From Candidatus Nitrotoga sp. AM1P (GTDB lineage Bacteria > Pseudomonadota > Gammaproteobacteria > Burkholderiales > Gallionellaceae), in contig NZ_AP019547.1 in assembly GCF_013168275.1 (NCBI RefSeq), positions 806,001 through 870,000 of the forward strand: a stretch of 64,000 nt of DNA, read 5' to 3'. The notes under the pieces were generated by a model. It was not told the DNA's origin. It searched no databases and saw only the letters and a list, made by a program, of their open reading frames with translations. Numbering within the stretch: the stretch's first letter is position 1; the number at the start of each line of letters is the position of its first letter. The position numbers were made by a program, and so were the translations under genes. This document shows, in pieces, positions 1 to 64,000 of this stretch.

Positions 1-1401
1 TTCCTCGGCTAGCGTCAACGCACCTGGGAATACGTCATGTACCATAATGTTAAGTTCGCGCAGGAATTCGATGGCCTCAAGATTTTCTCGTCCGCCCAAT
101 TTGTTCGGTAGCCATTCACCTTCCTTACGCGAATAATCGAGATACAACATGGAAGCCACCGCATCCACACGCAGGCCATCGAAGTGAAATTGCGACAGCC
201 AGTAATGCGCACTCGATAACAAAAAGCTTTTTACCTCATTACGACCATAGTTAAAAATGTGCGTACCCCAGTCTTGATGGAAGCCAAGGCGTGGATCTTC
301 GTGTTCATATAGCGCGGTGCCATCAAAATACGCTAGCGCAAACGCGTCCTGCGGAAAATGCGCTGGCACCCAGTCAAGCAGCACGCCAATTCCGGCCTGA
401 TGACAGTTATCTACAAACTGGCATAAATCATCAGAGGAACCGAAGCGACTGGTCGCGGCGAAATAGCCAGTCGCTTGATAACCCCATGACTCGTCAAGTG
501 GGTGCTCTGAAACAGGCATGAGTTCAACGTGGGTATAACCCATGTCTTTGAGATAGGGAACAAGGTTTTCCGCCAGTTCGCGGTAGGTATAAAAACGCCC
601 GTCTGGGTGACGTTTCCATGATCCCGCATGAATTTCATAGATATTGAGTGGGGCGTGTAGCCAGTCCCAGTTGTTGCGCTGCTTCATCCATTCTGTATCC
701 TGCCATGTGTGATGGATAGCAGATCCAGCGCGAGCAGCAGTACCAGGCCGTAATTCAAACGCGTTGGCATAGGGGTCAGTTTTGACCAGCAAGGTACCGG
801 CGTGATTACGGATCTCAAATTTGTACAGCATGCCTTGTTCAATTTTCGGGATAAATAACTCCCACACGCCGCTGGAACCATGTGCCGCCATCGGATGAAT
901 GCGTCCATCCCAGCGGTTAAATTCGCCTATCACGCTGATTCGCTCGGCGTTGGGTGCCCATACTGCAAAACGCACACCCGGAATGCCGTTAATTTGCATA
1001 GCACGTGAGCCCAGTACGCGATAGGCCTGATGTAACTTTCCTTCGTTAAAAAGGTGCAGATCGAAATCGGAAATTTGTGGTGCAAAGGCATAGCAATCAT
1101 GCACCAAACGCTCAATACTGTTGTTTAGCCCTGATCCGTTTTCTCTGATAAGCAGAGTATAGGGATGGCGTGGTTCTTCGCTACCATACCATTCAAATAA
1201 TCCATCTGGATGAACACGTTCTAGCGCTTCATCGCCATGCGCGGTTTTCAGCCAGATTTTACTTGCGTAAGGGTTAAAAACCCGCACTACATATCTTTCA
1301 TTTTCCTGATGTGGGCCAAGATAAGCGAAGGGATTATGTAGTCGCCCTTGCAACAATAATTCAGCACGCGGATCAAGTTTGATGCGAAGATTCTTTCTCA
1401 T
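1..1401 (-). CDS. glgB: 1,4-alpha-glucan branching enzyme GlgB, 3' end outside the window
   Basis: Open reading frame on the minus strand from an ATG at 1401 running through base 1 without a stop, so about 467 N-terminal residues are visible of the usual 630-730. It begins MRKNLRIKLDPRAELLLQGR and continues with the N-terminal carbohydrate-binding fold (NPFAYLGPH), the CBM48 region (GVRFAVWAPNAERISVIGEFN) around residue 130, and the GH13 barrel entry (HPLDESWGYQATGYFAAT, then FDGLRVDAVASMLYLDYS, where the Asp of DGLRVDAV is the expected catalytic nucleophile). GlgB transfers alpha-1,4 segments to alpha-1,6 branch points in cytosolic glycogen. It is divergent from glgC, with 95 bases between the starts. 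No strong Shine-Dalgarno is visible, and a TATAAT lies only 9 bases before the ATG, so the leader may be very short. Confidence 0.95.
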   Translation of the reverse strand, partial: MRKNLRIKLDPRAELLLQGRLHNPFAYLGPHQENERYVVRVFNPYASKIWLKTAHGDEALERVHPDGLFEWYGSEEPRHPYTLLIRENGSGLNNSIERLVHDCYAFAPQISDFDLHLFNEGKLHQAYRVLGSRAMQINGIPGVRFAVWAPNAERISVIGEFNRWDGRIHPMAAHGSSGVWELFIPKIEQGMLYKFEIRNHAGTLLVKTDPYANAFELRPGTAARAGSAIHHTWQDTEWMKQRNNWDWLHAPLNIYEIHAGSWKRHPDGRFYTYRELAENLVPYLKDMGYTHVELMPVSEHPLDESWGYQATGYFAATSRFGSSDDLCQFVDNCHQAGIGVLLDWVPAHFPQDAFALAYFDGTALYEHEDPRLGFHQDWGTHIFNYGRNEVKSFLLSSAHYWLSQFHFDGLRVDAVASMLYLDYSRKEGEWLPNKLGGRENLEAIEFLRELNIMVHDVFPGALTLAEE

Positions 1402-1496
1402 GGTGAGGTGATTATAACCATAATTAAGACCCAGTTATAATTACAATCTGATACAGTTCTGAACAAGATTCAGAATCAACGACTACGAGGGGAATC

Positions 1497-2777
1497 ATGC
1501 CGCTAACTGAAAAATTACGTTTCGTAAGTTCAATAACTAAAAGCACTTACGCCATGATTCTGGCGGGAGGGCGGGGCACTCGTCTGCATCAACTTACAGA
1601 CTGGCGGGCTAAGCCTGCGGTGCCATTTGGCGGCAAGTTTCGCATTATTGATTTTGTGCTATCAAATTGTGTGAATTCTGGCATTAGACGGATAGGTGTG
1701 GCGACGCAATACAAATCGCACAGTTTAATCCAGCATATTCAGCGCGGTTGGAGTTTCTTGAATGGCCAGTTCGGCGAATTCATTGACGTACTGCCGGCTC
1801 AGCAAAGAATAGAGGAAATGTGGTATCGGGGCACGGCCGATGCGGTATTTCAAAATCTGGATATCATGCGCACAACTAATCCGGATTACGTGCTGTTATT
1901 GGCGGGTGATCATGTCTACAAGATGGATTACGGCAAACTCCTCGCCTTCCATGTAGAAAAGCAGGCCGACATGACGGTTGCTTGTATCGAGGTTCCTATT
2001 AAAGATGCGAGTGGATTCGGTGTAATGGGCGTGAATATGGAATCACGAGTGGTGAATTTTAATGAGAAGCCTGACCACCCCACTCCGATCCCGGGCAACC
2101 CTGATCTGGCGCTGGCCAGTATGGGAGTGTATGTGTTTAACACTCGCTTTCTGTACGAACAATTGGTGCGGGATGCAGATGATAAGAATTCCAGCCACGA
2201 TTTCGGCAAGGATATCATCCCCCATTTAGTGTCCGCGCATTACCGTGTGTTTGCGCAGAGCTTTGAAGATAGCTGTGTAAATCTGAATGGCGAAGTACCC
2301 TATTGGCGAGACGTGGGAACAATAGACGCCTACTGGGAAGCTAACATGGAACTTACCAAGGTTACCCCCGCCCTTAATATGTATGACCAGGAATGGCCAA
2401 TCTGGACGTATCAGGAACAATTACCACCGGCCAAATTCGTATTTGATGACAGTACTCGCCGCGGCATGGCAGTGGATTCTTTAGTATCGGGAGGCTGCAT
2501 CATTAGCGGTGCACACGTGCGTAATTCGCTTCTATTCTCTAACGTGCATATACATAGTTACAGTAATGTCGAGGATTCGGTAATTTTGCCCAACGTAAAG
2601 GTGTCTCGTAATGTAACGCTCAAGCGCGTGGTGGTGGACAAAAATTGTGTGATTCCAGAGGGCTTAACGGCCGGGGTCAACCGTGAGGAAGATGCGAGAC
2701 GTTTTTTTGTAAGTAATAACGGTATTACACTGATCACCCCCGACATGTTGGGTCAGGAAGTGCACCGCGTGCGTTGA
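1497..2777 (+). CDS. glgC: Glucose-1-phosphate adenylyltransferase GlgC
   Basis: A 426-residue protein, normal length for bacterial ADP-glucose pyrophosphorylase, which makes ADP-glucose from glucose-1-phosphate and ATP as the committed step of glycogen synthesis. The nucleotide-binding signature [15 protein letters not shown] is near residue 20, followed by [15 protein letters not shown], the [12 protein letters not shown] substrate region and the GDHVYKMDY metal/sugar segment. The C-terminal third is a left-handed beta-helix ([15 protein letters not shown], then [16 protein letters not shown]). A GAGGGG ribosome-binding site lies about 6 bases before the ATG. It is followed after 37 bases by a GH57 gene on the same strand, suggesting co-transcription. 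Confidence 0.97.
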
Positions 2778-2814
2778 ACTTAGTTTTACTCATATTTAAT
2801 TAAATGGAATTTTC

Positions 2815-4533
2815 ATGTCAAGGCCTCTCGATTTAGTTTTTCTCTGGCATATGCACCAGCCAGATTATCGCGATCATGCCAGTGGCGATTTTTTGTTGCC
2901 GTGGGTTTATCTGCACGCGATCAAGGATTACACCGATATGGCTTTTCATCTGGAACAACATCCTCAGGTGAAGGTGACGGTAAATTTCGTGCCGGTTTTG
3001 CTGGATCAACTGGAAGATTACGAACAGCAGTTCACCACTGGCCAGATACGCGATCCGCTGCTGCGACTGCTGGCGCGCGAGAATCTCAATGATCTGAATG
3101 CAGCGGAACGCGATCTGGTGTTGACTAGTTGTTTCCGCAGTAACCATTATAGTATGGTCGCGCCGTATCACGCCTACAAGCGCCTGTCCGACTTGTACAA
3201 AATGCTCGAACCTGGCGGCAGTATAGAGCTTGCTTATTTGTCTGGACAATACTTTGCTGATTTGCTGACCTGGTATCATTTGGTCTGGTGTGGCGAAAGC
3301 GTGCGTCGCGAACACGACTTGGTTATTCGCCTGATGAGCAAGAATGAAGGTTTTAATTTTGGCGATCGCAAGTGGTTATTCGATCTGATCGGACAAGTTA
3401 TTTGCGGCATTATTCCGCGCTATCGTAAATTGGCTGAAAGCGGTCAAATTGAACTTTCCACGACACCTCATTACCATCCGCTTGCACCGTTGTTGCTGGA
3501 TATTAATAGTGCGCGTGAAAGCACACCGGATATCAGTCTGCCGCTATCGAAATGCTATCCTGGCGGAAAATCACGCGTCCGGGCGCATCTTCTTTCTGCT
3601 CAAAAAAGTCATCGGACACGCTTTGGCGCCACTCCCCACGGTGTCTGGCCAGCAGAAGGTGCGGTCTCAACCGAGTTATTGCAAGTATTTGCGCAGCAAG
3701 AGTGCCGCTGGACGGCGAGTGGCGAGGGCGTACTGGCTAACAGCTTGCGTACAGTTGAGCATCACTTGCCTGAGCGAGCCCAATATCTCTACCGTCCCTA
3801 TCATTTGCAAGGTGCAGCAAGTGGTGTGCGCTGCTTTTTTCGAGATGACCGCCTATCCGATTTGATCGGTTTTGAATACTCACGTTGGAATGGTAAAGAT
3901 GCCGCACTGCATTTTGTTTCCCAGCTCGAAGCGATTGCACAACAGGCACCTGAGGGCGAAGCGCCAGTAGTCAGCGTTATCCTGGATGGTGAAAACGCTT
4001 GGGAATATTATCCCTATAACGGCTATCATTTTTTTACCTATTTATATTCTGTGTTACAAACACACTCGACAATCAGCACCACGACTTATAGCGGTTATCT
4101 GGATCGACTTAATGAGGCTGACGGAAATAAACAGCTTGCCAAGGAAGAAGAGCTGCCGCGCCTCGTTGCCGGTAGTTGGGTATACGGTGATTTCTCCACT
4201 TGGATTGGCTCGCCCGATAAAAACCGTGCTTGGGATTTGTTGTGTATAGCGAAACAAAGTTATGACTTGGTAATGGCAAGCGACCGCTTGAACGAGGCAG
4301 AGCGCTTGGTTGCCGAAAAACAATTGGCTTCATGCGAAAGTTCAGACTGGTTCTGGTGGTTTGGTGATTACAATCCTGCCCATGCAGTAGAAAGTTTTGA
4401 TCGCCTTTATCGCAGCAATCTAATGCAGTTATATCGTTATTTGAAATTACCTGTTCCAGTCATTTTAAACTCTCCAATCAGCCAAGGTGGTGGTTTACCT
4501 GAATCAGGTGGTACGATGCGCCGTGGCTCTTGA
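2815..4533 (+). CDS. Glycoside hydrolase family 57 protein (alpha-amylase/amylopullulanase-like)
   Basis: A 572-residue cytosolic protein (no signal peptide) with the GH57 motifs in order: WHMHQPDYRD at residues 11-20, the PLAPLLLD segment near residue 223, GVWPAEGAVS with the expected nucleophile Glu near residue 280, and VILDGENAWEYYPYNG with the candidate acid Asp near residue 390. GH57 enzymes cut or rearrange alpha-1,4/1,6 glucans. The exact activity (amylase, amylopullulanase or branching) cannot be read from the motifs. The gene lies 37 bases downstream of glgC and upstream of a second GH57 gene, so a role in glycogen turnover is likely. Confidence 0.88.
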   Translation: MSRPLDLVFLWHMHQPDYRDHASGDFLLPWVYLHAIKDYTDMAFHLEQHPQVKVTVNFVPVLLDQLEDYEQQFTTGQIRDPLLRLLARENLNDLNAAERDLVLTSCFRSNHYSMVAPYHAYKRLSDLYKMLEPGGSIELAYLSGQYFADLLTWYHLVWCGESVRREHDLVIRLMSKNEGFNFGDRKWLFDLIGQVICGIIPRYRKLAESGQIELSTTPHYHPLAPLLLDINSARESTPDISLPLSKCYPGGKSRVRAHLLSAQKSHRTRFGATPHGVWPAEGAVSTELLQVFAQQECRWTASGEGVLANSLRTVEHHLPERAQYLYRPYHLQGAASGVRCFFRDDRLSDLIGFEYSRWNGKDAALHFVSQLEAIAQQAPEGEAPVVSVILDGENAWEYYPYNGYHFFTYLYSVLQTHSTISTTTYSGYLDRLNEADGNKQLAKEEELPRLVAGSWVYGDFSTWIGSPDKNRAWDLLCIAKQSYDLVMASDRLNEAERLVAEKQLASCESSDWFWWFGDYNPAHAVESFDRLYRSNLMQLYRYLKLPVPVILNSPISQGGGLPESGGTMRRGS

Positions 4534-4867
4534 TGACGCGCTTGCAATTACCTGGTGACTAATGTGAGTTTACTGTATATCAATCGTAATGAAATATTTT
4601 TTGGGTGTGAATTTTTGTGTATGAAAGTAATCGAAGATGAACACAAACAATTACCTCGCTAAAGAAACCCATCCTGTCGTTCGTTTCAATATAACCTGAC
4701 TGACCTAAAGTTAGATAAACTCGATTATGAAGATTGATTTTCTGCCTCAATTTTAATGGATATTCTGGGAGCCTTAGAAATCTAGTAATCATTGTTTACG
4801 CAGATGTCACCATGACCATTTTTTGAGATATCCCGAAGTCATTAGCCATTAACACTGAGTCCGAAAA
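4534..4867. other. Intergenic stretch between the two GH57 genes
   Basis: 334 bases, AT-rich, with no convincing ORF, RNA gene or hairpin-plus-T-tract. A short minus-strand reading frame within it has no ribosome-binding site or recognisable motif. It probably holds the promoter of the downstream GH57 gene, but no clear -35/-10 pair stands out. Confidence 0.5.
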
Positions 4868-6892
4868 ATGAAAACGTACGAAACAGTTTCCTTACTTTTT
4901 GGTGTCCATGCTCATCAGCCGGTGGGCAATTTCCCTGAAGTGGTAGACGATGCGCATCAGCGTTGTTACAAGCCATTTTTGCATATCTTGCATCGCTATC
5001 CTGAGTTTCGTTTTGCCGCACATTTCAGTGGCTGGTTACTCGATTACCTGTTCAATAAATATCCACAAGATATGGCTTTACTCACTGAAATGGTACAACG
5101 CGGCCAAGTCGAAATGTTCGGTGGCGGTGATACCGAGCCGGTTCTGGCGGTTATTCCCAATCGTGATCGTATCGGACAGATCGTCAGGTTATCTGACAAA
5201 CTGGAAGCCAGAATGGGTACCAGGGCACAAGGTGCATGGTTAACCGAACGCGTGTGGGAGGCAACGGTAGTTCCTGCTTTATCAGATTCAAAAATTAAGT
5301 ACGTTACAGTAGATGATTACCACTTTTTGTGCAGTGGCAAACGTATTGAAGAATTGAATGGTTATTTCACTACCGAAGAGGACGGCCGCAAACTCGATCT
5401 GTTTCCGATTTCCGAGGCGCTACGCTACCGCATGCCGTTCTCTCCGGCTCATGAAGTAGTGGCTTATCTGGAAAGCCTGACGCGTAACGACATGCAAGCA
5501 TCCGCCGTGTATTTCGACGACATTGAAAAGTTTGGTATCTGGCCGGAAACTTACCAATGGGTTTATGAGAAAGGTTGGTTGGAAGATTTTATCCGGGGGG
5601 TGCTGGCTTCACCGAAAATTACCACACAGACCTATCGTGACTATCACGCAAACGAAAAAACGCGCGGCATAGTCTATCTGCCTACTACCTCCTATATTGA
5701 AATGAACGAATGGACTTTGCCGATGGCTGCTGCACATACGTATGCCGATTTGGTTCATACGGAAAAGGCAAGCGGCCATTACGAAGAGCGCAAGGCTTTT
5801 CTGCGCGGCGGTATTTGGAAGAATTTTTTCACCCGTTATCCCGAATCGAACTGGATGCACAAGCGCATGTTGGGCTTATCCGAGCGTTTGCATGCCCTGC
5901 CGGAAGAGAAACGCACACCCGAGATGCTGGATCAACTCTATATTGCGCAAGCCAACGACGCATACTGGCATGGCTTGTTTGGCGGGTTGTATCTGCCACA
6001 TCTGCGCCGTGCGGTATACGGTGCTATCGTTCAGCTGGAATCCTTACTAGATAATGCTCTCCCCCGTGTAGCCTGTATTTGCACGGACGCCGACAGCGAC
6101 GGCCACGATGAAGTTTTCCTGCATAACGCAATGCTGCAAGCTATCGTGAAACTTGATGGCAGCGCCAGCCTATCCGAACTTGATTCTTATCAATTGCACC
6201 ATAATTTCGGTGATACCTTGCGCCGCCAGTTGGAGCATTATTTCCGTAAAATTGAATCCAGTCACGCCACGCACCCGCATGAAGGTAGCGGTATCGTTTC
6301 AGCGCATGATCGCGTGGCTTTCAAGCATGAAATCACTGCGAAAAACTTGATGGCAGACAGCCACGCGCAGACCTTATTTCGCGATTCCTTACTGCTGGAT
6401 GATGAAGAAATTGAGCTTGCTTATGAATTGATTGAAACAAACACTGAAGGCATATTATTCCGCACCGACTTTGGTGGTAAAACTATACAAAAACGTATTA
6501 GCCTGAATGCTAATTGTTTATGCGTTAGTTATAACTTTGATAGCGCATTACAAGGCAGTTTTCTCACTCGTGTGGCACTGGCGATGCCGAGTTGTAATGG
6601 TTATGCCGGCCGTTATATCCGGGATGAAAAAATTCTCAGCGGTTTTGGCAGTGAGCTTGAATTGACTGATATGAATGGCTTGGTGCTGGATGACCGTGTA
6701 TTAGGGGGTAATCTAGTGTTCAATAACAACCACCCGATTCAGTTACTGGGTATGCCTTACTTCACCGTTTCGCAATCCGAAGCCGGATTCGAAAAAATTA
6801 TGCAAGCCGTAATGCTAACCCTGCGATGGCCACTTTCGCAAAATGAAATGCGTGTTATGTTGACCATAAATTCGGGCAATGCAATGCCGTAA
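4868..6892 (+). CDS. GH57 4-alpha-glucanotransferase / alpha-amylase with C-terminal beta-sandwich domains
   Basis: A 674-residue protein, the usual length for GH57 4-alpha-glucanotransferases of the DUF1925/DUF1926 architecture. FGVHAHQPVGNFPEV near residue 12 is motif 1. AWLTERVWEATV near residue 122 carries the nucleophile Glu. VYFDDIEKFGIWPE near residue 213 carries the acid Asp. Residues from about 310 on fit the DUF1925 linker and DUF1926 beta-sandwich. The enzyme class transfers maltooligosaccharides between alpha-glucan chains in the cytosol. It differs clearly from the upstream GH57 protein (different spacing and tail), so the two are not recent duplicates. An IS30-type element begins 14 bases after its stop codon. 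Confidence 0.9.
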   Translation: MKTYETVSLLFGVHAHQPVGNFPEVVDDAHQRCYKPFLHILHRYPEFRFAAHFSGWLLDYLFNKYPQDMALLTEMVQRGQVEMFGGGDTEPVLAVIPNRDRIGQIVRLSDKLEARMGTRAQGAWLTERVWEATVVPALSDSKIKYVTVDDYHFLCSGKRIEELNGYFTTEEDGRKLDLFPISEALRYRMPFSPAHEVVAYLESLTRNDMQASAVYFDDIEKFGIWPETYQWVYEKGWLEDFIRGVLASPKITTQTYRDYHANEKTRGIVYLPTTSYIEMNEWTLPMAAAHTYADLVHTEKASGHYEERKAFLRGGIWKNFFTRYPESNWMHKRMLGLSERLHALPEEKRTPEMLDQLYIAQANDAYWHGLFGGLYLPHLRRAVYGAIVQLESLLDNALPRVACICTDADSDGHDEVFLHNAMLQAIVKLDGSASLSELDSYQLHHNFGDTLRRQLEHYFRKIESSHATHPHEGSGIVSAHDRVAFKHEITAKNLMADSHAQTLFRDSLLLDDEEIELAYELIETNTEGILFRTDFGGKTIQKRISLNANCLCVSYNFDSALQGSFLTRVALAMPSCNGYAGRYIRDEKILSGFGSELELTDMNGLVLDDRVLGGNLVFNNNHPIQLLGMPYFTVSQSEAGFEKIMQAVMLTLRWPLSQNEMRVMLTINSGNAMP

Positions 6893-6905
6893 TTATCAAA
6901 AGGCG

Positions 6906-7998
6906 GATTCAAGTTCGAAGTGCAACAGCTCATGCTAGCTTGGTGTAGCGCACCTCTACCCCAAATAATACTTCATGCGGTGACCTGAAACCCAGCACTT
7001 TGCGTGGCCGGTGGTTGAGTCGTTCTACCGCTCGCTGCACTTGCTCCTCGGTAACGTCAGTCAACGCCATGCCCTTGGGGAAGTACTGCCGCAATAACCC
7101 ATTACTGTTCTCGTTCAGACCTCGCTCCCAGGAACGGCAGGGGTGCGCGAAATAGATCGCAGTCTGTAGTTCTGCTGCGATGCGTTCATGTCCCGCAAAC
7201 TCTTTGCCGTTATCGAATGTAATGGTGTGGCATTGGTCTTTATGGGGACTCAGCAAACTCGTTGTCACGGTCGTTACACCCTCGGCATGTTTGCTGCGTA
7301 GGTGCCCCGCCAACACATAGCGTGACTTCCTTTCAGCCAGGGTAACCAATCCACCTTTGTGATTCTTGCCGATGACGGTTCCCCCTCCCAATCTCCCATG
7401 CGCATCTTTTGATCCACGATTTCCGGACGTTCATTAATGCTGACACGGTTCTTGATCATGCCTCGCCGCTCTTGCCCGCTCGCATATCGCTTGCGGCGTG
7501 GTTTCTGGCTACGTAAATGTTGGTGCAGGTCACCTCCATCACGTTTGTCTGCGGTGACATGTCGGTAGATTGCCTCATGGCTGATCTGCAGTTCGCCTTC
7601 CAATTCAAGCCGATTGGCGGCTTGTTCTGGGCCGAGGTCTTCCCGGATCAACCTCTCGACTTCCGCCCAGCTCTCCGATGAGAATTGCTTGCCATTGATA
7701 CAGGTTTGCCGGCGCTCATCACGTAATGATTGCGCCTGCTTTAGCCGCCAGCCACGTTGACCTTTGTTTCGCCTGAACTCTCGTGAAATCGTCGACTTGT
7801 CCCCGCCCATCTTTTCGGCAATCCGAGTTTGATTCAAACCCGCTTGTTTCAATCCGTAAATCTGATATCGTTGTCCGCTGGTGAGTTGCTTATATTGCTT
7901 CATCTGTGCTCCTTTTACTTGGTCGTTTAAGTGGCTCTGATATTAACGCAGCTCGCCACTTAAATTCACTTACAAAAGTTGCACTTCAGTGTTGAATC
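6906..7998 (-). mobile_element. IS30-family insertion sequence (degenerate)
   Basis: The element is bounded by imperfect 21-bp terminal inverted repeats, 6906-6926 and 7978-7998. They agree at 17 of 21 positions (shared GATTCAA and GAAGTGCAAC blocks). The ends tightly frame one broken transposase gene. The bases immediately outside (6903-6905 and 7999-8001) do not form an obvious target duplication, which suggests decay or a rearranged flank. Confidence 0.85.
6930..7903 (-). pseudogene. IS30-family transposase, frameshifted
   Basis: The N-terminal half (7274-7903) reads MKQYKQLTSGQRYQIYGLK, an HTH with KSTISREFRRN and the SHEAIYRHV segment, up to MRMGDWEG. The C-terminal half (6930-7391) picks up in another frame at TVIGKNHKGGLVTLAERKS and continues through TFDNGKEF and the GLNENSNGLLRQYFPKG segment. 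Between them, near 7380 after a run of five G, one base appears to be missing, and the Asp codon of the expected WEGDTVIG is destroyed. That Asp is the first acid of the DDE triad, so the product should be inactive even if ribosomes slipped. Joined, the length matches the family (about 325 residues). Confidence 0.9.
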
Positions 7999-8078
7999 TG
8001 CTCGCATCAATAAATCATGCGATCGCATCAATACCAGAAGGCAGTCTTCGAGAACTTCAATTTGGGACAAGGCAACAT

Positions 8079-8155
8079 CCGTTACAAGACCGTTACTGAA
8101 CCGTTACAGTTCCGTTGTCCTTCCGTCCTGCTTCCGTCTTAGTTCCGTTGTCTCA
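8079..8155. repeat. Seven-unit, 11-bp periodic CCGTT repeat
   Basis: CCGT starts at 8079, 8090, 8101, 8112, 8123, 8134 and 8145, exactly 11 bases apart each time. The first three units begin CCGTTAC, the fourth and seventh CCGTTG, and the fifth and sixth CCGTC; the other positions vary. The block lies between the IS30 end and the IS630 remnant. It may be a decayed minisatellite or an iteron-like array, but no replication gene is adjacent. Confidence 0.75.
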
Positions 8156-8167
8156 AACTGAGGTTCT
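8154..8167. repeat. 14-bp direct repeat, copy 1 (flanks the IS630 remnant)
   Basis: CAAACTGAGGTTCT at 8154-8167 is repeated identically at 9348-9361 in the same orientation. The two copies enclose the whole IS630-type remnant. IS630-family insertion normally duplicates only TA, so the repeat is not explained by transposition of that element. Confidence 0.7.
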
Positions 8168-8189
8168 CGGCAGTCCACTTATTCCATTA

Positions 8190-9248
8190 TTAATTCAATA
8201 AAGCATTAATAATCCATTCCCAAGCCACAATGGACTTGACCATTGGCGCATTGTTCTCGAAGGTATGCAGGGCCACTTCAAGCTGATCCTCCAGTGCATC
8301 AAGACTATCGAAGACGCGGTGATGGAAGCGCTTCTCACGCAATTCATCCCACACATGTTCGACTGGGTTGAGCTCAGGCGCATAAGGTGGCAAAGGTAAC
8401 AGTTTCATGTTCTGTGGTGGTTTGAGTAACCGACTGGCGTGCCAGCCGGCGCCATCGAGCACCATTACGATTTTGTCGCTGGGGTGGCGCGCGCCCACCT
8501 CATCGAGAAACAGCTGCATGCAGTCGGTATTGACGTATGGCAAGATCAAAGAATCGAGCTCTCCACTTTTGGCCTCCACTGCCGCGTACGCGTAGGTGTA
8601 CTCGTGGGTCAGCATCGCTTGGCATAGTGGTCGTACGGGCTTGGGAGCCCAACACCGACGCACGTCGTTGATGCGCCCAAAACGCGCCTCATCCTGAAAC
8701 ATCAGTCGGATCGGTTCGTTTTTGGCCCAGCCCTGACGGATTTCGGCGAGTGTTTGGGGGAGTTTTTTTCCAGTCTGCCTGGGCTACTGGATTGCCTTGC
8801 GGATGCCTTTTGTCAGGTGCGAGTTTGCGCCAGTTGTGCCGATGCAGTCATTTGTACACCGATGACAGCGCCATCTTCCGCCCCAGCGCTATTTCGAGTT
8901 GGGGCTTGATCTGGCTGACCACCAAAATACCGCCCATACGGGCAGACTCCAGGAACGGTTTGAGCAGTTCGGCTTCGCGCTCAAGGGTGAAGTGCTCTCT
9001 GTGTCGCCCTCCGCGCACCGACTTGCCTTTATTGCCTACGGCTCCGCCCTCAATGAACTGGTTGCGCAAACGGCACGCCCAACCTTTGGACAATCCGATG
9101 GCCTGTGCTGTTTGCTCCAGACTCATGCCGTATTGAAGGGGCAAGACCACTGCCTGTGCTTGTCGCGTAACTGCTCAATCGTCGTCGCTGAAGCAATGGC
9201 TTGGGGTGCGATAGCAAGTACATCCTGGCCTCGCGGTGGTCGTGACAT
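8190..9248 (-). pseudogene. IS630-family transposase, multiply disrupted
   Basis: The gene starts at ATG 9248 with a GGGGGAGGT ribosome-binding site (MSRPPRGQDVLAIAPQAIAS). It changes frame near 9165, then reads through the HTH region (VLPLQYGMSLEQTAQAIGLS). It meets an in-frame TGA just after SSVYK at about 8846, shifts again at an A7 run near 8769, and finishes in the DDE domain (MFQDEARFGRINDVRRCW, VMVLDGAGWHAS, PPYAPELNPVEHVWDELR) with a TAA at 8190. The DDE residues (D of FQDEARFG, D of LDGAGWH, E of NPVEHVW) are intact but cannot be joined to the DNA-binding part. The terminal inverted repeats were not resolved. Confidence 0.88.
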
Positions 9249-9249
9249 G

Positions 9250-9285
9250 AATTACCTCCCCCGTTTATTCGATCAGGAGGTAATT
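9250..9285 (-). promoter_or_regulatory. Ribosome-site-sequestering hairpin upstream of the IS630 transposase
   Basis: A perfect 10-bp inverted repeat, 9250-9259 and 9276-9285, separated by 16 bases. In the minus-strand RNA the arm nearest the gene contains the GGAGGT Shine-Dalgarno and ends one base before the start codon, so folding would hide it. Such hairpins are a known way for insertion sequences to avoid expression from read-through transcripts. That use here is inference. Confidence 0.6.
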
Positions 9286-9321
9286 ATTGCACTATTGATG
9301 TATAAATTGAATTACACGCCG

Positions 9322-9337
9322 CTTTCACGCGTGAAAG
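9322..9337. repeat. 16-bp perfect palindrome
   Basis: CTTTCACGCGTGAAAG is a perfect dyad with no spacer, 10 bases before the second copy of the 14-bp direct repeat and about 100 bases upstream of higB. It could be an operator or part of a lost element end; nothing else identifies it. Confidence 0.6.
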
Positions 9338-9347
9338 GCGCGTGCAC

Positions 9348-9361
9348 CAAACTGAGGTTCT
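9348..9361. repeat. 14-bp direct repeat, copy 2
   Basis: Identical to 8154-8167 in the same orientation; see that entry. It marks the right-hand limit of the segment carrying the IS630 remnant. Confidence 0.7.
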
Positions 9362-9406
9362 GAAATACCCATGCCTCCTTTGGTTGGAGCTTTGAATATT
9401 TAATGT

Positions 9407-9435
9407 TTGACATGCGAAACGCTACGCTATACGAT
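9407..9435 (+). promoter_or_regulatory. Putative higBA promoter
   Basis: TTGACA at 9407-9412, a 17-base spacer and TACGAT at 9430-9435 (4 of 6 to consensus). The higB ATG is at 9441, about where transcription would start, and no Shine-Dalgarno precedes it, so the message may be leaderless. An imperfect dyad (GTTT at 9405-9408, CATG in the centre, AAAC at 9417-9420) overlaps the -35 and is a possible HigA operator. Confidence 0.5.
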
Positions 9436-9440
9436 AACCC

Positions 9441-9719
9441 ATGATTAAGACATTTCGACACAAAGGACTGCAAGTCTTTTTTGAGACTAGCAGTAAGGCA
9501 GGCATACAGCCGCATCATGCTTCGAAACTTAAGCGACAATTAATACGCCTTAACGCAGCGAAAAACCCCGACTACATGAACATACCGGGATGGAATCTGC
9601 ACTCGTTAACGGCTAACTTTGCCGGACATTATTCAGTAAGCGTAAACGGTAACTGGCGTATGACCTTCACCTTTGACGGTGAGAATGCCGTGTTAGTTGA
9701 CTATCAAAATTACCACTAG
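9441..9719 (+). CDS. higB: HigB-type toxin (RelE/ParE superfamily mRNA interferase)
   Basis: A 92-residue protein with the family start MIKTFRHKGLQVFFETSSKAG, a basic middle (HHASKLKRQLIRLNAAKNP), the PGWNLHSL segment and the C-terminal NGNWRMTFTF core, whose Arg is expected in the RelE-like active site. HigB toxins cleave ribosome-bound mRNA. The toxin precedes its antitoxin, as is typical of higBA, with 11 bases between the genes. The gene is intact despite the surrounding decayed insertion sequences, consistent with addiction keeping it in place. Confidence 0.92.
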   Translation: MIKTFRHKGLQVFFETSSKAGIQPHHASKLKRQLIRLNAAKNPDYMNIPGWNLHSLTANFAGHYSVSVNGNWRMTFTFDGENAVLVDYQNYH

Positions 9720-9730
9720 GAGAAAAGATC

Positions 9731-10036
9731 ATGAGCAAAATGCACACCCCCCCGCACCCTGGCGCAACCTTGCGTGAAGACGTATTGCCCGCATTAGGAT
9801 TAACTGTTACCGATGCTGCAAAGCAACTAGGCGTTACCCGTGCGGCCCTGTCTCGTGTACTGAATGAGCACGCCGCAATCTCCCCAGAAATGGCACTACG
9901 CCTAGAAGGATGGCTAGGTTTGGAGAATGGCGGTCATGCTGATGCGTGGATTGCGCAGCAGACAGAATATGACTTATGGCAGGTACGCAAGGCAGGCATG
10001 CCCAAGGTGCAGCGCGCCGTATTGATCGCCGCCTGA
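9731..10036 (+). CDS. higA: HigA-type antitoxin (XRE-family regulator)
   Basis: A 101-residue protein. After HPGATLREDVLPALGLTVTD comes a helix-turn-helix (AAKQLGVTRAALSRVLNEHA, about residues 35-54) and the MALRLEGWLG segment typical of HigA. An AGGAGAAAAG ribosome-binding site precedes the ATG. It should neutralise HigB by direct binding and repress the shared promoter. The last 20 codons overlap an open -1 frame that runs on to a TAA at 10108 (ending in RTA), possibly the tail of an unrelated gene fused here; this is unproven. Confidence 0.93.
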   Translation: MSKMHTPPHPGATLREDVLPALGLTVTDAAKQLGVTRAALSRVLNEHAAISPEMALRLEGWLGLENGGHADAWIAQQTEYDLWQVRKAGMPKVQRAVLIAA

Positions 10037-10139
10037 AAGAGCAGCACCGTCGCCTGACGGTATCAGGCAAAAGCGGCGGCAAGGGTGACATCAACACCCG
10101 AACCGCCTAACCAAAACGTGAAAACAGGAGTTACACATA

Positions 10140-10297
10140 ATGGCTAATTTAAATTGTAGCATCGGCGTTAACGATTACTGCGGAGGCATGAAAATCGCCA
10201 CTCGCAAGACGAAATAGATTTTAGGCGGCAAAATTCCCAAGTCTGCTGATGACTTGTCTTTTGCTGGGCGAGATGACGACAAGTTTAGTTGGTGGAA
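10140..10297 (+). pseudogene. Broken small gene of unknown function, truncated by an IS3-type element
   Basis: An AGGAG site at 10126-10130 precedes an ATG at 10140 that reads MANLNCSIGVNDYCGGMKI and then meets TAG at 10215. The same frame continues with plausible coding sequence (ILGGKIPKSADDLSFAG, then DDDKFSWWNVI) up to the IS end at 10298. I read it as the 5' part of a gene disrupted by a nonsense change and by the insertion. The family is not recognised. Alternatively the 25-codon peptide may be real by itself. Confidence 0.45.
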
Positions 10298-11152
10298 TGT
10301 AATACCCCCTAAAACTGACTACGCTCATAGTTGTACCATTGGACAAACGTGCTAACCCACTGTCTGGCTGTTAGAAGATTTTCAAATGCCTGACATGGAT
10401 AGGCTGGCCGGTATTTCAACGTCTTGAACAGCGATTCCGAAAAGGGATTGTCGTTGCTGACCGCAGGACGACTAAACGAGGGAGCGACGCCCAGCGCTTG
10501 CAAGGTGGCTAACATGGTGGCGCCTTTCATCGGGCTGCCATTGTCAGAGTGCAGCACTACTTGATTCGGTACGATGGCTTCACGTGCGCAAATGTCGCGC
10601 ATGACTTCACCGGCCAAGTCGCTACTTCCAGCGTCATAAATCTGCCAGCCGACGATTTTTCGGCTAAATATGTCCATGAACAAATACAGGTAAAAATAGA
10701 TACCCTTCACCGGTGTCGGCAGATACGTGATGTCCCAACTAAACAACTGATTGGGTGCTGTGGCACAGAGCGCACGCGGTTTGTAACGTCGTTGCGCGGG
10801 TCGTTCTGCACCCCGATACCTGAGCTGATTCTCTGCCCTCATGATTCGATAACGTGTTGATTTAGAAGCGATGTATTTTCCACGATCAGCCAGTATAGGT
10901 ACGATCTGGCTCGGCGGCAGACTGCCGAATTCTTCCGGGTTTACAACGGTCAACAGGCGTTCACGCTCCAACACACTGAGCTTGTTTTTTGGCATCTGCT
11001 CCCGCATGGGTCGCTGATCGCCGCTTGACTGGTCGCGCTGCCAGCGCTGTAAGGTACGTTCGCTGAGGGTGATGGCCGCACAGGCGCGGTCCGGAATTCA
11101 TTGCCTCCGCCACCAGCACGATGACTTGGTCGCGCTCTATGAGGGAAGTCAT
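10298..11152 (-). mobile_element. IS3-family insertion sequence remnant
   Basis: One end, beginning TGTAATACCCCCTAAAACTG at 10298, looks like an IS3-type terminus. The matching inverted terminus is not found near 11150-11280, so the other end is lost. The enclosed transposase is broken at both ends (see the pseudogene entry). Confidence 0.7.
10309..11152 (-). pseudogene. IS3-family transposase (OrfA/OrfB type), frameshifted and 3'-truncated
   Basis: An ATG at 11152 with GAGG upstream opens MTSLIERDQVIVLVAEAMNS. The frame is lost near 11090 and resumes as AAITLSERTLQRWQRD, joining MREQMPKNKLSVLERERLL. The DDE domain follows: LFSWDITYLPTPVKG (first Asp), VVLHSDNGSPMKG (second Asp), and VSNDNPFSESLFKTLKYRP (Glu). 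The protein stops at WYNYERSQF; relatives continue about 70 residues after the WYN motif, so an internal deletion has joined the gene directly to the IS terminus. Confidence 0.85.
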
Positions 11153-11214
11153 TTAACCTCGTCCTCATGCAGTAAAGATTTTTGAGTACAGGCGGTCAAC
11201 AAATAACTAAAGCA

Positions 11215-11274
11215 GCTCAACTGGGCTATCTATCACCCGCTGCATTTAAACGCCAATTCCATGAAAAAGATTGA
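11215..11274 (+). pseudogene. C-terminal scrap of a second IS3-family transposase
   Basis: On the plus strand the frame AQLGYLSPAAFKRQFHEKD followed by TGA matches the conserved C-terminal LGYLSPAAF segment of IS3-family OrfB proteins. Only about 20 codons remain and the orientation is opposite to the neighbouring IS3 remnant, so this is a separate lost element. Confidence 0.65.
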
Positions 11275-11365
11275 CTGCATGATCACATTCATATCCATTA
11301 TTGACAACCAATTTCGATGTAGTGTGTTGTAAAATCCTTAGATACAAAAAGACGTAAAACAAATC

Positions 11366-13546
11366 ATGCCAGGTAACTTGAATTTCAATGTTTTAATTGC
11401 ATTATGGGTGTTACTGACGCTCATCGCCTCCTCCGCCCACGCGCAACCATTTGAACTCATTACTGGCCGTGTCGAATCTTTCACCCGGCCCGCTAACGAT
11501 GGCGTCTCGCCCTTAAAGCCCCGTCGCGCGAGCATTTCGCCCTCACCCCATTCAATCTCGATCGGTATCCTCTCAAATGAAAAAAAATCAGCCGAAACTA
11601 ATGTCGATTCGCGCCCCGGTACGCCCCGCAAAATTGGCTTCGGCCGCGAAATTCCCCAACTGAGAAATCTCACTGATACCGCTAGCCAATTAAAGTGGCA
11701 GAACACGCCCCAAGGCGGAAAGATTGCAGCGATCAGCATTACGTCACCTCAGGCAACGGGAATCCGCATGGGTATTGTGGTGCGCCGCATGCCGACGGAA
11801 GCCACCTTCCGCTTCTATTCCCAAAGATCAGAAGCCTCCTACGAAATTGCCGGCAAAGAGATCATGGAGACCATCCAACGCAATTTGGATGCAGGCGACA
11901 ATAGCGACGCGGCCCGTACCTATTGGTCACCCTATGTCGAGGGCGAAGAAATGACCCTGGAAATCGAATTACCGTTGGGTATCAGCCCGGATACACTTGA
12001 AGTCGCCATTCCCAGCGTTTCTCATTTTTTTTTTAGCATCCTCCAAGCTGCACCAGGAGAAAAGGTTTCCAAGATTGGACAAGCCGCAAGCTGTGAAATC
12101 GATGTGTCGTGCTATAGCGAATGGAGTCCTGAAAGCAAATCCATAGCAAAAATAACCTTCATCGAGTCTGGAAGTAGTTACCTGTGCTCGGGAACACTCC
12201 TCAATGACGCAGCGTCAAGTGGGACGCCTTATTTTCTTAGTGCCAATCACTGCATCACCAATCAGACGATTGCATCGACCCTGCAAACTTTCTGGTTTTA
12301 TCGCTCTGCGGCCTGCAACAATGGCACGCTTAATCCAGATTTTCAGACACGCACCGGTGGAGCAACATTGCTCTATGGTAGCGAGACAACCGATACATCC
12401 TTCATGCAGCTGAACAAACTCCCACCGGCTGGAGCCTTATATGCGGGATGGTCCGCGAATACACCGAAACTATATGCGCATGTGGTGGGCATCCATCATC
12501 CGCAAGGCGATTTGCAGAAAATAAGTTTCGGCTCATTTCAATCTTTTCAGGACTGTACTGCTACAAATCCGATCACGGACACTTATCAATGCACATTCGC
12601 AAATAAAGACAACGGGAAGTTTCTTGATGTTGCCTATACTTCCGGGATTACAGAAGGTGGCAGTAGCGGTGCCGGTTTATTCGAGACAATAAATAATGCC
12701 CATTATTTGATTGGTCAATTGAGGGGAGGAAATCCAAGCTGCTTTGGCAGTGGAACAGATGAATATGGCCGCTTTGATGTCGCATACCGTGATGCACTTT
12801 ACAAATGGCTGAACGCTGGCCCGACGTTTTTACTATCTGTCAGCAAGCTTAATAACGGGACTGTAATTTCGTCCCCGGACGGTATCAACTGTGGGGCAAG
12901 ATGCAACGCACCTTTTATCCGCGGAACCAATGTAACACTTGCAGCTACACCTGCTTCGGGGTTTATTTTTTCCGGGTGGAGCGGAGCATGCAGTGGCATC
13001 AGTGCTACCTGTTCCGTGGCCATGAATGCGCCCCAAAGCGTAACCGCAACCTTCTCCCCCGTTACCACCCCTAGAACAGTTGTCGAATATTACAATCCCG
13101 ATCTGGATCATTACTTCATTACGGCCGATCCCGGCGAGCAGGCTTTTGTTGACAGTGGCGCAGTTGGACGCTGGCAGCGTACGGGGGTTAGGTTCGCGTC
13201 TGGCGGAAATGTGCCTGTGTGCCGCTTCTACGGCAGCGTCTCGCCCGGGCCAAATTCCCATTTCTATACAGCCAGCGCAGAGGAATGCACGCAGCTTAAG
13301 CAGTTGCAGGCGATAACGCCTGCAACACAAAAGCGCTGGAATTTCGAGAGTCTCGATTTCCTGACGATGATGCCCATAAATAACATATGTCCCGCCAACA
13401 CCACGCCGATATATCGCGCCTACAATAACGGATTTAGTAAAAGCATCGACAGTAACCACCGAATCACCAACGATCAGGCCACGATTCAGGAAGTAGTAGC
13501 TCGCGGCTGGATTAATGAAGGTGTCGTGATGTGCGCAGCGCAGTAA
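11366..13546 (+). CDS. Secreted trypsin-like serine protease with InlB-like repeat and DUF5648 C-terminus
   Basis: A 726-residue exported protein. The signal peptide (NVLIALWVLLTLIASSAHA) is cleaved after about residue 28. A propeptide-like region follows, then a lysyl-endopeptidase/trypsin-type domain: CSGTLLNDAASSGTPYFL with His in SANHCI near residue 295, Asp in ETTDTSFMQLNKLP near 348, and Ser in ITEGGSSGAGLFE near 436. Residues about 490-570 form a divergent InlB-type repeat (GFIFSGWSGACSGISATCS). The tail from about 573 fits DUF5648 (VVEYYNPDLDHYFITADPGE, then PNSHFYTASAEEC), common at the ends of secreted proteins. Many Cys pairs suit a periplasmic or extracellular location. Substrate unknown. 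Confidence 0.87.
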   Translation: MPGNLNFNVLIALWVLLTLIASSAHAQPFELITGRVESFTRPANDGVSPLKPRRASISPSPHSISIGILSNEKKSAETNVDSRPGTPRKIGFGREIPQLRNLTDTASQLKWQNTPQGGKIAAISITSPQATGIRMGIVVRRMPTEATFRFYSQRSEASYEIAGKEIMETIQRNLDAGDNSDAARTYWSPYVEGEEMTLEIELPLGISPDTLEVAIPSVSHFFFSILQAAPGEKVSKIGQAASCEIDVSCYSEWSPESKSIAKITFIESGSSYLCSGTLLNDAASSGTPYFLSANHCITNQTIASTLQTFWFYRSAACNNGTLNPDFQTRTGGATLLYGSETTDTSFMQLNKLPPAGALYAGWSANTPKLYAHVVGIHHPQGDLQKISFGSFQSFQDCTATNPITDTYQCTFANKDNGKFLDVAYTSGITEGGSSGAGLFETINNAHYLIGQLRGGNPSCFGSGTDEYGRFDVAYRDALYKWLNAGPTFLLSVSKLNNGTVISSPDGINCGARCNAPFIRGTNVTLAATPASGFIFSGWSGACSGISATCSVAMNAPQSVTATFSPVTTPRTVVEYYNPDLDHYFITADPGEQAFVDSGAVGRWQRTGVRFASGGNVPVCRFYGSVSPGPNSHFYTASAEECTQLKQLQAITPATQKRWNFESLDFLTMMPINNICPANTTPIYRAYNNGFSKSIDSNHRITNDQATIQEVVARGWINEGVVMCAAQ

Positions 13547-13696
13547 GCTCTGCTTCGTTATCCTGAAAATCCCGATACGACGATAGAGATGTCATGACTG
13601 CTCGGATCGATAAAGTGCACTTTCAAGTTGCAGACATTAACAAAAGTGTTTTTAGATTTTTATCCATTTTTGTAGCATAAATTATATTGAGCATCC

Positions 13697-15055
13697 CTAA
13701 CGCATTTTCGCTACTGCATCCTCCACCCGCTCCACCGCAATAATTTCCATACCCGCTATTTCTTGTTTCGGCTTATTAGCCTTGGGAATAATGGCTAAGG
13801 TAAAGCCTAGCTTGGCAGCCTCTCGCAAGCGTTCCTGACCACGCTGCACCGGACGTATTTCGCCAGCCAAGCCGACTTCTCCAAACACCACCAATTTTTC
13901 TGGCAGAGGTTTATTGCGTAGCGAAGATACGATAGCCAGCAACACGGGCAAATCGGCACCCGGCTCGGTAATTTTCACGCCACCCACCGCATTGATAAAC
14001 ACATCTTGATCAAAACAGGCGATGCCTGCATGACGATGCAGTACGGCCAGCAACATAGCCAAACGATTTTGTTCCAAACCCAATGAAAGGCGACGCGGAT
14101 TGGGCGAATGCGCCTCATCCAGCAGGGCCTGGATTTCCACCAGCAGCGGACGCGTACCTTCCTGCGTCACCATCACGCATGAACCCGCCACTTGCGCGCC
14201 ATGCTGCGACAAAAACAACGCGGAGGGGTTGCTCACCTCACGCAATCCTTTTTCGGTCATGGCGAACACGCCTAATTCGTTTACTGCACCAAAGCGATTT
14301 TTAAACGCGCGTATCATGCGAAAGCTGGAGTGGGTATCGCCCTCGAAATACAGCACTGTATCTACGATATGTTCCAACACACGCGGGCCGGCCAACGTCC
14401 CATCCTTAGTAACATGGCCTACCAGAATCATGGTCACTGCTGTGCTCTTCGCCATGCGCGTGAGTTGCGCTGCGGATTCACGCACTTGCGCTACCGAGCC
14501 GGGAGCTGATGTGAGGTGTTCAGAATACATGGTCTGGATGGAATCGATCACCACCACATCGGGTTTTTCCTGCTGGATGACAGACTGGATTTTTTCCAGC
14601 TGAATTTCAGCCAGCAGGTACATTCCCCGCGCATCCAGCGATAGTCGCCTCGCACGCAAAGCAATTTGCTGTGCCGATTCCTCGCCACTGACGTATAAAA
14701 CTTTTTTATGTGTAGCGAGATGCGCCAGCGCTTGCAACAGCAGGGTGGATTTACCTATTCCGGGATCACCGCCGATCAAAACCACACCACCACTCACTAA
14801 CCCGCCACCCAACACGCGATCAAACTCGGCGATACCAGTTGGCGTACGCGGGACTTCTTCCGCCCCTACTTCCGCCAGTGTCTGCATCATGCTCGTTGTC
14901 GCCAGCGAGCTGTAGCGATTTTTTCCGCTAGTCGCCAGTTCTGCCACACTTTCCACCAGCGTATTCCAAGCCGTGCAATGCGGACACTGCCCCTGCCATT
15001 TGGAAACCTGTCCGCCACATTCAGTGCAGCTATATATTATTTTTGCTTTCGCCAT
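13697..15055 (-). CDS. radA: DNA repair protein RadA (Sms)
   Basis: A 452-residue protein of standard length. It has an N-terminal C4 zinc finger (CTECGGQVSKWQGQCPHC), a RecA-like ATPase with Walker A GGDPGIGKST near residue 95, the RadA-specific KNRFG motif, and a C-terminal Lon-like domain (SPNPRRLSLGLEQNRLAML). RadA is a hexameric branch-migration helicase acting in homologous recombination. It is isolated, convergent with the protease gene and followed by 150 bases without features. Confidence 0.97.
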   Translation of the reverse strand: MAKAKIIYSCTECGGQVSKWQGQCPHCTAWNTLVESVAELATSGKNRYSSLATTSMMQTLAEVGAEEVPRTPTGIAEFDRVLGGGLVSGGVVLIGGDPGIGKSTLLLQALAHLATHKKVLYVSGEESAQQIALRARRLSLDARGMYLLAEIQLEKIQSVIQQEKPDVVVIDSIQTMYSEHLTSAPGSVAQVRESAAQLTRMAKSTAVTMILVGHVTKDGTLAGPRVLEHIVDTVLYFEGDTHSSFRMIRAFKNRFGAVNELGVFAMTEKGLREVSNPSALFLSQHGAQVAGSCVMVTQEGTRPLLVEIQALLDEAHSPNPRRLSLGLEQNRLAMLLAVLHRHAGIACFDQDVFINAVGGVKITEPGADLPVLLAIVSSLRNKPLPEKLVVFGEVGLAGEIRPVQRGQERLREAAKLGFTLAIIPKANKPKQEIAGMEIIAVERVEDAVAKMR

Positions 15056-15453
15056 AATTACCTTTTATTTGGAACAAAACAGGAAAAATTGGCGCCGTCA
15101 AAAATTAAAACTTCTACAGAAGGCCAGGTTTAACGAGGTTAGACATGAGAAATTTTTTTGCTGCGGGATAAATCGTCTTGAATAAACAAAAAGCTCAACG
15201 CATAGCTGGCACCGTCAATGACCTCATGTGATTTACGTCAAAATAATCTGCCACAACATATCACCCTTGCCTGTAAACAAGAAATTGCTTCCTAGTGGCA
15301 GACAATCAGCTACTCCATATACCCCCTCAAAACTTCCGGCAAGCATTGTTTATGCGAATGTATTGATGAATATTGCTGTACTTTATACATTCTGGCAGGC
15401 TCTTGTTTTTATAAAACCTTCAATGCAATTCATCCGCTGATCACCAGCACCTA
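15056..15453. other. Intergenic region between radA and the Sel1 gene
   Basis: About 400 bases holding the radA promoter region and the 3' flank of the Sel1-repeat gene. A 70-codon plus-strand frame at 15228-15440 lacks a ribosome-binding site and any recognisable motif, and I do not accept it as a gene. No RNA gene was seen. Confidence 0.5.
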
Positions 15454-16326
15454 TCAGTGGGATTTTTTCCAATCACTTGCCAGTTCTTTCGCTTCGGTAA
15501 TTTGGGATGCCGTCATAAACGATTCTGCAATTTTCAGTCCATTTTTTGCACTTTCATCACCCGCCTCACTGGCAAGATTGAACCATTTATGTGCTTCAAC
15601 ATAGTCCTGTGTAACACCATGACCTTGCGCATACATGAGTCCCAAATTGTTTTGTGCAACCGGGTGTCCCCTATCTGCGGCCTTACTCCACCATGTCACA
15701 GCTTGCTTCTGATCCTGTTCTACCCCTTCCCCCGTATCATACAGGCCGCCCAGATTTAATTGAGCATCTGCACTTCCCTGCCCTGCAGCCATGCTATACA
15801 AAAACACAGCCTGCTGGTAATCCTGGGTAACGCCTATGCCTTTTTCATACATAAAGGCCAGGTTGTATTGGGCCACTTCATCTCCCTGCTCTGCAGCCTT
15901 GCGAAACCAGAACACAGCCTGCTCGTCGTTCTGTTCAACGCCTTGGCCTTTTGCATACATAAATCCCAGATTATATTGGGCCTCTGAATTTCCCTGCTCT
16001 GCGGCTTTGAGCAACCAGAACACAGCCTGCTGGTAATCCTGTGCAACACCTTCGCCTCTGGCATACATAAGCCCAAGATTGTTTTGGGCCAATGGCTCTC
16101 CCTGCTCTGCTGACTTGCGAAACCAAGGCTCTGCTTTTTGAAACTCCTGAGTAACTCCCAACCCTTTTGCGTATATCAGTCCCATATAGTTTTGGGCTAG
16201 TGCATGTCCCTGCTCTGCAGCTTTCTTAAATGATTTTATGGCTTTAGCATAGTCTTTGCTGGCTATAAGCTTTTCACCTTCTTCAAAGTCTTTAATGACC
16301 GCCCCTGCGGGTGTTGATGGCTTCAT
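15454..16326 (-). CDS. Sel1-repeat (TPR-like) protein
   Basis: A 290-residue protein made of six 36-residue Sel1-like repeats plus a degenerate seventh. Each repeat has the pattern AEQG..xAQ.NLGxMYxxGxGV.QD.xQA..W. No signal peptide is visible; the start METs (MKPSTPAGAVIKDFEEGEKL) follow a GGAGAG site. Such solenoids are scaffolds for protein interactions, so partners cannot be predicted. The near-identical repeats make 108-bp tandem DNA repeats over about 15.56-16.24 kb and may vary in copy number. Confidence 0.9.
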   Translation of the reverse strand: MKPSTPAGAVIKDFEEGEKLIASKDYAKAIKSFKKAAEQGHALAQNYMGLIYAKGLGVTQEFQKAEPWFRKSAEQGEPLAQNNLGLMYARGEGVAQDYQQAVFWLLKAAEQGNSEAQYNLGFMYAKGQGVEQNDEQAVFWFRKAAEQGDEVAQYNLAFMYEKGIGVTQDYQQAVFLYSMAAGQGSADAQLNLGGLYDTGEGVEQDQKQAVTWWSKAADRGHPVAQNNLGLMYAQGHGVTQDYVEAHKWFNLASEAGDESAKNGLKIAESFMTASQITEAKELASDWKKSH

Positions 16327-16561
16327 AAATTTCTCTCCGTTATTTTAATCGTGGCTAGCGGCAAATCTAATTAACGCTGTGGGAATTAAGTTTATAAGTC
16401 AGAATCATTGATCACACAATGGCTGGCATCTTCGAATGATGTCATCAATTGCGCGCCGATGTCGAGAATATATTTTGTTTTTTCTTTAAGCAGAAAGCAG
16501 CGATTTTCTATCGCACAATTGGCCCCGTTTCTGACTAAAATGCAAATAGCCATCTAAGGTA

Positions 16562-17506
16562 TTAGCTCTCGCTTTGCGTTTCTGTTTGTTTTTTTTGCGT
16601 CACCCCAATGTGCGAATCACCTCGCTTAAGCGCCAGTGCATTCTGTTTTTGCCGCTCAACAGCACGGGCGCGTGTTTTTTCCGGCAGGGTATCAAAACAA
16701 TGCGGACAAGATATGCCCGCTTGATAGCTGGGTAACGCCTTATCATCCTGTGAAACGGGGTGACGGCAGGCATAACATTGATCATGCGTTCCTACTTTCA
16801 GGCCCTGTCCAACAGAAATTCGCTGGTCGAATACGAAACACTCGCCCTCCCACATGCTCTTTTCAGCGGGAATATTTTCCAGATACTTGAGGATCCCGCC
16901 CTGTAAATGGTAAACCTCCTTGAAACCCTGTTCGAGCATGAAAGAAGTTGCTTTCTCACACCGAATTCCGCCCGTGCAGAACATGGCAATTTTTTTATGC
17001 TTTGCGGGATCAAGATTTTTGCTGATGTATGCAGGAAACTCGCGAAATGTAGTGGTGTGGGGGTCAATTGCACCTCGAAAAGTTCCTATGTCGTATTCAT
17101 AGCCATTTCGTGTATCAATTAGTACTACATCTGGATCGGAAATTAGAGCATTCCAGTCTTTTGCCTCTACGTAGGTTCCGACCTTTTCGTTTGGGTCCAC
17201 TCCTGGTACGCCTAGCGTGACAATCTCTTTTTTCAGGCGAACTTTCATTCTGTCAAAAGGCATCTCATCCGAATAAGACTCTTTATGTTCGATACCTGTT
17301 AATCGCGCATCCGCCCCGAGAAAACTGATCAATGCATCTATCCCGGCACGCGTGCCGGCGACAGTTCCGTTAATACCTTCCGCAGCCAGCAAAATTGTTC
17401 CATTAAGCCCTTGTGCAATGCAAAAATCGAGCAGACCGTTTTGTATCTCACGGTAGTCAGGCAGTTTGGCAAATTTATATAGCGCAGCAATAACAATATT
17501 AGCCAT
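16562..17506 (-). CDS. trhO: tRNA uridine(34) hydroxylase TrhO (YceA), rhodanese family
   Basis: A 314-residue protein. It has an N-terminal acylphosphatase-like domain ([15 protein letters not shown]), a central rhodanese domain with active-site loop [10 protein letters not shown] near residue 178, and a C-terminal Cys-rich extension ([11 protein letters not shown] and ISCPHCFD). TrhO hydroxylates U34 of certain tRNAs to 5-hydroxyuridine in an oxygen-dependent route. The gene stands alone between a Sel1 protein and regA. Confidence 0.94.
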
Positions 17507-17738
17507 GAATTATTTAACTCTATTAAAACGTATGGGATATTTCGTAAAATTTTCAGCTATACAGCACGAAGCTCGGACGCCTAGGGTACTGCGTGCCGAT
17601 TATATGCTGGCATTGATTCCAATGTCGTTGTTGTGTACTGGGCGCCTCGTACTCAAAGTTTGAATATTAAACCGGTTCAGAACAGCTTTCCAGTGTTGGT
17701 ACAAGGCAACAATATCGGACTGCTGTTATTTTTCTCAA

Positions 17739-18311
17739 CTAGTCACCCCGCTCAGGGTTGGGATGTTTCTGCAACTTGCGTTGTAACGTGCGCCGATGCA
17801 TATTAAGCGTCCGGGCGGCAGCGGAAATATTACCGCCACAGTCAGCAAGCGCCTTTTGCAGATGTTCCCACTCCAGGCGATCCACTGACATTCGTTTCGT
17901 TATAACCGCAGCTTCAGCGATACCTGGCTGATGATCAAAAGCCGCAACAATTTCATCCGCGTCGGCGGGCTTAGCCAGATAGTATGTCGCCCCCAGCTTC
18001 ACTGCCTCCACAGCAGTGGCTATGCTCGAATAGCCGGTCAGCACCACGATGCGCGCGTCAAAATTACGCTCCTTGAGATAAGCTACCAGTGTCAAACCTG
18101 ACGGCCCAGGCATCTTTAAATCAATCACCGCGTGAGTGGGAAGATTTTGTGCAATCATTTGAATGGCTTCATTCACATCGTTTGCCACGCTTACCGCGAA
18201 ACCGCGCCGAGAAAGAGCCTGCGCTAACACCCTGCAATAGGTGACATCATCGTCCACCAACAACAGCTTACGCGCGCGCGGTAACGAGTTTTCCAATTCG
18301 GGTAAGGTCAT
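17739..18311 (-). CDS. regA: RegA/PrrA/ActR-type response regulator
   Basis: A 190-residue regulator: receiver domain starting ARKLLLVDDDVTYCRVLAQA, phospho-acceptor Asp in HAVIDLKMPGPSGL, switch Thr in VVLTGYSSIATAV, Lys in YLAKPADADE. A Fis-type helix-turn-helix follows (CGGNISAAARTLNMHRRTLQ). I chose ATG 18311, because it overlaps the regB stop as ATGA and starts directly at the receiver; the longer frame to 18362 lies inside regB. The family controls redox-dependent genes (respiration, carbon and nitrogen fixation). Translational coupling to regB is expected. Confidence 0.92.
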   Translation of the reverse strand: MTLPELENSLPRARKLLLVDDDVTYCRVLAQALSRRGFAVSVANDVNEAIQMIAQNLPTHAVIDLKMPGPSGLTLVAYLKERNFDARIVVLTGYSSIATAVEAVKLGATYYLAKPADADEIVAAFDHQPGIAEAAVITKRMSVDRLEWEHLQKALADCGGNISAAARTLNMHRRTLQRKLQKHPNPERGD

Positions 18312-19576
18312 ATTGAATTCGTCACACGCAAACGAGCCAAGGGCAATGTCACGCGGGTGCACACCCCTCCGCCATCCCGATTCGACAAGGAGAGTGCTCC
18401 GCCAAACCGACGTAGTGTGGCATTGACCAGAAATAATCCCAGTCCCTGCCCGCCTTCTTTGGTGGTAAAAAATAATTTTCCGGCATGCGTTTCCGCAGAA
18501 GGAGTTAAGCCTGTGCCGCGGTCGAAAACTTCAATCTTCAATTGCTCTACATTGCAACTGACTTCCACCTCAACACTGTGCTCCGAGGCATCAGCTGCAT
18601 TATTTAAAATATTCGTGATAACTTGGCCCAACACTTGTTCCGCTACAATCTGCGGTGCGGGAGATGGACCCGTCCAGCGATAGCTTACCTGCGCCGAGGG
18701 ACGCATACTGCGCCATTGTGCAAGCAAATCTGTCAGATAACTATCAAGCGCGACGCTGTAACCACTTTCCGCCCGCGCTTGTTCTGTCGACGAAAGCATG
18801 TGCGAAAGCGTGTTTTTACAACGCGTAACTTGATCACGCAACAAGTGCAGCTCTTTCACCAATTCGGGCTGCATCGCATATTCATGCTCAAGTTCTTTAA
18901 GCACTACTGCCATCGTCCCCAGCGGCGTGCCTAATTCATGCGCCGCACCCACTGCCAGTGCGCCGAGCGCCACCAGATGTTCATCACGCAGCGCATTTTC
19001 ACGTACTTCAGCCAGCATGCGCTCACGTTCGCGCAAGGTGTTGCCCATCTTCACCACATAATAACCAACCAACCCTACGCCCAGAACAAAACCGAACCAC
19101 ATGAGCCAAGCACTTGAGTCAAGACGGGCAACGTGGTCAATATGAAAATGCGGCAGCGGAATATACACGAACATCAAGAACGTATAACAGGCCACAATTA
19201 CCGCAGCCAACAACCAGGCGTAAATAGCCAGCAGCGTAGCAGCGGCTATCGTGAGCGGCAACAATAGCAGCAACACAAACGGATTAGTGGTACCCCCAGC
19301 CAGATAGAGCAACGCACTAAGCAACAGAACATCCAGCACCAACTGCCCGAACACCTCAATCTCCTGCACTGGCCATGGCAATTTAAACCGTATCCAGGTG
19401 AGTATATTAAGCACCAGCAGCACAGTACCGATCACTGCAAATGGCAACGGCATCCCCATGCCTTTTGCAACCACCAGCACCGCCAAGGTGAGGCCAACCA
19501 CGGCGATATTTTTGAGCACCAACACGCGCCGCAGATTCACTGGCGACGACGTTAAAAAAGAAACAAATGGTTTCAT
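18308..19576 (-). CDS. regB: RegB/PrrB-type redox sensor histidine kinase
   Basis: A 422-residue kinase. About six membrane segments span residues 15-185, including the ubiquinone-binding heptapeptide GGTTNPF. Then come the H-box ALAVGAAHELGTPLGT (His near 222), QVTRCKNTL with a Cys in the position of the redox-active Cys of RegB, the N-box NILNNAADAS, and the G-boxes EVFDRGTGL and GGQGLGLFL. RegB senses the quinone pool and thiol redox state and phosphorylates RegA. Its stop overlaps regA by ATGA. Confidence 0.93.
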   Translation of the reverse strand: MKPFVSFLTSSPVNLRRVLVLKNIAVVGLTLAVLVVAKGMGMPLPFAVIGTVLLVLNILTWIRFKLPWPVQEIEVFGQLVLDVLLLSALLYLAGGTTNPFVLLLLLPLTIAAATLLAIYAWLLAAVIVACYTFLMFVYIPLPHFHIDHVARLDSSAWLMWFGFVLGVGLVGYYVVKMGNTLRERERMLAEVRENALRDEHLVALGALAVGAAHELGTPLGTMAVVLKELEHEYAMQPELVKELHLLRDQVTRCKNTLSHMLSSTEQARAESGYSVALDSYLTDLLAQWRSMRPSAQVSYRWTGPSPAPQIVAEQVLGQVITNILNNAADASEHSVEVEVSCNVEQLKIEVFDRGTGLTPSAETHAGKLFFTTKEGGQGLGLFLVNATLRRFGGALSLSNRDGGGVCTRVTLPLARLRVTNSI

Positions 19577-19836
19577 TAATTAATCCAGTAATTCAATTCC
19601 TTAAGGAAAAACATAAGAATAATAGCATCTCGTACCTTGTCGCCTGTGCACCTACTCACTAACCAATCATAATTGACGCACTCCGATCATAAAAGCTGAG
19701 CAGGACGAATGTTGTAAAAATAGAAGCAGAAAAAACCTAGATAGAGGTCGTAGTGAAAATGGTGACTGGGCCTCGATGTCTACTAACCAAGGCACATCTG
19801 GGTTGGCTAGCACTCTAAATTGTACCTGCTTGTCCG

Positions 19837-21402
19837 TCACAATCGTGCGAATCGACACACGCGCACGGACCGAAGTTTGCGGCCCAGCAGCCGCCGCCAT
19901 CCAATGACGACCCCGGATAGGCTAAGCGCGGTACCGCACAGGCTGAGTGAAATAAGCACGATGTCCCACAAGGGGCGTCTTTCCAGCAGTGGCAGCCAAT
20001 CCCAGCTATGCAACATCGCAAATAGCCAGCGGCTCAAGCGTTTTGTACTGTCTGTATGTCCGAGCACTGTGCCGGTCGCCGGATCAATGTGTACCCAAGT
20101 GGCGTGGGCATTGTCGAATACGACGCGCCACACTGGCAGAAATTTTTCCGAGCCACCCGTCATCGTGTGCGGCTCCCGTGAGTAATAATACAAATCGTAG
20201 TCGGTCAATACCTCAATGCGTGCAACGGGATCGGGAAGCAAGCGCGCAACACTAGTTTTCAATGCCTCGAAATTAGGTACATAAACATTCGCCGATTCTG
20301 CATTGAATACGGTTGGCCGAGCGCTGCCACTAATATTCACAAGCACTAAAGTCTGACCAGAAGCGCGTATCCAGTGCAGCTCACGCACGCCGTTCGGCGC
20401 AGCCGCAAGCAACTGTTGCGGTGAAGCTTGCTGGCTGGAAATATTCAACGGCCCTCCGTTCATCGCTACGGTATTTAAGGCTGGTGCTCCACTGTCAAAA
20501 ATTTTCCAGGGGTTCATTGACATCAGTCCACTGAATATCCACGTCAACGTGACCAGTGCAAACAACAGTCCTAGAATATGATGCCAGCGCATCACAAAAC
20601 CATGGTAGGGAGAATGTGAGCCACGCCTGTAAACACGTGTAAATCGCCAGCGCATGATTCCGACAGCTGTGCCAGTGAGGGCCACACCAATACCAAGAAT
20701 CGAGAGCCAGATGACAATGTCGGTCCAATATGCGTTAAACATATTGCCGCGAAAGGGATAGAGCCAGTGGATCCACGCGCCAACATAGTTCCATAAACGC
20801 TCGATACGCGGGGCATCCCGCACCACTTCGCCGGTGGTACCTGAGACATAAAGCAACGTTGTATCGGCGTCGACGAGCCGCACCCTATGCAACGGGCGAT
20901 GTGCATCCAATCCGCGCGAATGGGTGAAGGCGTCTTCGTCGATGATCCCCTCATAATCGATGGCAACTGCCAAACCGGCAAACACAGCGGCACTCGCCAG
21001 CGCATGCGCGCGATCAACCTGCCGCAATACGGCGCCAGTGCTGGCGTCTATCACCACCGTACCGATACCTGGTGCCACCCGGCGCCGACCACTTGCCAGC
21101 CCGACATTCGGATCACGAGCCGGCACGGCTAAGTAGACCGCACGACCACCGCTGGCCACAGCCAACCGGAGATCCTGCAACGGCCCCTTGATACCGGCTG
21201 CATCCAGCGCCTGCCTAGGCGTCAGCGTGATGGTCGCCGCATTGAGCGATGGTAGGTGCTGTATTCGTTCTGCGGCAGTCAGTTTCGGGTAGCCCACATA
21301 CATCATGACTATCCCCGAGATGAACCACATCGCGAAGAAGATGCAGGCGGCGATTCCAAGCCAGCGATGAATCAGGAATAGCCAACGTTTAGCATACGCC
21401 AT
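19837..21402 (-). CDS. PepSY-domain inner-membrane protein (siderophore/iron utilisation type)
   Basis: A 521-residue protein from ATG 21402 (AAGGA about 10 bases upstream); the longer frame starts at a GTG inside the TonB-receptor gene. It has PepSY_TM architecture: a first membrane helix (WLGIAACIFFAMWFISGIVM), two periplasmic PepSY-like segments (LTPRQALDAAGIKGPLQ and the YYYSREPHTMTGGSEKF region), then further helices (IVIWLSILGIGVALTGTAV, ILGLLFALVTLTWIFSGLM) and a last helix near residue 495. Such proteins accompany ferric-siderophore receptors and may reduce or process the complex. The gene begins just after the receptor stop, so the two form an operon. Confidence 0.88.
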   Translation of the reverse strand: MAYAKRWLFLIHRWLGIAACIFFAMWFISGIVMMYVGYPKLTAAERIQHLPSLNAATITLTPRQALDAAGIKGPLQDLRLAVASGGRAVYLAVPARDPNVGLASGRRRVAPGIGTVVIDASTGAVLRQVDRAHALASAAVFAGLAVAIDYEGIIDEDAFTHSRGLDAHRPLHRVRLVDADTTLLYVSGTTGEVVRDAPRIERLWNYVGAWIHWLYPFRGNMFNAYWTDIVIWLSILGIGVALTGTAVGIMRWRFTRVYRRGSHSPYHGFVMRWHHILGLLFALVTLTWIFSGLMSMNPWKIFDSGAPALNTVAMNGGPLNISSQQASPQQLLAAAPNGVRELHWIRASGQTLVLVNISGSARPTVFNAESANVYVPNFEALKTSVARLLPDPVARIEVLTDYDLYYYSREPHTMTGGSEKFLPVWRVVFDNAHATWVHIDPATGTVLGHTDSTKRLSRWLFAMLHSWDWLPLLERRPLWDIVLISLSLCGTALSLSGVVIGWRRLLGRKLRSVRVCRFARL

Positions 21403-21415
21403 AAATAACGCGTCC

Positions 21416-23692
21416 TTAAAACGCCGCACTCAAAGTAATATCGGCTGTGCGCGGCGGCCCCAGGTAAGCCATCGTGCTACCGACGTTCGCGGCGTAAATA
21501 CGGTCAGTCACATTACGAACGCGGCCTATCATAGACACCGTCTTACTCATTTTCCAGCGCAAACCAAGATCAAGCAGCGTGTAAGCTGACCAATTCATTG
21601 TGTTATCAGCATCTGCATAAACTTTGCCGACGTAACGCACGCCTGCACTTGCTTGCCAAGCGCGCGTGATGTCATACGAAGACCACAGGTTAGCGACCGT
21701 CGATGGCGTATTGATTGGCGTTTTACCGGCCAGTGAAATACCGTTCTGAACAAAGTTCTCAAATTGCGCATCGACATAGGTAATATTGCCCTGCAACGAC
21801 AATCTGGAGGTAGGTTGCAGCCCAACGGCCAATTCCACACCTTTAGCTGATTGTTCCCCGACCAAAACGGTGAGTGCGCTGTTGCCCAACACCGGAGTAG
21901 CAATATTTTTGCGGGTAATACTGTAGGCCGCGACCGTGGCCGTGCCTTTGCCTTGCCAGAAATCAATTTTGCTACCAATTTCTACCTGCTTGCCCGTCGT
22001 AAGTGCGGTGTTATCACGCGCGGCAGCAAAAGAGGCCGTGGTAAGAATACCGGACGGAGGATCAGCCGCCGTTGAATATTGCGCGTACAGATTAGCACCC
22101 GGTGCAACGTCCCATACCAAGCCGAGGCGACTGGTCGTTGGGTTATATGTGCGCGCGAGGGTAGCAGGATTAGCTGCTGTCACCGCACGGCGATTTGTCA
22201 GATCAAGTTCGATGCGGTCATGGCGCAGCGCAGTGATCAGGTTTAAAGTCGGCATTAGCGTTGTGCGGTTTTCAAGGTACAGTGCAGTTGAAGTGACCTT
22301 GACTTCCCGGTCAGGGTTGAAGCCTGGTGACATGCCGGGCACTTGAAAAAAACTTTCGGTAACAAAATTGTACGGATCGACTGTACTTACGACAGCAGGT
22401 AGGCTATTCGGGAATCGCGTCTGCTTGTTTACGCTCACGTCCAGCCCGAAAGACCAATCACTCCTAAGGCCAGCAAGTTGCCCCTTGTATAGCCCATTAA
22501 CGCGGTCACCAAAAACTTGATGGTCATGCCGTTGCAGAAAAGTATTCGAACGAATCACGGCTGTGTTGGCCGGATTGAAAACATAAGTTTCAACATTGCG
22601 GTAATCGCGCAGTGCATCATAAGCATACGCAGTATTCTGGAATTGCAGCGCATCGGTCACACGCCAGTCGGTCACCGAGCGCAACCACTGTACACGCTGA
22701 GCATAAATACTGTCAGTACTGTTGTAGTTTTTGAAGCGGGTGCCGGGATCAACGCGTAACGTACCCGTAGCCGGATTGGTTACTGGCGTTCCCCAGTATG
22801 GCCGGTCGACATCCTCATCCTGGTATTCATAAGCCAATTTATGGGTCAATCCACCGCCAAAGTCCGACAGCAGTGAGGCGGCAACTTGTGTGGCCTTGCT
22901 TTCAGTGCCATTTATCCAGCTGCCCGCGTTACGGTGGTTCACGTCAATTCGCGCATAGTGGCTGCCCGCTCCGCCATCGCCAATGATGCGGCGATTTAAT
23001 CCCAGAGACACTTCCTTGAGGTTATAAGCGCCCAGCCGCACTCTCGCTTCTGAAAAATCACCTCTTTCCGCGATTTTGGTGATGTAATTAATAGAGCCGC
23101 CGACCGCACCTGAGCCAAAAAGAAAACTGGATGGGCCACCGATAACCTCAACGCGGTCGTAAATCCAGCTATCCACCGGGCGGGCTGCAATCGAATATTG
23201 CACATTAATACCGTTGAATAATTGACTAAGTGACCCACTGCCAAAGCCCCGATAAAAAACACCGATATTGCCTGGCGCATCGTGCGCAGTGACACCAGGA
23301 ACTGCCCGAAGTATTTCCTGGGTGTTTTGCGCACCACGTGCATCAATGGTGGTGCGGTTAACAACCGTAACCGAAGCTGGCGTCTCGCGCGGCGTCAGCC
23401 CGAGGCGGCTGCCGGTTTCAGAAGGTTCGTCAAGGTTAAGTCGGCCATTGGCGACTGGTACTGTGCCTACGACATCAATTTGCGGCAATGTTACTAATTC
23501 AGGTTGGGCATGGCTGGGAGCGGACGTCATCACAAAAGCGGAGAAAATACTGATTGACAAAACCGTAGGAACGACCGTTGCTAAACGGGCGCGTGGCAAC
23601 TGAGTTGCTTTAGATTCTTGAGAACGCTGCTTACGCACTTTAAATGCGAGCATGTATGTACGCTGGGTGCGGCGTGCTAATTTCTTGGCCAT
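21416..23692 (-). CDS. TonB-dependent siderophore receptor
   Basis: A 758-residue outer-membrane receptor. Start ATG 23692 has AAGGAG upstream; the longer frame adds 17 unlikely residues. After a long basic n-region the signal helix ends at APSHA, near residue 62. The TonB-box area LPQIDVVGT is followed by the plug domain (TPASVTVVNRTTIDARGAQN, then DRVEVIGGPSSFLFGSGAVG) and a beta-barrel ending in ITLSAAF with the terminal Phe typical of barrels. The plug resembles FhuE/FpvA-like ferric siderophore receptors; the ligand cannot be stated. No convincing Fur box was found upstream. Confidence 0.92.
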   Translation of the reverse strand: MAKKLARRTQRTYMLAFKVRKQRSQESKATQLPRARLATVVPTVLSISIFSAFVMTSAPSHAQPELVTLPQIDVVGTVPVANGRLNLDEPSETGSRLGLTPRETPASVTVVNRTTIDARGAQNTQEILRAVPGVTAHDAPGNIGVFYRGFGSGSLSQLFNGINVQYSIAARPVDSWIYDRVEVIGGPSSFLFGSGAVGGSINYITKIAERGDFSEARVRLGAYNLKEVSLGLNRRIIGDGGAGSHYARIDVNHRNAGSWINGTESKATQVAASLLSDFGGGLTHKLAYEYQDEDVDRPYWGTPVTNPATGTLRVDPGTRFKNYNSTDSIYAQRVQWLRSVTDWRVTDALQFQNTAYAYDALRDYRNVETYVFNPANTAVIRSNTFLQRHDHQVFGDRVNGLYKGQLAGLRSDWSFGLDVSVNKQTRFPNSLPAVVSTVDPYNFVTESFFQVPGMSPGFNPDREVKVTSTALYLENRTTLMPTLNLITALRHDRIELDLTNRRAVTAANPATLARTYNPTTSRLGLVWDVAPGANLYAQYSTAADPPSGILTTASFAAARDNTALTTGKQVEIGSKIDFWQGKGTATVAAYSITRKNIATPVLGNSALTVLVGEQSAKGVELAVGLQPTSRLSLQGNITYVDAQFENFVQNGISLAGKTPINTPSTVANLWSSYDITRAWQASAGVRYVGKVYADADNTMNWSAYTLLDLGLRWKMSKTVSMIGRVRNVTDRIYAANVGSTMAYLGPPRTADITLSAAF

Positions 23693-24102
23693 AAAAAACT
23701 CCTTGTTGTTTTCCAGACCGATCCCGGTCAAGCTAAATGCCAAGAGTTTTCACTTATAGCGCTGCTTAGACAAACATGGTTACTTCCAATAAAGTAGCCA
23801 CGTTTATTTGCGCAACTTTCCCCGATTTACAAGCGAACTCTGGATGATTTGCTAAATGTGCAGAATTTTGTCCACGGCAGAAAACGTCGCTTGCGATAAA
23901 CGCAGAACCACGGTGGTTAACTCGGAGCGCACCAAAAATTTCACTTAAATTATGAAGCGCACGAATCATAAGGAAGAAAAATCATCTTGAGAATGTGGCA
24001 AATTGTCGCGCGGCAATTTGTCGCACCACGGCCAATCAGCCTATGAGGGCAACCTGAAAAACATAACCTAATGTTTTTCAAATCTTTAAATGTAGATGTC
24101 AA
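23693..24102. other. Upstream region of the TonB receptor
   Basis: About 410 bases between the receptor start and a terminator. It must carry the receptor promoter, but no clear Fur-type dyad or -35/-10 pair was recognised. A 67-codon minus-strand frame (23766-23969) has no family resemblance and is not accepted. Confidence 0.45.
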
Positions 24103-24140
24103 AATAAAGCACCCCGCAGCAAGCTGCGGGGTGCTTTATT
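24103..24140 (-). terminator. Strong intrinsic terminator downstream of the NYN gene
   Basis: A perfect 18-bp inverted repeat, 24103-24120 and 24123-24140, with GC-rich core GCACCCCGCAGC. On the minus strand the hairpin is followed by a U-rich stretch (TTTATTTTG), and it lies about 100 bases past the NYN-gene stop. It may also insulate the TonB-receptor promoter. Confidence 0.85.
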
Positions 24141-24237
24141 GACCGAGCCAATGACAAAATAGCCCATATGATGGGATAGCATAAATCCGTAAATTAATAT
24201 GCTCCCCAAACTTGGCTGCACATAACTTATAGCTGTG

Positions 24238-25065
24238 TTATTCCTCCGCCGCTGGTAAACGTATGGTGTACTGACCTGTTTTTTCATCACGTACCATCAT
24301 GAGCAGATTATTTTTCTGCGCGTCTTCCACCAATTCTTTGAACGAACGGTAGCCGTAAGCCGATTCAGCAAAACCTGGTTTCCGACGCTGCATGGTAGGT
24401 TTAACCATGGAATACCAGACTTTCTCCTCCCCCCGTTCAGCAATCAATGCTTCGATGGTTTCGACAATAAAATCGAGTGCTTCCTGCCGCTTATCATCTT
24501 CAGGTTTCAATATTGATTTTTTCGTCGTGCCACCGACAGGTGTTTTTGCCGGGGATTTTTTTTCAGCGCGTTTTTTCTGTGCTTCCTGTTCGCGTACCAG
24601 ATCATCATAAAAAATGAATTCATCACAATTGGCACTGAGCAAGTCAGAAGTCGAATCCTTAACCCCAATCCCGATCACATATTTGTTGTTCTCTCGCAGC
24701 TTGGAAACCAATGGGGAAAAGTCCGAGTCACCGCTGATAATAACGAAGGTATCAACATGGGATTTGGTATAACAAAGATCCAGCGCATCGACGACCATAC
24801 GGATATCAGCAGAATTTTTACCTGATTGGCGCACATGCGGGATCTCAATCAATTCAAAAGCAGCTTCATGCATCGTCGCCTTAAATTCCTTGTAACGATC
24901 CCAGTCACAATAAGCTTTTTTGACGACAATGCTACCCTTAAGCAGTAAGCGTTCAAGTACCTTCTTGATGTCAAACTGCGCATACTTGGCGTCGCGTACC
25001 CCTAGCGCAATGTTCTCGAAATCGCAAAACATAGCCATGTTGGTAATTTCAGGTTGACCAGCCAT
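24238..25065 (-). CDS. NYN (PIN-like) domain protein with C-terminal LOTUS/OST-HTH-like domain
   Basis: A 275-residue protein. The NYN/LabA-type nuclease fold is seen in MAMFCDFENIALG (first acidic site), SADIRMVVDALDLCYTKSHV (second) and TFVIISGDSDFSPLVSKLRE (third acidic cluster), with the fold ending near residue 160. A Lys-rich linker (EAQKKRAEKKSPAKTP) leads to a winged-helix-like tail (SAYGYRSFKELVEDAQKNNL), resembling OST-HTH/LOTUS RNA-binding domains. NYN proteins are RNases, so an RNA-processing role is likely; the target is unknown. It is transcribed towards the strong terminator at 24103-24140. Confidence 0.85.
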   Translation of the reverse strand: MAGQPEITNMAMFCDFENIALGVRDAKYAQFDIKKVLERLLLKGSIVVKKAYCDWDRYKEFKATMHEAAFELIEIPHVRQSGKNSADIRMVVDALDLCYTKSHVDTFVIISGDSDFSPLVSKLRENNKYVIGIGVKDSTSDLLSANCDEFIFYDDLVREQEAQKKRAEKKSPAKTPVGGTTKKSILKPEDDKRQEALDFIVETIEALIAERGEEKVWYSMVKPTMQRRKPGFAESAYGYRSFKELVEDAQKNNLLMMVRDEKTGQYTIRLPAAEE

Positions 25066-25149
25066 CTGTTACTCCTAAACTAAGTTTGTTAATAGCTGTA
25101 CCACACATATCAACTTACTGCTTGACCGGATGAACCCAATTATTGCCAA

Positions 25150-25584
25150 CTAGCCTCGCGTATTTGACTGCGTCTCGAACTGCATCAGATCGACTAACGG
25201 CTGCGCTTGCCAGCCAAACTTTCGGTGTTCCGCCACAATATTAGTAAAAATGCCACCACGAACGTAAAATTTGGCGGTCAGGCGCATGAAACGCGGCTGG
25301 ATAGCGGCAACCAAATCATCCAGAATTCGATTGGTAACATCTTCATGGAAATGTCCTTCATTACGGAATGACCAGATATAGAGCTTGAGACTTTTGAGTT
25401 CGACGCAAGTTGTATCCGCGATGTAATCGAGGATCAACGTAGCAAAATCAGGCTGACCGGTCTTGGGGCACAGACAGGTAAACTCAGGGATTTCCATGTG
25501 GATGTGGTAATCGCGCTGGGGATTGGGGTTGGCGAAGGTTTCCAGAAGTTTGCTGGCCACGGTTTTGCTGGGCAGAGCGCTCAT
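25150..25584 (-). CDS. queF: NADPH-dependent 7-cyano-7-deazaguanine reductase QueF
   Basis: A 144-residue protein, right for type-I QueF. The start ATG 25584 is chosen because it begins at [20 protein letters not shown]; the longer frame enters smc. The catalytic region is [18 protein letters not shown], with the nucleophilic Cys in FTCLCPKTG and the following Asp. [20 protein letters not shown] carries the QueF motif with Glu and His, and the fold ends with [14 protein letters not shown]. QueF reduces preQ0 to preQ1 in queuosine synthesis. It is divergent from smc, with 60 bases between the starts. Confidence 0.97.
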
Positions 25585-25644
25585 TTTGATATGCCTTGTG
25601 GGTCGGTTAGAATACAACGCATTATAATGTCCAACTGATTGAAA

Positions 25645-28600
25645 TTGCGTCTTTCTCACATCAAGATCGCTGGATTCAAATCTTTCGTTGATCCCACCCA
25701 TATTGCGCTACCCGGGCAGATCGTCGGCATTGTCGGTCCAAATGGCTGCGGAAAATCGAACATTATTGACGCGCTACGCTGGGTGTTGGGCGAATCTCGC
25801 GCTTCAGCGCTACGCGGCGAATCCATGCAAGATGTCATTTTCAACGGCTCCGGTAAGCGCAAACCGGTCTCGCGCGCCAGCGTCGAGCTGATCTTCGATA
25901 ACAGTTTGGGTAAGGCTGCCGGCCAATGGTCAAGCTACGCCGAAATCTCTATCAAGCGCGTGCTGCTGCGCGACGGTGATTCCAGTTACCACATCAACAA
26001 TCAGCATGTGCGGCGCAAGGATATAACCGACATTTTTCTGGGCACCGGGCTAGGCGCACGAGCTTACGCCATTATCGAACAGGGCATGATTTCGCGCATC
26101 ATTGAAGCTAAGCCGGAAGAACTGCGCGTGTTTCTGGAAGAGGCTGCGGGGGTATCTAAATACCGCGACCGCCGCCGCGAAACCGAACTTCGCATTGCCG
26201 ATACGCACGACAATCTGCTACGCGTTGATGACATTTTGCTAGAGCTGACTAAGCAACTTACCCATCTGACTGGACAAGCAGCGGTAGCCAGGCGTTACCA
26301 CGAATTAGAATCGAAGCGCGACACCACGCAACAATTGCTGTGGTTGGTGAATAAACAGGAAGCTGAAACACGCCGGAAGCGTTTTGCACAAGGAATTGAG
26401 TTAACAAAAAACGAGCTGGAGGCTGAAACTACGCGTCTACGTGGAATGGAAAGCCAACTGGAATACATACGCAATGAGCATTACGCGCAAGCTGATGCAC
26501 TACATGCCAAGCAGGGCGAGCTGTACGCGGCGAATGCTGAAATTGCACGACTAGAACAGCAGATTGCCCATCTCAACGATCAACGCACGCGCTTAAATCA
26601 GCAGACGGCCAATAGTAAGCTGCAGGTTGAACAACAACGCACCCAGTTACAAGGTATAGAGTCTTTACTGGCACATTGGCAGCAACAACAACAAGAAGCA
26701 GACATTCGCGTTGAGAGCTGGGAAAACCACGCAAACGCCGAAGCACTGCATCTGCCGCAAGCGGAAGAAACCGCACGCGCCGGACTGGAACGCCACAACA
26801 CCATGCAACGCGAACAACTTATTTCACAACAACAACTACAATTGGCCGATACGCAACGCGAACATATCCAACGCAATGTGCAACAACTAGAAACGCGCCG
26901 CTCACGTTTGCTGCTGGAACAGGACAATCTCCCGCAAGTGGATAGCGAAGCATTGGCACAGGCGCAGTATTTATTACTCGATATGGAGATGGAACACACA
27001 GCACAACAGCAGCAGTTGACAGAACTTCAGGCGCAATTACCGGGGGCCGATACAACACGGCGCAACCAACGTACCGCAATGCAGGAACTCGAACGGCAAC
27101 TGTCGCAGGTGGAGGCGAAACTTTCCGCGTTGCAACAGCTTCAAAATCAGGTCGACAACGACAAGAATCTGAAACAGTGGTTAACAAAATATCAATTAGA
27201 CCCACTGCCGCGCCTGTGGCAATCCATCGGTATTGAAGCAGGCTGGGAAGATGCACTGGAAGCCGTTTTGCGCGAACGACTCAATGCGCTCGCCCTGCCC
27301 CACCTGAACGATGCTGCTCATTGGAGTGATACGCCACCGGCCAGGCTGGCTATCTTCGCAACGGACGGAGTGCATAATTTCAAAGCCCAACAAGATATTG
27401 GGCTGACTCCGCTGGGGGGGTTCGTAACCTACCATAATCCACAAGCTGCGCCCGTAGTGACAGACTGGTTGTCTGGTGTGTATGTCACGGAAACACTGGC
27501 ACTGGGCATAAATTTACGTGAACAATTGCCCGCCGGTGCCTGGCTAGTAACCCCGCAGGGACACTTGATTGGCGCGCATAGCGTGCTGTTCCATGCTCCG
27601 GACAACCAGGTGCATGGCGTATTGGCGCGGCAACGTGAAATTGAGCGTTTGCAGGAGGCAGCACAGCAACAGACAAAGTCATTGGATCAAGGCAAACACC
27701 AGGCAGCACTAGCGGAGGCAACCTATCACACTATCGAAAGCCGCATTGCGCTCTTGCGGGCGGCAAACAGCGAATTACAACAACGTCAACATGAAATACA
27801 AGTTCAGATTCTAAAATTAACTCAGGCCAACGAACGCAGCCACGAGCGCGCTACCCAAATTGCGCACGAATTGCAAGAGCTGGCCGAACAGTCTGCTGAA
27901 GAGCAATACCAGCATCATGAAATCGCTGAGCGCATGAACATTTTGCGCGAAAACATTGCGACCCAGCAGATAGAGGGGGAGCAAGTGAGGTTGCAAGCTA
28001 CCGCTCAGGAATCTACGCTGCGTCAACAGCGCGAACGCTCACAAAAAGCGCAGCATGAATTACAGGAAGCTCGCTTTTTTCTCAAGACTTGCACGGTAAA
28101 AATCACCGATCTAAAGCAGAATTTTAAACAAATCGAGTTAACGTTGGCGCAGTTAGAACAAACTTTGATACAAAACCATGCCGAATTAGACCGTATAGAA
28201 GACGGCACCAGCAAGCAACAATTGCAGGAAGCGCTGCAACAGCGTCAAGCGCGCGAACACACGCTGGCCGAGGCGCGCAACATACTGGAACAAACCACCA
28301 GTAATCTGAACAAACTGGAACAAGAGCGCCTGACCAGCGAACAAAAATTACATCCCCTGCGTGAGAAACTCAGCGAGTTGTCGCTCAAGGAACAGGAAGC
28401 ACGCCTGCAATATGAACAATGGGCAGCGCAATTGCAAGATGTAGAGGAAACAACACTGCTCTCCCTGTTGAAAAGCGACAATATCAAGCTGAATACGTTA
28501 CAAAACGAATTAAATCGCCTGAACAGCGACATAACTGGGCTGGGTGCAGTAAATCTAGCGGCGCTCGAAGAATTAAATACGGCACAGGAACGCAAAACCT

Positions 28601-29169
28601 ATCTGGATATTCAAGCAAAAGATTTGACCGAGGCGATGGACACACTGAAAGGAGCAATCCGCCGCATTGATAAGGAATCGCGTGACTTATTGATGACCAC
28701 TTACAATGAAGTAAATCGCCATCTAGCAGAAATGTTCCCCGTGCTGTTTGGCGGTGGCGAAGCGCGCCTGGTGCTAACTGGCGATGAAATACTGGATAGC
28801 GGCGTGCAGGTGATGGCCCAACCACCGGGCAAAAAAAATGCCTCGATTCACTTGTTATCAGGCGGCGAAAAAGCGTTAACTGCAATTGCGCTGGTGTTCT
28901 CGATGTTCCAGCTTAACCCCGCGCCTTTCTGCCTGTTGGACGAGGTTGATGCCCCATTGGATGATACCAACACCGAACGATTGTGCAAGCTGATCCAGAA
29001 AATGGCTCAGCACACCCAATTCATCTTCATCAGCCACAACAAGATCACTATGGAATTAGCGCAACAACTGGTCGGCGTAACCATGCAGGAACGCGGCGTA
29101 TCACATGTGGTGACAGTAGACATTGAGGAAGCACTACGCCTGCGGGACGACAGTACAATAACCACATAA
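25645..29169 (+). CDS. smc: Chromosome segregation protein SMC
   Basis: About 1174 residues from a TTG at 25645 ([20 protein letters not shown]), which matches the usual SMC start; an in-frame TTG lies two codons earlier and no ATG is available. Walker A is GPNGCGKSN near residue 32. A long coiled coil covers residues about 170-500. The hinge lies around residues 510-640 and includes [21 protein letters not shown] second coiled coil follows, then the C-terminal head with [13 protein letters not shown] and the Walker [16 protein letters not shown] organises chromosomes with ScpAB. A TATAAT lies at 25623-25628, close to the start, and no Shine-Dalgarno is seen. Confidence 0.95.
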
Positions 29170-29198
29170 AAGTGATTACATGCGCTACCTGACAAGCC

Positions 29199-29236
29199 TT
29201 ACGTATACATTAACTAATGTAGCCGTAAAATTTTTA
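29199..29236 (+). terminator. Putative terminator between smc and pbpG
   Basis: A hairpin of TTACG (29199-29203) with CGTAA (29224-29228) and ACATTA (29207-29212) with TAATGT (29215-29220), separated by a 3x3 internal loop, followed by AATTTTTAT. It is 30 bases past the smc stop and AT-rich, so only moderately stable. Confidence 0.45.
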
Positions 29237-29261
29237 TCAAATTCTCTTTACGCACATGAGG

Positions 29262-30161
29262 TTAACCACGCCGCGTATTTCGCCCGCGAGTAGCGGCGGC
29301 GCTTTCCATCCATTTCTTTATGCGGTTGGCATCACCAACGCGCGTATTTTTTCCTTGTGAATCCAAGAGCACAATGATCACCGGGCGGTGCATAATATGC
29401 GCATGCATCACCAGACAGCGCCCTGCTTCATTGATATAGCCAGTTTTACTCACACCGATATCCCAAGATGCATTTTTCACCAATGGATTGGTATTTCCAA
29501 AACGCAGCGGGGGAAATCCAGGCACGGCAACCAAATGTGACGCCGCCGTGCTGTATTTATGAATGAGCTTATAGTGTTGTGCTGCAATCAACATTTTTAC
29601 CAGATCCTGCGCAGTGGAAGTATTGCCACTGTTCAAACCAGTCGCATCATTAAAATGGGTTTTCATCATACCCAGTTCGAGCGCTTTTGCATTCATCATC
29701 GCCACGGCTGCATTGGTGCCGCCCGGATAAGTGCGCGCTAACGCAGCCGCCGCACGATTCTCAGAAGACATCAGCGCCAGATTGAGCAATTCGCCACGTG
29801 TCAGCGTCATGCCAATACGCATACGCGAATGACTGCCCTTCAGAATATCGAAATCAAACACGCTGATGGTAATTTTTTCTTCCAACGGCAGCTCTGCATC
29901 TAACACCACAATCGCAGTCATCAGCTTGGTAATGGACGCAATAGGTACGACAGCATTGGCATTTTTGCTATACAGGGGGCGTTGCTCTTGCTCGTCGTAA
30001 ATCAGTGCAATCGATGAACTTAATTTGGGCGAAGAAGTGTACTTCAACACCGTCGAAGTCAGATCATCAACCTGTTTTTGGGTAATTGCCTTACTGGGTG
30101 CCGCCTGCACTGCCAAAGCTGGCGCTAGCAGCAGCACCAGCATAATAAGTTTTTTGCACAT
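29262..30161 (-). CDS. pbpG: D-alanyl-D-alanine endopeptidase (PBP7-type, S11 family)
   Basis: A 299-residue periplasmic peptidase. ATG 30161 is chosen (GGAGAAG 5 bases upstream) and gives a clean signal peptide MCKKLIMLVLLLAPALAVQA; the longer frame adds unlikely sequence. Penicillin-binding motifs in order: SITK (SxxK, catalytic Ser near residue 71), SSEN (SxN) and SKTG (KTG). The protein lacks the C-terminal amphipathic anchor domain of PBP5/6, which supports the PBP7/8 class that cuts peptidoglycan cross-links. The gene is convergent with smc. Confidence 0.92.
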   Translation of the reverse strand: MCKKLIMLVLLLAPALAVQAAPSKAITQKQVDDLTSTVLKYTSSPKLSSSIALIYDEQEQRPLYSKNANAVVPIASITKLMTAIVVLDAELPLEEKITISVFDFDILKGSHSRMRIGMTLTRGELLNLALMSSENRAAAALARTYPGGTNAAVAMMNAKALELGMMKTHFNDATGLNSGNTSTAQDLVKMLIAAQHYKLIHKYSTAASHLVAVPGFPPLRFGNTNPLVKNASWDIGVSKTGYINEAGRCLVMHAHIMHRPVIIVLLDSQGKNTRVGDANRIKKWMESAAATRGRNTRRG

Positions 30162-30418
30162 ATCTTCTCCATCAGGGAAAATTACTAAGCGGAGCATACC
30201 GCAACACAACAATAAATCAAAGGGAAAGACTCTTACAATATCAGATGTGTCTGATGCTTGGCCGTATGTCCAACAAGACCTAAACTTAAACACTTTATAT
30301 TCTGAATAAAGTACTTATGCATGACTATAGTGATCTACATAAACGAAGCATAACTACAAACCTTTAACGTCAAGTTAAGCGTTCTCTGAAGGAAGCCGAT
30401 ACCACACCTTGACACAAA

Positions 30419-31597
30419 TCAAAGAGTGGCATCCGACTGACTCCTAGGCAATACTACTATTCTCAATTTCCATAATACCAACAATAACCCAAGCAACGCC
30501 GCTGCGGCACTAAAGGAGTACATCACGCTTGCGCCCCAGTGCTCCCATAACGGGCCACTCAATAATCCACCAATCATACCACCCGCGCCGTAAGTAATGC
30601 TGCCAAACAACGCTTGCCCCTTGGACTGATGCCGCCCTCGAAAAAACTGATGTACCAACGCCATAGCCACCGCATGAAAAGAACCAAAAGTAGCGGCATG
30701 CAAAACTTGCGCAAACAGCATCAGCGACAGCAAGTCTACTCCCCAACCAATCAATAAAAAACGTAGCACTGCACTAGCAAAACTTGCAATCATAATTTTC
30801 GATAATGTGAAACGTGACATTAGCCACGGCATAGCGAAAAATACTGCAATCTCGCAGATTACACCCAGTGCCCACAGCCAACCAACCGCGCTTTTCGAAT
30901 AATCATTCTCCACCAGATAAATCGAATAAAAAATGTAATAAGGCCCATGCGCCAGAGCCATCAGGAAACATGCGCCAAACAATATCAACACTTGCGGCTG
31001 CAATACCAAACGCAGAATGGGCTGGCTGTCGGTGTGGTGCGCCACCACTTCGGTGGGTGGAATCTGACGCGCGAACAACAAAACGCCTAGTTTGATCGCC
31101 ACACCTACCCACAATATCCAAGCGATAGCGATATAGTCAAACGCATAGCCCAGCCCCAATACCGCCACAATGAAGCCAACCGAACCCCAAGAACGAATAC
31201 GGCCATAGCGCGCAGTGTGCTTGCCTAGATAAGTCAGCGTAGTCGCTTCCACCAGCGGCATGGAAGCGCTCCAGAAAAAACTCATCACCATCATAACCAG
31301 CAACAAGCCGACAAATTCAGTCGTGAAGAATACCCCCAGGTAACTGAGAATACTGCACAGCGCTGCCAGTTGCACCACCCGCAAACGCTGTCCGGTATGA
31401 TCGGCCAGCCAGCCCCATAGTGCAGGAGACAACATCCGCATCACTGGCTGCACCGACATTAAAACGGCAATTTGCATTGCATTGAAATGGATGGATTGCA
31501 GATACAAACTCCAGTAAGGCGCAAACATGCCCACAAAAGCAAAGTAAAAGAAATAAAAACCAGCGATACGCCAGTGATAGTTTTTATGAAGGGTCAC
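30419..31597 (-). CDS. MFS transporter (HcaT / MFS_1-like family)
   Basis: A 392-residue protein with about 12 hydrophobic segments, starting at GTG 31597. The N-terminal pattern [20 protein letters not shown] and [10 protein letters not shown] resembles the nucleoside/phenylpropionate (HcaT-like) branch of the major facilitator superfamily. Loop motifs [12 protein letters not shown] and [13 protein letters not shown] are visible. Substrate cannot be predicted. It is divergent from grpE, whose promoter lies about 85 bases upstream of this start. Confidence 0.82.
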
Positions 31598-31681
31598 AGC
31601 AATGTAAGTGGGTTAAAACTGAAGGGTAATACCCGCAAAAACGTATTATCTCACGTGAATAAAATAATATTGCGCAATGCT

Positions 31682-31709
31682 CTTGAAATCAAAAAAGTCG
31701 ACCCCATTT
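31682..31709 (+). promoter_or_regulatory. Sigma-32 (heat-shock) promoter of grpE
   Basis: CTTGAAA at 31682-31688, a 13-base spacer and CCCCATTT at 31702-31709: a perfect match to the RpoH consensus CTTGAAA-N(11-16)-CCCCATNT. It lies 41 bases upstream of the grpE ATG. Confidence 0.92.
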
Positions 31710-31750
31710 TTATGCTACGTATTTTTAAAGAAATCATTTTGGAGAAGCAG

Positions 31751-32287
31751 ATGGAACCCACCGAATCCTCATCCCAACAGCCTGAACAGACTACCCAAGC
31801 TGAAGATACGCTTAACCCAGAGGTTATGCCAAGCATCGAGGAGATGCTGCAACAAGCGGAGCGCAAGGGACAGGAACACTACGACGCTTGGATGTACGCC
31901 AAGGCAGAAAGCGAGAATATTCGTCGTCGCGCGCAAGAAGACGTTAGCAAAGCCAAAAAATTGGCCGTCGAGCATTTCTCCAATGAAATGCTGATGGTAA
32001 AAGATAGCTTGGAAGCAGGATTAGCTGTTGAAATCGCCACAGTAGAAAGTTTCAAGAGCGGTATGGAACTCACTCTCAAGCAACTCACTGCTGTATTCAC
32101 TAAATTCAACATCAAAGAAATCAATCCGCTCGGCGAAAAATTCGACGCCCACTGGCACCAGGCAATCAGCATGGTAGATAGTGAGCAAGAAGCCAACACG
32201 GTAGTCAGCGTCATGCAGAAAGGCTATCAACTGCACGACCGAGTGTTACGTCCTGCATTGGTGATGGTGGCCAAAGCGAAGGAATAA
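31751..32287 (+). CDS. grpE: Hsp70 nucleotide-exchange factor GrpE
   Basis: 178 residues from ATG 31751, with GGAGAAG 4 bases upstream; the longer open frame runs back through the promoter and is not real. An acidic, disordered N-terminus leads into the dimeric coiled coil ([19 protein letters not shown]) and the C-terminal beta-domain ending [14 protein letters not shown], the GrpE signature region. It exchanges ADP for ATP on DnaK. Directly under a sigma-32 promoter and followed by dnaK. Confidence 0.97.
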
Positions 32288-32367
32288 AAACCCTAATAAC
32301 CAAGCAGCAACCCGCTTCTTAAAATAAATTGCATGTTCGCGGAATTTTGCGAAAAATTATCGTAACA

Positions 32368-32394
32368 CTTGAAATACACATCTGCTGCCCACAG
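32368..32394 (+). promoter_or_regulatory. Possible second sigma-32-type promoter, upstream of dnaK
   Basis: CTTGAAA at 32368-32374 is a perfect heat-shock -35. After 12 bases GCCCACAG (32387-32394) only partly matches the CCCCATNT -10. It lies 55 bases before the dnaK ATG and may let dnaK be transcribed apart from grpE. Confidence 0.55.
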
Positions 32395-32449
32395 ATTAAT
32401 GCAACACAGGCAGCAAAGACTTTCAACATTACAACGAAAAGGAAACGTT

Positions 32450-34393
32450 ATGGGCAAGATTATTGGTATTGATTTGGGCACCACGAACTCGTGCGTTGCT
32501 GTCATGGAAAACGGCAAATCTAAGGTGATTGAGAACGCCGAGGGTACACGTACCACGCCGTCCATCATCGCTTACATGGAAGACGGCGAAGTACTGATTG
32601 GCGCGCCGGCCAAACGACAAGCAGTCACCAACCCAAAAAACACACTCTATGGGGTAAAGCGGCTGATCGGACGCCGTTTTGAAGAGCCAATGGTGCAGAA
32701 GGACATGGGCATGGTGCCGTATGGCATCGTTAAGGCCAAGAACGGTGATGCATGGGTTAAGGTTCGTGACAAAGATATTTCCATTCCGGAAATTTCCGCA
32801 CAAGTGCTCATGAAAATGAAAAAGACCGCCGAGGATTATCTGGGCGAGTCGGTCAGTGAAGCTGTCATCACAGTGCCTGCCTACTTCAACGATAGTCAAC
32901 GTCAGGCCACTAAAGACGCTGGCCGCATTGCTGGATTGGAAGTAAAGCGCATTATTAACGAGCCCACTGCGGCTGCGCTGGCATTTGGTATGGATAAACA
33001 AGAAGGCGATCGCAAAATCGCGGTCTATGACTTGGGCGGCGGTACTTTCGATATTTCCATTATCGACATCGCTGAAATTGACGGTGAACACCAGTTCGAA
33101 GTGCTGTCCACTAATGGCGACACCTTCCTTGGTGGCGAAGATTTCGACATGCGCGTCATTGAATTCCTGGTAGAGGAATTCAAGAAAGAAAGCGGCATCG
33201 ACCTGAAGAAAGATATGCTGGCTCTGCAACGCCTGAAAGACGCGGCTGAAAAAGCCAAAATCGAACTATCTTCCGCACAACAAACTGAAGTGAACCTGCC
33301 TTACATCACGGCAGATGCCAGCGGCCCAAAACATCTGGCCATCAAAATTACCCGCGCCAAGCTTGAAAGCCTGGTGGAAGAATTGGTCGCGCGCACCATT
33401 ACCCCCTGTAAGATTGCCATGAAAGACGCGGGCGTTTCCACTGCCGACATCGCCGACGTGATTCTGGTGGGCGGACAAACACGGATGCCGATGGTGCAGG
33501 AAAAGGTCAAAGAATTCTTCGGTAAGGAAGCGCGTCGCGACGTCAACCCAGATGAAGCAGTGGCAGTAGGCGCGGCCATTCAGGGTGGCGTGCTGCAAGG
33601 TGAAGTTAAAGACGTTCTGCTGCTGGATGTAACCCCACTCAGCCTGGGTATTGAAACCTTGGGCGGCGTAATGACCAAACTGATCAAGAAAAATACCACC
33701 ATCCCGACCAAGGCCTCACAAATATTCTCTACCGCCGATGACAATCAGAGTGCAGTGACCATCCACGTGTTGCAAGGTGAGCGCGAAGTTGTTGCTGGAA
33801 ATAAGAGCTTGGGGCAGTTCAACCTCTCCGACATTCCGCCCTCACCGCGAGGCATGCCGCAGATTGAAGTGACATTCGACATTGATGCCAACGGAATCCT
33901 GCATGTAGGTGCAAAAGACAAAGCGACCGGTAAAGAATCCAAGATTACCATCAAGGCCAATTCCGGTTTGTCCGAAGCTGAAATTCAAAAAATGGTGCAG
34001 GATGCAGAAACGTATGCCGACGACGACCGCAAAGCGATCGAATTGGTTACCTCGCGTAATCAGCTGGATGCATTGATTCACTCCACGCAGAAGTCTATGA
34101 AGGAATACGGTGAGCAGCTGAGTGCGGACGAAAAAGCTGCAGTAGAATCCGCTTTGAAAGAAGCTCAGGATGTCGTGAAAGGCGACGACAAAGACGTTAT
34201 AGACGCCAAAGCTGAAGCACTCTCCACCGCTGCGCAAAAACTGTCAGAAAAGATGCACGCCGCTGAAGCTAGCCAGTCCCACCAGCCTGGTGAATCTGGA
34301 TCGCAAGGCGATAGCAAGAAAGATGACAGCGATGTCGTAGATGCCGAGTTCACTGAAGTAAAAGATGACAAAGCAAAAGACGAAAAGAAGTAA
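32450..34393 (+). CDS. dnaK: Chaperone DnaK (Hsp70)
   Basis: 647 residues from ATG 32450 with AAAGGAAA upstream. It starts [20 protein letters not shown], the Hsp70 signature 1; signature 2 is [15 protein letters not shown] and signature 3 [14 protein letters not shown]. The substrate-binding domain follows, with the lid and an acidic C-terminus ending [20 protein letters not shown]. Normal length. It functions with GrpE upstream and DnaJ downstream; it lies 162 bases after grpE, with a heat-shock-like -35 between them. Confidence 0.98.
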
Positions 34394-34506
34394 ATATGAA
34401 ATGGGATGGGGGATGTCGGAAGCGCAACCGCAACTTCGAAACTCGTTAATTAGCATTTTGAATATGCAAATAAAAATTATCTAGTGACATCTCTTTTTTC
34501 CTTAAT

Positions 34507-34537
34507 ACAGCGATATCTGCTCTTTGGTTATCGCTGT
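34507..34537 (+). other. Inverted repeat in the dnaK-dnaJ spacer
   Basis: ACAGCGATA (34507-34515) and TATCGCTGT (34529-34537) form a perfect 9-bp stem with a 13-base loop, followed by TATTGG rather than a T-tract. It lies in the 229-base gap between dnaK and dnaJ. It may be an attenuating or RNA-stabilising hairpin; a full terminator is unlikely. Confidence 0.45.
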
Positions 34538-34622
34538 TATTGGTTCAATGACCTCAATATAGAGACCAATTACGTAAATCTAAAATCATTAACTCCTTAA
34601 CCCCTTTTCGCTTCATGCAAAA

Positions 34623-35753
34623 ATGAAAAAACGTGACTATTACGAAATATTAGGCGTCAACCGCGACGCGTCAGAAGATGACATAAAAAAATCTTATCGC
34701 AAGCTGGCAATGAAGCATCATCCTGACCGTAATCCGGACAACCCCAAAGCTGAAGAGCACTTCAAAGAGGCCAAAGAAGCTTACGAGGTATTATCCGATT
34801 CGCAGAAACGTGCTGGTTATGACCAATTTGGACACGCCGCTGCCGATGCCGGTATGGGGTCAGGAGGATTCAGTGGCGGTCACGCCAGTTCCCATTTCGG
34901 CGATATTTTTGGTGATATTTTTGGTGCTGGAATGAGCGGAGCAGGTTCACGCGGAAGCAACCAAATGCACCGTGGCGCCGACCTGAGCTACAATTTAGAA
35001 ATCACGTTAGAACAGGCTGCACGCGGTACCGAAACGCAAATTCGCATACCCACCATGACCAAGTGCGATACCTGTCACGGCAGCGGTGCCAAGCCAGGTA
35101 CGAGCACGACTACCTGTACTACTTGCGGCGGGCATGGGCAAGTACGCATGCAACAGGGAGGATTCTTTTCTATCCAGCAAACCTGTCCGCGCTGCCATGG
35201 CAGCGGCAAATCCATTATCTCGCCGTGTGGTTCCTGCCACGGCACAGGCCGTATCAAACAGCATAAGACACTGTCTATAAAAATTCCGGTCGGGGTTGAC
35301 AACGATGACCGCATCCGTTTGTCTGGCGAAGGAGAACTCGGCAGCAACGGAGGCCCACCCGGCGACTTGTATGTCGTCATCCGCATCACGCCGCACTCGG
35401 TATTCCAGCGCGACCACAATGACCTGCATTGCGAAATGCCGATCAGCTTTGTCGTTGCGGCGCTGGGTGGTGAAATCGAAATCCCCACGCTGGATGGTTC
35501 AGCACGCATCAAAATTCCAGCTGAATCCCAATCGGGCAAAGTCTTCCGTCTTCGCGGCAAAGGAATCAAAGGGGTACGCAGTTCAACCTTTGGCGACTTA
35601 CACTGCCACGTAATGGTAGAAACCCCGGCCAATCTCACTGATCGGCAAAAGGAATTACTACGCGAATTCGAGCAGATAAACGAAGAAGATAGCGCACGCC
35701 ATAGCCCGCGTGCGAAATCTTGGATGAACAAGGTTAAGGAATTCTTTGGATAG
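34623..35753 (+). CDS. dnaJ: Co-chaperone DnaJ (Hsp40)
   Basis: A 376-residue type-I DnaJ. J-domain [20 protein letters not shown] with the HPD motif at about residue 34, a Gly-rich region with [11 protein letters not shown], the zinc-binding CxxCxGxG repeats ([32 protein letters not shown]) between residues about 143 and 210, and the substrate-binding C-terminus. It stimulates DnaK ATPase. No clear Shine-Dalgarno is seen. It converges with uup across a long inverted repeat. Confidence 0.98.
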
Positions 35754-35788
35754 TAAATATTGATCCGGCACGAATTGAATTTGACTGC

Positions 35789-35852
35789 CGTTCGTGCTGA
35801 GCTTGTCGAAGCATAAGAAGCCATTCACATTTCGACAAGCTCAATGCGAACG
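35789..35852. terminator. Long inverted repeat between convergent dnaJ and uup
   Basis: Arms 35789-35810 and 35831-35852 (22 bp, 19 matching; core TGAGCTTGTCGAA with its complement) around a 20-base loop. It lies just after the dnaJ stop and before the uup stop, so it can end transcription from both sides. The core resembles a dispersed repeat seen in many proteobacterial genomes; that identification is from memory. Confidence 0.65.
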
Positions 35853-35935
35853 ACTTCTTGCATAAACATTTCATAATCAATAAGTTGGTGAGTTTTCCTC
35901 AGGATATTTTAAATAGGTGATATTGCCGATAAACT

Positions 35936-37837
35936 TTATCGGCTCTCCAACTCTTCCCAGCGCGCCATCAATTGCAACAACTCGTCCTCGATAATAGCGG
36001 TGCGTTCCTGTAGCTGCTTGGCGTGGGCAGGATTGTCACGGTAGAGATTGCCCGCACCCAAAGTGGCAGCAAGCTCTTCCTGCTCTTGTTCCAGGGACGC
36101 GATTCGCTGTGGAATCTGCTCTAACTCACGCGCTTCTTTGAAGCTTAACTTGGTGGCAGGTTTGGATTGAACCTCAGTCTGCAGCGATGGCTTGGCAGGT
36201 GCGGCTGCACTTACGGGCGCTCGCTGCACAGCTTGCTGCTTCTTTACGCGTACCCAATCTTCATAACCACCGACGTATTCCATCAATTTGCCATCGCCCT
36301 CAAAGGCGATGACCTGAGTCACTACATTATCGAGGAAAGCACGATCGTGGCTAACCAGAAACAATGTGCCATCGTAATCCGCGAGCAGGTCTTCCAGCAG
36401 CTCCATAGTTTCAATATCAAGATCATTGGTCGGCTCGTCCAGCACCAGCACATTAGCTGGGCGGCTGAACAGACGCGCCAGCAGCAAGCGGTTGCGCTCG
36501 CCGCCGGACAAACTTTTAACCGGTGAACGAGCACGCTCCGGTGCAAATAAAAAATCACCGAGATAGCTAATGATGTGCTTGCGTACGCCACCAATTTCAA
36601 TAAAATCTGCGCCCTGGCTAATGGTATCGGCCAGCGTAGCTTCTTCATTCAGTTGCGCACGCAATTGATCGAAATACGCCACTGCCAACTTGGTGCCCAG
36701 ATGCACCTTGCCGCTATCCGGTGCTAATTCGCCCAAGATAATTTTGAGCAACGTGCTCTTACCAGAGCCGTTGGGCCCTAACAGACCAATCTTGTCGCCA
36801 CGCTGGATACGGCAGGAAAAATCTTTAATGATTTGCCTGTCGCCGAAGGATTTACCGATGTGCGACAGTTCCGCCACCAGCTTACCAGAGCGGTCACCCG
36901 CCTCCAGACTCATTTCAACTTTACCCACACGCTCACGCCGCGCACTGCGCTCGCGCCGCAACTGCTCCAGCCGCCGTACGCGTCCTTCATTACGCACGCC
37001 TCGCGCTTTAATGCCCTGACGTATCCATACTTCTTCCTGCGCCAACACTTTATCGAACTTAGCGTTGAGCACCGTTTCATCCTGCAACATCTGCTCCTTG
37101 AAACGCAGGTAAGCCGCAAAATTACCGGGGAAACTAGCAAGATTGCCGCGATCCAGCTCAATTATGCGAGTAGTGACGTTATCCAGGAAACGCCTATCGT
37201 GGGTCACGAACAACACGCTGCCGCGAAAGTTGTTAAGCAAACCTTCCAACCATTCAATGGACGAGAAATCAAGATGGTTGGTGGGCTCATCCAGGATCAA
37301 CACATCCGGCTCAGCCACTAACGCCTGCGCCAGTGCCACACGTTTACGCACGCCGCCAGAGAGATCACCCACACGACTGTCAGCATTCAGCTCCAGACGT
37401 TGGATAGCAGTCTCGATACGCGCCTGCACCGCCCAGCCGTTTTGCGCTTCAAGCTTTGTTTGCAGAGGTTGCATCGCCTCCAACAAACTTTCGTAATCAG
37501 CATCCGGTTCGGCAAGTTGATGCGACAAATGATGATAATCAGTAATAATTTGTTGTAGCTCACCCAGCCCGCGCGCAACTTCGTCAAACACAGTCGCTTC
37601 ACCATTTAATTCTGGTTCCTGACTCACATAACAGATGCGTATACCGGGTGCACGCCATACCAAGCCATCGTCTAACATAGCCTGGCCGGCCAGCACTTTT
37701 AACATACTGGACTTACCGCCGCCGTTGCGCCCGATCATGCCGACGCGCTCACCTTCGTCCAGTTGGAAATTAACATGATCAAGCAGTGGTACATGGCCGT
37801 AAGCAAGCGCGGCCTTATCAAGAGTAATGTATGGCAT
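35936..37837 (-). CDS. uup: ABC-F family ATPase Uup
   Basis: 633 residues from ATG 37837 (MPYITLDKAALAYGHVPLLD); the longer frame adds a hydrophobic stretch not seen in the family. Two ABC cassettes: Walker A GRNGGGKSS and GPNGSGKST, signatures LSGGVRKRVALAQAL and LSGGERNRLLLARLF, Walker B VLILDEPTNHLDF and VLVLDEPTNDLDI. No membrane domains, and a C-terminal coiled coil after residue 545 (EQIPQRIASLEQEQEELAAT), which is typical of Uup and binds branched DNA or ribosomes. No good ribosome-binding site is visible. Confidence 0.93.
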   Translation of the reverse strand: MPYITLDKAALAYGHVPLLDHVNFQLDEGERVGMIGRNGGGKSSMLKVLAGQAMLDDGLVWRAPGIRICYVSQEPELNGEATVFDEVARGLGELQQIITDYHHLSHQLAEPDADYESLLEAMQPLQTKLEAQNGWAVQARIETAIQRLELNADSRVGDLSGGVRKRVALAQALVAEPDVLILDEPTNHLDFSSIEWLEGLLNNFRGSVLFVTHDRRFLDNVTTRIIELDRGNLASFPGNFAAYLRFKEQMLQDETVLNAKFDKVLAQEEVWIRQGIKARGVRNEGRVRRLEQLRRERSARRERVGKVEMSLEAGDRSGKLVAELSHIGKSFGDRQIIKDFSCRIQRGDKIGLLGPNGSGKSTLLKIILGELAPDSGKVHLGTKLAVAYFDQLRAQLNEEATLADTISQGADFIEIGGVRKHIISYLGDFLFAPERARSPVKSLSGGERNRLLLARLFSRPANVLVLDEPTNDLDIETMELLEDLLADYDGTLFLVSHDRAFLDNVVTQVIAFEGDGKLMEYVGGYEDWVRVKKQQAVQRAPVSAAAPAKPSLQTEVQSKPATKLSFKEARELEQIPQRIASLEQEQEELAATLGAGNLYRDNPAHAKQLQERTAIIEDELLQLMARWEELESR

Positions 37838-38003
37838 CAGTATTATATTTTTAATTAACAAGAAGAAATTGATGGATAAACGAAAAACGCATCGACCATA
37901 GCGCAATAGAAAAAATATTAGCGCATAACGAGACTTGGCAACCGCGAGAGCATTACGACAGAAACGAATGACGTTGCAACCAAAATATTGCTGACAGAAT
38001 TTT

Positions 38004-38549
38004 TCACCCCTTTCCAGCAGCCAATAGTTTATTCAAATCCTCAATAATTTCTTTCGAATGACGCGACGTTTCAACCTTGTCATACACCTTGCTAATTTTA
38101 CCTTGCGGGTCGATCAAAAATGTATATCGTCGCGCCAACTTGAATATCCCAAGATTTCGCAGCACGCCATAACGCGTGGTCACCTCAGCGTTTTTGTCCG
38201 CCAGTAACGGAAAGGGAAGAGAGTATTTCTTGGCAAAATCGGCATGGCTCTTACTGTCGTCCACGCTAATACCCACTACCTGCGCACCGAGTCCGGTTAA
38301 TTGATTCAGATCGTCACGAAAGTTACAAGCCTGCTCAGTGCACCCTGGCGTATCATCCTTTGGATAAAAATACAGCACTAGCCACTTACCGTGAAAATCC
38401 GCCAAGGTATAAATTTTTCCATTCTGGTCGGGTAGATTGAAATTCGGTGCGGCTTCTCCAATTTTCGGCAATTCGCCCGCACGTGCCAACTGACTTGCTA
38501 TCAGCAATGCTGATATGCTTAACATACCAAATATTATCAATATCTTAAT
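38004..38549 (-). CDS. Exported peroxiredoxin, BCP/PrxQ type, probably starting at an ATT codon
   Basis: The mature domain has the PrxQ centre DDTPGCTEQACNFRD, with peroxidatic Cys in PGCT and resolving Cys five residues on. It should reduce peroxides in the periplasm. The start is unusual. A perfect AAGGAG (38556-38561) sits 6 bases before an ATT at 38549. Starting there gives a textbook signal peptide: one Lys, then ILIIFGMLSISALLIASQ, then LARA. The only nearby ATG (38525) leaves a signal without positive charge and 30 bases from the ribosome site; a TTG (38540) is 15 bases away. The open frame extends to 38654 but the extra part is polar and unlike the family. Confidence 0.85.
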   Translation of the reverse strand: MKILIIFGMLSISALLIASQLARAGELPKIGEAAPNFNLPDQNGKIYTLADFHGKWLVLYFYPKDDTPGCTEQACNFRDDLNQLTGLGAQVVGISVDDSKSHADFAKKYSLPFPLLADKNAEVTTRYGVLRNLGIFKLARRYTFLIDPQGKISKVYDKVETSRHSKEIIEDLNKLLAAGKG

Positions 38550-38778
38550 GTTATTCTCCTTATGTTTATTTTCAGGCAAAATTCCGAAGCCGCAGCAATT
38601 ACTCATTATAGGAACGACGTTTAGCTCAACACCGTAATGATACCAGCCGAACACTATATCGCGCTTGTACTCAATTCAACAGGAGCAAAATGTTTAAATT
38701 TGCTGTAGTAATAAATAAACTGCCCAGACTTGTAGTACATAATTTATCCGAGCGAAATTGCTACAGGAGATTTTGAAA

Positions 38779-38964
38779 ATGAGCCTTGAAGAAGCTCAGG
38801 ATGGTTGGGGAGGAAGGCCATGTGACGCAGAAAGAAGCTGCACGGTTAGCCTTCGGCTCTACGAAAACCTAGCTGCCGGACTTTCCATCGACATGGTTAC
38901 GTGCCATGCCCGGTGGTACACACGTAGAGCAAAGGACAACATGCTTTTGCGCCGTCCCGTTTAA
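38779..38964 (+). CDS. Doubtful small ORF beside the integron remnant
   Basis: ATG 38779 has AGGAG nine bases upstream and gives 61 residues (MSLEEAQDGWGGRPCDAERS...), without a recognised family. A second frame across the same bases, from ATG 38800, reads MVGEEGHVTQKEAARLAFGS, meets TAG at 38870 and continues protein-like to TGA after VDTRFG at 38994. One of the two may be a decayed gene, possibly a former cassette or IS fragment. Low confidence in either. Confidence 0.25.
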   Translation: MSLEEAQDGWGGRPCDAERSCTVSLRLYENLAAGLSIDMVTCHARWYTRRAKDNMLLRRPV

Positions 38965-38980
38965 GAGCAGCCCGGTAGAT

Positions 38981-39038
38981 ACAAGGTTCGGCTGAATGAA
39001 ATGAAGCTCAACCGAGCTAACCTTACTTGTTGGGCGTC
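38981..39038 (-). other. attC-like recombination site
   Basis: On the minus strand, right after the cassette gene, comes GACGCCCAAC (39038-39029), which contains the inverse-core consensus RYYYAAC as GCCCAAC. Then AAGGT (39024-39020) pairs with ACCTT (38987-38983), and TCGGTTGA (39015-39008) pairs with TCAGCCGA (38995-38988; one G-U), with an unpaired bulge between the stems and a 12-base loop. This is the fold expected of an integron attC. The outer partner site is TTGTATC instead of GTTRRRY, so the site is degenerate or joins a non-cassette flank. Confidence 0.65.
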
Positions 39039-39813
39039 TGCGCACCCGGGACTTCAGGCTTCTTCATCACCCAAGCCGGCAGAATAGTCTGGTACCATTT
39101 TTCCGCCGATAAGTGCCGCCACCGCTCGAATCACTTGAGTCCCAAGTTGCCGAGTATTTAACTCGTTTCCCTTGCCGTTAATGAGGCTGACATTGAGGCG
39201 GGCTGCAAGCTCTCGAAGTACAGGCTTGACTGGCGAAATCGAAACTCCGTCCCGTTCCACTTCAATCGTTCCGGTCTCGAGCTCGCGTATGGTGTAGTGA
39301 TCGATAACAATCTCGTTGACTAGAGCGATATCGCTTCTCACCCTTCGCCTCTCGATGAGACGACTCAGCGCAAGAACTTGATTTCCTTCCGTTGGCCCAG
39401 TTAGTAGTGGACGTACGTCTGCAATCAGAGCATTGAGCAAAGTCTCGACTTGCATTTCCTCTGTATTCATGCGCAGGACGATCACGCGGTCGACGAACTC
39501 AAGCGATCTTGAATTGAAGGTAACATGACCAGTCAAGCCCATCATCGCCGTTGTCTTAACGGAAATTCGCTCGCCAGACTCGCTTACGACGTCGTAACCC
39601 CTTTGATTGACTTCAGTTGCCATTTGCCCATTGGTGATCAACGCGGCATACAGTTCCCCGATCCGCCCGCACAGATGACGCAACTCTGTTGGCGGTACGC
39701 CCCAGTTGAGTTCGCGTTCGAACCAGGACATCGCCTCACCGAGCGATTGAATGATCTGCATTTGTGTAAGAGCCATTGTCGAAGTCTACCCAAGTGACTA
39801 AAAGGACGCCCAA
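38982..39813 (-). mobile_element. Single integron gene cassette
   Basis: The cassette starts at the core site G/TTGGGC (39814-39808), 32 bases upstream of the gene, and ends in the attC-like site. The first bases (TTGGGCGTC) are exactly complementary to the start of the attC (GACGCCCAA), the hallmark of a circularisable gene cassette. It is divergent from the intI fragment, in the canonical integron arrangement. Confidence 0.65.
39054..39776 (-). CDS. Cassette-encoded conserved hypothetical protein (DUF6998-like)
   Basis: 240 residues, starting MALTQMQIIQSLGEAMSWFE with GELYAALITNGQMA and the strand-like segment GYDVVSESGERISVKTTAMM near residue 70. No signal peptide or membrane segment. The fold suggested by ISVKTT plus VDRVIVLRMN recalls small restriction-endonuclease-like proteins, but no catalytic set is certain. 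I associate the N-terminal pattern with a family often found in integron cassettes (DUF6998), from memory and unverified. The start lies 32 bases after a recombination core site and the stop about 15 bases before the attC-like site. Confidence 0.75.
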   Translation of the reverse strand: MALTQMQIIQSLGEAMSWFERELNWGVPPTELRHLCGRIGELYAALITNGQMATEVNQRGYDVVSESGERISVKTTAMMGLTGHVTFNSRSLEFVDRVIVLRMNTEEMQVETLLNALIADVRPLLTGPTEGNQVLALSRLIERRRVRSDIALVNEIVIDHYTIRELETGTIEVERDGVSISPVKPVLRELAARLNVSLINGKGNELNTRQLGTQVIRAVAALIGGKMVPDYSAGLGDEEA

Positions 39814-39947
39814 CGTAAAATAGACCCAATAAAACACTAAAAATTTTATCAAGTTGATTTATAAATCATGGGAATAATTACAAACCTAATTTAAAATCAA
39901 AATAATATGATTTTATTAGGATGTTAACCAGTTTTTAACGCCCCGCT
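39808..39947 (-). other. attI-like region with recombination core site
   Basis: The minus strand carries GTTGGGC at 39814-39808, fitting GTTRRRY, at the junction with the cassette. The 130 bases up to the intI start are AT-rich and include an inverted repeat TAAAATC/GATTTTA (39892-39898, 39909-39915). Position between intI and the first cassette is what defines attI. A cassette promoter could be here but no clear pair was seen. Confidence 0.55.
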
Positions 39948-40058
39948 ATGTCCACCCCAAAACCCGCTAAAATTACTCGATCAAGTGCAAGCCGTGTTGC
40001 GCATGAAGCACTATAGCATCCACACTAAGAGGGTTTATCTGGATTAGATGCATTATCG
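39948..40058 (+). pseudogene. intI: Integron integrase (IntI) 5' fragment
   Basis: ATG 39948 begins MSTPK. After a one-base shift the frame at 39964 reads PLKLLDQVQAVLRMKHYSIH and TKRVYLD, closely matching the N-terminal SAM-like domain of integron integrases (KLLDQVR..LR.KHYSIRTE..YVDWI). At 40045 a TAG replaces the expected Trp. Restoring one lost GGATT (a 5-base direct-repeat deletion) gives LDWIRCII, the expected continuation. The fragment then ends at about 40058, where a copy of the mnmC 3' end begins. No catalytic Arg or Tyr box remains. Confidence 0.75.
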
Positions 40059-40603
40059 TTCATCTGTCGCTCGCCTGCCGCACCAGCCCCGGCAATAATT
40101 CGTCCACTAACGGCATGGCCCCGGGAACCGAAGCTCTCACTGATGCACGACCATTCAGTTGCTCAACATTTAATGAATCAATATTCATCAACTTGGCTAG
40201 TACCGGGGATATTTCCACCAATTTAGATAAATTATCTAAATAATCAGATACCCTCAAATCCACCGCCTGATCGTTAAAATCATGCGTCGCTCCCAGCACG
40301 TGCAGTTCTCCGGCGGATAGAGCAAGATATCCATTGGCAGATACAATCGTCTGCAGATTTTCTGCTGTACGGTGAAGCAGGCAGAATAGTGATCTGACCA
40401 CGTACCGGCGTTAGGGGTAAGTGTGACAACGGCGCAAATGATTTCACCTCATAACCAGTAAAAACCACTACTACCTGATCGTCATAAAACCATGTCTGTT
40501 GACGCTCGACTTTTCCCTCCACCCGCCAGCCCGTATCAACTGCTATCAAGGATTCCCCGCGATAGCCGGTACGCAGCACGATGGCTGGGCTCTGCCAATG
40601 CTG
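40059..40603 (-). pseudogene. Partial duplicate of mnmC (FAD-domain fragment)
   Basis: Diverged copy of the mnmC 3' half. 40088-40603 matches 41868-42382 closely, and 40059-40087 matches the true mnmC 3' flank at 41701-41729. Between them the copy lacks 138 bases that lie between two CCCGGCA repeats in mnmC (41730-41736 and 41868-41874); one CCCGGCA remains (40088-40094). The reading frame (RGQITILPASP..., then LVDELLPGLVRQASDR) is broken by small indels near 40370 and 40590. It has no N-terminal part or start signal. Confidence 0.85.
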
Positions 40604-40637
40604 GGAATAAGCGGCACCGTAATCGTGCTCGCAATAA

Positions 40638-41447
40638 TCACACCAACACAGATGATTTTTTTTTGAAGCTGATGCTTTTTTCCATACGCTGTGCCACGAA
40701 GCAGCGAAATTCCTCCATCACCACAACCAATTCTTCTGCTGATGCAGGGATGGGATGCGACGCTTCGACAAATTCGATCTCAATAATTTCGTCATATGCC
40801 AATGCTGCTCCTAAAAAGAGCAGAGGGATGGTTGCTTTATAGGCATATTCAAAAATATTAGGGGATAAGAACAAAAAGTCATTTTGAAAATTGTCATCTG
40901 GTGCATGGTCGCAATAAACCAGAACAATTTCATCTTTGGCTAGTGCTTTGCGAACTTTGATAAGGGATTTTGCATCAGAGTTAATTAGGCGTAGGGGTTC
41001 AGTGCAACCCCAATTCCAACCATAGGCTTTTTTTCTGGAACCGCCATTAGAGATACTCGTAACTGATAATCCGTGTTTTTCTAGAAAACCAAATACGGCC
41101 ATGGTTAGACCAAAATGAGCACTACATAGTATGAATCCACCGTATTTACGATGGTATTCCAAGAGCGCCTGTTCGTTAAGGCTACGGAGGGGGATTTCAA
41201 TATAAGCGTAGCGGGTTATGGCAGAAAGAATAAATTTTAAAAGCGCTGTTTTACTGAGGAGTAATTTCTGGGGTCGACGAAAAACCCAGCGATCAACAAA
41301 GACGGCAAAGGGGAGAAGCCATTTGACCCAAAGAAGTGCCGCCCAATAGCGCTGTTGAGGAGTGCGCATCTTGGCAATAATGAACCCTGAAACTGTGATG
41401 AAGAATTCAATGAGTTGCTTGAATAGTTTCTTTATTATTTCCCGCAT
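40638..41447 (-). CDS. LpxL/HtrB-like acyltransferase-fold protein, active-site residue missing
   Basis: A 269-residue protein, with a hydrophobic N-terminal region and the pattern KYGGFILCSAHFGLTMAVFG, which resembles the H-x4-E/D block of the lipid-A acyltransferase family (usually HFGNWE). Here the acidic residue is replaced by Met (HFGLTM). Downstream, DEIVLVYCDHAPDD resembles the second conserved region. It could be a distant relative with other chemistry or an inactive homologue. It sits between the mnmC fragment and the intact mnmC, so it was probably inserted or carried by the same rearrangement. No clear ribosome-binding site. Confidence 0.55.
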   Translation of the reverse strand: MREIIKKLFKQLIEFFITVSGFIIAKMRTPQQRYWAALLWVKWLLPFAVFVDRWVFRRPQKLLLSKTALLKFILSAITRYAYIEIPLRSLNEQALLEYHRKYGGFILCSAHFGLTMAVFGFLEKHGLSVTSISNGGSRKKAYGWNWGCTEPLRLINSDAKSLIKVRKALAKDEIVLVYCDHAPDDNFQNDFLFLSPNIFEYAYKATIPLLFLGAALAYDEIIEIEFVEASHPIPASAEELVVVMEEFRCFVAQRMEKSISFKKKSSVLV

Positions 41448-41716
41448 TTGTATAAGACTTGTGTTTGGGTTAAACGAAAATGTTTGAGCATGAAGACTCG
41501 TGCTTCAATCATAAGCCTAAAGTCGTAAAGTCAAAGGAGCCCAGACACAGATTACTCTTAGTGCTTATTATCACAATCCCAATTCCCTTGGTCTTAGGGA
41601 AAGCTCTGGAAATTCGTCACGATTTTTTTACGGCCTGCCGCGTGGTTTGGCCTCCCGCTTTTGCTCCATCATGGCTTCGATCTTTATTTAGAAGCGTGAA
41701 TTCATCAATCGCTCGC

Positions 41717-43543
41717 CTACCCTACAAGACCCGGCACTGGAGTCAATGCATTAACCAATGGCAATGGTAGTGGCGACAATTGCCTACATGCCATCGCCGC
41801 AATCAGTTCACCGGATAGCCCGGCAGTGATCAGACCGCGAGTTCCATGACCCAGACTGGTATATAACCCCGGCAATAATTCGCCCACTAACGGCATGGCC
41901 CCGGGAACTGAAGCTCTCACTGATGCACGACCATTCAGTCGCTCAACATCTAATGAATCAATATTCATTAACTTGGTTAGTGCCGGAGATATTTCCGCCA
42001 GTGTGGACAAATTCTCTAAATGATCGGATGCCCGCAAATCCACTGCTTCGTCATTGAAATCATGCGTCGCTCCCAGCACGTGCAGCTCGCCGGATGATGG
42101 AGCGAGATATCCATTAGCAGATACAATCGTCCGCAGATTTTCGCTATGCGGTGTGGCAGGCAACAAGGTGATCTGCCCGCGCACTGGCGTCAGCGAAATG
42201 TGTGACAACGGCGCAAATGATTTCACCTGATAACCGGTACAAACCACCACTACTTGGGCCTCATCAAACCATGGTTGTTGGCGCTCGTCTTTCCCCACTA
42301 CCCGCCAGCCGGACTCTACCGGTGCTAAGGATTCCACATGGCAACCGGTACGCTGCACGATGGCCGGGCTCGCTGCCAATGCTGCGCACATCTGTGATGG
42401 AACCAGCCAGCCACCGGCGGGAAACCACAGGCCACCATGTGCCAACTCGATACCAGCCAGCCGGGATGCTTCAGCCGCGTCCACGCGACGCAATATATGC
42501 GATGGCCAATCAAGTGCCGCCAGTCGATCGATGCGTTTTGCTTCGCGCGCAGAAAACGCCAATTGCAGCTCTCCGCATTCCGCACGAACGATACCGTCAA
42601 TGGGAAGTTTTTCATCCAGCAAGGCAAGCGCATGTCCATAGGAGGCCACCAAAAAGCGTTGCAATGAGTCTATGCCTGCGCTTAGCCGAATATGCAATAT
42701 TCCGCGCGGATTGCCCGATGCCGCCGCAGCTAATTCTGGCGCACTTTCAATCAAGGTAACGGAGACTCCGCGCATCGCCAATGCTGAGGCAACGGCACAA
42801 CCGGCCACACCTCCGCCGATTACGATGGCTTTTGTTACCTTAGCCCGCACTGGCGGCGAACCGAGCAGGAGACCTTGCAGCATTTCGCGTTTGCGCCCAA
42901 AGCCTGGAGATTTTCTGACCTGAAATCCTGCTTGTTCCAAACCGCGCCGCACCCAGCCGGCACAAGTATAGGTAGCAAATGAGGCGCCCGGCTGAGAGGC
43001 TCTCACGATGCTCTCGAACACAGGCAGTGTCCACATTTCGGGATTACGTGCCGGTGAAAAACCATCCAGAAACCATGCATCGATGTCACCGCAGATTTCA
43101 GTTAACGCATCGACTACGTCACCTATCACTAGGGTAAGGCGTATCTTTCCACCGGCAAAACTCCACCGATTCCAGCCGGGTACGCGGCGGCGCCAACGTG
43201 CCAGGAGTTCATCCGCATACTGCCGCAATAGGGGCCACAGTGCCAAAACATCAGTCAGTTCTTTCTCATTAAGCGGATATTTTTCGACACTGAAAAAATC
43301 AAGACTGCTATTGAAGGGAGCAACCTTATCGAACAGTTGCCAAGCGCATAAAAAATTCAGCCCTGTGCCGAATCCTGTCTCACCGATGGCAAAACACCCA
43401 TCGCTTGATAAAGATGCAAAACGTTCGGCCAGCCGATTGCCTTGCAGAAAAACGTGGCGTTTTTCTTCCAGCCCGGAATCATTTGAAAAATAGACATCGC
43501 TGAAACGGCGGGAAAAAGGCTGTCCGCCCTGCCAGTTAAGCAT
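41717..43543 (-). CDS. mnmC: Bifunctional tRNA mnm5s2U biosynthesis protein MnmC
   Basis: 608 residues from ATG 43543 (MLNWQGGQPFSRRFSDVYFS); the longer frame uses a TTG. The N-terminal methyltransferase half has GETGFGTGLNFLCAW near residue 58 and DAWFLDGFSPARNPEMW near 160. The C-terminal FAD half starts VIGGGVAGCAVASALAMRG near residue 243 and ends with the oxidase fold (GHGTRGLITAGLSGELIA). It finishes mnm5s2U34 synthesis in tRNA: the FAD half removes carboxymethyl, the other half methylates. It is the parent of the partial copy at 40059-40603. Confidence 0.95.
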   Translation of the reverse strand: MLNWQGGQPFSRRFSDVYFSNDSGLEEKRHVFLQGNRLAERFASLSSDGCFAIGETGFGTGLNFLCAWQLFDKVAPFNSSLDFFSVEKYPLNEKELTDVLALWPLLRQYADELLARWRRRVPGWNRWSFAGGKIRLTLVIGDVVDALTEICGDIDAWFLDGFSPARNPEMWTLPVFESIVRASQPGASFATYTCAGWVRRGLEQAGFQVRKSPGFGRKREMLQGLLLGSPPVRAKVTKAIVIGGGVAGCAVASALAMRGVSVTLIESAPELAAAASGNPRGILHIRLSAGIDSLQRFLVASYGHALALLDEKLPIDGIVRAECGELQLAFSAREAKRIDRLAALDWPSHILRRVDAAEASRLAGIELAHGGLWFPAGGWLVPSQMCAALAASPAIVQRTGCHVESLAPVESGWRVVGKDERQQPWFDEAQVVVVCTGYQVKSFAPLSHISLTPVRGQITLLPATPHSENLRTIVSANGYLAPSSGELHVLGATHDFNDEAVDLRASDHLENLSTLAEISPALTKLMNIDSLDVERLNGRASVRASVPGAMPLVGELLPGLYTSLGHGTRGLITAGLSGELIAAMACRQLSPLPLPLVNALTPVPGLVG

Positions 43544-43788
43544 GGCGGAAGGGTTCAACAATCGCCCAAACTGATTGCAGGTAGCTTTAACAGTTTGACA
43601 AAAATAGAGGCCATCTGGATGCTTGCGGAAGTAAGAAAGTTGTCATATGCATGAAGACATGTGCCAATGTTTGTTAAGGGAGTATACGGTATGAGATGTA
43701 TGAGATAAAAGTTATCTCTGAATATTCTAATCCATTAACTAAATTTCCAGTCTTCATAAAAAATGACAACTACCTTGTTAAATAGAAT

Positions 43789-44079
43789 TTATTTCTCTGG
43801 CGGACACTCACGCAAACTCAGTAAATTAACTGGCTGCTCTCCATCGTGATCAGTTTTTAAATACTTTTGCCCAAGTGAACTGACAGCGACCACTAACCAA
43901 AATGGATGCCCCCCTACATGAGCATAAAATCGCCATTTACCTACTGCAATACCCTCAATTGCCTCCTCCACCGATATTTTCCAGCGCACTCCTTCAGCAT
44001 CCACCCCACCTATAAATTGAATACGCTCATGTGCAAGTTGACTGTTATTCTTTTTAATACAGGTAACTCGTAAATCCAT
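43789..44079 (-). CDS. DUF3892-family small protein
   Basis: 96 residues from ATG 44079 with AAGGAG upstream. MDLRVTCIKKNNSQLAHERI, GGVDAEGVRWKISVEEAIEG and a C-terminal LKTDHDGEQPVNLLSLREC match the short DUF3892 family. Function unknown; no signal peptide. It stands alone between mnmC and tyrA. Confidence 0.85.
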   Translation of the reverse strand: MDLRVTCIKKNNSQLAHERIQFIGGVDAEGVRWKISVEEAIEGIAVGKWRFYAHVGGHPFWLVVAVSSLGQKYLKTDHDGEQPVNLLSLRECPPEK

Positions 44080-44237
44080 GCTTTTCTCCTTATAGCCATC
44101 TTTTGAAACGGCATGAAAAATCACTCATACAGAAATTATTGTTCAATTCACACAACAGACTATTATTTACAGTTTACAAATTATTTCAAGTTGCCCCTCG
44201 CATTACGCTAGGGATTTTCTCAATAAATTTTGCCGAT

Positions 44238-45110
44238 TTATTGCGGAGTCCAGTTGCTGCGCACCGAACGGGCAATGCTGAATATTTCTTCCAGCTTGGT
44301 GCCATCGGCTTCGGCAAGCGCATTACGCAAAGTTTCCAGTTCACTCATATAGCGATCCATCTCTATCAACAACGCATCGCGGTTGGCCAAACTGATATCA
44401 CGCCACATTTCCGGCGAGCTTGCTGCAATGCGGGTGAAATCACGAAAACCACTAGCGGCGAAAGAAAGTAACAAATCACGGTTTTCGCGCTGCGCCAAGT
44501 CGTGTACCAATGCAAATGAAAGCAGATGCGGCAAATGACTGACAACAGCAAACACTTCATCATGCTGCTTCGGCGTTAATTCGCTCACCAACGCGCCACA
44601 CAATTCCCATGCCAATCTTATGCGCGCCACTGCATCAGCGGAATTTTCCGGCAGCGGAGTCAGTATTACTTTTTTGTTTTGATACAGATCAGCACGCGCC
44701 GCGGTAGCGCCACTTTGCTCGCCACCTGCAATAGGGTGTGCCGGTATGAAGCGGGAAATATGTGCGGCCAAATGTGTATATGCATGATCAGCAACGTCGC
44801 ACTTGGTGCTGCCGCCATCAGTAATGAGTGTCTGAGCACCCAGATGCGGCGCGATGCGAGCCATGATGTCGGCCATTTGGCCCACGGGTGTTGCCAGCAA
44901 TATCAGATCGGCATCGCCCAGCTCTGCCGCAAGATCTGAACCGCTTCGGTTGATGATCCCCAGTTGCTGTGCTTGCGCCAGCGTCTGCGCGCTGCGTCCG
45001 AAACCGACTACTTGATCCACCGCATTCATCCGCCGCAAAGCAAGCGCAAACGAACCGCCGATCAAGCCGACGCCGAAAATAACAACCTTGCGAAACAATG
45101 GTGTTGTCAC
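44238..45110 (-). CDS. tyrA: Prephenate dehydrogenase TyrA
   Basis: 290 residues from GTG 45110, with GAGGAAA upstream; an in-frame GTG at 45122 is also possible. The Rossmann start KVVIFGVGLIGGSFALALRR is followed by ADLILLATPVGQMADI, the HPIAGGEQSGATAARADLY catalytic segment with the conserved His, and VSHLPHLLSFAL. The enzyme oxidises prephenate (or arogenate) with NAD(P) toward tyrosine. It lies 36 bases after aroF in the same strand. Confidence 0.95.
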   Translation of the reverse strand: MTTPLFRKVVIFGVGLIGGSFALALRRMNAVDQVVGFGRSAQTLAQAQQLGIINRSGSDLAAELGDADLILLATPVGQMADIMARIAPHLGAQTLITDGGSTKCDVADHAYTHLAAHISRFIPAHPIAGGEQSGATAARADLYQNKKVILTPLPENSADAVARIRLAWELCGALVSELTPKQHDEVFAVVSHLPHLLSFALVHDLAQRENRDLLLSFAASGFRDFTRIAASSPEMWRDISLANRDALLIEMDRYMSELETLRNALAEADGTKLEEIFSIARSVRSNWTPQ

Positions 45111-45146
45111 GACTTTCCTCACCGCTCCCGCCAGCGTGAGCCAGAA

Positions 45147-46163
45147 TTAGAGTGTGCGTCCAATCGCGGTAGCGATGCCGCCCAACACCCCCATCAACTT
45201 CTTCAATTCTTGCGGAGTCAGCGCCTGATCGGCGTCGCACCAAGCCTCAGTCGGATTGGGATGCATCTCTACCAATAATCCATCAGCCCCGGCCGCAATC
45301 GCTGCCTGCGATAGCGCCGCGACCATCCATGCCTTGCCACCGGCGTGTGAAGGATCGACTATTATCGGCAAATGGGTTTCTTTTTTCATTACCGGAATGG
45401 CGGTCACATCAAGTACGTTGCGATAATAAGTTTCAAAAGTACGGATGCCGCGCTCGCAGAATATGATGTTATGGTTGCCGCCGGCCGCAATGTATTCTGC
45501 CGCCATCAACCACTCAGAAATGGTAGCCGACATGCCGCGTTTGAGAATGACTGGTTTGTTGATACGCCCCACTTCTTTGAGCAGGTCGAAATTCTGCATG
45601 TTGCGAGTGCCGATCTGGATTACGTCGACGTCATTTTCAAGAAAAGTGTCCAGCATACGGACATCCATTAGCTCAGTCACGATAGGCAACTTGAATTTGC
45701 TGGCTGCCTGACGGAACATATCCAATCCTTCAACACCCTTGCCCTGAAAAGTGTAAGGGCTAGTGCGAGGCTTAAATGCACCACCACGCATCAAACGGCA
45801 GCCTGCCTCACTCACGTATTGGGCCGACAAGTCCATTTGCTGCTGCGTTTCTACTGAGCACGGACCGGCAATAATCTGGATCTGCTTGCCGCCCAGCTGG
45901 ATGCCGCCGATATCAATCACAGTATTTTCGCGATGAGATTCCCGCGATACGATCTTATATTGTTTAACTATATGCATTGCCGACTCCACTCCGGGCAATG
46001 GGGTAAACATTTCTTCAGTCAGCTTGCGCTCATCACCAATAGCGCCGATCACTGTGCGTTCAATGCCTCGGGAAATATTGGCATCCAGCCCGGCGTCCTT
46101 GAGCTTCTTGACCACCACGCTTATTTGATCGTCGGTAACATCCTTGTTCATTACAATAATCAC
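45147..46163 (-). CDS. aroF: 3-deoxy-7-phosphoheptulonate (DAHP) synthase, type I beta
   Basis: 338 residues. An N-terminal ferredoxin-like regulatory domain ([20 protein letters not shown]) is fused to the KDO8P-like barrel: [41 protein letters not shown], and [13 protein letters not shown]. This is the form used by many bacteria with TyrA/PheA-linked feedback. It condenses PEP and erythrose-4-phosphate, starting the shikimate pathway. The GTG start overlaps the hisC stop (GTGA). Confidence 0.95.
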
Positions 46164-47290
46164 GCTGCTTCTCCTAACGCCTGCGCCAGCGCAGACAGAA
46201 ATTTCTCGTTTTCACTTTCCAGACCAATGCTCACACGCAAATAATCCGGCATATCATAGTTGGCAATCGGCCGCACAATCACCCCCAATTCCAGCAAGCG
46301 ACGATACATCTGGCCCGCCCCTTTTCCCCCACTCTCAGCGGGATTCGCAATGCGGCAACAGACGAAATTTCCATAAGAGGGAATAAACTCGAGACCTAAT
46401 CGCGTCAATCCTTGCGTAATCTGGTCCATGCCAGCTTGATTCAATTCGCAAGTTTGCCTTACAAAATCTTCATCCTGTAACGCCGCTACAGCAGCAGCCT
46501 GCGCTACGCTGTTGACATTAAACGGCTGCCGCACCCGGTTCAGCATATCCGCTACCAACTTGTCTGCCAATGCATAACCCACACGCAAACCGGCCAAACC
46601 ATATGCCTTGGAAAAAGTACGGGAAATGATCAAATTGGGAAATTCGCGCACCCAGCTCACACTATCGTAACGCAAATTTTGCGGGAGATATTCGTTGTAT
46701 GCCTCATCCAACACCACCAATACCTGCGGCGGCACTGCACGCAGAAATTCCTGCAATTCTGCGGCACCGAGAAAAGTGCCCGTTGGATTATTCGGATTCG
46801 CGATGAACACCATCTTCACCTTATGCTGCACCGCTACCTGCAGCATTGCAGAAAGATCGTGGCCGAACCCTTGAGTAGCTGGCACGCTGATACCCGTAGC
46901 GCCTGCCGCTTGCGTAGCCAGCGCATATACCGCGAAAGCATGATCAGCATAAACCACCTTGTCGCCCGGTGCGAGGAAAGCGCGTGCGGCCAATTCCAGT
47001 AAATCATTGGAACCATTTCCCAGCACAATGCATACAGGTTCAATCTGATATCGCTCAGACAATGCTGTCTTCAGATCAAAACCACTGCCATCGGGATAAC
47101 GCGCGATGTCGCTCATCGCCGCATGCATCGCAGCCACGGCTAGGGGACTGGCGCCGAGGGGATTCTCATTGGACGCCAGCTTGACGATGCCACTGATGCC
47201 AAGTTCGCGCTCCAATTCGGCAATCGGTTTGCCCGGCTGATAGGGCGCTATGGCACGGATATAGGGAGGGGCTAGCTCACTGTAGTTCAT
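46160..47290 (-). CDS. hisC: Histidinol-phosphate aminotransferase HisC
   Basis: 376 residues, fold-type I PLP enzyme. [19 protein letters not shown] is the N-terminal substrate segment, [11 protein letters not shown] the Asn loop, [11 protein letters not shown] the conserved Asp/Tyr pair, and [20 protein letters not shown] carries the PLP Lys. It is convergent in function with histidine synthesis, though here it sits in an aromatic-amino-acid cluster, where HisC-like enzymes can also transaminate phenylpyruvate. The stop overlaps aroF; pheA lies 118 bases upstream. Confidence 0.93.
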
Positions 47291-47408
47291 TTCATACCTT
47301 GATTAATTTCGTTTTTGTCATTACCGATAAAAGCAGGCACTCAGTCATTAATAGAACTAAATTTCGTCTTCACGGAAATAACGATATTTTTAAATTGCAC
47401 AAATGGTT

Positions 47409-48476
47409 TTATAGGGTAGCCGGGTAGGAACCTAGCGTTTTCACAAACGCGGCAACTTGCTTTAATTCAACCAGTGCGGCCGCCACTTTGGGTTCATGCT
47501 GATGCCCTTCAATATCCATATAAAACACATATTCCCACACGCCGGAACGGGCCGGCCGAGATTCCAGCTTGGTCATACTGACGCCATTTTTGGCCAACGG
47601 CGCCAATAAATCGTAGACTGCGCCTGGACGATTCGGTGCAGACATGACCAACGAGGTTTTATCCTTACCGGATAGCGCCACCTCCTGATTTCCGATGACC
47701 AAAAAGCGCGTGGTATTGCGCGCGTCGTCCTCAATATTCTCAGCCAATAATGGGATACCATAATTTTTGGCCGCCTTTGCACTTGCGATCGCCGCACTAT
47801 CTGCCTGCTGTTCCAAAGCCAGAAGAATCGCCTTGGTATTGCTGCCAACTGGCACGCGCTCAACATTAGGCAAATTCGTATTCAGCCAGACTTGACACTG
47901 CCCCAAAGACTGCGAATGCGAAAACACACGCTTGATGGCAGAAAGGTCAGTCGCCCGCGACATCAAGCATTGATGCACCGGCAACATTACTTCACCACAC
48001 ACCCTGAGCGGGCTTTGCAACAACAAATCCAGCGTGCGCCCAATAGCACCCTCTGTGGAGTTTTCCACCGGCACCACTCCATAATGGGCCTTGCCGCTTT
48101 CTACAGTTTGAAAGACTTCATCTATCGAAACACACGGCTTACTCAGCACTGCGTGACCAAAACGTTTCTCGACTGCTTCCTGGCTGAAAGTTCCACTGGG
48201 CCCTAAATATGCAACACAAAGCTGCGTTTCCAATGCACGGCAGTGCGACATAATCTCGGTAAATAATTGCGTGATACTCTGATTCGGCAAAGGACCGGAA
48301 TTATTGCTAACCATACGCTGCAATATCTGCGCCTCGCGCTCTGGTCGCAGCACCGTGTTTTCACTTTTAAGATGGCCGATTTGGCTTGCCAGCGCCGCGC
48401 GCTGGTTGAGCAACTTGAGCAAATCTTCGTCAATACTGTCGATTCGATCGCGGTATTTCTTGAGTTCCTCACTCAT
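47409..48476 (-). CDS. pheA: Chorismate mutase / prephenate dehydratase PheA (P-protein)
   Basis: 355 residues. Chorismate mutase domain at the N-terminus (YRDRIDSIDEDLLKLLNQR), then the dehydratase domain (VAYLGPSGTFSQEAVEKRFG, VVPVENSTEGAIGRTLDLL with the Ser/Glu region, and DDARNTTRFLVIG carrying the TRF motif), then a C-terminal ACT domain (KTSLVMSAPNRPGAVYDLLA, and SRPARSGVWEYVFYMDIEGH with the ESRP-type Phe-binding site). It converts chorismate to phenylpyruvate under Phe feedback. 19 bases after serA. Confidence 0.96.
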   Translation of the reverse strand: MSEELKKYRDRIDSIDEDLLKLLNQRAALASQIGHLKSENTVLRPEREAQILQRMVSNNSGPLPNQSITQLFTEIMSHCRALETQLCVAYLGPSGTFSQEAVEKRFGHAVLSKPCVSIDEVFQTVESGKAHYGVVPVENSTEGAIGRTLDLLLQSPLRVCGEVMLPVHQCLMSRATDLSAIKRVFSHSQSLGQCQVWLNTNLPNVERVPVGSNTKAILLALEQQADSAAIASAKAAKNYGIPLLAENIEDDARNTTRFLVIGNQEVALSGKDKTSLVMSAPNRPGAVYDLLAPLAKNGVSMTKLESRPARSGVWEYVFYMDIEGHQHEPKVAAALVELKQVAAFVKTLGSYPATL

Positions 48477-48495
48477 TGCTCATACATCCTATTAC

Positions 48496-49680
48496 TTAAG
48501 CATCCAAGGGCAAGTCGCGTACCATGAGCACACCCGGAATGGCGGCAAGCTGCACGATCATCTCAGGAGGTGTGGCGATATCTGTATCGACCAGGGTATA
48601 AGCCATCTCACCACGCGACTTGTTTATCATATTGTGAATATTAATGCCTGCTCCAGCCAATGCAGTAGAAATCTGCCCGAGCATATTCGGCACGTTGGCA
48701 TTAGCGATGGCGATACGGAAAGATGATTCGCGCGGCATATTAACATTCGGGAAATTCACCGTATTGTTTAGATTGCCGTGCTCCAGATAGTCGCGTACTT
48801 GCTCCGCCACCATTACCGCACAATTGTCTTCAGCCTCTTGCGTAGACGCACCCAGATGAGGCAGCGCAATAACTGCTGGATTGTCCTGCGTCTTCTGCAT
48901 GGGAAAATCGCAAACATAATAGCGAATACGTTTGGCGGCGATACCGGCCAGCACTGCGTCTTCATCCACGATACCATCGCGCGCAAAGTTCAACAGCACG
49001 CTTCCTGGTTTCATCGCTTGTACGCGCTGGTCATTAATCAAACCTCGTGTAGCATCCAGCAAGGGAATGTGCAGCGTAACGAAATCGCTCTGCTTAAGCA
49101 GATCTTCTATGCTGTGCGCTTTCCTCACCTGCGAAGGCAGCCCCCATGCTCCTTCCACGGTAATGTCAGGATCGTAACCCACCACTTGCATGCCCAAACC
49201 AATGGCGGCATCCGCCACCAGACGGCCAATGGCGCCCAAACCAATAATGCCCAAGGTACGACCACGCAATTCAATACCTGCATAATGCTTTTTGCCATCC
49301 TCGACCAGCTTGTGCAGCGTAGCGTCATCACCCTTCAAGTTGGCGGTGAAATGCAGCGCAGCAATCATGTTGCGCGAAGCCAGCAACATACCTGCGATAA
49401 CCAACTCCTTCACTGCGTTGGCATTAGCACCCGCAGCGTTAAAAACCGGCACGCCCCGCACATTCATCTTTTTCACTGGCACATTATTAGTACCCGCGCC
49501 CGCGCGGGCGATGGCTTTTACACCAGCCGGAATATTCATCTCCAGCATATTGTGCGAGCGCACCAGGATCGCATCGGGTTCCGCAATGTCACTGCCAACA
49601 ATATAATTTGCAGCGGGCAGACGGTTTAAACCCACCGTTGAAATTTTATTTAACGTCAGTATCTTAAAAGTTTTAGCCAT
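48496..49680 (-). CDS. serA: D-3-phosphoglycerate dehydrogenase SerA
   Basis: 394 residues from ATG 49680, which overlaps the serC stop by 8 bases. The substrate-binding part includes VRSHNMLEMNIPAG and ARAGAGTNNVPVKKM. The NAD fold is TLGIIGLGAIGRLVADAAIG with the catalytic Arg in FARDGIVDE and the His in IALPHLGASTQEAEDNC. The C-terminus is an ACT domain (RIAIANANVPNMLGQISTAL) that can bind serine. It starts serine synthesis; SerC next door does the second step. Confidence 0.95.
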   Translation of the reverse strand: MAKTFKILTLNKISTVGLNRLPAANYIVGSDIAEPDAILVRSHNMLEMNIPAGVKAIARAGAGTNNVPVKKMNVRGVPVFNAAGANANAVKELVIAGMLLASRNMIAALHFTANLKGDDATLHKLVEDGKKHYAGIELRGRTLGIIGLGAIGRLVADAAIGLGMQVVGYDPDITVEGAWGLPSQVRKAHSIEDLLKQSDFVTLHIPLLDATRGLINDQRVQAMKPGSVLLNFARDGIVDEDAVLAGIAAKRIRYYVCDFPMQKTQDNPAVIALPHLGASTQEAEDNCAVMVAEQVRDYLEHGNLNNTVNFPNVNMPRESSFRIAIANANVPNMLGQISTALAGAGINIHNMINKSRGEMAYTLVDTDIATPPEMIVQLAAIPGVLMVRDLPLDA

Positions 49681-50755
49681 GTTGCTTTGCAAAATGTGTT
49701 ATGAAATCAACCAATGTCTGCACACCTTTCAGCGGCATCGCATTGTAAATAGAAGCGCGCATACCACCGACAGAACGATGCCCCTTCAATTGCAATAGAC
49801 CGTGCGTATCTGCCTGTTTGAGAAACTCGCCATCCAGACTGGCATCTTTCAGGGTAAACGGGACGTTCATGCGTGAACGATCCGACTTGACCACCGGGCA
49901 ATTGTAAAAACTATTGCTAGCGTCGATCGCCTGATACAGCAGGTTTGCTTTCCTGATATTGGTCTGCTCCATCTGCGTCAATCCGCCATTGCGCTTGAGC
50001 CACTGAAATACCAGCCCCGCCATGTAAATACCGTAAGTGGGGGGCGTGTTATACATTGAATCATTGTCGGCATGGATCTTGTAATCCAGCATAGTGGGCG
50101 TATTCGGTGACACATGACCAATCAGGTCTTCACGCACGATAACAATACACAACCCAGCGGGCCCAATGTTTTTCTGCGCTCCGGCATAAATCAAGCCATA
50201 TTTAGATACATCAATCTGGCGCGATATAATGTTAGACGACATATCTGCCACCAAAGGAATGTCACCGGTTTCCGGAACCCAATTAAATTCGACTCCGCCT
50301 ATCGTCTCATTCGACGTGTAATGCAAGTAGGCTGCATTCGGATCACGCTGCCACGTATCAAACGCCGGCACATTAATGAAATTCTTGTCCGCGCCACTGG
50401 CCACTATATTTACGTTGCTAAATTTTTTAGCCTCGGCTATGGCTTTCTTGGACCATTCACCGGTATTAACGTAATCAGTGGAAGATTTGCCACTTAGCAG
50501 ATTCAGCGGAATCATGGCGAATTGCAAATGCGCTCCGCCTTGCAGAAATAGCACCTTGTAATTAGCCGGGATTGCAAGCAGCTCACGCAAATCGTTTTCC
50601 GCCGCAGCTGCGATACCCATAAACTCTTTGCCACGGTGGCTCATTTCCATAACTGACATGCCACTGCCATGCCAGTCCAGCAACTCCTCACGTGCCTGTT
50701 GTAATACCTCATGCGGTAAGACTGCAGGACCTGCGCTAAAATTATAAATTGCCAT
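49673..50755 (-). CDS. serC: Phosphoserine aminotransferase SerC
   Basis: 360 residues of typical length. Starts MAIYNFSAGPAVLPHEVLQQ. PLP Lys lies in GLIYAGAQKNIGPAGLCIVI near residue 197, with the ending GGMRASIYNAMPLKGVQTLV. It converts phosphohydroxypyruvate to phosphoserine, and may also serve pyridoxal phosphate synthesis. Between gyrA (20 bases) and serA (overlap), consistent with one transcript. Confidence 0.97.
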   Translation of the reverse strand: MAIYNFSAGPAVLPHEVLQQAREELLDWHGSGMSVMEMSHRGKEFMGIAAAAENDLRELLAIPANYKVLFLQGGAHLQFAMIPLNLLSGKSSTDYVNTGEWSKKAIAEAKKFSNVNIVASGADKNFINVPAFDTWQRDPNAAYLHYTSNETIGGVEFNWVPETGDIPLVADMSSNIISRQIDVSKYGLIYAGAQKNIGPAGLCIVIVREDLIGHVSPNTPTMLDYKIHADNDSMYNTPPTYGIYMAGLVFQWLKRNGGLTQMEQTNIRKANLLYQAIDASNSFYNCPVVKSDRSRMNVPFTLKDASLDGEFLKQADTHGLLQLKGHRSVGGMRASIYNAMPLKGVQTLVDFITHFAKQHG

Positions 50756-50775
50756 AACTTGTCTATTCTTTAAAT

Positions 50776-53361
50776 CTAGTCTTTAATCGGTTTGATTAAA
50801 TGGGAAAGATCTTCCGGCTCAGGATCGGCAATACGGCTCAAGCCCGCCAGTTTATCGTCTTTACCTAAATTAATTAATGTCACGCCCTGCGTGGAACGGC
50901 TCATTTCACGGATTTCCTTGACCCGAGTGCGGATTAGTACGCCATTCGTACCAATCAACATGATTTCATCTTCCTCGTTTACCAGGGTAGCCGCGACCAC
51001 CTTACCATTGCGGGCAGAAGTTTGAATCGCAATCATGCCCTGAGTACCGCGACCATGGCGTGTATATTCTGAAATTGGCGTGCGCTTGCCGTAGCCGTTT
51101 TCGGTCGCAGTCAATACTGCTTGGCTTTCGTCGCCCGCCACCAGAAGCGCAATTACATGGTGCTTCGCGGCCAGCTTCATGCCGCGCACGCCGCGCGACA
51201 CACGCCCCATGGAACGCACATCATTTTCGTCGAAACGTACCGCTTTGCCCCCATTGGAAAACAGCATTACGTCATGCTTGCCATCAGTCAATGCCACGCC
51301 AATCAGATAATCACCTTCATCCAGGTTAATGGCGATAATGCCAGCCTTGCGCGGGTTAGCGAAATCAGATAACGCGGTCTTTTTCACCGTGCCTTTGGCG
51401 GTGGCAAAGAATACATATTGATCGCCCGAGAACACTTTTACCGGCAGAATCGCGTTAATCTTCTCGCCACTCTCCAGCGGCAACAGATTAACAATTGGCC
51501 TACCGCGAGCGGTACGGGCACCCTGAGGTACGTCATACACCTTGATCCAGTACACTCGGCCCCGGCTGGAAAAGCACAAAATATAATCGTGTGTATTGGC
51601 GATAAACAGGTTATCTACAAAATCGTCCTCTTTAGGAGGAGCAGCCTGTTTACCCCGTCCACCACGCTTCTGCGCTACATATTCCGCTAATGGCTGCGCT
51701 TTCATGTAACCGCCATGCGACATCGTAACCACCACGTCCTCCGGCGTAATCAAATCTTCCATACTCATATCTTGTGTATGAGTGACAATTTCGCTACGAC
51801 GCTTGTCGCCGTATTGCGCTTTAATCGCAACCAGCTCGTCGATGATAATTTGCGTTACGCGCTCTGGCTTGGCCAAGATATCGAGCAAATCGATAATCTT
51901 ATCCATCACTTCGCGATATTCGCTGACGATTTTATCTTGCTCCAGCCCAGTTAAACGCTGCAAGCGCAGCTCCAGAATCGCTTGGGCTTGTATGTCCGAA
52001 AGCCGATAGGCGCGCTGCTCACCCTGCCCTGACATACCGAATTCCGGCGCCAGACTTTCTGGACGCGATGCATCGCTAACCCGGCTTAGTAACTCTTCGA
52101 CCAGTGAAGATCGCCATGTCCGCGCCATTAAACCTTGCTTGGCAATCGCAGGCGTCGCGGCCGCTTTAATCAGCGCAATGATTTCATCCACATTGGAAAG
52201 TGCAACGGCCAAACCCTCTAGAATATGGCCTCGATCTCGCGCCTTGCGCAAGTCAAATATCGTGCGCCGCGTTACTACTTCGCGCCGATGACGCAGGAAA
52301 GCATCCAGGAATTGCTTCAAGTTAAGCAGCTTGGGCTGACCATCGGTCAAGGCCACCATGTTCATGCCGAAACTGTCCTGCAGCTGGGTCATTTTAAACA
52401 GTTGATTGAGTATTACTTCCGGCACTTCATTGCGCTTTAGTTCAATCACAGCACGCATTCCGGACTTATCCGATTCGTCGCGAATTTCGGAAATTCCCTC
52501 GATTTTCTTTTCGCGCACCAGCTCGCCAATTTTCATTAGCAAGGTGGCTTTATTCACTTGGTAGGGCAATTCATCGATAATGATGGCTTGGCGGTTATTT
52601 CCCTTTTCGATATCTTCGAAATGAGTGCGCGCACGCATTACCACACGCCCGCGACCGGTTCGGTAACCTTCCTTCACGCCTGCCAAACCATAAATAAAAC
52701 CCGCAGTTGGAAAATCGGGCGCGGGAATATATTCGATCAATTGCTCGATATCCAGATCAGGGGTTTTCAGTAGCGCCAGACAGGCATCAACCACCTCGCC
52801 TAGATTATGCGGCGGAATATTAGTTGCCATACCAACGGCAATGCCGGTTGAACCATTGACCAACAGATTAGGGAAACGCGCCGGAAACACCAGCGGCTCA
52901 TGCTCGGAGCCATCGTAATTGGGCCCGAAATCCACGGTCTCCTTGTCCAGATCGGCCAACAACTCGTGGGCAATACGCGCCATGCGAATTTCGGTATAAC
53001 GCATCGCCGCCGCGTTATCACCATCCACCGAACCAAAGTTACCCTGACCATCCACCAAAGGATAACGCAGCGAAAATGTCTGCGCCATACGAACGATAGT
53101 GTCATACACCGCCGTATCTCCATGCGGATGATATTTACCGATCACGTCGCCCACTATGCGCGCCGATTTTTTGTAAGCCTTGTTCCAGTCGTTGGATAGC
53201 TCATGCATGGAAAACAACGCACGACGATGTACCGGTTTAAGACCATCACGCACATCAGGCAAGGCGCGTCCAACAATCACGCTCATTGCATAATCGAGAT
53301 ACGACTTGCGCATCTCATCTTCAAGACTAACTACCAGAATTTCTTTAGCGAATTGTTCCAT
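50776..53361 (-). CDS. gyrA: DNA gyrase subunit A
   Basis: 861 residues. [20 protein letters not shown], the winged-helix core with active-site Tyr in [14 protein letters not shown] near residue 122, the quinolone-resistance region [17 protein letters not shown] (Thr at the E. coli Ser83 position, Asp at 87), and a C-terminal beta-pinwheel with the GyrA box in [10 protein letters not shown]. It introduces negative supercoils with GyrB. First gene of the gyrA-serC-serA-pheA run. Confidence 0.98.
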
Positions 53362-53543
53362 AGGTATAGCGGGTGCTCTAAAATTTCTTGTAAAACAATT
53401 TGTAAGTTTAACATGTCCATCTCAAGCGAGACAAAACATAATTTCTTTGCTGCCCAGAACCTGAAATTAAGTCGCCTGACTGGCTGGCGGTTAAAGACAA
53501 GTTTTGTTACATTCTGTCCTTCATTCCGAATTATGGGCACATC

Positions 53544-54239
53544 ATGACCAATGCTGATCCGCTTGAACTGGAAAAATTTAGTCAGCTCGCCCACCGCTGG
53601 TGGGATTCCAATAGCGAATTCAAACCACTACATGAAATCAACCCGCTGCGTCTGAACTATATCAACCGTATCGCGGCCCTGACCGGCAAAACTGTACTGG
53701 ATGTAGGCTGCGGCGGCGGCATCCTGTCGGAAAGTATGGCCGCACTTGGCGCGCAGGTAACGGGCATTGACCTGAGCGACAAGGCGCTGCAAGTTGCCAG
53801 ACTACACTTGCTGGAAAGTGGCCAGCAGGTGAACTACCGCAACATCGCCGTGGAAGACCTGGCGGCAGAACAGCCAGGCCACTATGATGTGGTCACTTGC
53901 ATGGAATTACTCGAACATGTGCCCGATCCATCCAGCACCGTGGATGCCTGCGCGAAACTAGCCAAGCCGGGCGGTCATGTATTCTTTTCCACTTTAAACC
54001 GTAACCCGAAATCTTACCTTTTCGCGGTGATCGGCGCGGAATATTTACTTCATTTGCTGCCGCGGGGCACGCACGATTACGCTAAATTTATCAAACCGTC
54101 CGAACTCGCACAATTTTGCCGCAATGCAGGTCTTAATATAAGCGACATCAGTGGCATGAGTTACCATCCCCTCCATAAAACCTACTCACTCGGCCAGAAC
54201 ACTGACGTCAACTACCTGCTCGCCTGTCGTCGTGACTAG
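53544..54239 (+). CDS. ubiG: Ubiquinone biosynthesis O-methyltransferase UbiG
   Basis: 231 residues. Class-I methyltransferase with [20 protein letters not shown] (UbiG N-terminal pattern), SAM motif [21 protein letters not shown] near residue 52 and motif [17 protein letters not shown]. It performs both O-methylations of ubiquinone synthesis. The stop overlaps the GTG start of gph by 8 bases. It is divergent from gyrA with 182 bases between; no other gene is seen there. Confidence 0.96.
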
Positions 54240-54888
54240 TGCCGTCCTGTTCGATCTCGACGGCACTTTTGCGGACACAGCACCCGACCTGGGCGCGGCC
54301 CTTAACCACCTGCTCAACCTGCATGGCAAGCCACCTTTGCCTTTGAAAACAATCCGTCCACAAGCATCGCATGGCACTCTTGGCTTACTAAAACTAGGTT
54401 TTAACATTGAACCAAATGCGCCAAGTTTTGCGGGTTTACGCGATGCCTTCCTGGATTATTATGCTAGCCATATTTGTGTCCACACCACCCTGTTTCCTGG
54501 AATGGCAGAACTGATCGAAATACTGGAACAACGTGGTTTGCCGTGGGGCATTGTTACCAATAAACCCCATCGCTTCACTCTACCGCTAATGCAAGCGCTG
54601 GGCTATGCGCAGCGCGCTGCCTGCCTGATCAGCGGCGATACATGTACGCGTGCCAAGCCCTTCCCGGATCCGCTACTGAAGGCCAGCGAATTGCTAAAAA
54701 TCGTGCCACAACACTGCCTATATCTGGGTGATGACAAGCGCGATGCGGAAGCAGCACAGGCTGCCGGAATGCGCTGCATCATCGCACGCTATGGCTATCA
54801 TGACTCCTCCCTGGAGGAATTATCCAACTGGCCTGCCCAAGGCGGAATTGATTTACCTTCTCAACTATTACAATATTTAAAAGATTGA
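54232..54888 (+). CDS. gph: Phosphoglycolate phosphatase Gph (HAD superfamily)
   Basis: 218 residues from GTG 54232, inside the ubiG 3' end. HAD motif I is [15 protein letters not shown] (nucleophile Asp near residue 8; most relatives have Leu where Phe follows Thr), motif [13 protein letters not shown], and motifs [16 protein letters not shown] and [16 protein letters not shown]. It dephosphorylates 2-phosphoglycolate. The ubiG-gph pairing is common in beta- and gammaproteobacteria. Related HAD phosphatases cannot be fully excluded. Confidence 0.9.
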
Positions 54889-55075
54889 AAAATCTGTTAA
54901 TTTCACGAGGTGAATACAGAAGATATAGATAGACAAAATGATTACTGTAACAGACTCAGCCCTCTTTACAATATATTTGTACAAAGGCAAGGGAACTAAT
55001 ATTGTCGGGTCGACGTTTTCATATCAATTGCATTCAAATGTAACGTGCATAATATAACCTTGCGTTGATCGCATC

Positions 55076-55561
55076 ATGACCAAAATTATCTGCAAGATTT
55101 CCATCTTACTATTCATCATTCTCCCGATAATCACCATCATTGCGGGACAGACTGGCTTATTCAATGGAAAACGCCCAACCGATCTTGGCCTGCGTGATGG
55201 CAAGCTAAAAGCACCCCTTGCAGAATCATCCAATAGCATCTCCAGTCAAGCGGCACTACATCCGCACAGCGACTACCACATCATTGCTCCGCTAGCATAT
55301 CAAGGCGACGGTAAAGCAGCCTTTGTCAAACTAACCAATATAGTGCGCAACATGAATAACACAACGGTGATTTCCGCAGAACCCACTTATTTATACGCCG
55401 AATTCCAGAGCCGACTAATGAAATTCACCGATGACGTAGAGTTTGCGCTCGATGAATCGACTGGCGTTATTAACATGCGCTCTGCGTCACGCCTCGGCAA
55501 GAAGGATTTTGGAGCGAACAGGAGGAGGCTGGAAGCTATCCGGGCGGCATTCGGGAGTTAA
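55076..55561 (+). CDS. DUF1499-family exported/membrane-anchored protein
   Basis: 161 residues. An N-terminal hydrophobic helix (ISILLFIILPIITIIAGQ) and the following GLFNGKRPTDLGLRDGKLKA and NTTVISAEPTYLYAEFQSRL match the DUF1499 family, ending SASRLGKKDFGANRRRLEAI. The function is unknown; the domain is often attached to the membrane. A TATAAC lies about 25 bases upstream of the ATG. Confidence 0.88.
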   Translation: MTKIICKISILLFIILPIITIIAGQTGLFNGKRPTDLGLRDGKLKAPLAESSNSISSQAALHPHSDYHIIAPLAYQGDGKAAFVKLTNIVRNMNNTTVISAEPTYLYAEFQSRLMKFTDDVEFALDESTGVINMRSASRLGKKDFGANRRRLEAIRAAFGS

Positions 55562-55847
55562 CACCAGCCTTAGAAACCTACACCCATTAAAAATTTATGC
55601 ACCTGAATCATTCCAGTTGAACTTGGGTATGTGTCAAGCAGGCATTCAGATGTTGACGGGCGTAATTATGTCCGCATCGCGGACACATCCATAACCACAA
55701 AACTAGCAAGCTCATTATCAAAGAAAAGTGAAAGTTGAAATGCTCATTCGTACATCATCTTGATAACCTGCGTTGAGATAAGTAATTTGAGCCGCGTAAC
55801 AATGTGCGATGTGGTACGGTATGCGCCATACTGTAAAGGATGATGAA

Positions 55848-56645
55848 GTGACAAAATTGTGGACACAGTCAGACAAACTATGTAGCTTGCTCAAGACTGG
55901 GGCAGTAAGAATGCTATGCGCAACAGCTATAACGCTGATAGGTTTAAACATTACGGGGTGCACCATCCCGAAACCGATCCCGGTTGTTGCAGCCGCCCCA
56001 ATTCCGCCGCATGAACCCAACGAGGTACAGCAACGTGAAATCGAGCGTCTGCAACAGCAGCTGGCGGAAAAAGAAGTGTTAATCCGAAACTTGAACGCTC
56101 GTCAACAGGGCCAGGCCAAAGCGTTACAAGAAACCACCAGTCAAGTCACTCGCGAACAGGTGCGGCTACGGCGACTAGCTACACAGCCTGGTGCCGCCTC
56201 ATCTATCGCGGAAGTAGAAGTCGCTCTGGCAAGTTTGAAATCATCCCAGATCACAACACCCGAACAAACACTACAAGCACAACGTCTCCTTGATGCCGCT
56301 ACGGCGTCCTACGCCAAAGGAAACTACGGCACAGCCATGGATCACGCCGCACAGACACGAGAATTTATCGACATGGTGAAGGATAACCGCACCCGCAAGG
56401 CGTCAGACCCACGTCTTGCGATGGTACCATTCAATGTCCCCATTCCGTTACGCGCCAAGAGCAACATCAATCTGCGCCGAGAACCATTCGGCAGTGCGGT
56501 TAAGTTTGGTGCACTAAAAAAAGACTCCGCGCTAACTGCGCAGGCCTATCTGGGTGACTGGCTACACGTGCAGACCAGTGATGAGCGTTTTGGATGGGTA
56601 CTAAACACTCTGGTGGAGGTGCGGGTGACTGATCTTAATCACTAG
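55848..56645 (+). CDS. SH3-domain lipoprotein
   Basis: 265 residues from GTG 55848 (AAGGA 7 bases upstream); the longer frame to 55809 is less likely. The signal helix (MLCATAITLIGLNITGC) ends in a lipobox with Cys at about residue 38. Then come a coiled coil (EIERLQQQLAEKEVLIRNLN), a TPR-like helical region, and a C-terminal SH3_3 domain (SNINLRREPFGSAVKFGALK, ending RFGWVLNTLVEV). The layout suggests an outer-membrane or inner-membrane anchored envelope protein binding peptidoglycan or partners; function not known. Confidence 0.82.
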   Translation: MTKLWTQSDKLCSLLKTGAVRMLCATAITLIGLNITGCTIPKPIPVVAAAPIPPHEPNEVQQREIERLQQQLAEKEVLIRNLNARQQGQAKALQETTSQVTREQVRLRRLATQPGAASSIAEVEVALASLKSSQITTPEQTLQAQRLLDAATASYAKGNYGTAMDHAAQTREFIDMVKDNRTRKASDPRLAMVPFNVPIPLRAKSNINLRREPFGSAVKFGALKKDSALTAQAYLGDWLHVQTSDERFGWVLNTLVEVRVTDLNH

Positions 56646-56840
56646 CCCTACTATGTCACAAACGTAATATCGGACTTATCCACCATAATATAGAGCTCGC
56701 TAAATCCGCGATTACACATTAACTATTATGGTTGGTTATTGAATTCGCCCACAGTAAGACTAATAGTCTATTCAGATAAATGGCTTAGCTGACTCCTAAA
56801 GATTTACTCTGGCGTGTCGAGATATCCGATAGGAGGTGTT

Positions 56841-57665
56841 ATGCAACATCAGAAAATGTGGGAACTGGCCGAGTGGATAGATTTTCTCAGTCAAGTCGAT
56901 ATTCCGGTATTGAAACAAACCGCACGCAATCTGTCTGCATTGCGCCAACATGAAAAAAACCTTAGTGCGCGAGGTGTTGCCCATATTATCAACTTCGACC
57001 CCATGATGACCGTCAAGCTGCTGCGCCATCTGCAGCAGCAAAAGCACGCCAGCCAAGAGCATGAAGTGATGCAGGTGGATCAAGCATTAATGATGTTGGG
57101 TCTCGATACATTTTTTAAAAAAGTGCCGGCAGAACCACTGGCGGAAACAGTTCTAAGCGGGCAGATGGATGCCTTGAGCTGTTTGTTGCGAGTAATACAC
57201 CGTTCAAACCGCGCATCCACTTTCGCTGTGGATTGGGCAGTGCGCTTGAGTGATATGCATTTTGAAGAAGTTCGCATCGCTGCGTTGTTATTTGATATTG
57301 CCGAACTGCTAATGTGGTGCTTTGCACCTGTAGATATGCTGAAAATCCGTGCCCTGCAGCAACAGGATAGAACATTGCGTAGCAATGATGCGCAGGAACG
57401 GGTGTTGGGCTTTACATTGTTTCATTTGCAATCTGCATTGGCATTAAAATGGTCACTACCCAAGCTGTTGATCACGCTGATGGATGGCGAATGTGCCAAT
57501 CAACAACGCGTGCGTAATGTCTTTCTCGCCGTCAATCTTGCGCGCCATTCTGCCAATGGCTGGAATGATGCGGCTCTGCCCGATGACTATGCTGATATCG
57601 GCAAACTCCTGCATATGCAGCCGGAAGAAGTGAAGGTTATGGTTGGTGCGCAAGAGAAAAACTAA
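56841..57665 (+). CDS. HDOD-domain protein
   Basis: 274 residues from ATG 56841 with a strong AGGAGG five bases upstream. The HDOD pattern is recognisable: LSQVDIPVLKQTARNLSALR, NFDPMMTVKLLRHLQQQ, VDQALMMLGLDTFFKKVPAE and EEVRIAALLFDIAELLMWCF. The metal-binding HD pair of true HD phosphohydrolases is absent, as usual for HDOD. Such proteins act in signalling; the partner is not known. The gene is single, convergent with miaA. Confidence 0.87.
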   Translation: MQHQKMWELAEWIDFLSQVDIPVLKQTARNLSALRQHEKNLSARGVAHIINFDPMMTVKLLRHLQQQKHASQEHEVMQVDQALMMLGLDTFFKKVPAEPLAETVLSGQMDALSCLLRVIHRSNRASTFAVDWAVRLSDMHFEEVRIAALLFDIAELLMWCFAPVDMLKIRALQQQDRTLRSNDAQERVLGFTLFHLQSALALKWSLPKLLITLMDGECANQQRVRNVFLAVNLARHSANGWNDAALPDDYADIGKLLHMQPEEVKVMVGAQEKN

Positions 57666-57729
57666 TGCGCTCCTGACAAACTGAACTCCTGATTTTTTTC
57701 AATGAAAAATCCTTCACCCACTCAGTAGG

Positions 57730-58668
57730 TTAAATTTTTTGTAGCTGCCGCGCGGTAGAGAGTACTTGTTGCGCAAGATTGTGGGCTAAGCAATCAAATT
57801 CGATAATTTCCGGCATGCCGCGCAGCCAGGTAAGCTGTCGCTTAGCCAGTTGACGCGTAGCGGCGATGCCTTTGTCCAATAACTCTGTTTCGTTTATTTC
57901 ACCGGCGAGAAACTGCCATGCCTGACGATAGCCCACGCAGCGCATGGAGGGCAGGTTAGGATGCAGCGAATATTTTTCTTTAAGTGTAAGCAATTCATCT
58001 ACCAAGCCGAGTTTAAGCATGGCAACAAATCGTGTGGCGATACGTGCATGCAACTTGCTACGTTCACTTGGAATAAGTGCAATCTGCATGACGTGATAAG
58101 GCAACGGATATTTGTTTTGCTGCTTGAATAGCGCGGACATTGGTTGGCCGGAGAGTTGATACACTTCCAGCGCACGCTGGATACGCTGCGCGTCGTTTGG
58201 CTTTAGAAGTGCCGCCGTTTCCGGATCAACCTGGGCCAATTCTGCATGCAGAGCAGGCCAACCGAGACGGTCGGATTGCTCGTCCAAAGCGGCACGCACT
58301 TTAGAGTCGGCCTGCGGTAGTTCATTCAGACCAAAGCGCAAGACACGGAAATACAACATGGTACCGCCCACCAGCAAAGGAATGCGTCCGCGTTGAGTGA
58401 TGTCATTCATTAAACGCAGTGCATCATGGCGAAAAGCGGCGGCGGAATAGGCGTTGGTTGGATCAATTATATTGATCAGGTGATGCGGCGCATGAGCGAG
58501 GACGACAGCCTCGGGTTTGGCAGTACCGATATTCATATCCCGATACACCAGCGCGGAATCAACGCTAATAATTTCTACTGGTAGCTGCTGGGCCAGTTCT
58601 ACAGCCACCTGGGTCTTTCCGCTGGCGGTAGGCCCCATAAGGAAAAGAGCGGGAGGCAGTGTGTTCAT
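57730..58668 (-). CDS. miaA: tRNA dimethylallyltransferase MiaA
   Basis: 312 residues from ATG 58668, which overlaps the mutL stop as ATGA; the longer frame lies inside mutL. The P-loop is [18 protein letters not shown], followed by [52 protein letters not shown] and [17 protein letters not shown]. It adds the isopentenyl group to A37 of tRNAs reading UNN codons. Coupled to mutL. Confidence 0.97.
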
Positions 58669-60548
58669 TTTCCTCGCATGAACAGCGTATCCAATTCTGC
58701 AACACTCATTTGAAACCAAGTCGGACGACCATGATTGCACTGGCCGGATCGTTCTGTACGTTCCATTTCACGCAGGATATTATTCATCTCAGGCACGCTA
58801 AGAGTTTGATTGGCCCGCACTGCGGAATGGCAGGCCAGCGTAGACAACAGTTCGTTGCGTCGTTCGGTCAGCACTCTAGTAGCACCATATTCACGCATTT
58901 CATGCAATACATCACGTGCGGCAGCTTCGGCGTGAGTCTGTTTAAGCATAGCCGGCATGGCCCGCACTGCCAGCGTTGTCGGCGACAAGAGAGCGATATC
59001 AAAACCAAGTTGCGTAATGGCTACGTGCTCTTCCTCGGCTGTGGCAATGTCCAATGCCTCGGCAGCGAAGCTCACCGGGATGAGTAGCGGTTGCATGGGT
59101 ATTTGTTGCCCGTCAAGTGCCGTTTTAAGTCTTTCGTATACGATACGTTCGTGGGCGGCGTGCATGTCCACCACCACCAGCCCATGTACGTTTTGCGCCA
59201 GAATATAGATGCCGGCAAGCTGTGCTAGCGCAAAGCCAAGCGGCGGAACTTCAGTTTCTGATAAAGAAGATTGAGAGTGAACGTTTAACAAGAGCGCGTC
59301 ATTTAATTTTTCCTCCTCCCCTCCCCTGCTTTCTTTCTTTCCAAAAAGAGCATCGTAAAAAGCCAGCGGCTGTGATGCCATGGGCAGCCGTAGAGGCTGC
59401 TGCATTGGCTGTTGTACCGACATGGTTCGTTGCACAGATGAAACCTGGGTTAGTTGATTTGATAGGTCAGACGTATTTTCTGTCAAAGCTACGGGCGTGC
59501 TCAGCACTTGTTGCAGCGTATGGAACACGAACTGATGAATGGCCTGGCTCTCACGAAAGCGAACTTCGCTCTTGGCTGGATGCACATTCACGTCCACCAA
59601 TTCTGGTGGCATATCTAAAAACAGTACAAAGGCAGGATGACGCTGGTGATGAAGGATATCCTGATAGGCTTGTCGGATGGCATGAGCGACTACCTTGTCG
59701 CGGATAAAACGTCCATTCACAAAAAAATATTGAGCTTCGCGTGATGCTTTCGAATAAGCAGGTAGAGAAGCCATGCCATATAAATGCAATCCAGCTGCCT
59801 TGCGTGAGACAGGCACCGCACTTTGCCCAAATTCTTTGCTTAATAGGGCTTCGATGCGCTTTGGCAATGCATCTGATTTTTCTTCCCCATTTACTTCAGA
59901 AAGCTGGGAGATCGACATAAGAGGTGAATAGCTTGAGCGGGGTAGCGTGGGTAATTGCCACATAATACGGTTATTGTGTTGCAGGCTGAAGGCGACATCC
60001 GGACGCGACAGTGCGATGCGCTTGAAGGTTTCCTCACAATAAGCGAGCTCGGTGGCTTCGGATTTAAGAAATTTGCGTCGCGCCGGGGTGTTGAAATACA
60101 GCTCGCGTATTTCCACGCTGGTGCCCTGAGCATGCGCAGCAGGAATAACTTCACTCTGTGTGCCATCCCCGGATTGAATCTGCCAAGCATGTGGGCTGTC
60201 CGTCTTGCGGCTGGTAAGCGTTACCTGCGCCACTGCCGCCATGCTGGCCAAAGCCTCGCCGCGAAAACCCATGCTGGCGACGCGCTGCAAGTCGGCTAGT
60301 GAGGCAATCTTACTGGTCGCATGGCGCATCAGGGCGAACGGTAACTCTTCTGGCGCGATACCCTTGCCATTATCGCGTACACGCAGCAGCTTTACGCCGC
60401 CGCCTTCCAGCTGCACGATGATTTCAGTGGCACCCGCATCCAGGCTGTTTTCCAGCATCTCCTTAAGCGCGGCAGCAGGACGTTCGATAACTTCGCCCGC
60501 AGCGATTTGGTTGATGAGCAAATCAGGTAATAGCTGTATGGCGGGCAT
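58665..60548 (-). CDS. mutL: DNA mismatch repair protein MutL
   Basis: 627 residues. GHKL ATPase: [20 protein letters not shown], then [27 protein letters not shown] and [18 protein letters not shown]. The C-terminal domain contains [12 protein letters not shown], matching the endonuclease motif D-x-HA-x2-E-x4-E, plus ACHSAVRA and [10 protein letters not shown], so it looks like the nicking MutL of organisms without MutH. Followed by miaA with a 4-base overlap. Confidence 0.96.
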
Positions 60549-60655
60549 ATAAAATAATTAAGGTTGCGGACAGCGAATTATAACTTTTTCATGCTATGGC
60601 AGTGCGGTGCCGAAGATAAAATCGTATAATCCTAGGTTGATAAAAATTATTATTG

Positions 60656-60677
60656 CCCGGTATAGCCGGGGTTTTTT
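60656..60677 (+). terminator. Intrinsic-terminator-like hairpin in the leader of the 60.8 kb gene
   Basis: CCCGG (60656-60660), loop TATAG, CCGGG (60666-60670), then G and six T. A TATAAT lies at 60625-60630, so a transcript begun there would form the hairpin after about 20 bases. No gene ends before it on the plus strand; the next ATG is at 60803. This suggests attenuation or a short untranslated RNA. Confidence 0.6.
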
Positions 60678-60802
60678 AATATGCTTGGGACTAGAGCGCA
60701 GAAGTTTTGTCCGCATGTAAGCAAGGTGTCTCGCTTGCAGCTGGGTGGATGACCTCCCCGCTTTAATTCACAGCGCATAATAAATTTAGGAGTTTGCACT
60801 GC

Positions 60803-63800
60803 ATGGAAAGCTTAAATTCTCAGCAACGTAGCACAGGTACTGATAGTGGAGTCGCTCCGCCCCCAGTTTTAAAATTGGGATTCGGAATGAAATTTGAAGA
60901 TCTCTACAGCTGCGATGGGTTACCCCGCATCGATTCGTGCTTCCTGGCCGAACTTGCTGAAGACGAACCATTGCTGGCGGAAAAACTGGCGACGGCGCGT
61001 AATGCACCAGACCATCTGACACACCTGGAAGAATCACAGCTCATTATTAATCTGGCCCCACATCTGGAAGATTTTCTTGGTCAACTATTCAATATTCAGA
61101 ACGCAGTTCGAGAGTTAGCAGAGCGACACAATGAGCTAGCACCGTTATTTCACTGCAAACGTATTTTTGTCCAGCGTAAGGCAGTACAGAAATATAAGAC
61201 AGCGGATGCTGCGGCTTTTGATGACGACGACCTCAGAGCCAGGTTGTTGCAGGCTTTCGGCGGCACCACCAGTGAAATGGACGAATTGCTTTTTGCCCGT
61301 AAAGTTAACAGCTGGCTTGATGCCGAAACAGAAAATATTGATCGAATCGATATAGCTATGCGGTATGCGGCCTGGGCTGTGCATACCACCGCAGGAAAAA
61401 AGCGTCATGGGCAGGGTGTATTGTTCAGGGTTCCTGCCAAGCTCGATTTTCAGCGCCTGGTGCCTATCATTCCAGTTGAGAATATTTCCTATACTGCGCA
61501 TCGTCTCGCGGATAGTCATCTTCGCCATCGCGAAGGTTTTGCCCTGACGGACAAAGGCACAGACTTGGCGGGTGCCTTGGGTGAAGCGAATTACTGCATT
61601 TGGTGCCACGAGCAAGGCAAGGATTCCTGCTCGGTCGGTATGCGAGAAAAAACCGGGGTGGATGGTTCTCCACCCCCATTTAAGAAAAGCGTTTTCGGCA
61701 TTCCGCTGGCGGGTTGCCCTGTGGATGAAAAAATTTCAGAATTTCATAAGGTTAAAGCGTCCGGTTTTGCACTAAGTGCGTTGGCTATCATCGCGGTAGA
61801 TAATCCGATGTGCGCTGCAACGGGGCATCGTATTTGTAATGACTGCATGAAATCTTGCATTTATCAAAAGCAGGAGTCAGTAAACATTCCACAGGCTGAA
61901 ACCCGGTCATTAAAGGATGTTCTTGAGCTGCCGTGGGGTTTTGAGATTTATAGCCTGCTCACCCGGTGGAACCCCCTCAATATTCGTCGCCCCTATCCGC
62001 ATGCTGCCACCGGTAAACGTGTACTTGTAGTAGGTATGGGTCCAGCCGGTTTTACGCTGGCACATCATTTGATGAATGACGGCCATGCCGTTGTCGGTGT
62101 CGATGGATTGAAAATCGAACCATTGCCTGGTGATTTATCTGGCGTGGATGCAGGCGGCAATCGAGTGGAATTTAGCCCGATATACGATGCAAGTATATTG
62201 ACAGAACCACTGGATAATCGGGTTATGGCCGGTTTTGGCGGGGTGGCCGAATACGGTATTACGGTTCGATGGGATAAGAATTTTCTCAAAATCATTCGCC
62301 TGCTGCTGGAGCGGCGCGCACAATTCGCGCTGTTCGGCGGAGTGCGTTTTGGCGGAACCATTACTGCTGAAAGTGCTTTTGAGCTGGGTTTCGATCATAT
62401 TGCACTAGCTGCGGGTGCTGGTCGTCCGACATTGCTCGATATACCAAACGGTATGGCATGCGGTGTTCGCACTGCGTCAGATTTTCTTATGGCATTACAA
62501 TTGACGGGGGCCGCCAAGCCTGACTCCATCGCTAACATGCAAGTCCGCTTGCCAGTTGTGGTAATCGGCGGTGGCTTGACCGCAATTGATACTGCCACGG
62601 AATCACTTGCCTATTACCCGGTGCAAGTTGAGAAATTTCTTTGCCGCTATGAAATGCTGGTAGCAGAAAAAGGTGAGGCGACATTGCGCAGCATGTGGTC
62701 GGCTTCTGAAGCAATTATAGGCGATGAATTTTTGAGTCATGCTCGGGCTATACGCGCGGAGCGGGCCCTAGCCTCGATCGAAGGACGTAACCCCAATATT
62801 CTTCAGCTTATCAAATCATGGGGGGGCGTCACTTTGGCCTATCGCAAGCGCCTGATCGACAGCCCTTCATATACCCTCAATCATGAAGAAGTAGAAAAAG
62901 CTCTGGAGGAAGGAATTTATTTTGCCGAAGGCTTGACCCCAGTGCGGGTAGAAGTGGATGCAAATGGCGATGCGACCGCCATGGTGGTGATGAACCAGAT
63001 ATTAGATGCCGAGGGCGCCTGGCAGAAAGCCGGGCAAATACACCTGCCGGCGCGCACCATCTTTGTAGCTGCGGGCACCCAACCGAACACAGTGCTGGCA
63101 CGCGAATTTCCAGAATACTTCAAGCTTGATGGACGTTACTTCCAGGCATGTGACGAACAGGGGGAACCAGTAAGACCAGAGCGTAGCAATGCCAAGCCGG
63201 CCAAGGCACACGTGCTGCAGTACAAGTACCATGATGGTCGTTTCGTCAGCTTTTTCGGTGACTTGCATCCTTCATATTCCGGTAACGTAGTCAAGGCCAT
63301 GGGCAGTGCGAAGCAGGGTTATCCGGTGCTCAGCAAGGTGCTGTCACAGGTTGCCGCTGCAGCCAAAGAGAATAATCAAGAATTTCTTGCACGCCTGGGC
63401 AACGATCTGCGCGCCACCATACATCAAGTGGTTCGTCTTACCCCTAATATTGTCGAAGTGATCGTCAAAGCCCCTGCCGCGGCGCGCAGCTTTCAACCGG
63501 GGCAGTTTTACCGTCTGCAGAATTACGAGACTCATGCCGCACAAGTCGAGGGTACGCGCATGGTTATGGAAGGTTTAGCCCTGACCGGCGCCTGGGTTGA
63601 TGCCGAGCAAGGCTTGCTCTCTACTATTGTGCTGGAAATGGGCGGCTCATCGCAGTTATGTACCATGCTGAAGCCCGGTGAACCGGTAGTACTTATGGGG
63701 CCAACTGGTACGCCCACTGAGATTGCTCCGGGGGAAATAGTGTTGCTGGCTGGTGGAGGCTTGGGCAACGCCGTACTATTTTCCATCGGCAAGGCATTCC

Positions 63801-64000
63801 GTAGCGTCGGCTCTAAAGTACTTTACTTTGCCGGCTACAAAAAAATGATAGACCGCTACAAAGTAGACGATATCGAAATGGCCGCCGATGTAGTGATTTG
63901 GTGCAGCGATGAAGCGCCCGGATTTATACCAAATCGTCCCCAAGACCGAACTTATGTAGGTAATATCGTGCAGGCCATCAAAGCCTATGCCAGCGGTGAA
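60803..64000 (+). CDS. Large FAD / Fe-S / NAD(P)H oxidoreductase (GltD-like plus DHOD-electron-transfer-like domains), 3' end outside the window
   Basis: Open from ATG 60803 (AGGAG 10 bases upstream) to the end of the window, 1066 codons with no stop. The first 380 residues are a poorly characterised region, with Cys clusters NYCIWCHEQGKDSCSVG and CAATGHRICNDCMKSC, probably Fe-S ligands. An FAD/NAD domain follows (RVLVVGMGPAGFTLAHHLMN near residue 410), with a second nucleotide fold (VVVIGGGLTAIDTATE near 585) and FVAAGTQPNTVL. The C-terminal part is ferredoxin-reductase-like (ARSFQPGQFYRLQNYE and LLAGGGLGNAVLFSIG). Architecture recalls glutamate-synthase small subunit fused to a DHOD-type electron-transfer subunit; role unknown. 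Confidence 0.85.
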   Translation, partial: MESLNSQQRSTGTDSGVAPPPVLKLGFGMKFEDLYSCDGLPRIDSCFLAELAEDEPLLAEKLATARNAPDHLTHLEESQLIINLAPHLEDFLGQLFNIQNAVRELAERHNELAPLFHCKRIFVQRKAVQKYKTADAAAFDDDDLRARLLQAFGGTTSEMDELLFARKVNSWLDAETENIDRIDIAMRYAAWAVHTTAGKKRHGQGVLFRVPAKLDFQRLVPIIPVENISYTAHRLADSHLRHREGFALTDKGTDLAGALGEANYCIWCHEQGKDSCSVGMREKTGVDGSPPPFKKSVFGIPLAGCPVDEKISEFHKVKASGFALSALAIIAVDNPMCAATGHRICNDCMKSCIYQKQESVNIPQAETRSLKDVLELPWGFEIYSLLTRWNPLNIRRPYPHAATGKRVLVVGMGPAGFTLAHHLMNDGHAVVGVDGLKIEPLPGDLSGVDAGGNRVEFSPIYDASILTEPLDNRVMAGFGGVAEYGITVRWDKNFLKIIRLLLERRAQFALFGGVRFGGTITAESAFELGFDHIALAAGAGRPTLLDIPNGMACGVRTASDFLMALQLTGAAKPDSIANMQVRLPVVVIGGGLTAIDTATESLAYYPVQVEKFLCRYEMLVAEKGEATLRSMWSASEAIIGDEFLSHARAIRAERALASIEGRNPNILQLIKSWGGVTLAYRKRLIDSPSYTLNHEEVEKALEEGIYFAEGLTPVRVEVDANGDATAMVVMNQILDAEGAWQKAGQIHLPARTIFVAAGTQPNTVLAREFPEYFKLDGRYFQACDEQGEPVRPERSNAKPAKAHVLQYKYHDGRFVSFFGDLHPSYSGNVVKAMGSAKQGYPVLSKVLSQVAAAAKENNQEFLARLGNDLRATIHQVVRLTPNIVEVIVKAPAAARSFQPGQFYRLQNYETHAAQVEGTRMVMEGLALTGAWVDAEQGLLSTIVLEMGGSSQLCTMLKPGEPVVLMGPTGTPTEIAPGEIVLLAGGGLGNAVLFSIGKAFRSVGSKVLYFAGYKKMIDRYKVDDIEMAADVVIWCSDEAPGFIPNRPQDRTYVGNIVQAIKAYASGE

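Follow-up and report, generated by a model that had tools for sequence, protein, structure and literature searches.

Chromosomal integrons in known systems and in Candidatus Nitrotoga

An integron is a platform that captures genes (cassettes) by means of a recombinase; the terms R'', L'', Pc, attC and REP, and the placing of the crossover point in the GTT of the core, follow general usage here. The window, by which we mean the whole stretch of DNA that was analyzed, comprises 64,000 nucleotides of the Candidatus Nitrotoga sp. AM1P chromosome (positions 806,001-870,000 of NZ_AP019547.1, assembly GCF_013168275.1). In Xanthomonas, according to PMC12444791, an ancestral integron occupies a fixed platform downstream of the housekeeping gene ilvD, with strain-specific cassettes and an intI that is often truncated or absent. 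The same paper describes CALINs, defined by their attC sites, as mobilizable in trans, and Nemergut et al. (2008, PMC2426708) report nearly one-third of intI genes to be pseudogenes. Among solved structures, IntI4 (PDB 2a3v) comes closest to an intact Candidatus Nitrotoga integrase, the intact protein of L017 aligning over residues 8-320 (E 8.4e-91).

The locus described below is very probably, with little doubt in our view, what is left of a sedentary chromosomal integron in Candidatus Nitrotoga, and it is the same kind of decayed integron as in Xanthomonas, in another genus. Compared with the Xanthomonas platform as described in PMC12444791, the window copy lies away from the genus's mpl site and has an intI stub of 32 codons and one degenerate attC. 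It resembles a CALIN, on the same source, in being cassette material without a working integrase; unlike a CALIN, for which at least two attC sites without an integrase are counted, it has an attI and an intI stub and no intact attC, its one attC being degenerate. With the pseudogenes surveyed in PMC2426708 it shares an inactivated intI, here reduced to the first codons (roughly the initial tenth of the gene), and set against IntI4 it is without everything past about codon 32. An environmental nitrite-oxidizing genus thus joins the bacteria with chromosomal integrons, and its genomes offer a genome-by-genome view of an integron platform falling apart.

We compared 19 Candidatus Nitrotoga genomes, labeled G000 to G018 (G000 being the window's own), several of the relatives being draft genomes; loci carry an L and a number (for example, L068 on contig G014:C15, L065 in G009, and L009 on G000:C1 at 2.323 Mb). 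The names attI_B (type B attI) and attC_B were coined in this analysis. Integrase fragments were scored with an IntI N-terminal profile built from 11 intact IntI of the genus, and attC_B sites with a covariance model (R1) built from 23 of them.

The intI stub, attI and cassette of the window

The features of the locus are collected in Table 1. The + frame 39928-40044 reads PVFNAPLCPPQNPLKLLDQVQAVLRMKHYSIHTKRVYLD and runs into a TAG stop (40045-40047); inside it are 27 residues typical of integron integrases, the peptide (39964-40044) that the first-pass annotation had read as an integron integrase N-terminus. Against the IntI profile, this frame is the top of 2380 six-frame pieces of the window (35.3 bits, E 1e-9; runner-up 7.5), the maximum over 20 dinucleotide shuffles of the whole window being 11.9 bits. 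The 39-residue piece matches a single NCBIfam family, the integron integrase NF011946 (E 0.0026; TIGR02249 is not listed for so short a piece), and in Pfam it reaches PF13495 below threshold (E 0.059), with no family at 0.001. Pairwise alignment scores are 60-85 against the 11 intact IntI and 23-29, which is within the shuffled range, against three further tyrosine recombinases encoded in this genome. The profile search proposed with the first reading therefore returns an integron integrase, with the other tyrosine recombinases at shuffled level, and a match to unrelated tyrosine recombinases only, which had been named as evidence against that reading, did not occur.

Table 1. Features of the locus, in window coordinates
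Feature	Position	Strand	Evidence
AhpC/TSA redoxin gene, left flank	38004-38654	-	Pfam PF00578, 1.1e-42
Degenerate attC	38979-39038	-	R'' GCCCAAC (39035-39029) and following GTAAGGTTAG retained, then REP-like hairpin; R' gone
Gene cassette, from GGGCGTCC... after GTT to R''	39029-39811	-	Core/inverse-core complementarity
Cassette ORF, 240 aa, DUF6998 protein without assigned function	39054-39776	-	Pfam PF22522, 1.6e-13
attI core GTT/GGGC	39808-39814	-	Sequence; aligned with 16 other attI copies
attI_B, between intI start and cassette	39812-39947	-	L068 homology; further copies in genus
intI 5' stub, about 32 codons	39948-40044	+	Profile, shuffles, NCBIfam, alignment; ATG out of frame
Breakpoint and mnmC 3' flank (AGATGC...GTCGCTCGCCTGCC)	40046-40086		Flank also beside mnmC in L065, L082 and L083
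Duplicated mnmC 3' end, right flank of remnant	40087-40603	-	84% to 41867-42384

The stub belongs to the intI family as a 5' fragment and not as a functional gene. The integron-specific extra domain and the catalytic residues lie in a part of the gene that is missing from the window, and L068 is frameshifted there; because the stub is too short to include either, its class is judged from its N-terminus and its context alone. In the window the ATG at 39948 does not share the frame of the conserved LLDQV, and neither does the ATG of L068 (hand-counted offsets, 22 and 25 nt); no in-frame ATG, GTG or TTG was seen upstream of LLDQV in the window stub or in L068. Because the start is out of frame in both, their common ancestor was probably already dead, judging from these two copies.

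The core GTTGGGC is present on the opposite strand, as first claimed; it fits GTTRRRY and belongs to an attI that adjoins the intI stub. Window positions 39812-40049 are 85% identical over 243 bp to the attI and intI of L068, where the attI continues into a longer intI piece, itself frameshifted (TIGR02249 positions 1-63, 5.9e-15), and the segment 39808-39900 matches further attI copies across the genus. The proposed intI-attI-cassette geometry has the right order and orientation, intI and cassette diverging across the attI, and L068 has the same arrangement of attI and intI 5' end; the cassette gene does begin 32 bases past the core, counted from GTTGGGC to the ATG of its ORF. A search for Pc over 38600-40200 gave four promoter-like matches, compared with 2.1 (sd 1.4) in shuffles.

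Where the cassette ORF ends, GACGCCCAAC (- strand, 39038-39029) is the complement of the core plus three bases, matching at 10 of 10 positions, and the 10-mer of core and inverse core has one copy per strand in the window, at exactly these two sites. The GTAAGGTTAG that follows R'' is common to the window cassette and the attC_B family of the genus. Model R1 scores the cassette's attC at 10.8 bits (E 2.1 over 64 kb, by itself not significant) and its fold barely beats shuffles (z -0.8 and -1.1); by these values the attC is not intact, with one half preserved and R' lost. A custom attC finder reported no site in window positions 30000-50000. The attC-like structure expected in the first-pass annotation is accordingly there in part: R'' and the core complement are borne out, and a complete folded attC, by covariance model or fold, is not. 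REP-like hairpins of the type GGTTGGGCTGAATGAAATGAAGCCCAACC are dispersed (window 38985-39015, L009 5843-5975, L068 11324-11353), and in the window and L068 the hairpin stands just where the outer half of attC is gone.

The nearest named relative of the DUF6998 protein, 83% identical, is from Rhodoferax sp. OV413. Homologs occur in 45 plasmid records, annotated among the 15 listed as hypothetical protein or not at all; PADLOC gave no match for three cassette proteins, this one included, and the cassette DNA has no match among 41 other loci compared. Rfam gave no match in the window, and ARAGORN found no tRNA within it.

The homology to intI stops at 40045-40049, where the 3' flank of mnmC starts (a gene named from the domains of 41717-43561); on the left side, homology with relatives ends near 38930. 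Five of the 19 genomes, the window's own included, have the redoxin gene near mnmC. At this place G009 has the same attI_B with another cassette and no intI seen, and the interval holds other sequence in G001, G012 and G017; an empty site was not seen in any of these four, and the state before the break was seen in no relative compared. The duplication of the mnmC 3' end is also found in G001, there without intI, and between the two mnmC copies of the window is a 269-aa ORF (40638-41447) with no Pfam match. The redoxin-mnmC interval appears as an insertion hot spot, with different genes in L064 (4500-5600), L066 (5000-5710) and L067 (3800-4720), their kinds guessed by eye.

With its integrase broken off at the mnmC 3' flank and its attC without R', the unit looks dead. 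In the course of events we propose, an integron integrase would once have inserted cassettes at the attI, a deletion or rearrangement would have fused the first 32 or so codons of intI to the mnmC 3' flank, and the outer half of the cassette attC would have been lost or replaced by the REP-like hairpin; a single DUF6998 cassette, directed away from intI, is what remains. We infer that this cassette, now frozen, has lived on as an ordinary gene, and that the integrase was dead before the break. A TIGR02249 search of the whole AM1P genome, as had been suggested for an intact intI, gave 11 matches, none over the cut-off, and a working integrase was found neither in cis nor elsewhere in this genome. 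Together with the stub, the attI homology and the geometry, this supports the central claim of the first-pass annotation, a decayed chromosomal integron that has lost its integrase.

attI_B without an integrase across the genus

Integrase genes over the TIGR02249 cut-off are present in 12 of the 19 genomes (16 matches), and the attI and intI DNA of L068 has a match at E <= 0.001 in 81 of 158 genomes of the family. We collected 15 attI_B copies and aligned them together with two variants. The IntI profile was run over the integrase side of 18 copies (15 attI_B and three variants), as far as 1.5 kb or the contig end if that came first; a significant match stood beside the attI in three only, namely the window, L068 and the variant L100. 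Among the 15 attI_B copies, L068 is the only one besides the window that is joined to a recognizable intI, also broken. In one further copy, G007:C41:30367-30534, DNA homology reaches the first bases of intI. No attI_B was seen in the 300 bases upstream of 13 of the 16 intI over the cut-off. This attI type recurs without a working integrase in the genus, and we read this as mostly the ordinary decay of sedentary chromosomal integrons that is described in Xanthomonas. In a literature search of incomplete coverage, nothing linking Nitrotoga with integrons or mobile elements was related by title. Diverged attI_B-like sequences, with a core that is no longer GTTRRRY, were also noted at L069 (8346), L071 (11210) and L076 (7573), upstream of apparently the same gene in three genomes.

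The region downstream of mpl, inspected in 17 of the 19 genomes (all except G011 and G018), could be read over 700 bases in 16 of them, the contig of G014 ending there. It holds attI_B in eight (G001, G005, G006, G007, G009, G012, G013 and G016), an apparent intI remnant in two (G015 and G017) and neither within 700 bases in six. Between mpl and the core (119-277 bp) the IntI profile finds no match in any of the eight attI_B genomes (best E 0.31). By BLAST of the 400 bases that come next after the core, these genomes form seven unrelated groups, only G005 and G007 being alike (77%). G001 and G012 have a common integrase-less junction (120 and 119 bp) with different cassettes, and G005, G007 and G016 have another (170, 170 and 172 bp), the cassette of G016 being unlike that of G005 and G007. 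At the right end, before msrB, a well-formed attC is kept in G001 and G006, and related sequence is seen by eye in G013 and in the window's own genome. A tree of the 16 genomes from two short genes, with weak inner support, intermixes these states, and G017, with its intI remnant at mpl, falls among the attI_B genomes. We read mpl-msrB as a chromosomal integron whose integrase was lost more than once.

The occurrence of different cassettes at a common junction that lacks an integrase (G001 and G012; G005 and G007 versus G016) allows that orphan attI_B sites, after losing their own integrase, kept exchanging cassettes in trans through an integrase encoded elsewhere, which refines the integron-remnant explanation and is not opposed to it. 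Such exchange would fit the seven different first cassettes at eight mpl sites with no IntI between, the intact IntI found elsewhere in G005, G006, G009, G012 and G016, and an attI_B array of the AM1P genome (L075), the third ORF of which shares 91% identity with the first cassette in the intact G014 integron (L085). Set against this, and against recent use, the mpl core fits GTTRRRY strictly in only two of the eight genomes (G001 and G012) and most of these sites look decayed; an integrase over the cut-off is missing from G001 and G007, and that of G013 has a stop. The exchange of cassettes may predate the deletions, and the deletions may have recurred, G017 retaining an intI remnant; the genomes concerned are drafts (the mpl locus of G012 is a 3.7-kb contig), and transposition or ordinary recombination could also alter the neighbors of an attI. 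A strict search with the custom attC finder gave only two sites in 49185 bases downstream of mpl, compared with one on the opposite strand of those bases and one in 147555 shuffled bases. We consider exchange in trans rather doubtful, the more so because six of the eight mpl cores are no longer strictly GTTRRRY. The wider proposal, that integrases encoded at other places in the genome, or carried by visiting elements, loaded dispersed orphan attI of Nitrotoga in trans, we put forward just as tentatively. If true, it would mean that attI, besides attC clusters, can outlive the integrase as a working landing pad, and the attI of the window would be one orphan site caught after integrase loss; the mpl site, at which species with the same integrase-less junction differ in their cassettes, provides a testable case for the filling of an integrase-less attI in trans.

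attC_B sites and further integron traces in the AM1P genome

The pattern of the first half of attC_B has 69 matches in 15 of the 19 genomes, compared with three for the reversed pattern. This dispersal, the likeness by eye of the sequence past R' at many loci, the palindromic form of some copies and the finding that, of 51 copies with sufficient upstream DNA, 43 (the six palindromic ones included) show no upstream core that matches R'' over 8 bases or more would be expected if attI_B and attC_B were the ends of a small non-autonomous mobile gene-carrying repeat, integron-like in look only. We regard this as improbable: in L068 and the window, attI_B runs on into intI; R'' differs between attC_B copies in the manner of attC sites; the single-stranded DNA fold of one copy reaches z -5.0 and has unpaired extra bases; and an upstream core does match R'' over at least 8 bases in 8 of 51 copies, versus 2.4% with R'' swapped. 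Perfect or near-perfect palindromes of the attC_B half were noted at L151 (2440-2520), L129 (1450-1525) and L118 (1450-1525); these versions may be terminators or REP elements that either arose from attC_B or gave rise to it.

The best TIGR02249 match in the AM1P genome is a second intI remnant, at L009, with one TGA and one TAG. L009 7030-8200 (G000:C1:2323029-2324199) is a second decayed integron, of a lineage other than the window's: it has a 5'-truncated intI with stops, the remains of an attI and, on the attI side, an outward ORF that resembles a cassette, and its intI is 93-94% identical to the intact intI of L017 and L023. The window and L009 pieces end near the same codon in opposite orientation, as would the halves of one intI split by a 1.48-Mb inversion, a reading we rejected as exceedingly improbable because the L009 piece is of another lineage with an attI remnant of its own (and its cassette-like ORF besides). 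Equally remote is the reading that the stub peptide matches by chance or comes from some other type of tyrosine recombinase, for which its shortness and a Pfam match not significant alone would speak, against the profile and shuffle results, the NF011946 match, the alignment scores and the homology to L068.

A strict attC-type pattern gave one irrelevant match in the AM1P genome, compared with five in the control. The attC_B covariance model gave eight matches at seven places over the whole genome (E <= 0.01; 150 of 1108 candidates scored), one match being a palindromic copy detected on both strands. The array at L075 (7097-8783; G000:C1:2285096-2286782) comprises attI_B and three ORFs, with no intI match. 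Two attC_B sites (G000:C1:249427-249489 in L146 and 272549-272611 in L147) lie 23 kb apart, each near a tyrosine recombinase gene (at a distance of approximately 740 and 1140 bases, respectively); the two genes are identical over the 342 bases compared.
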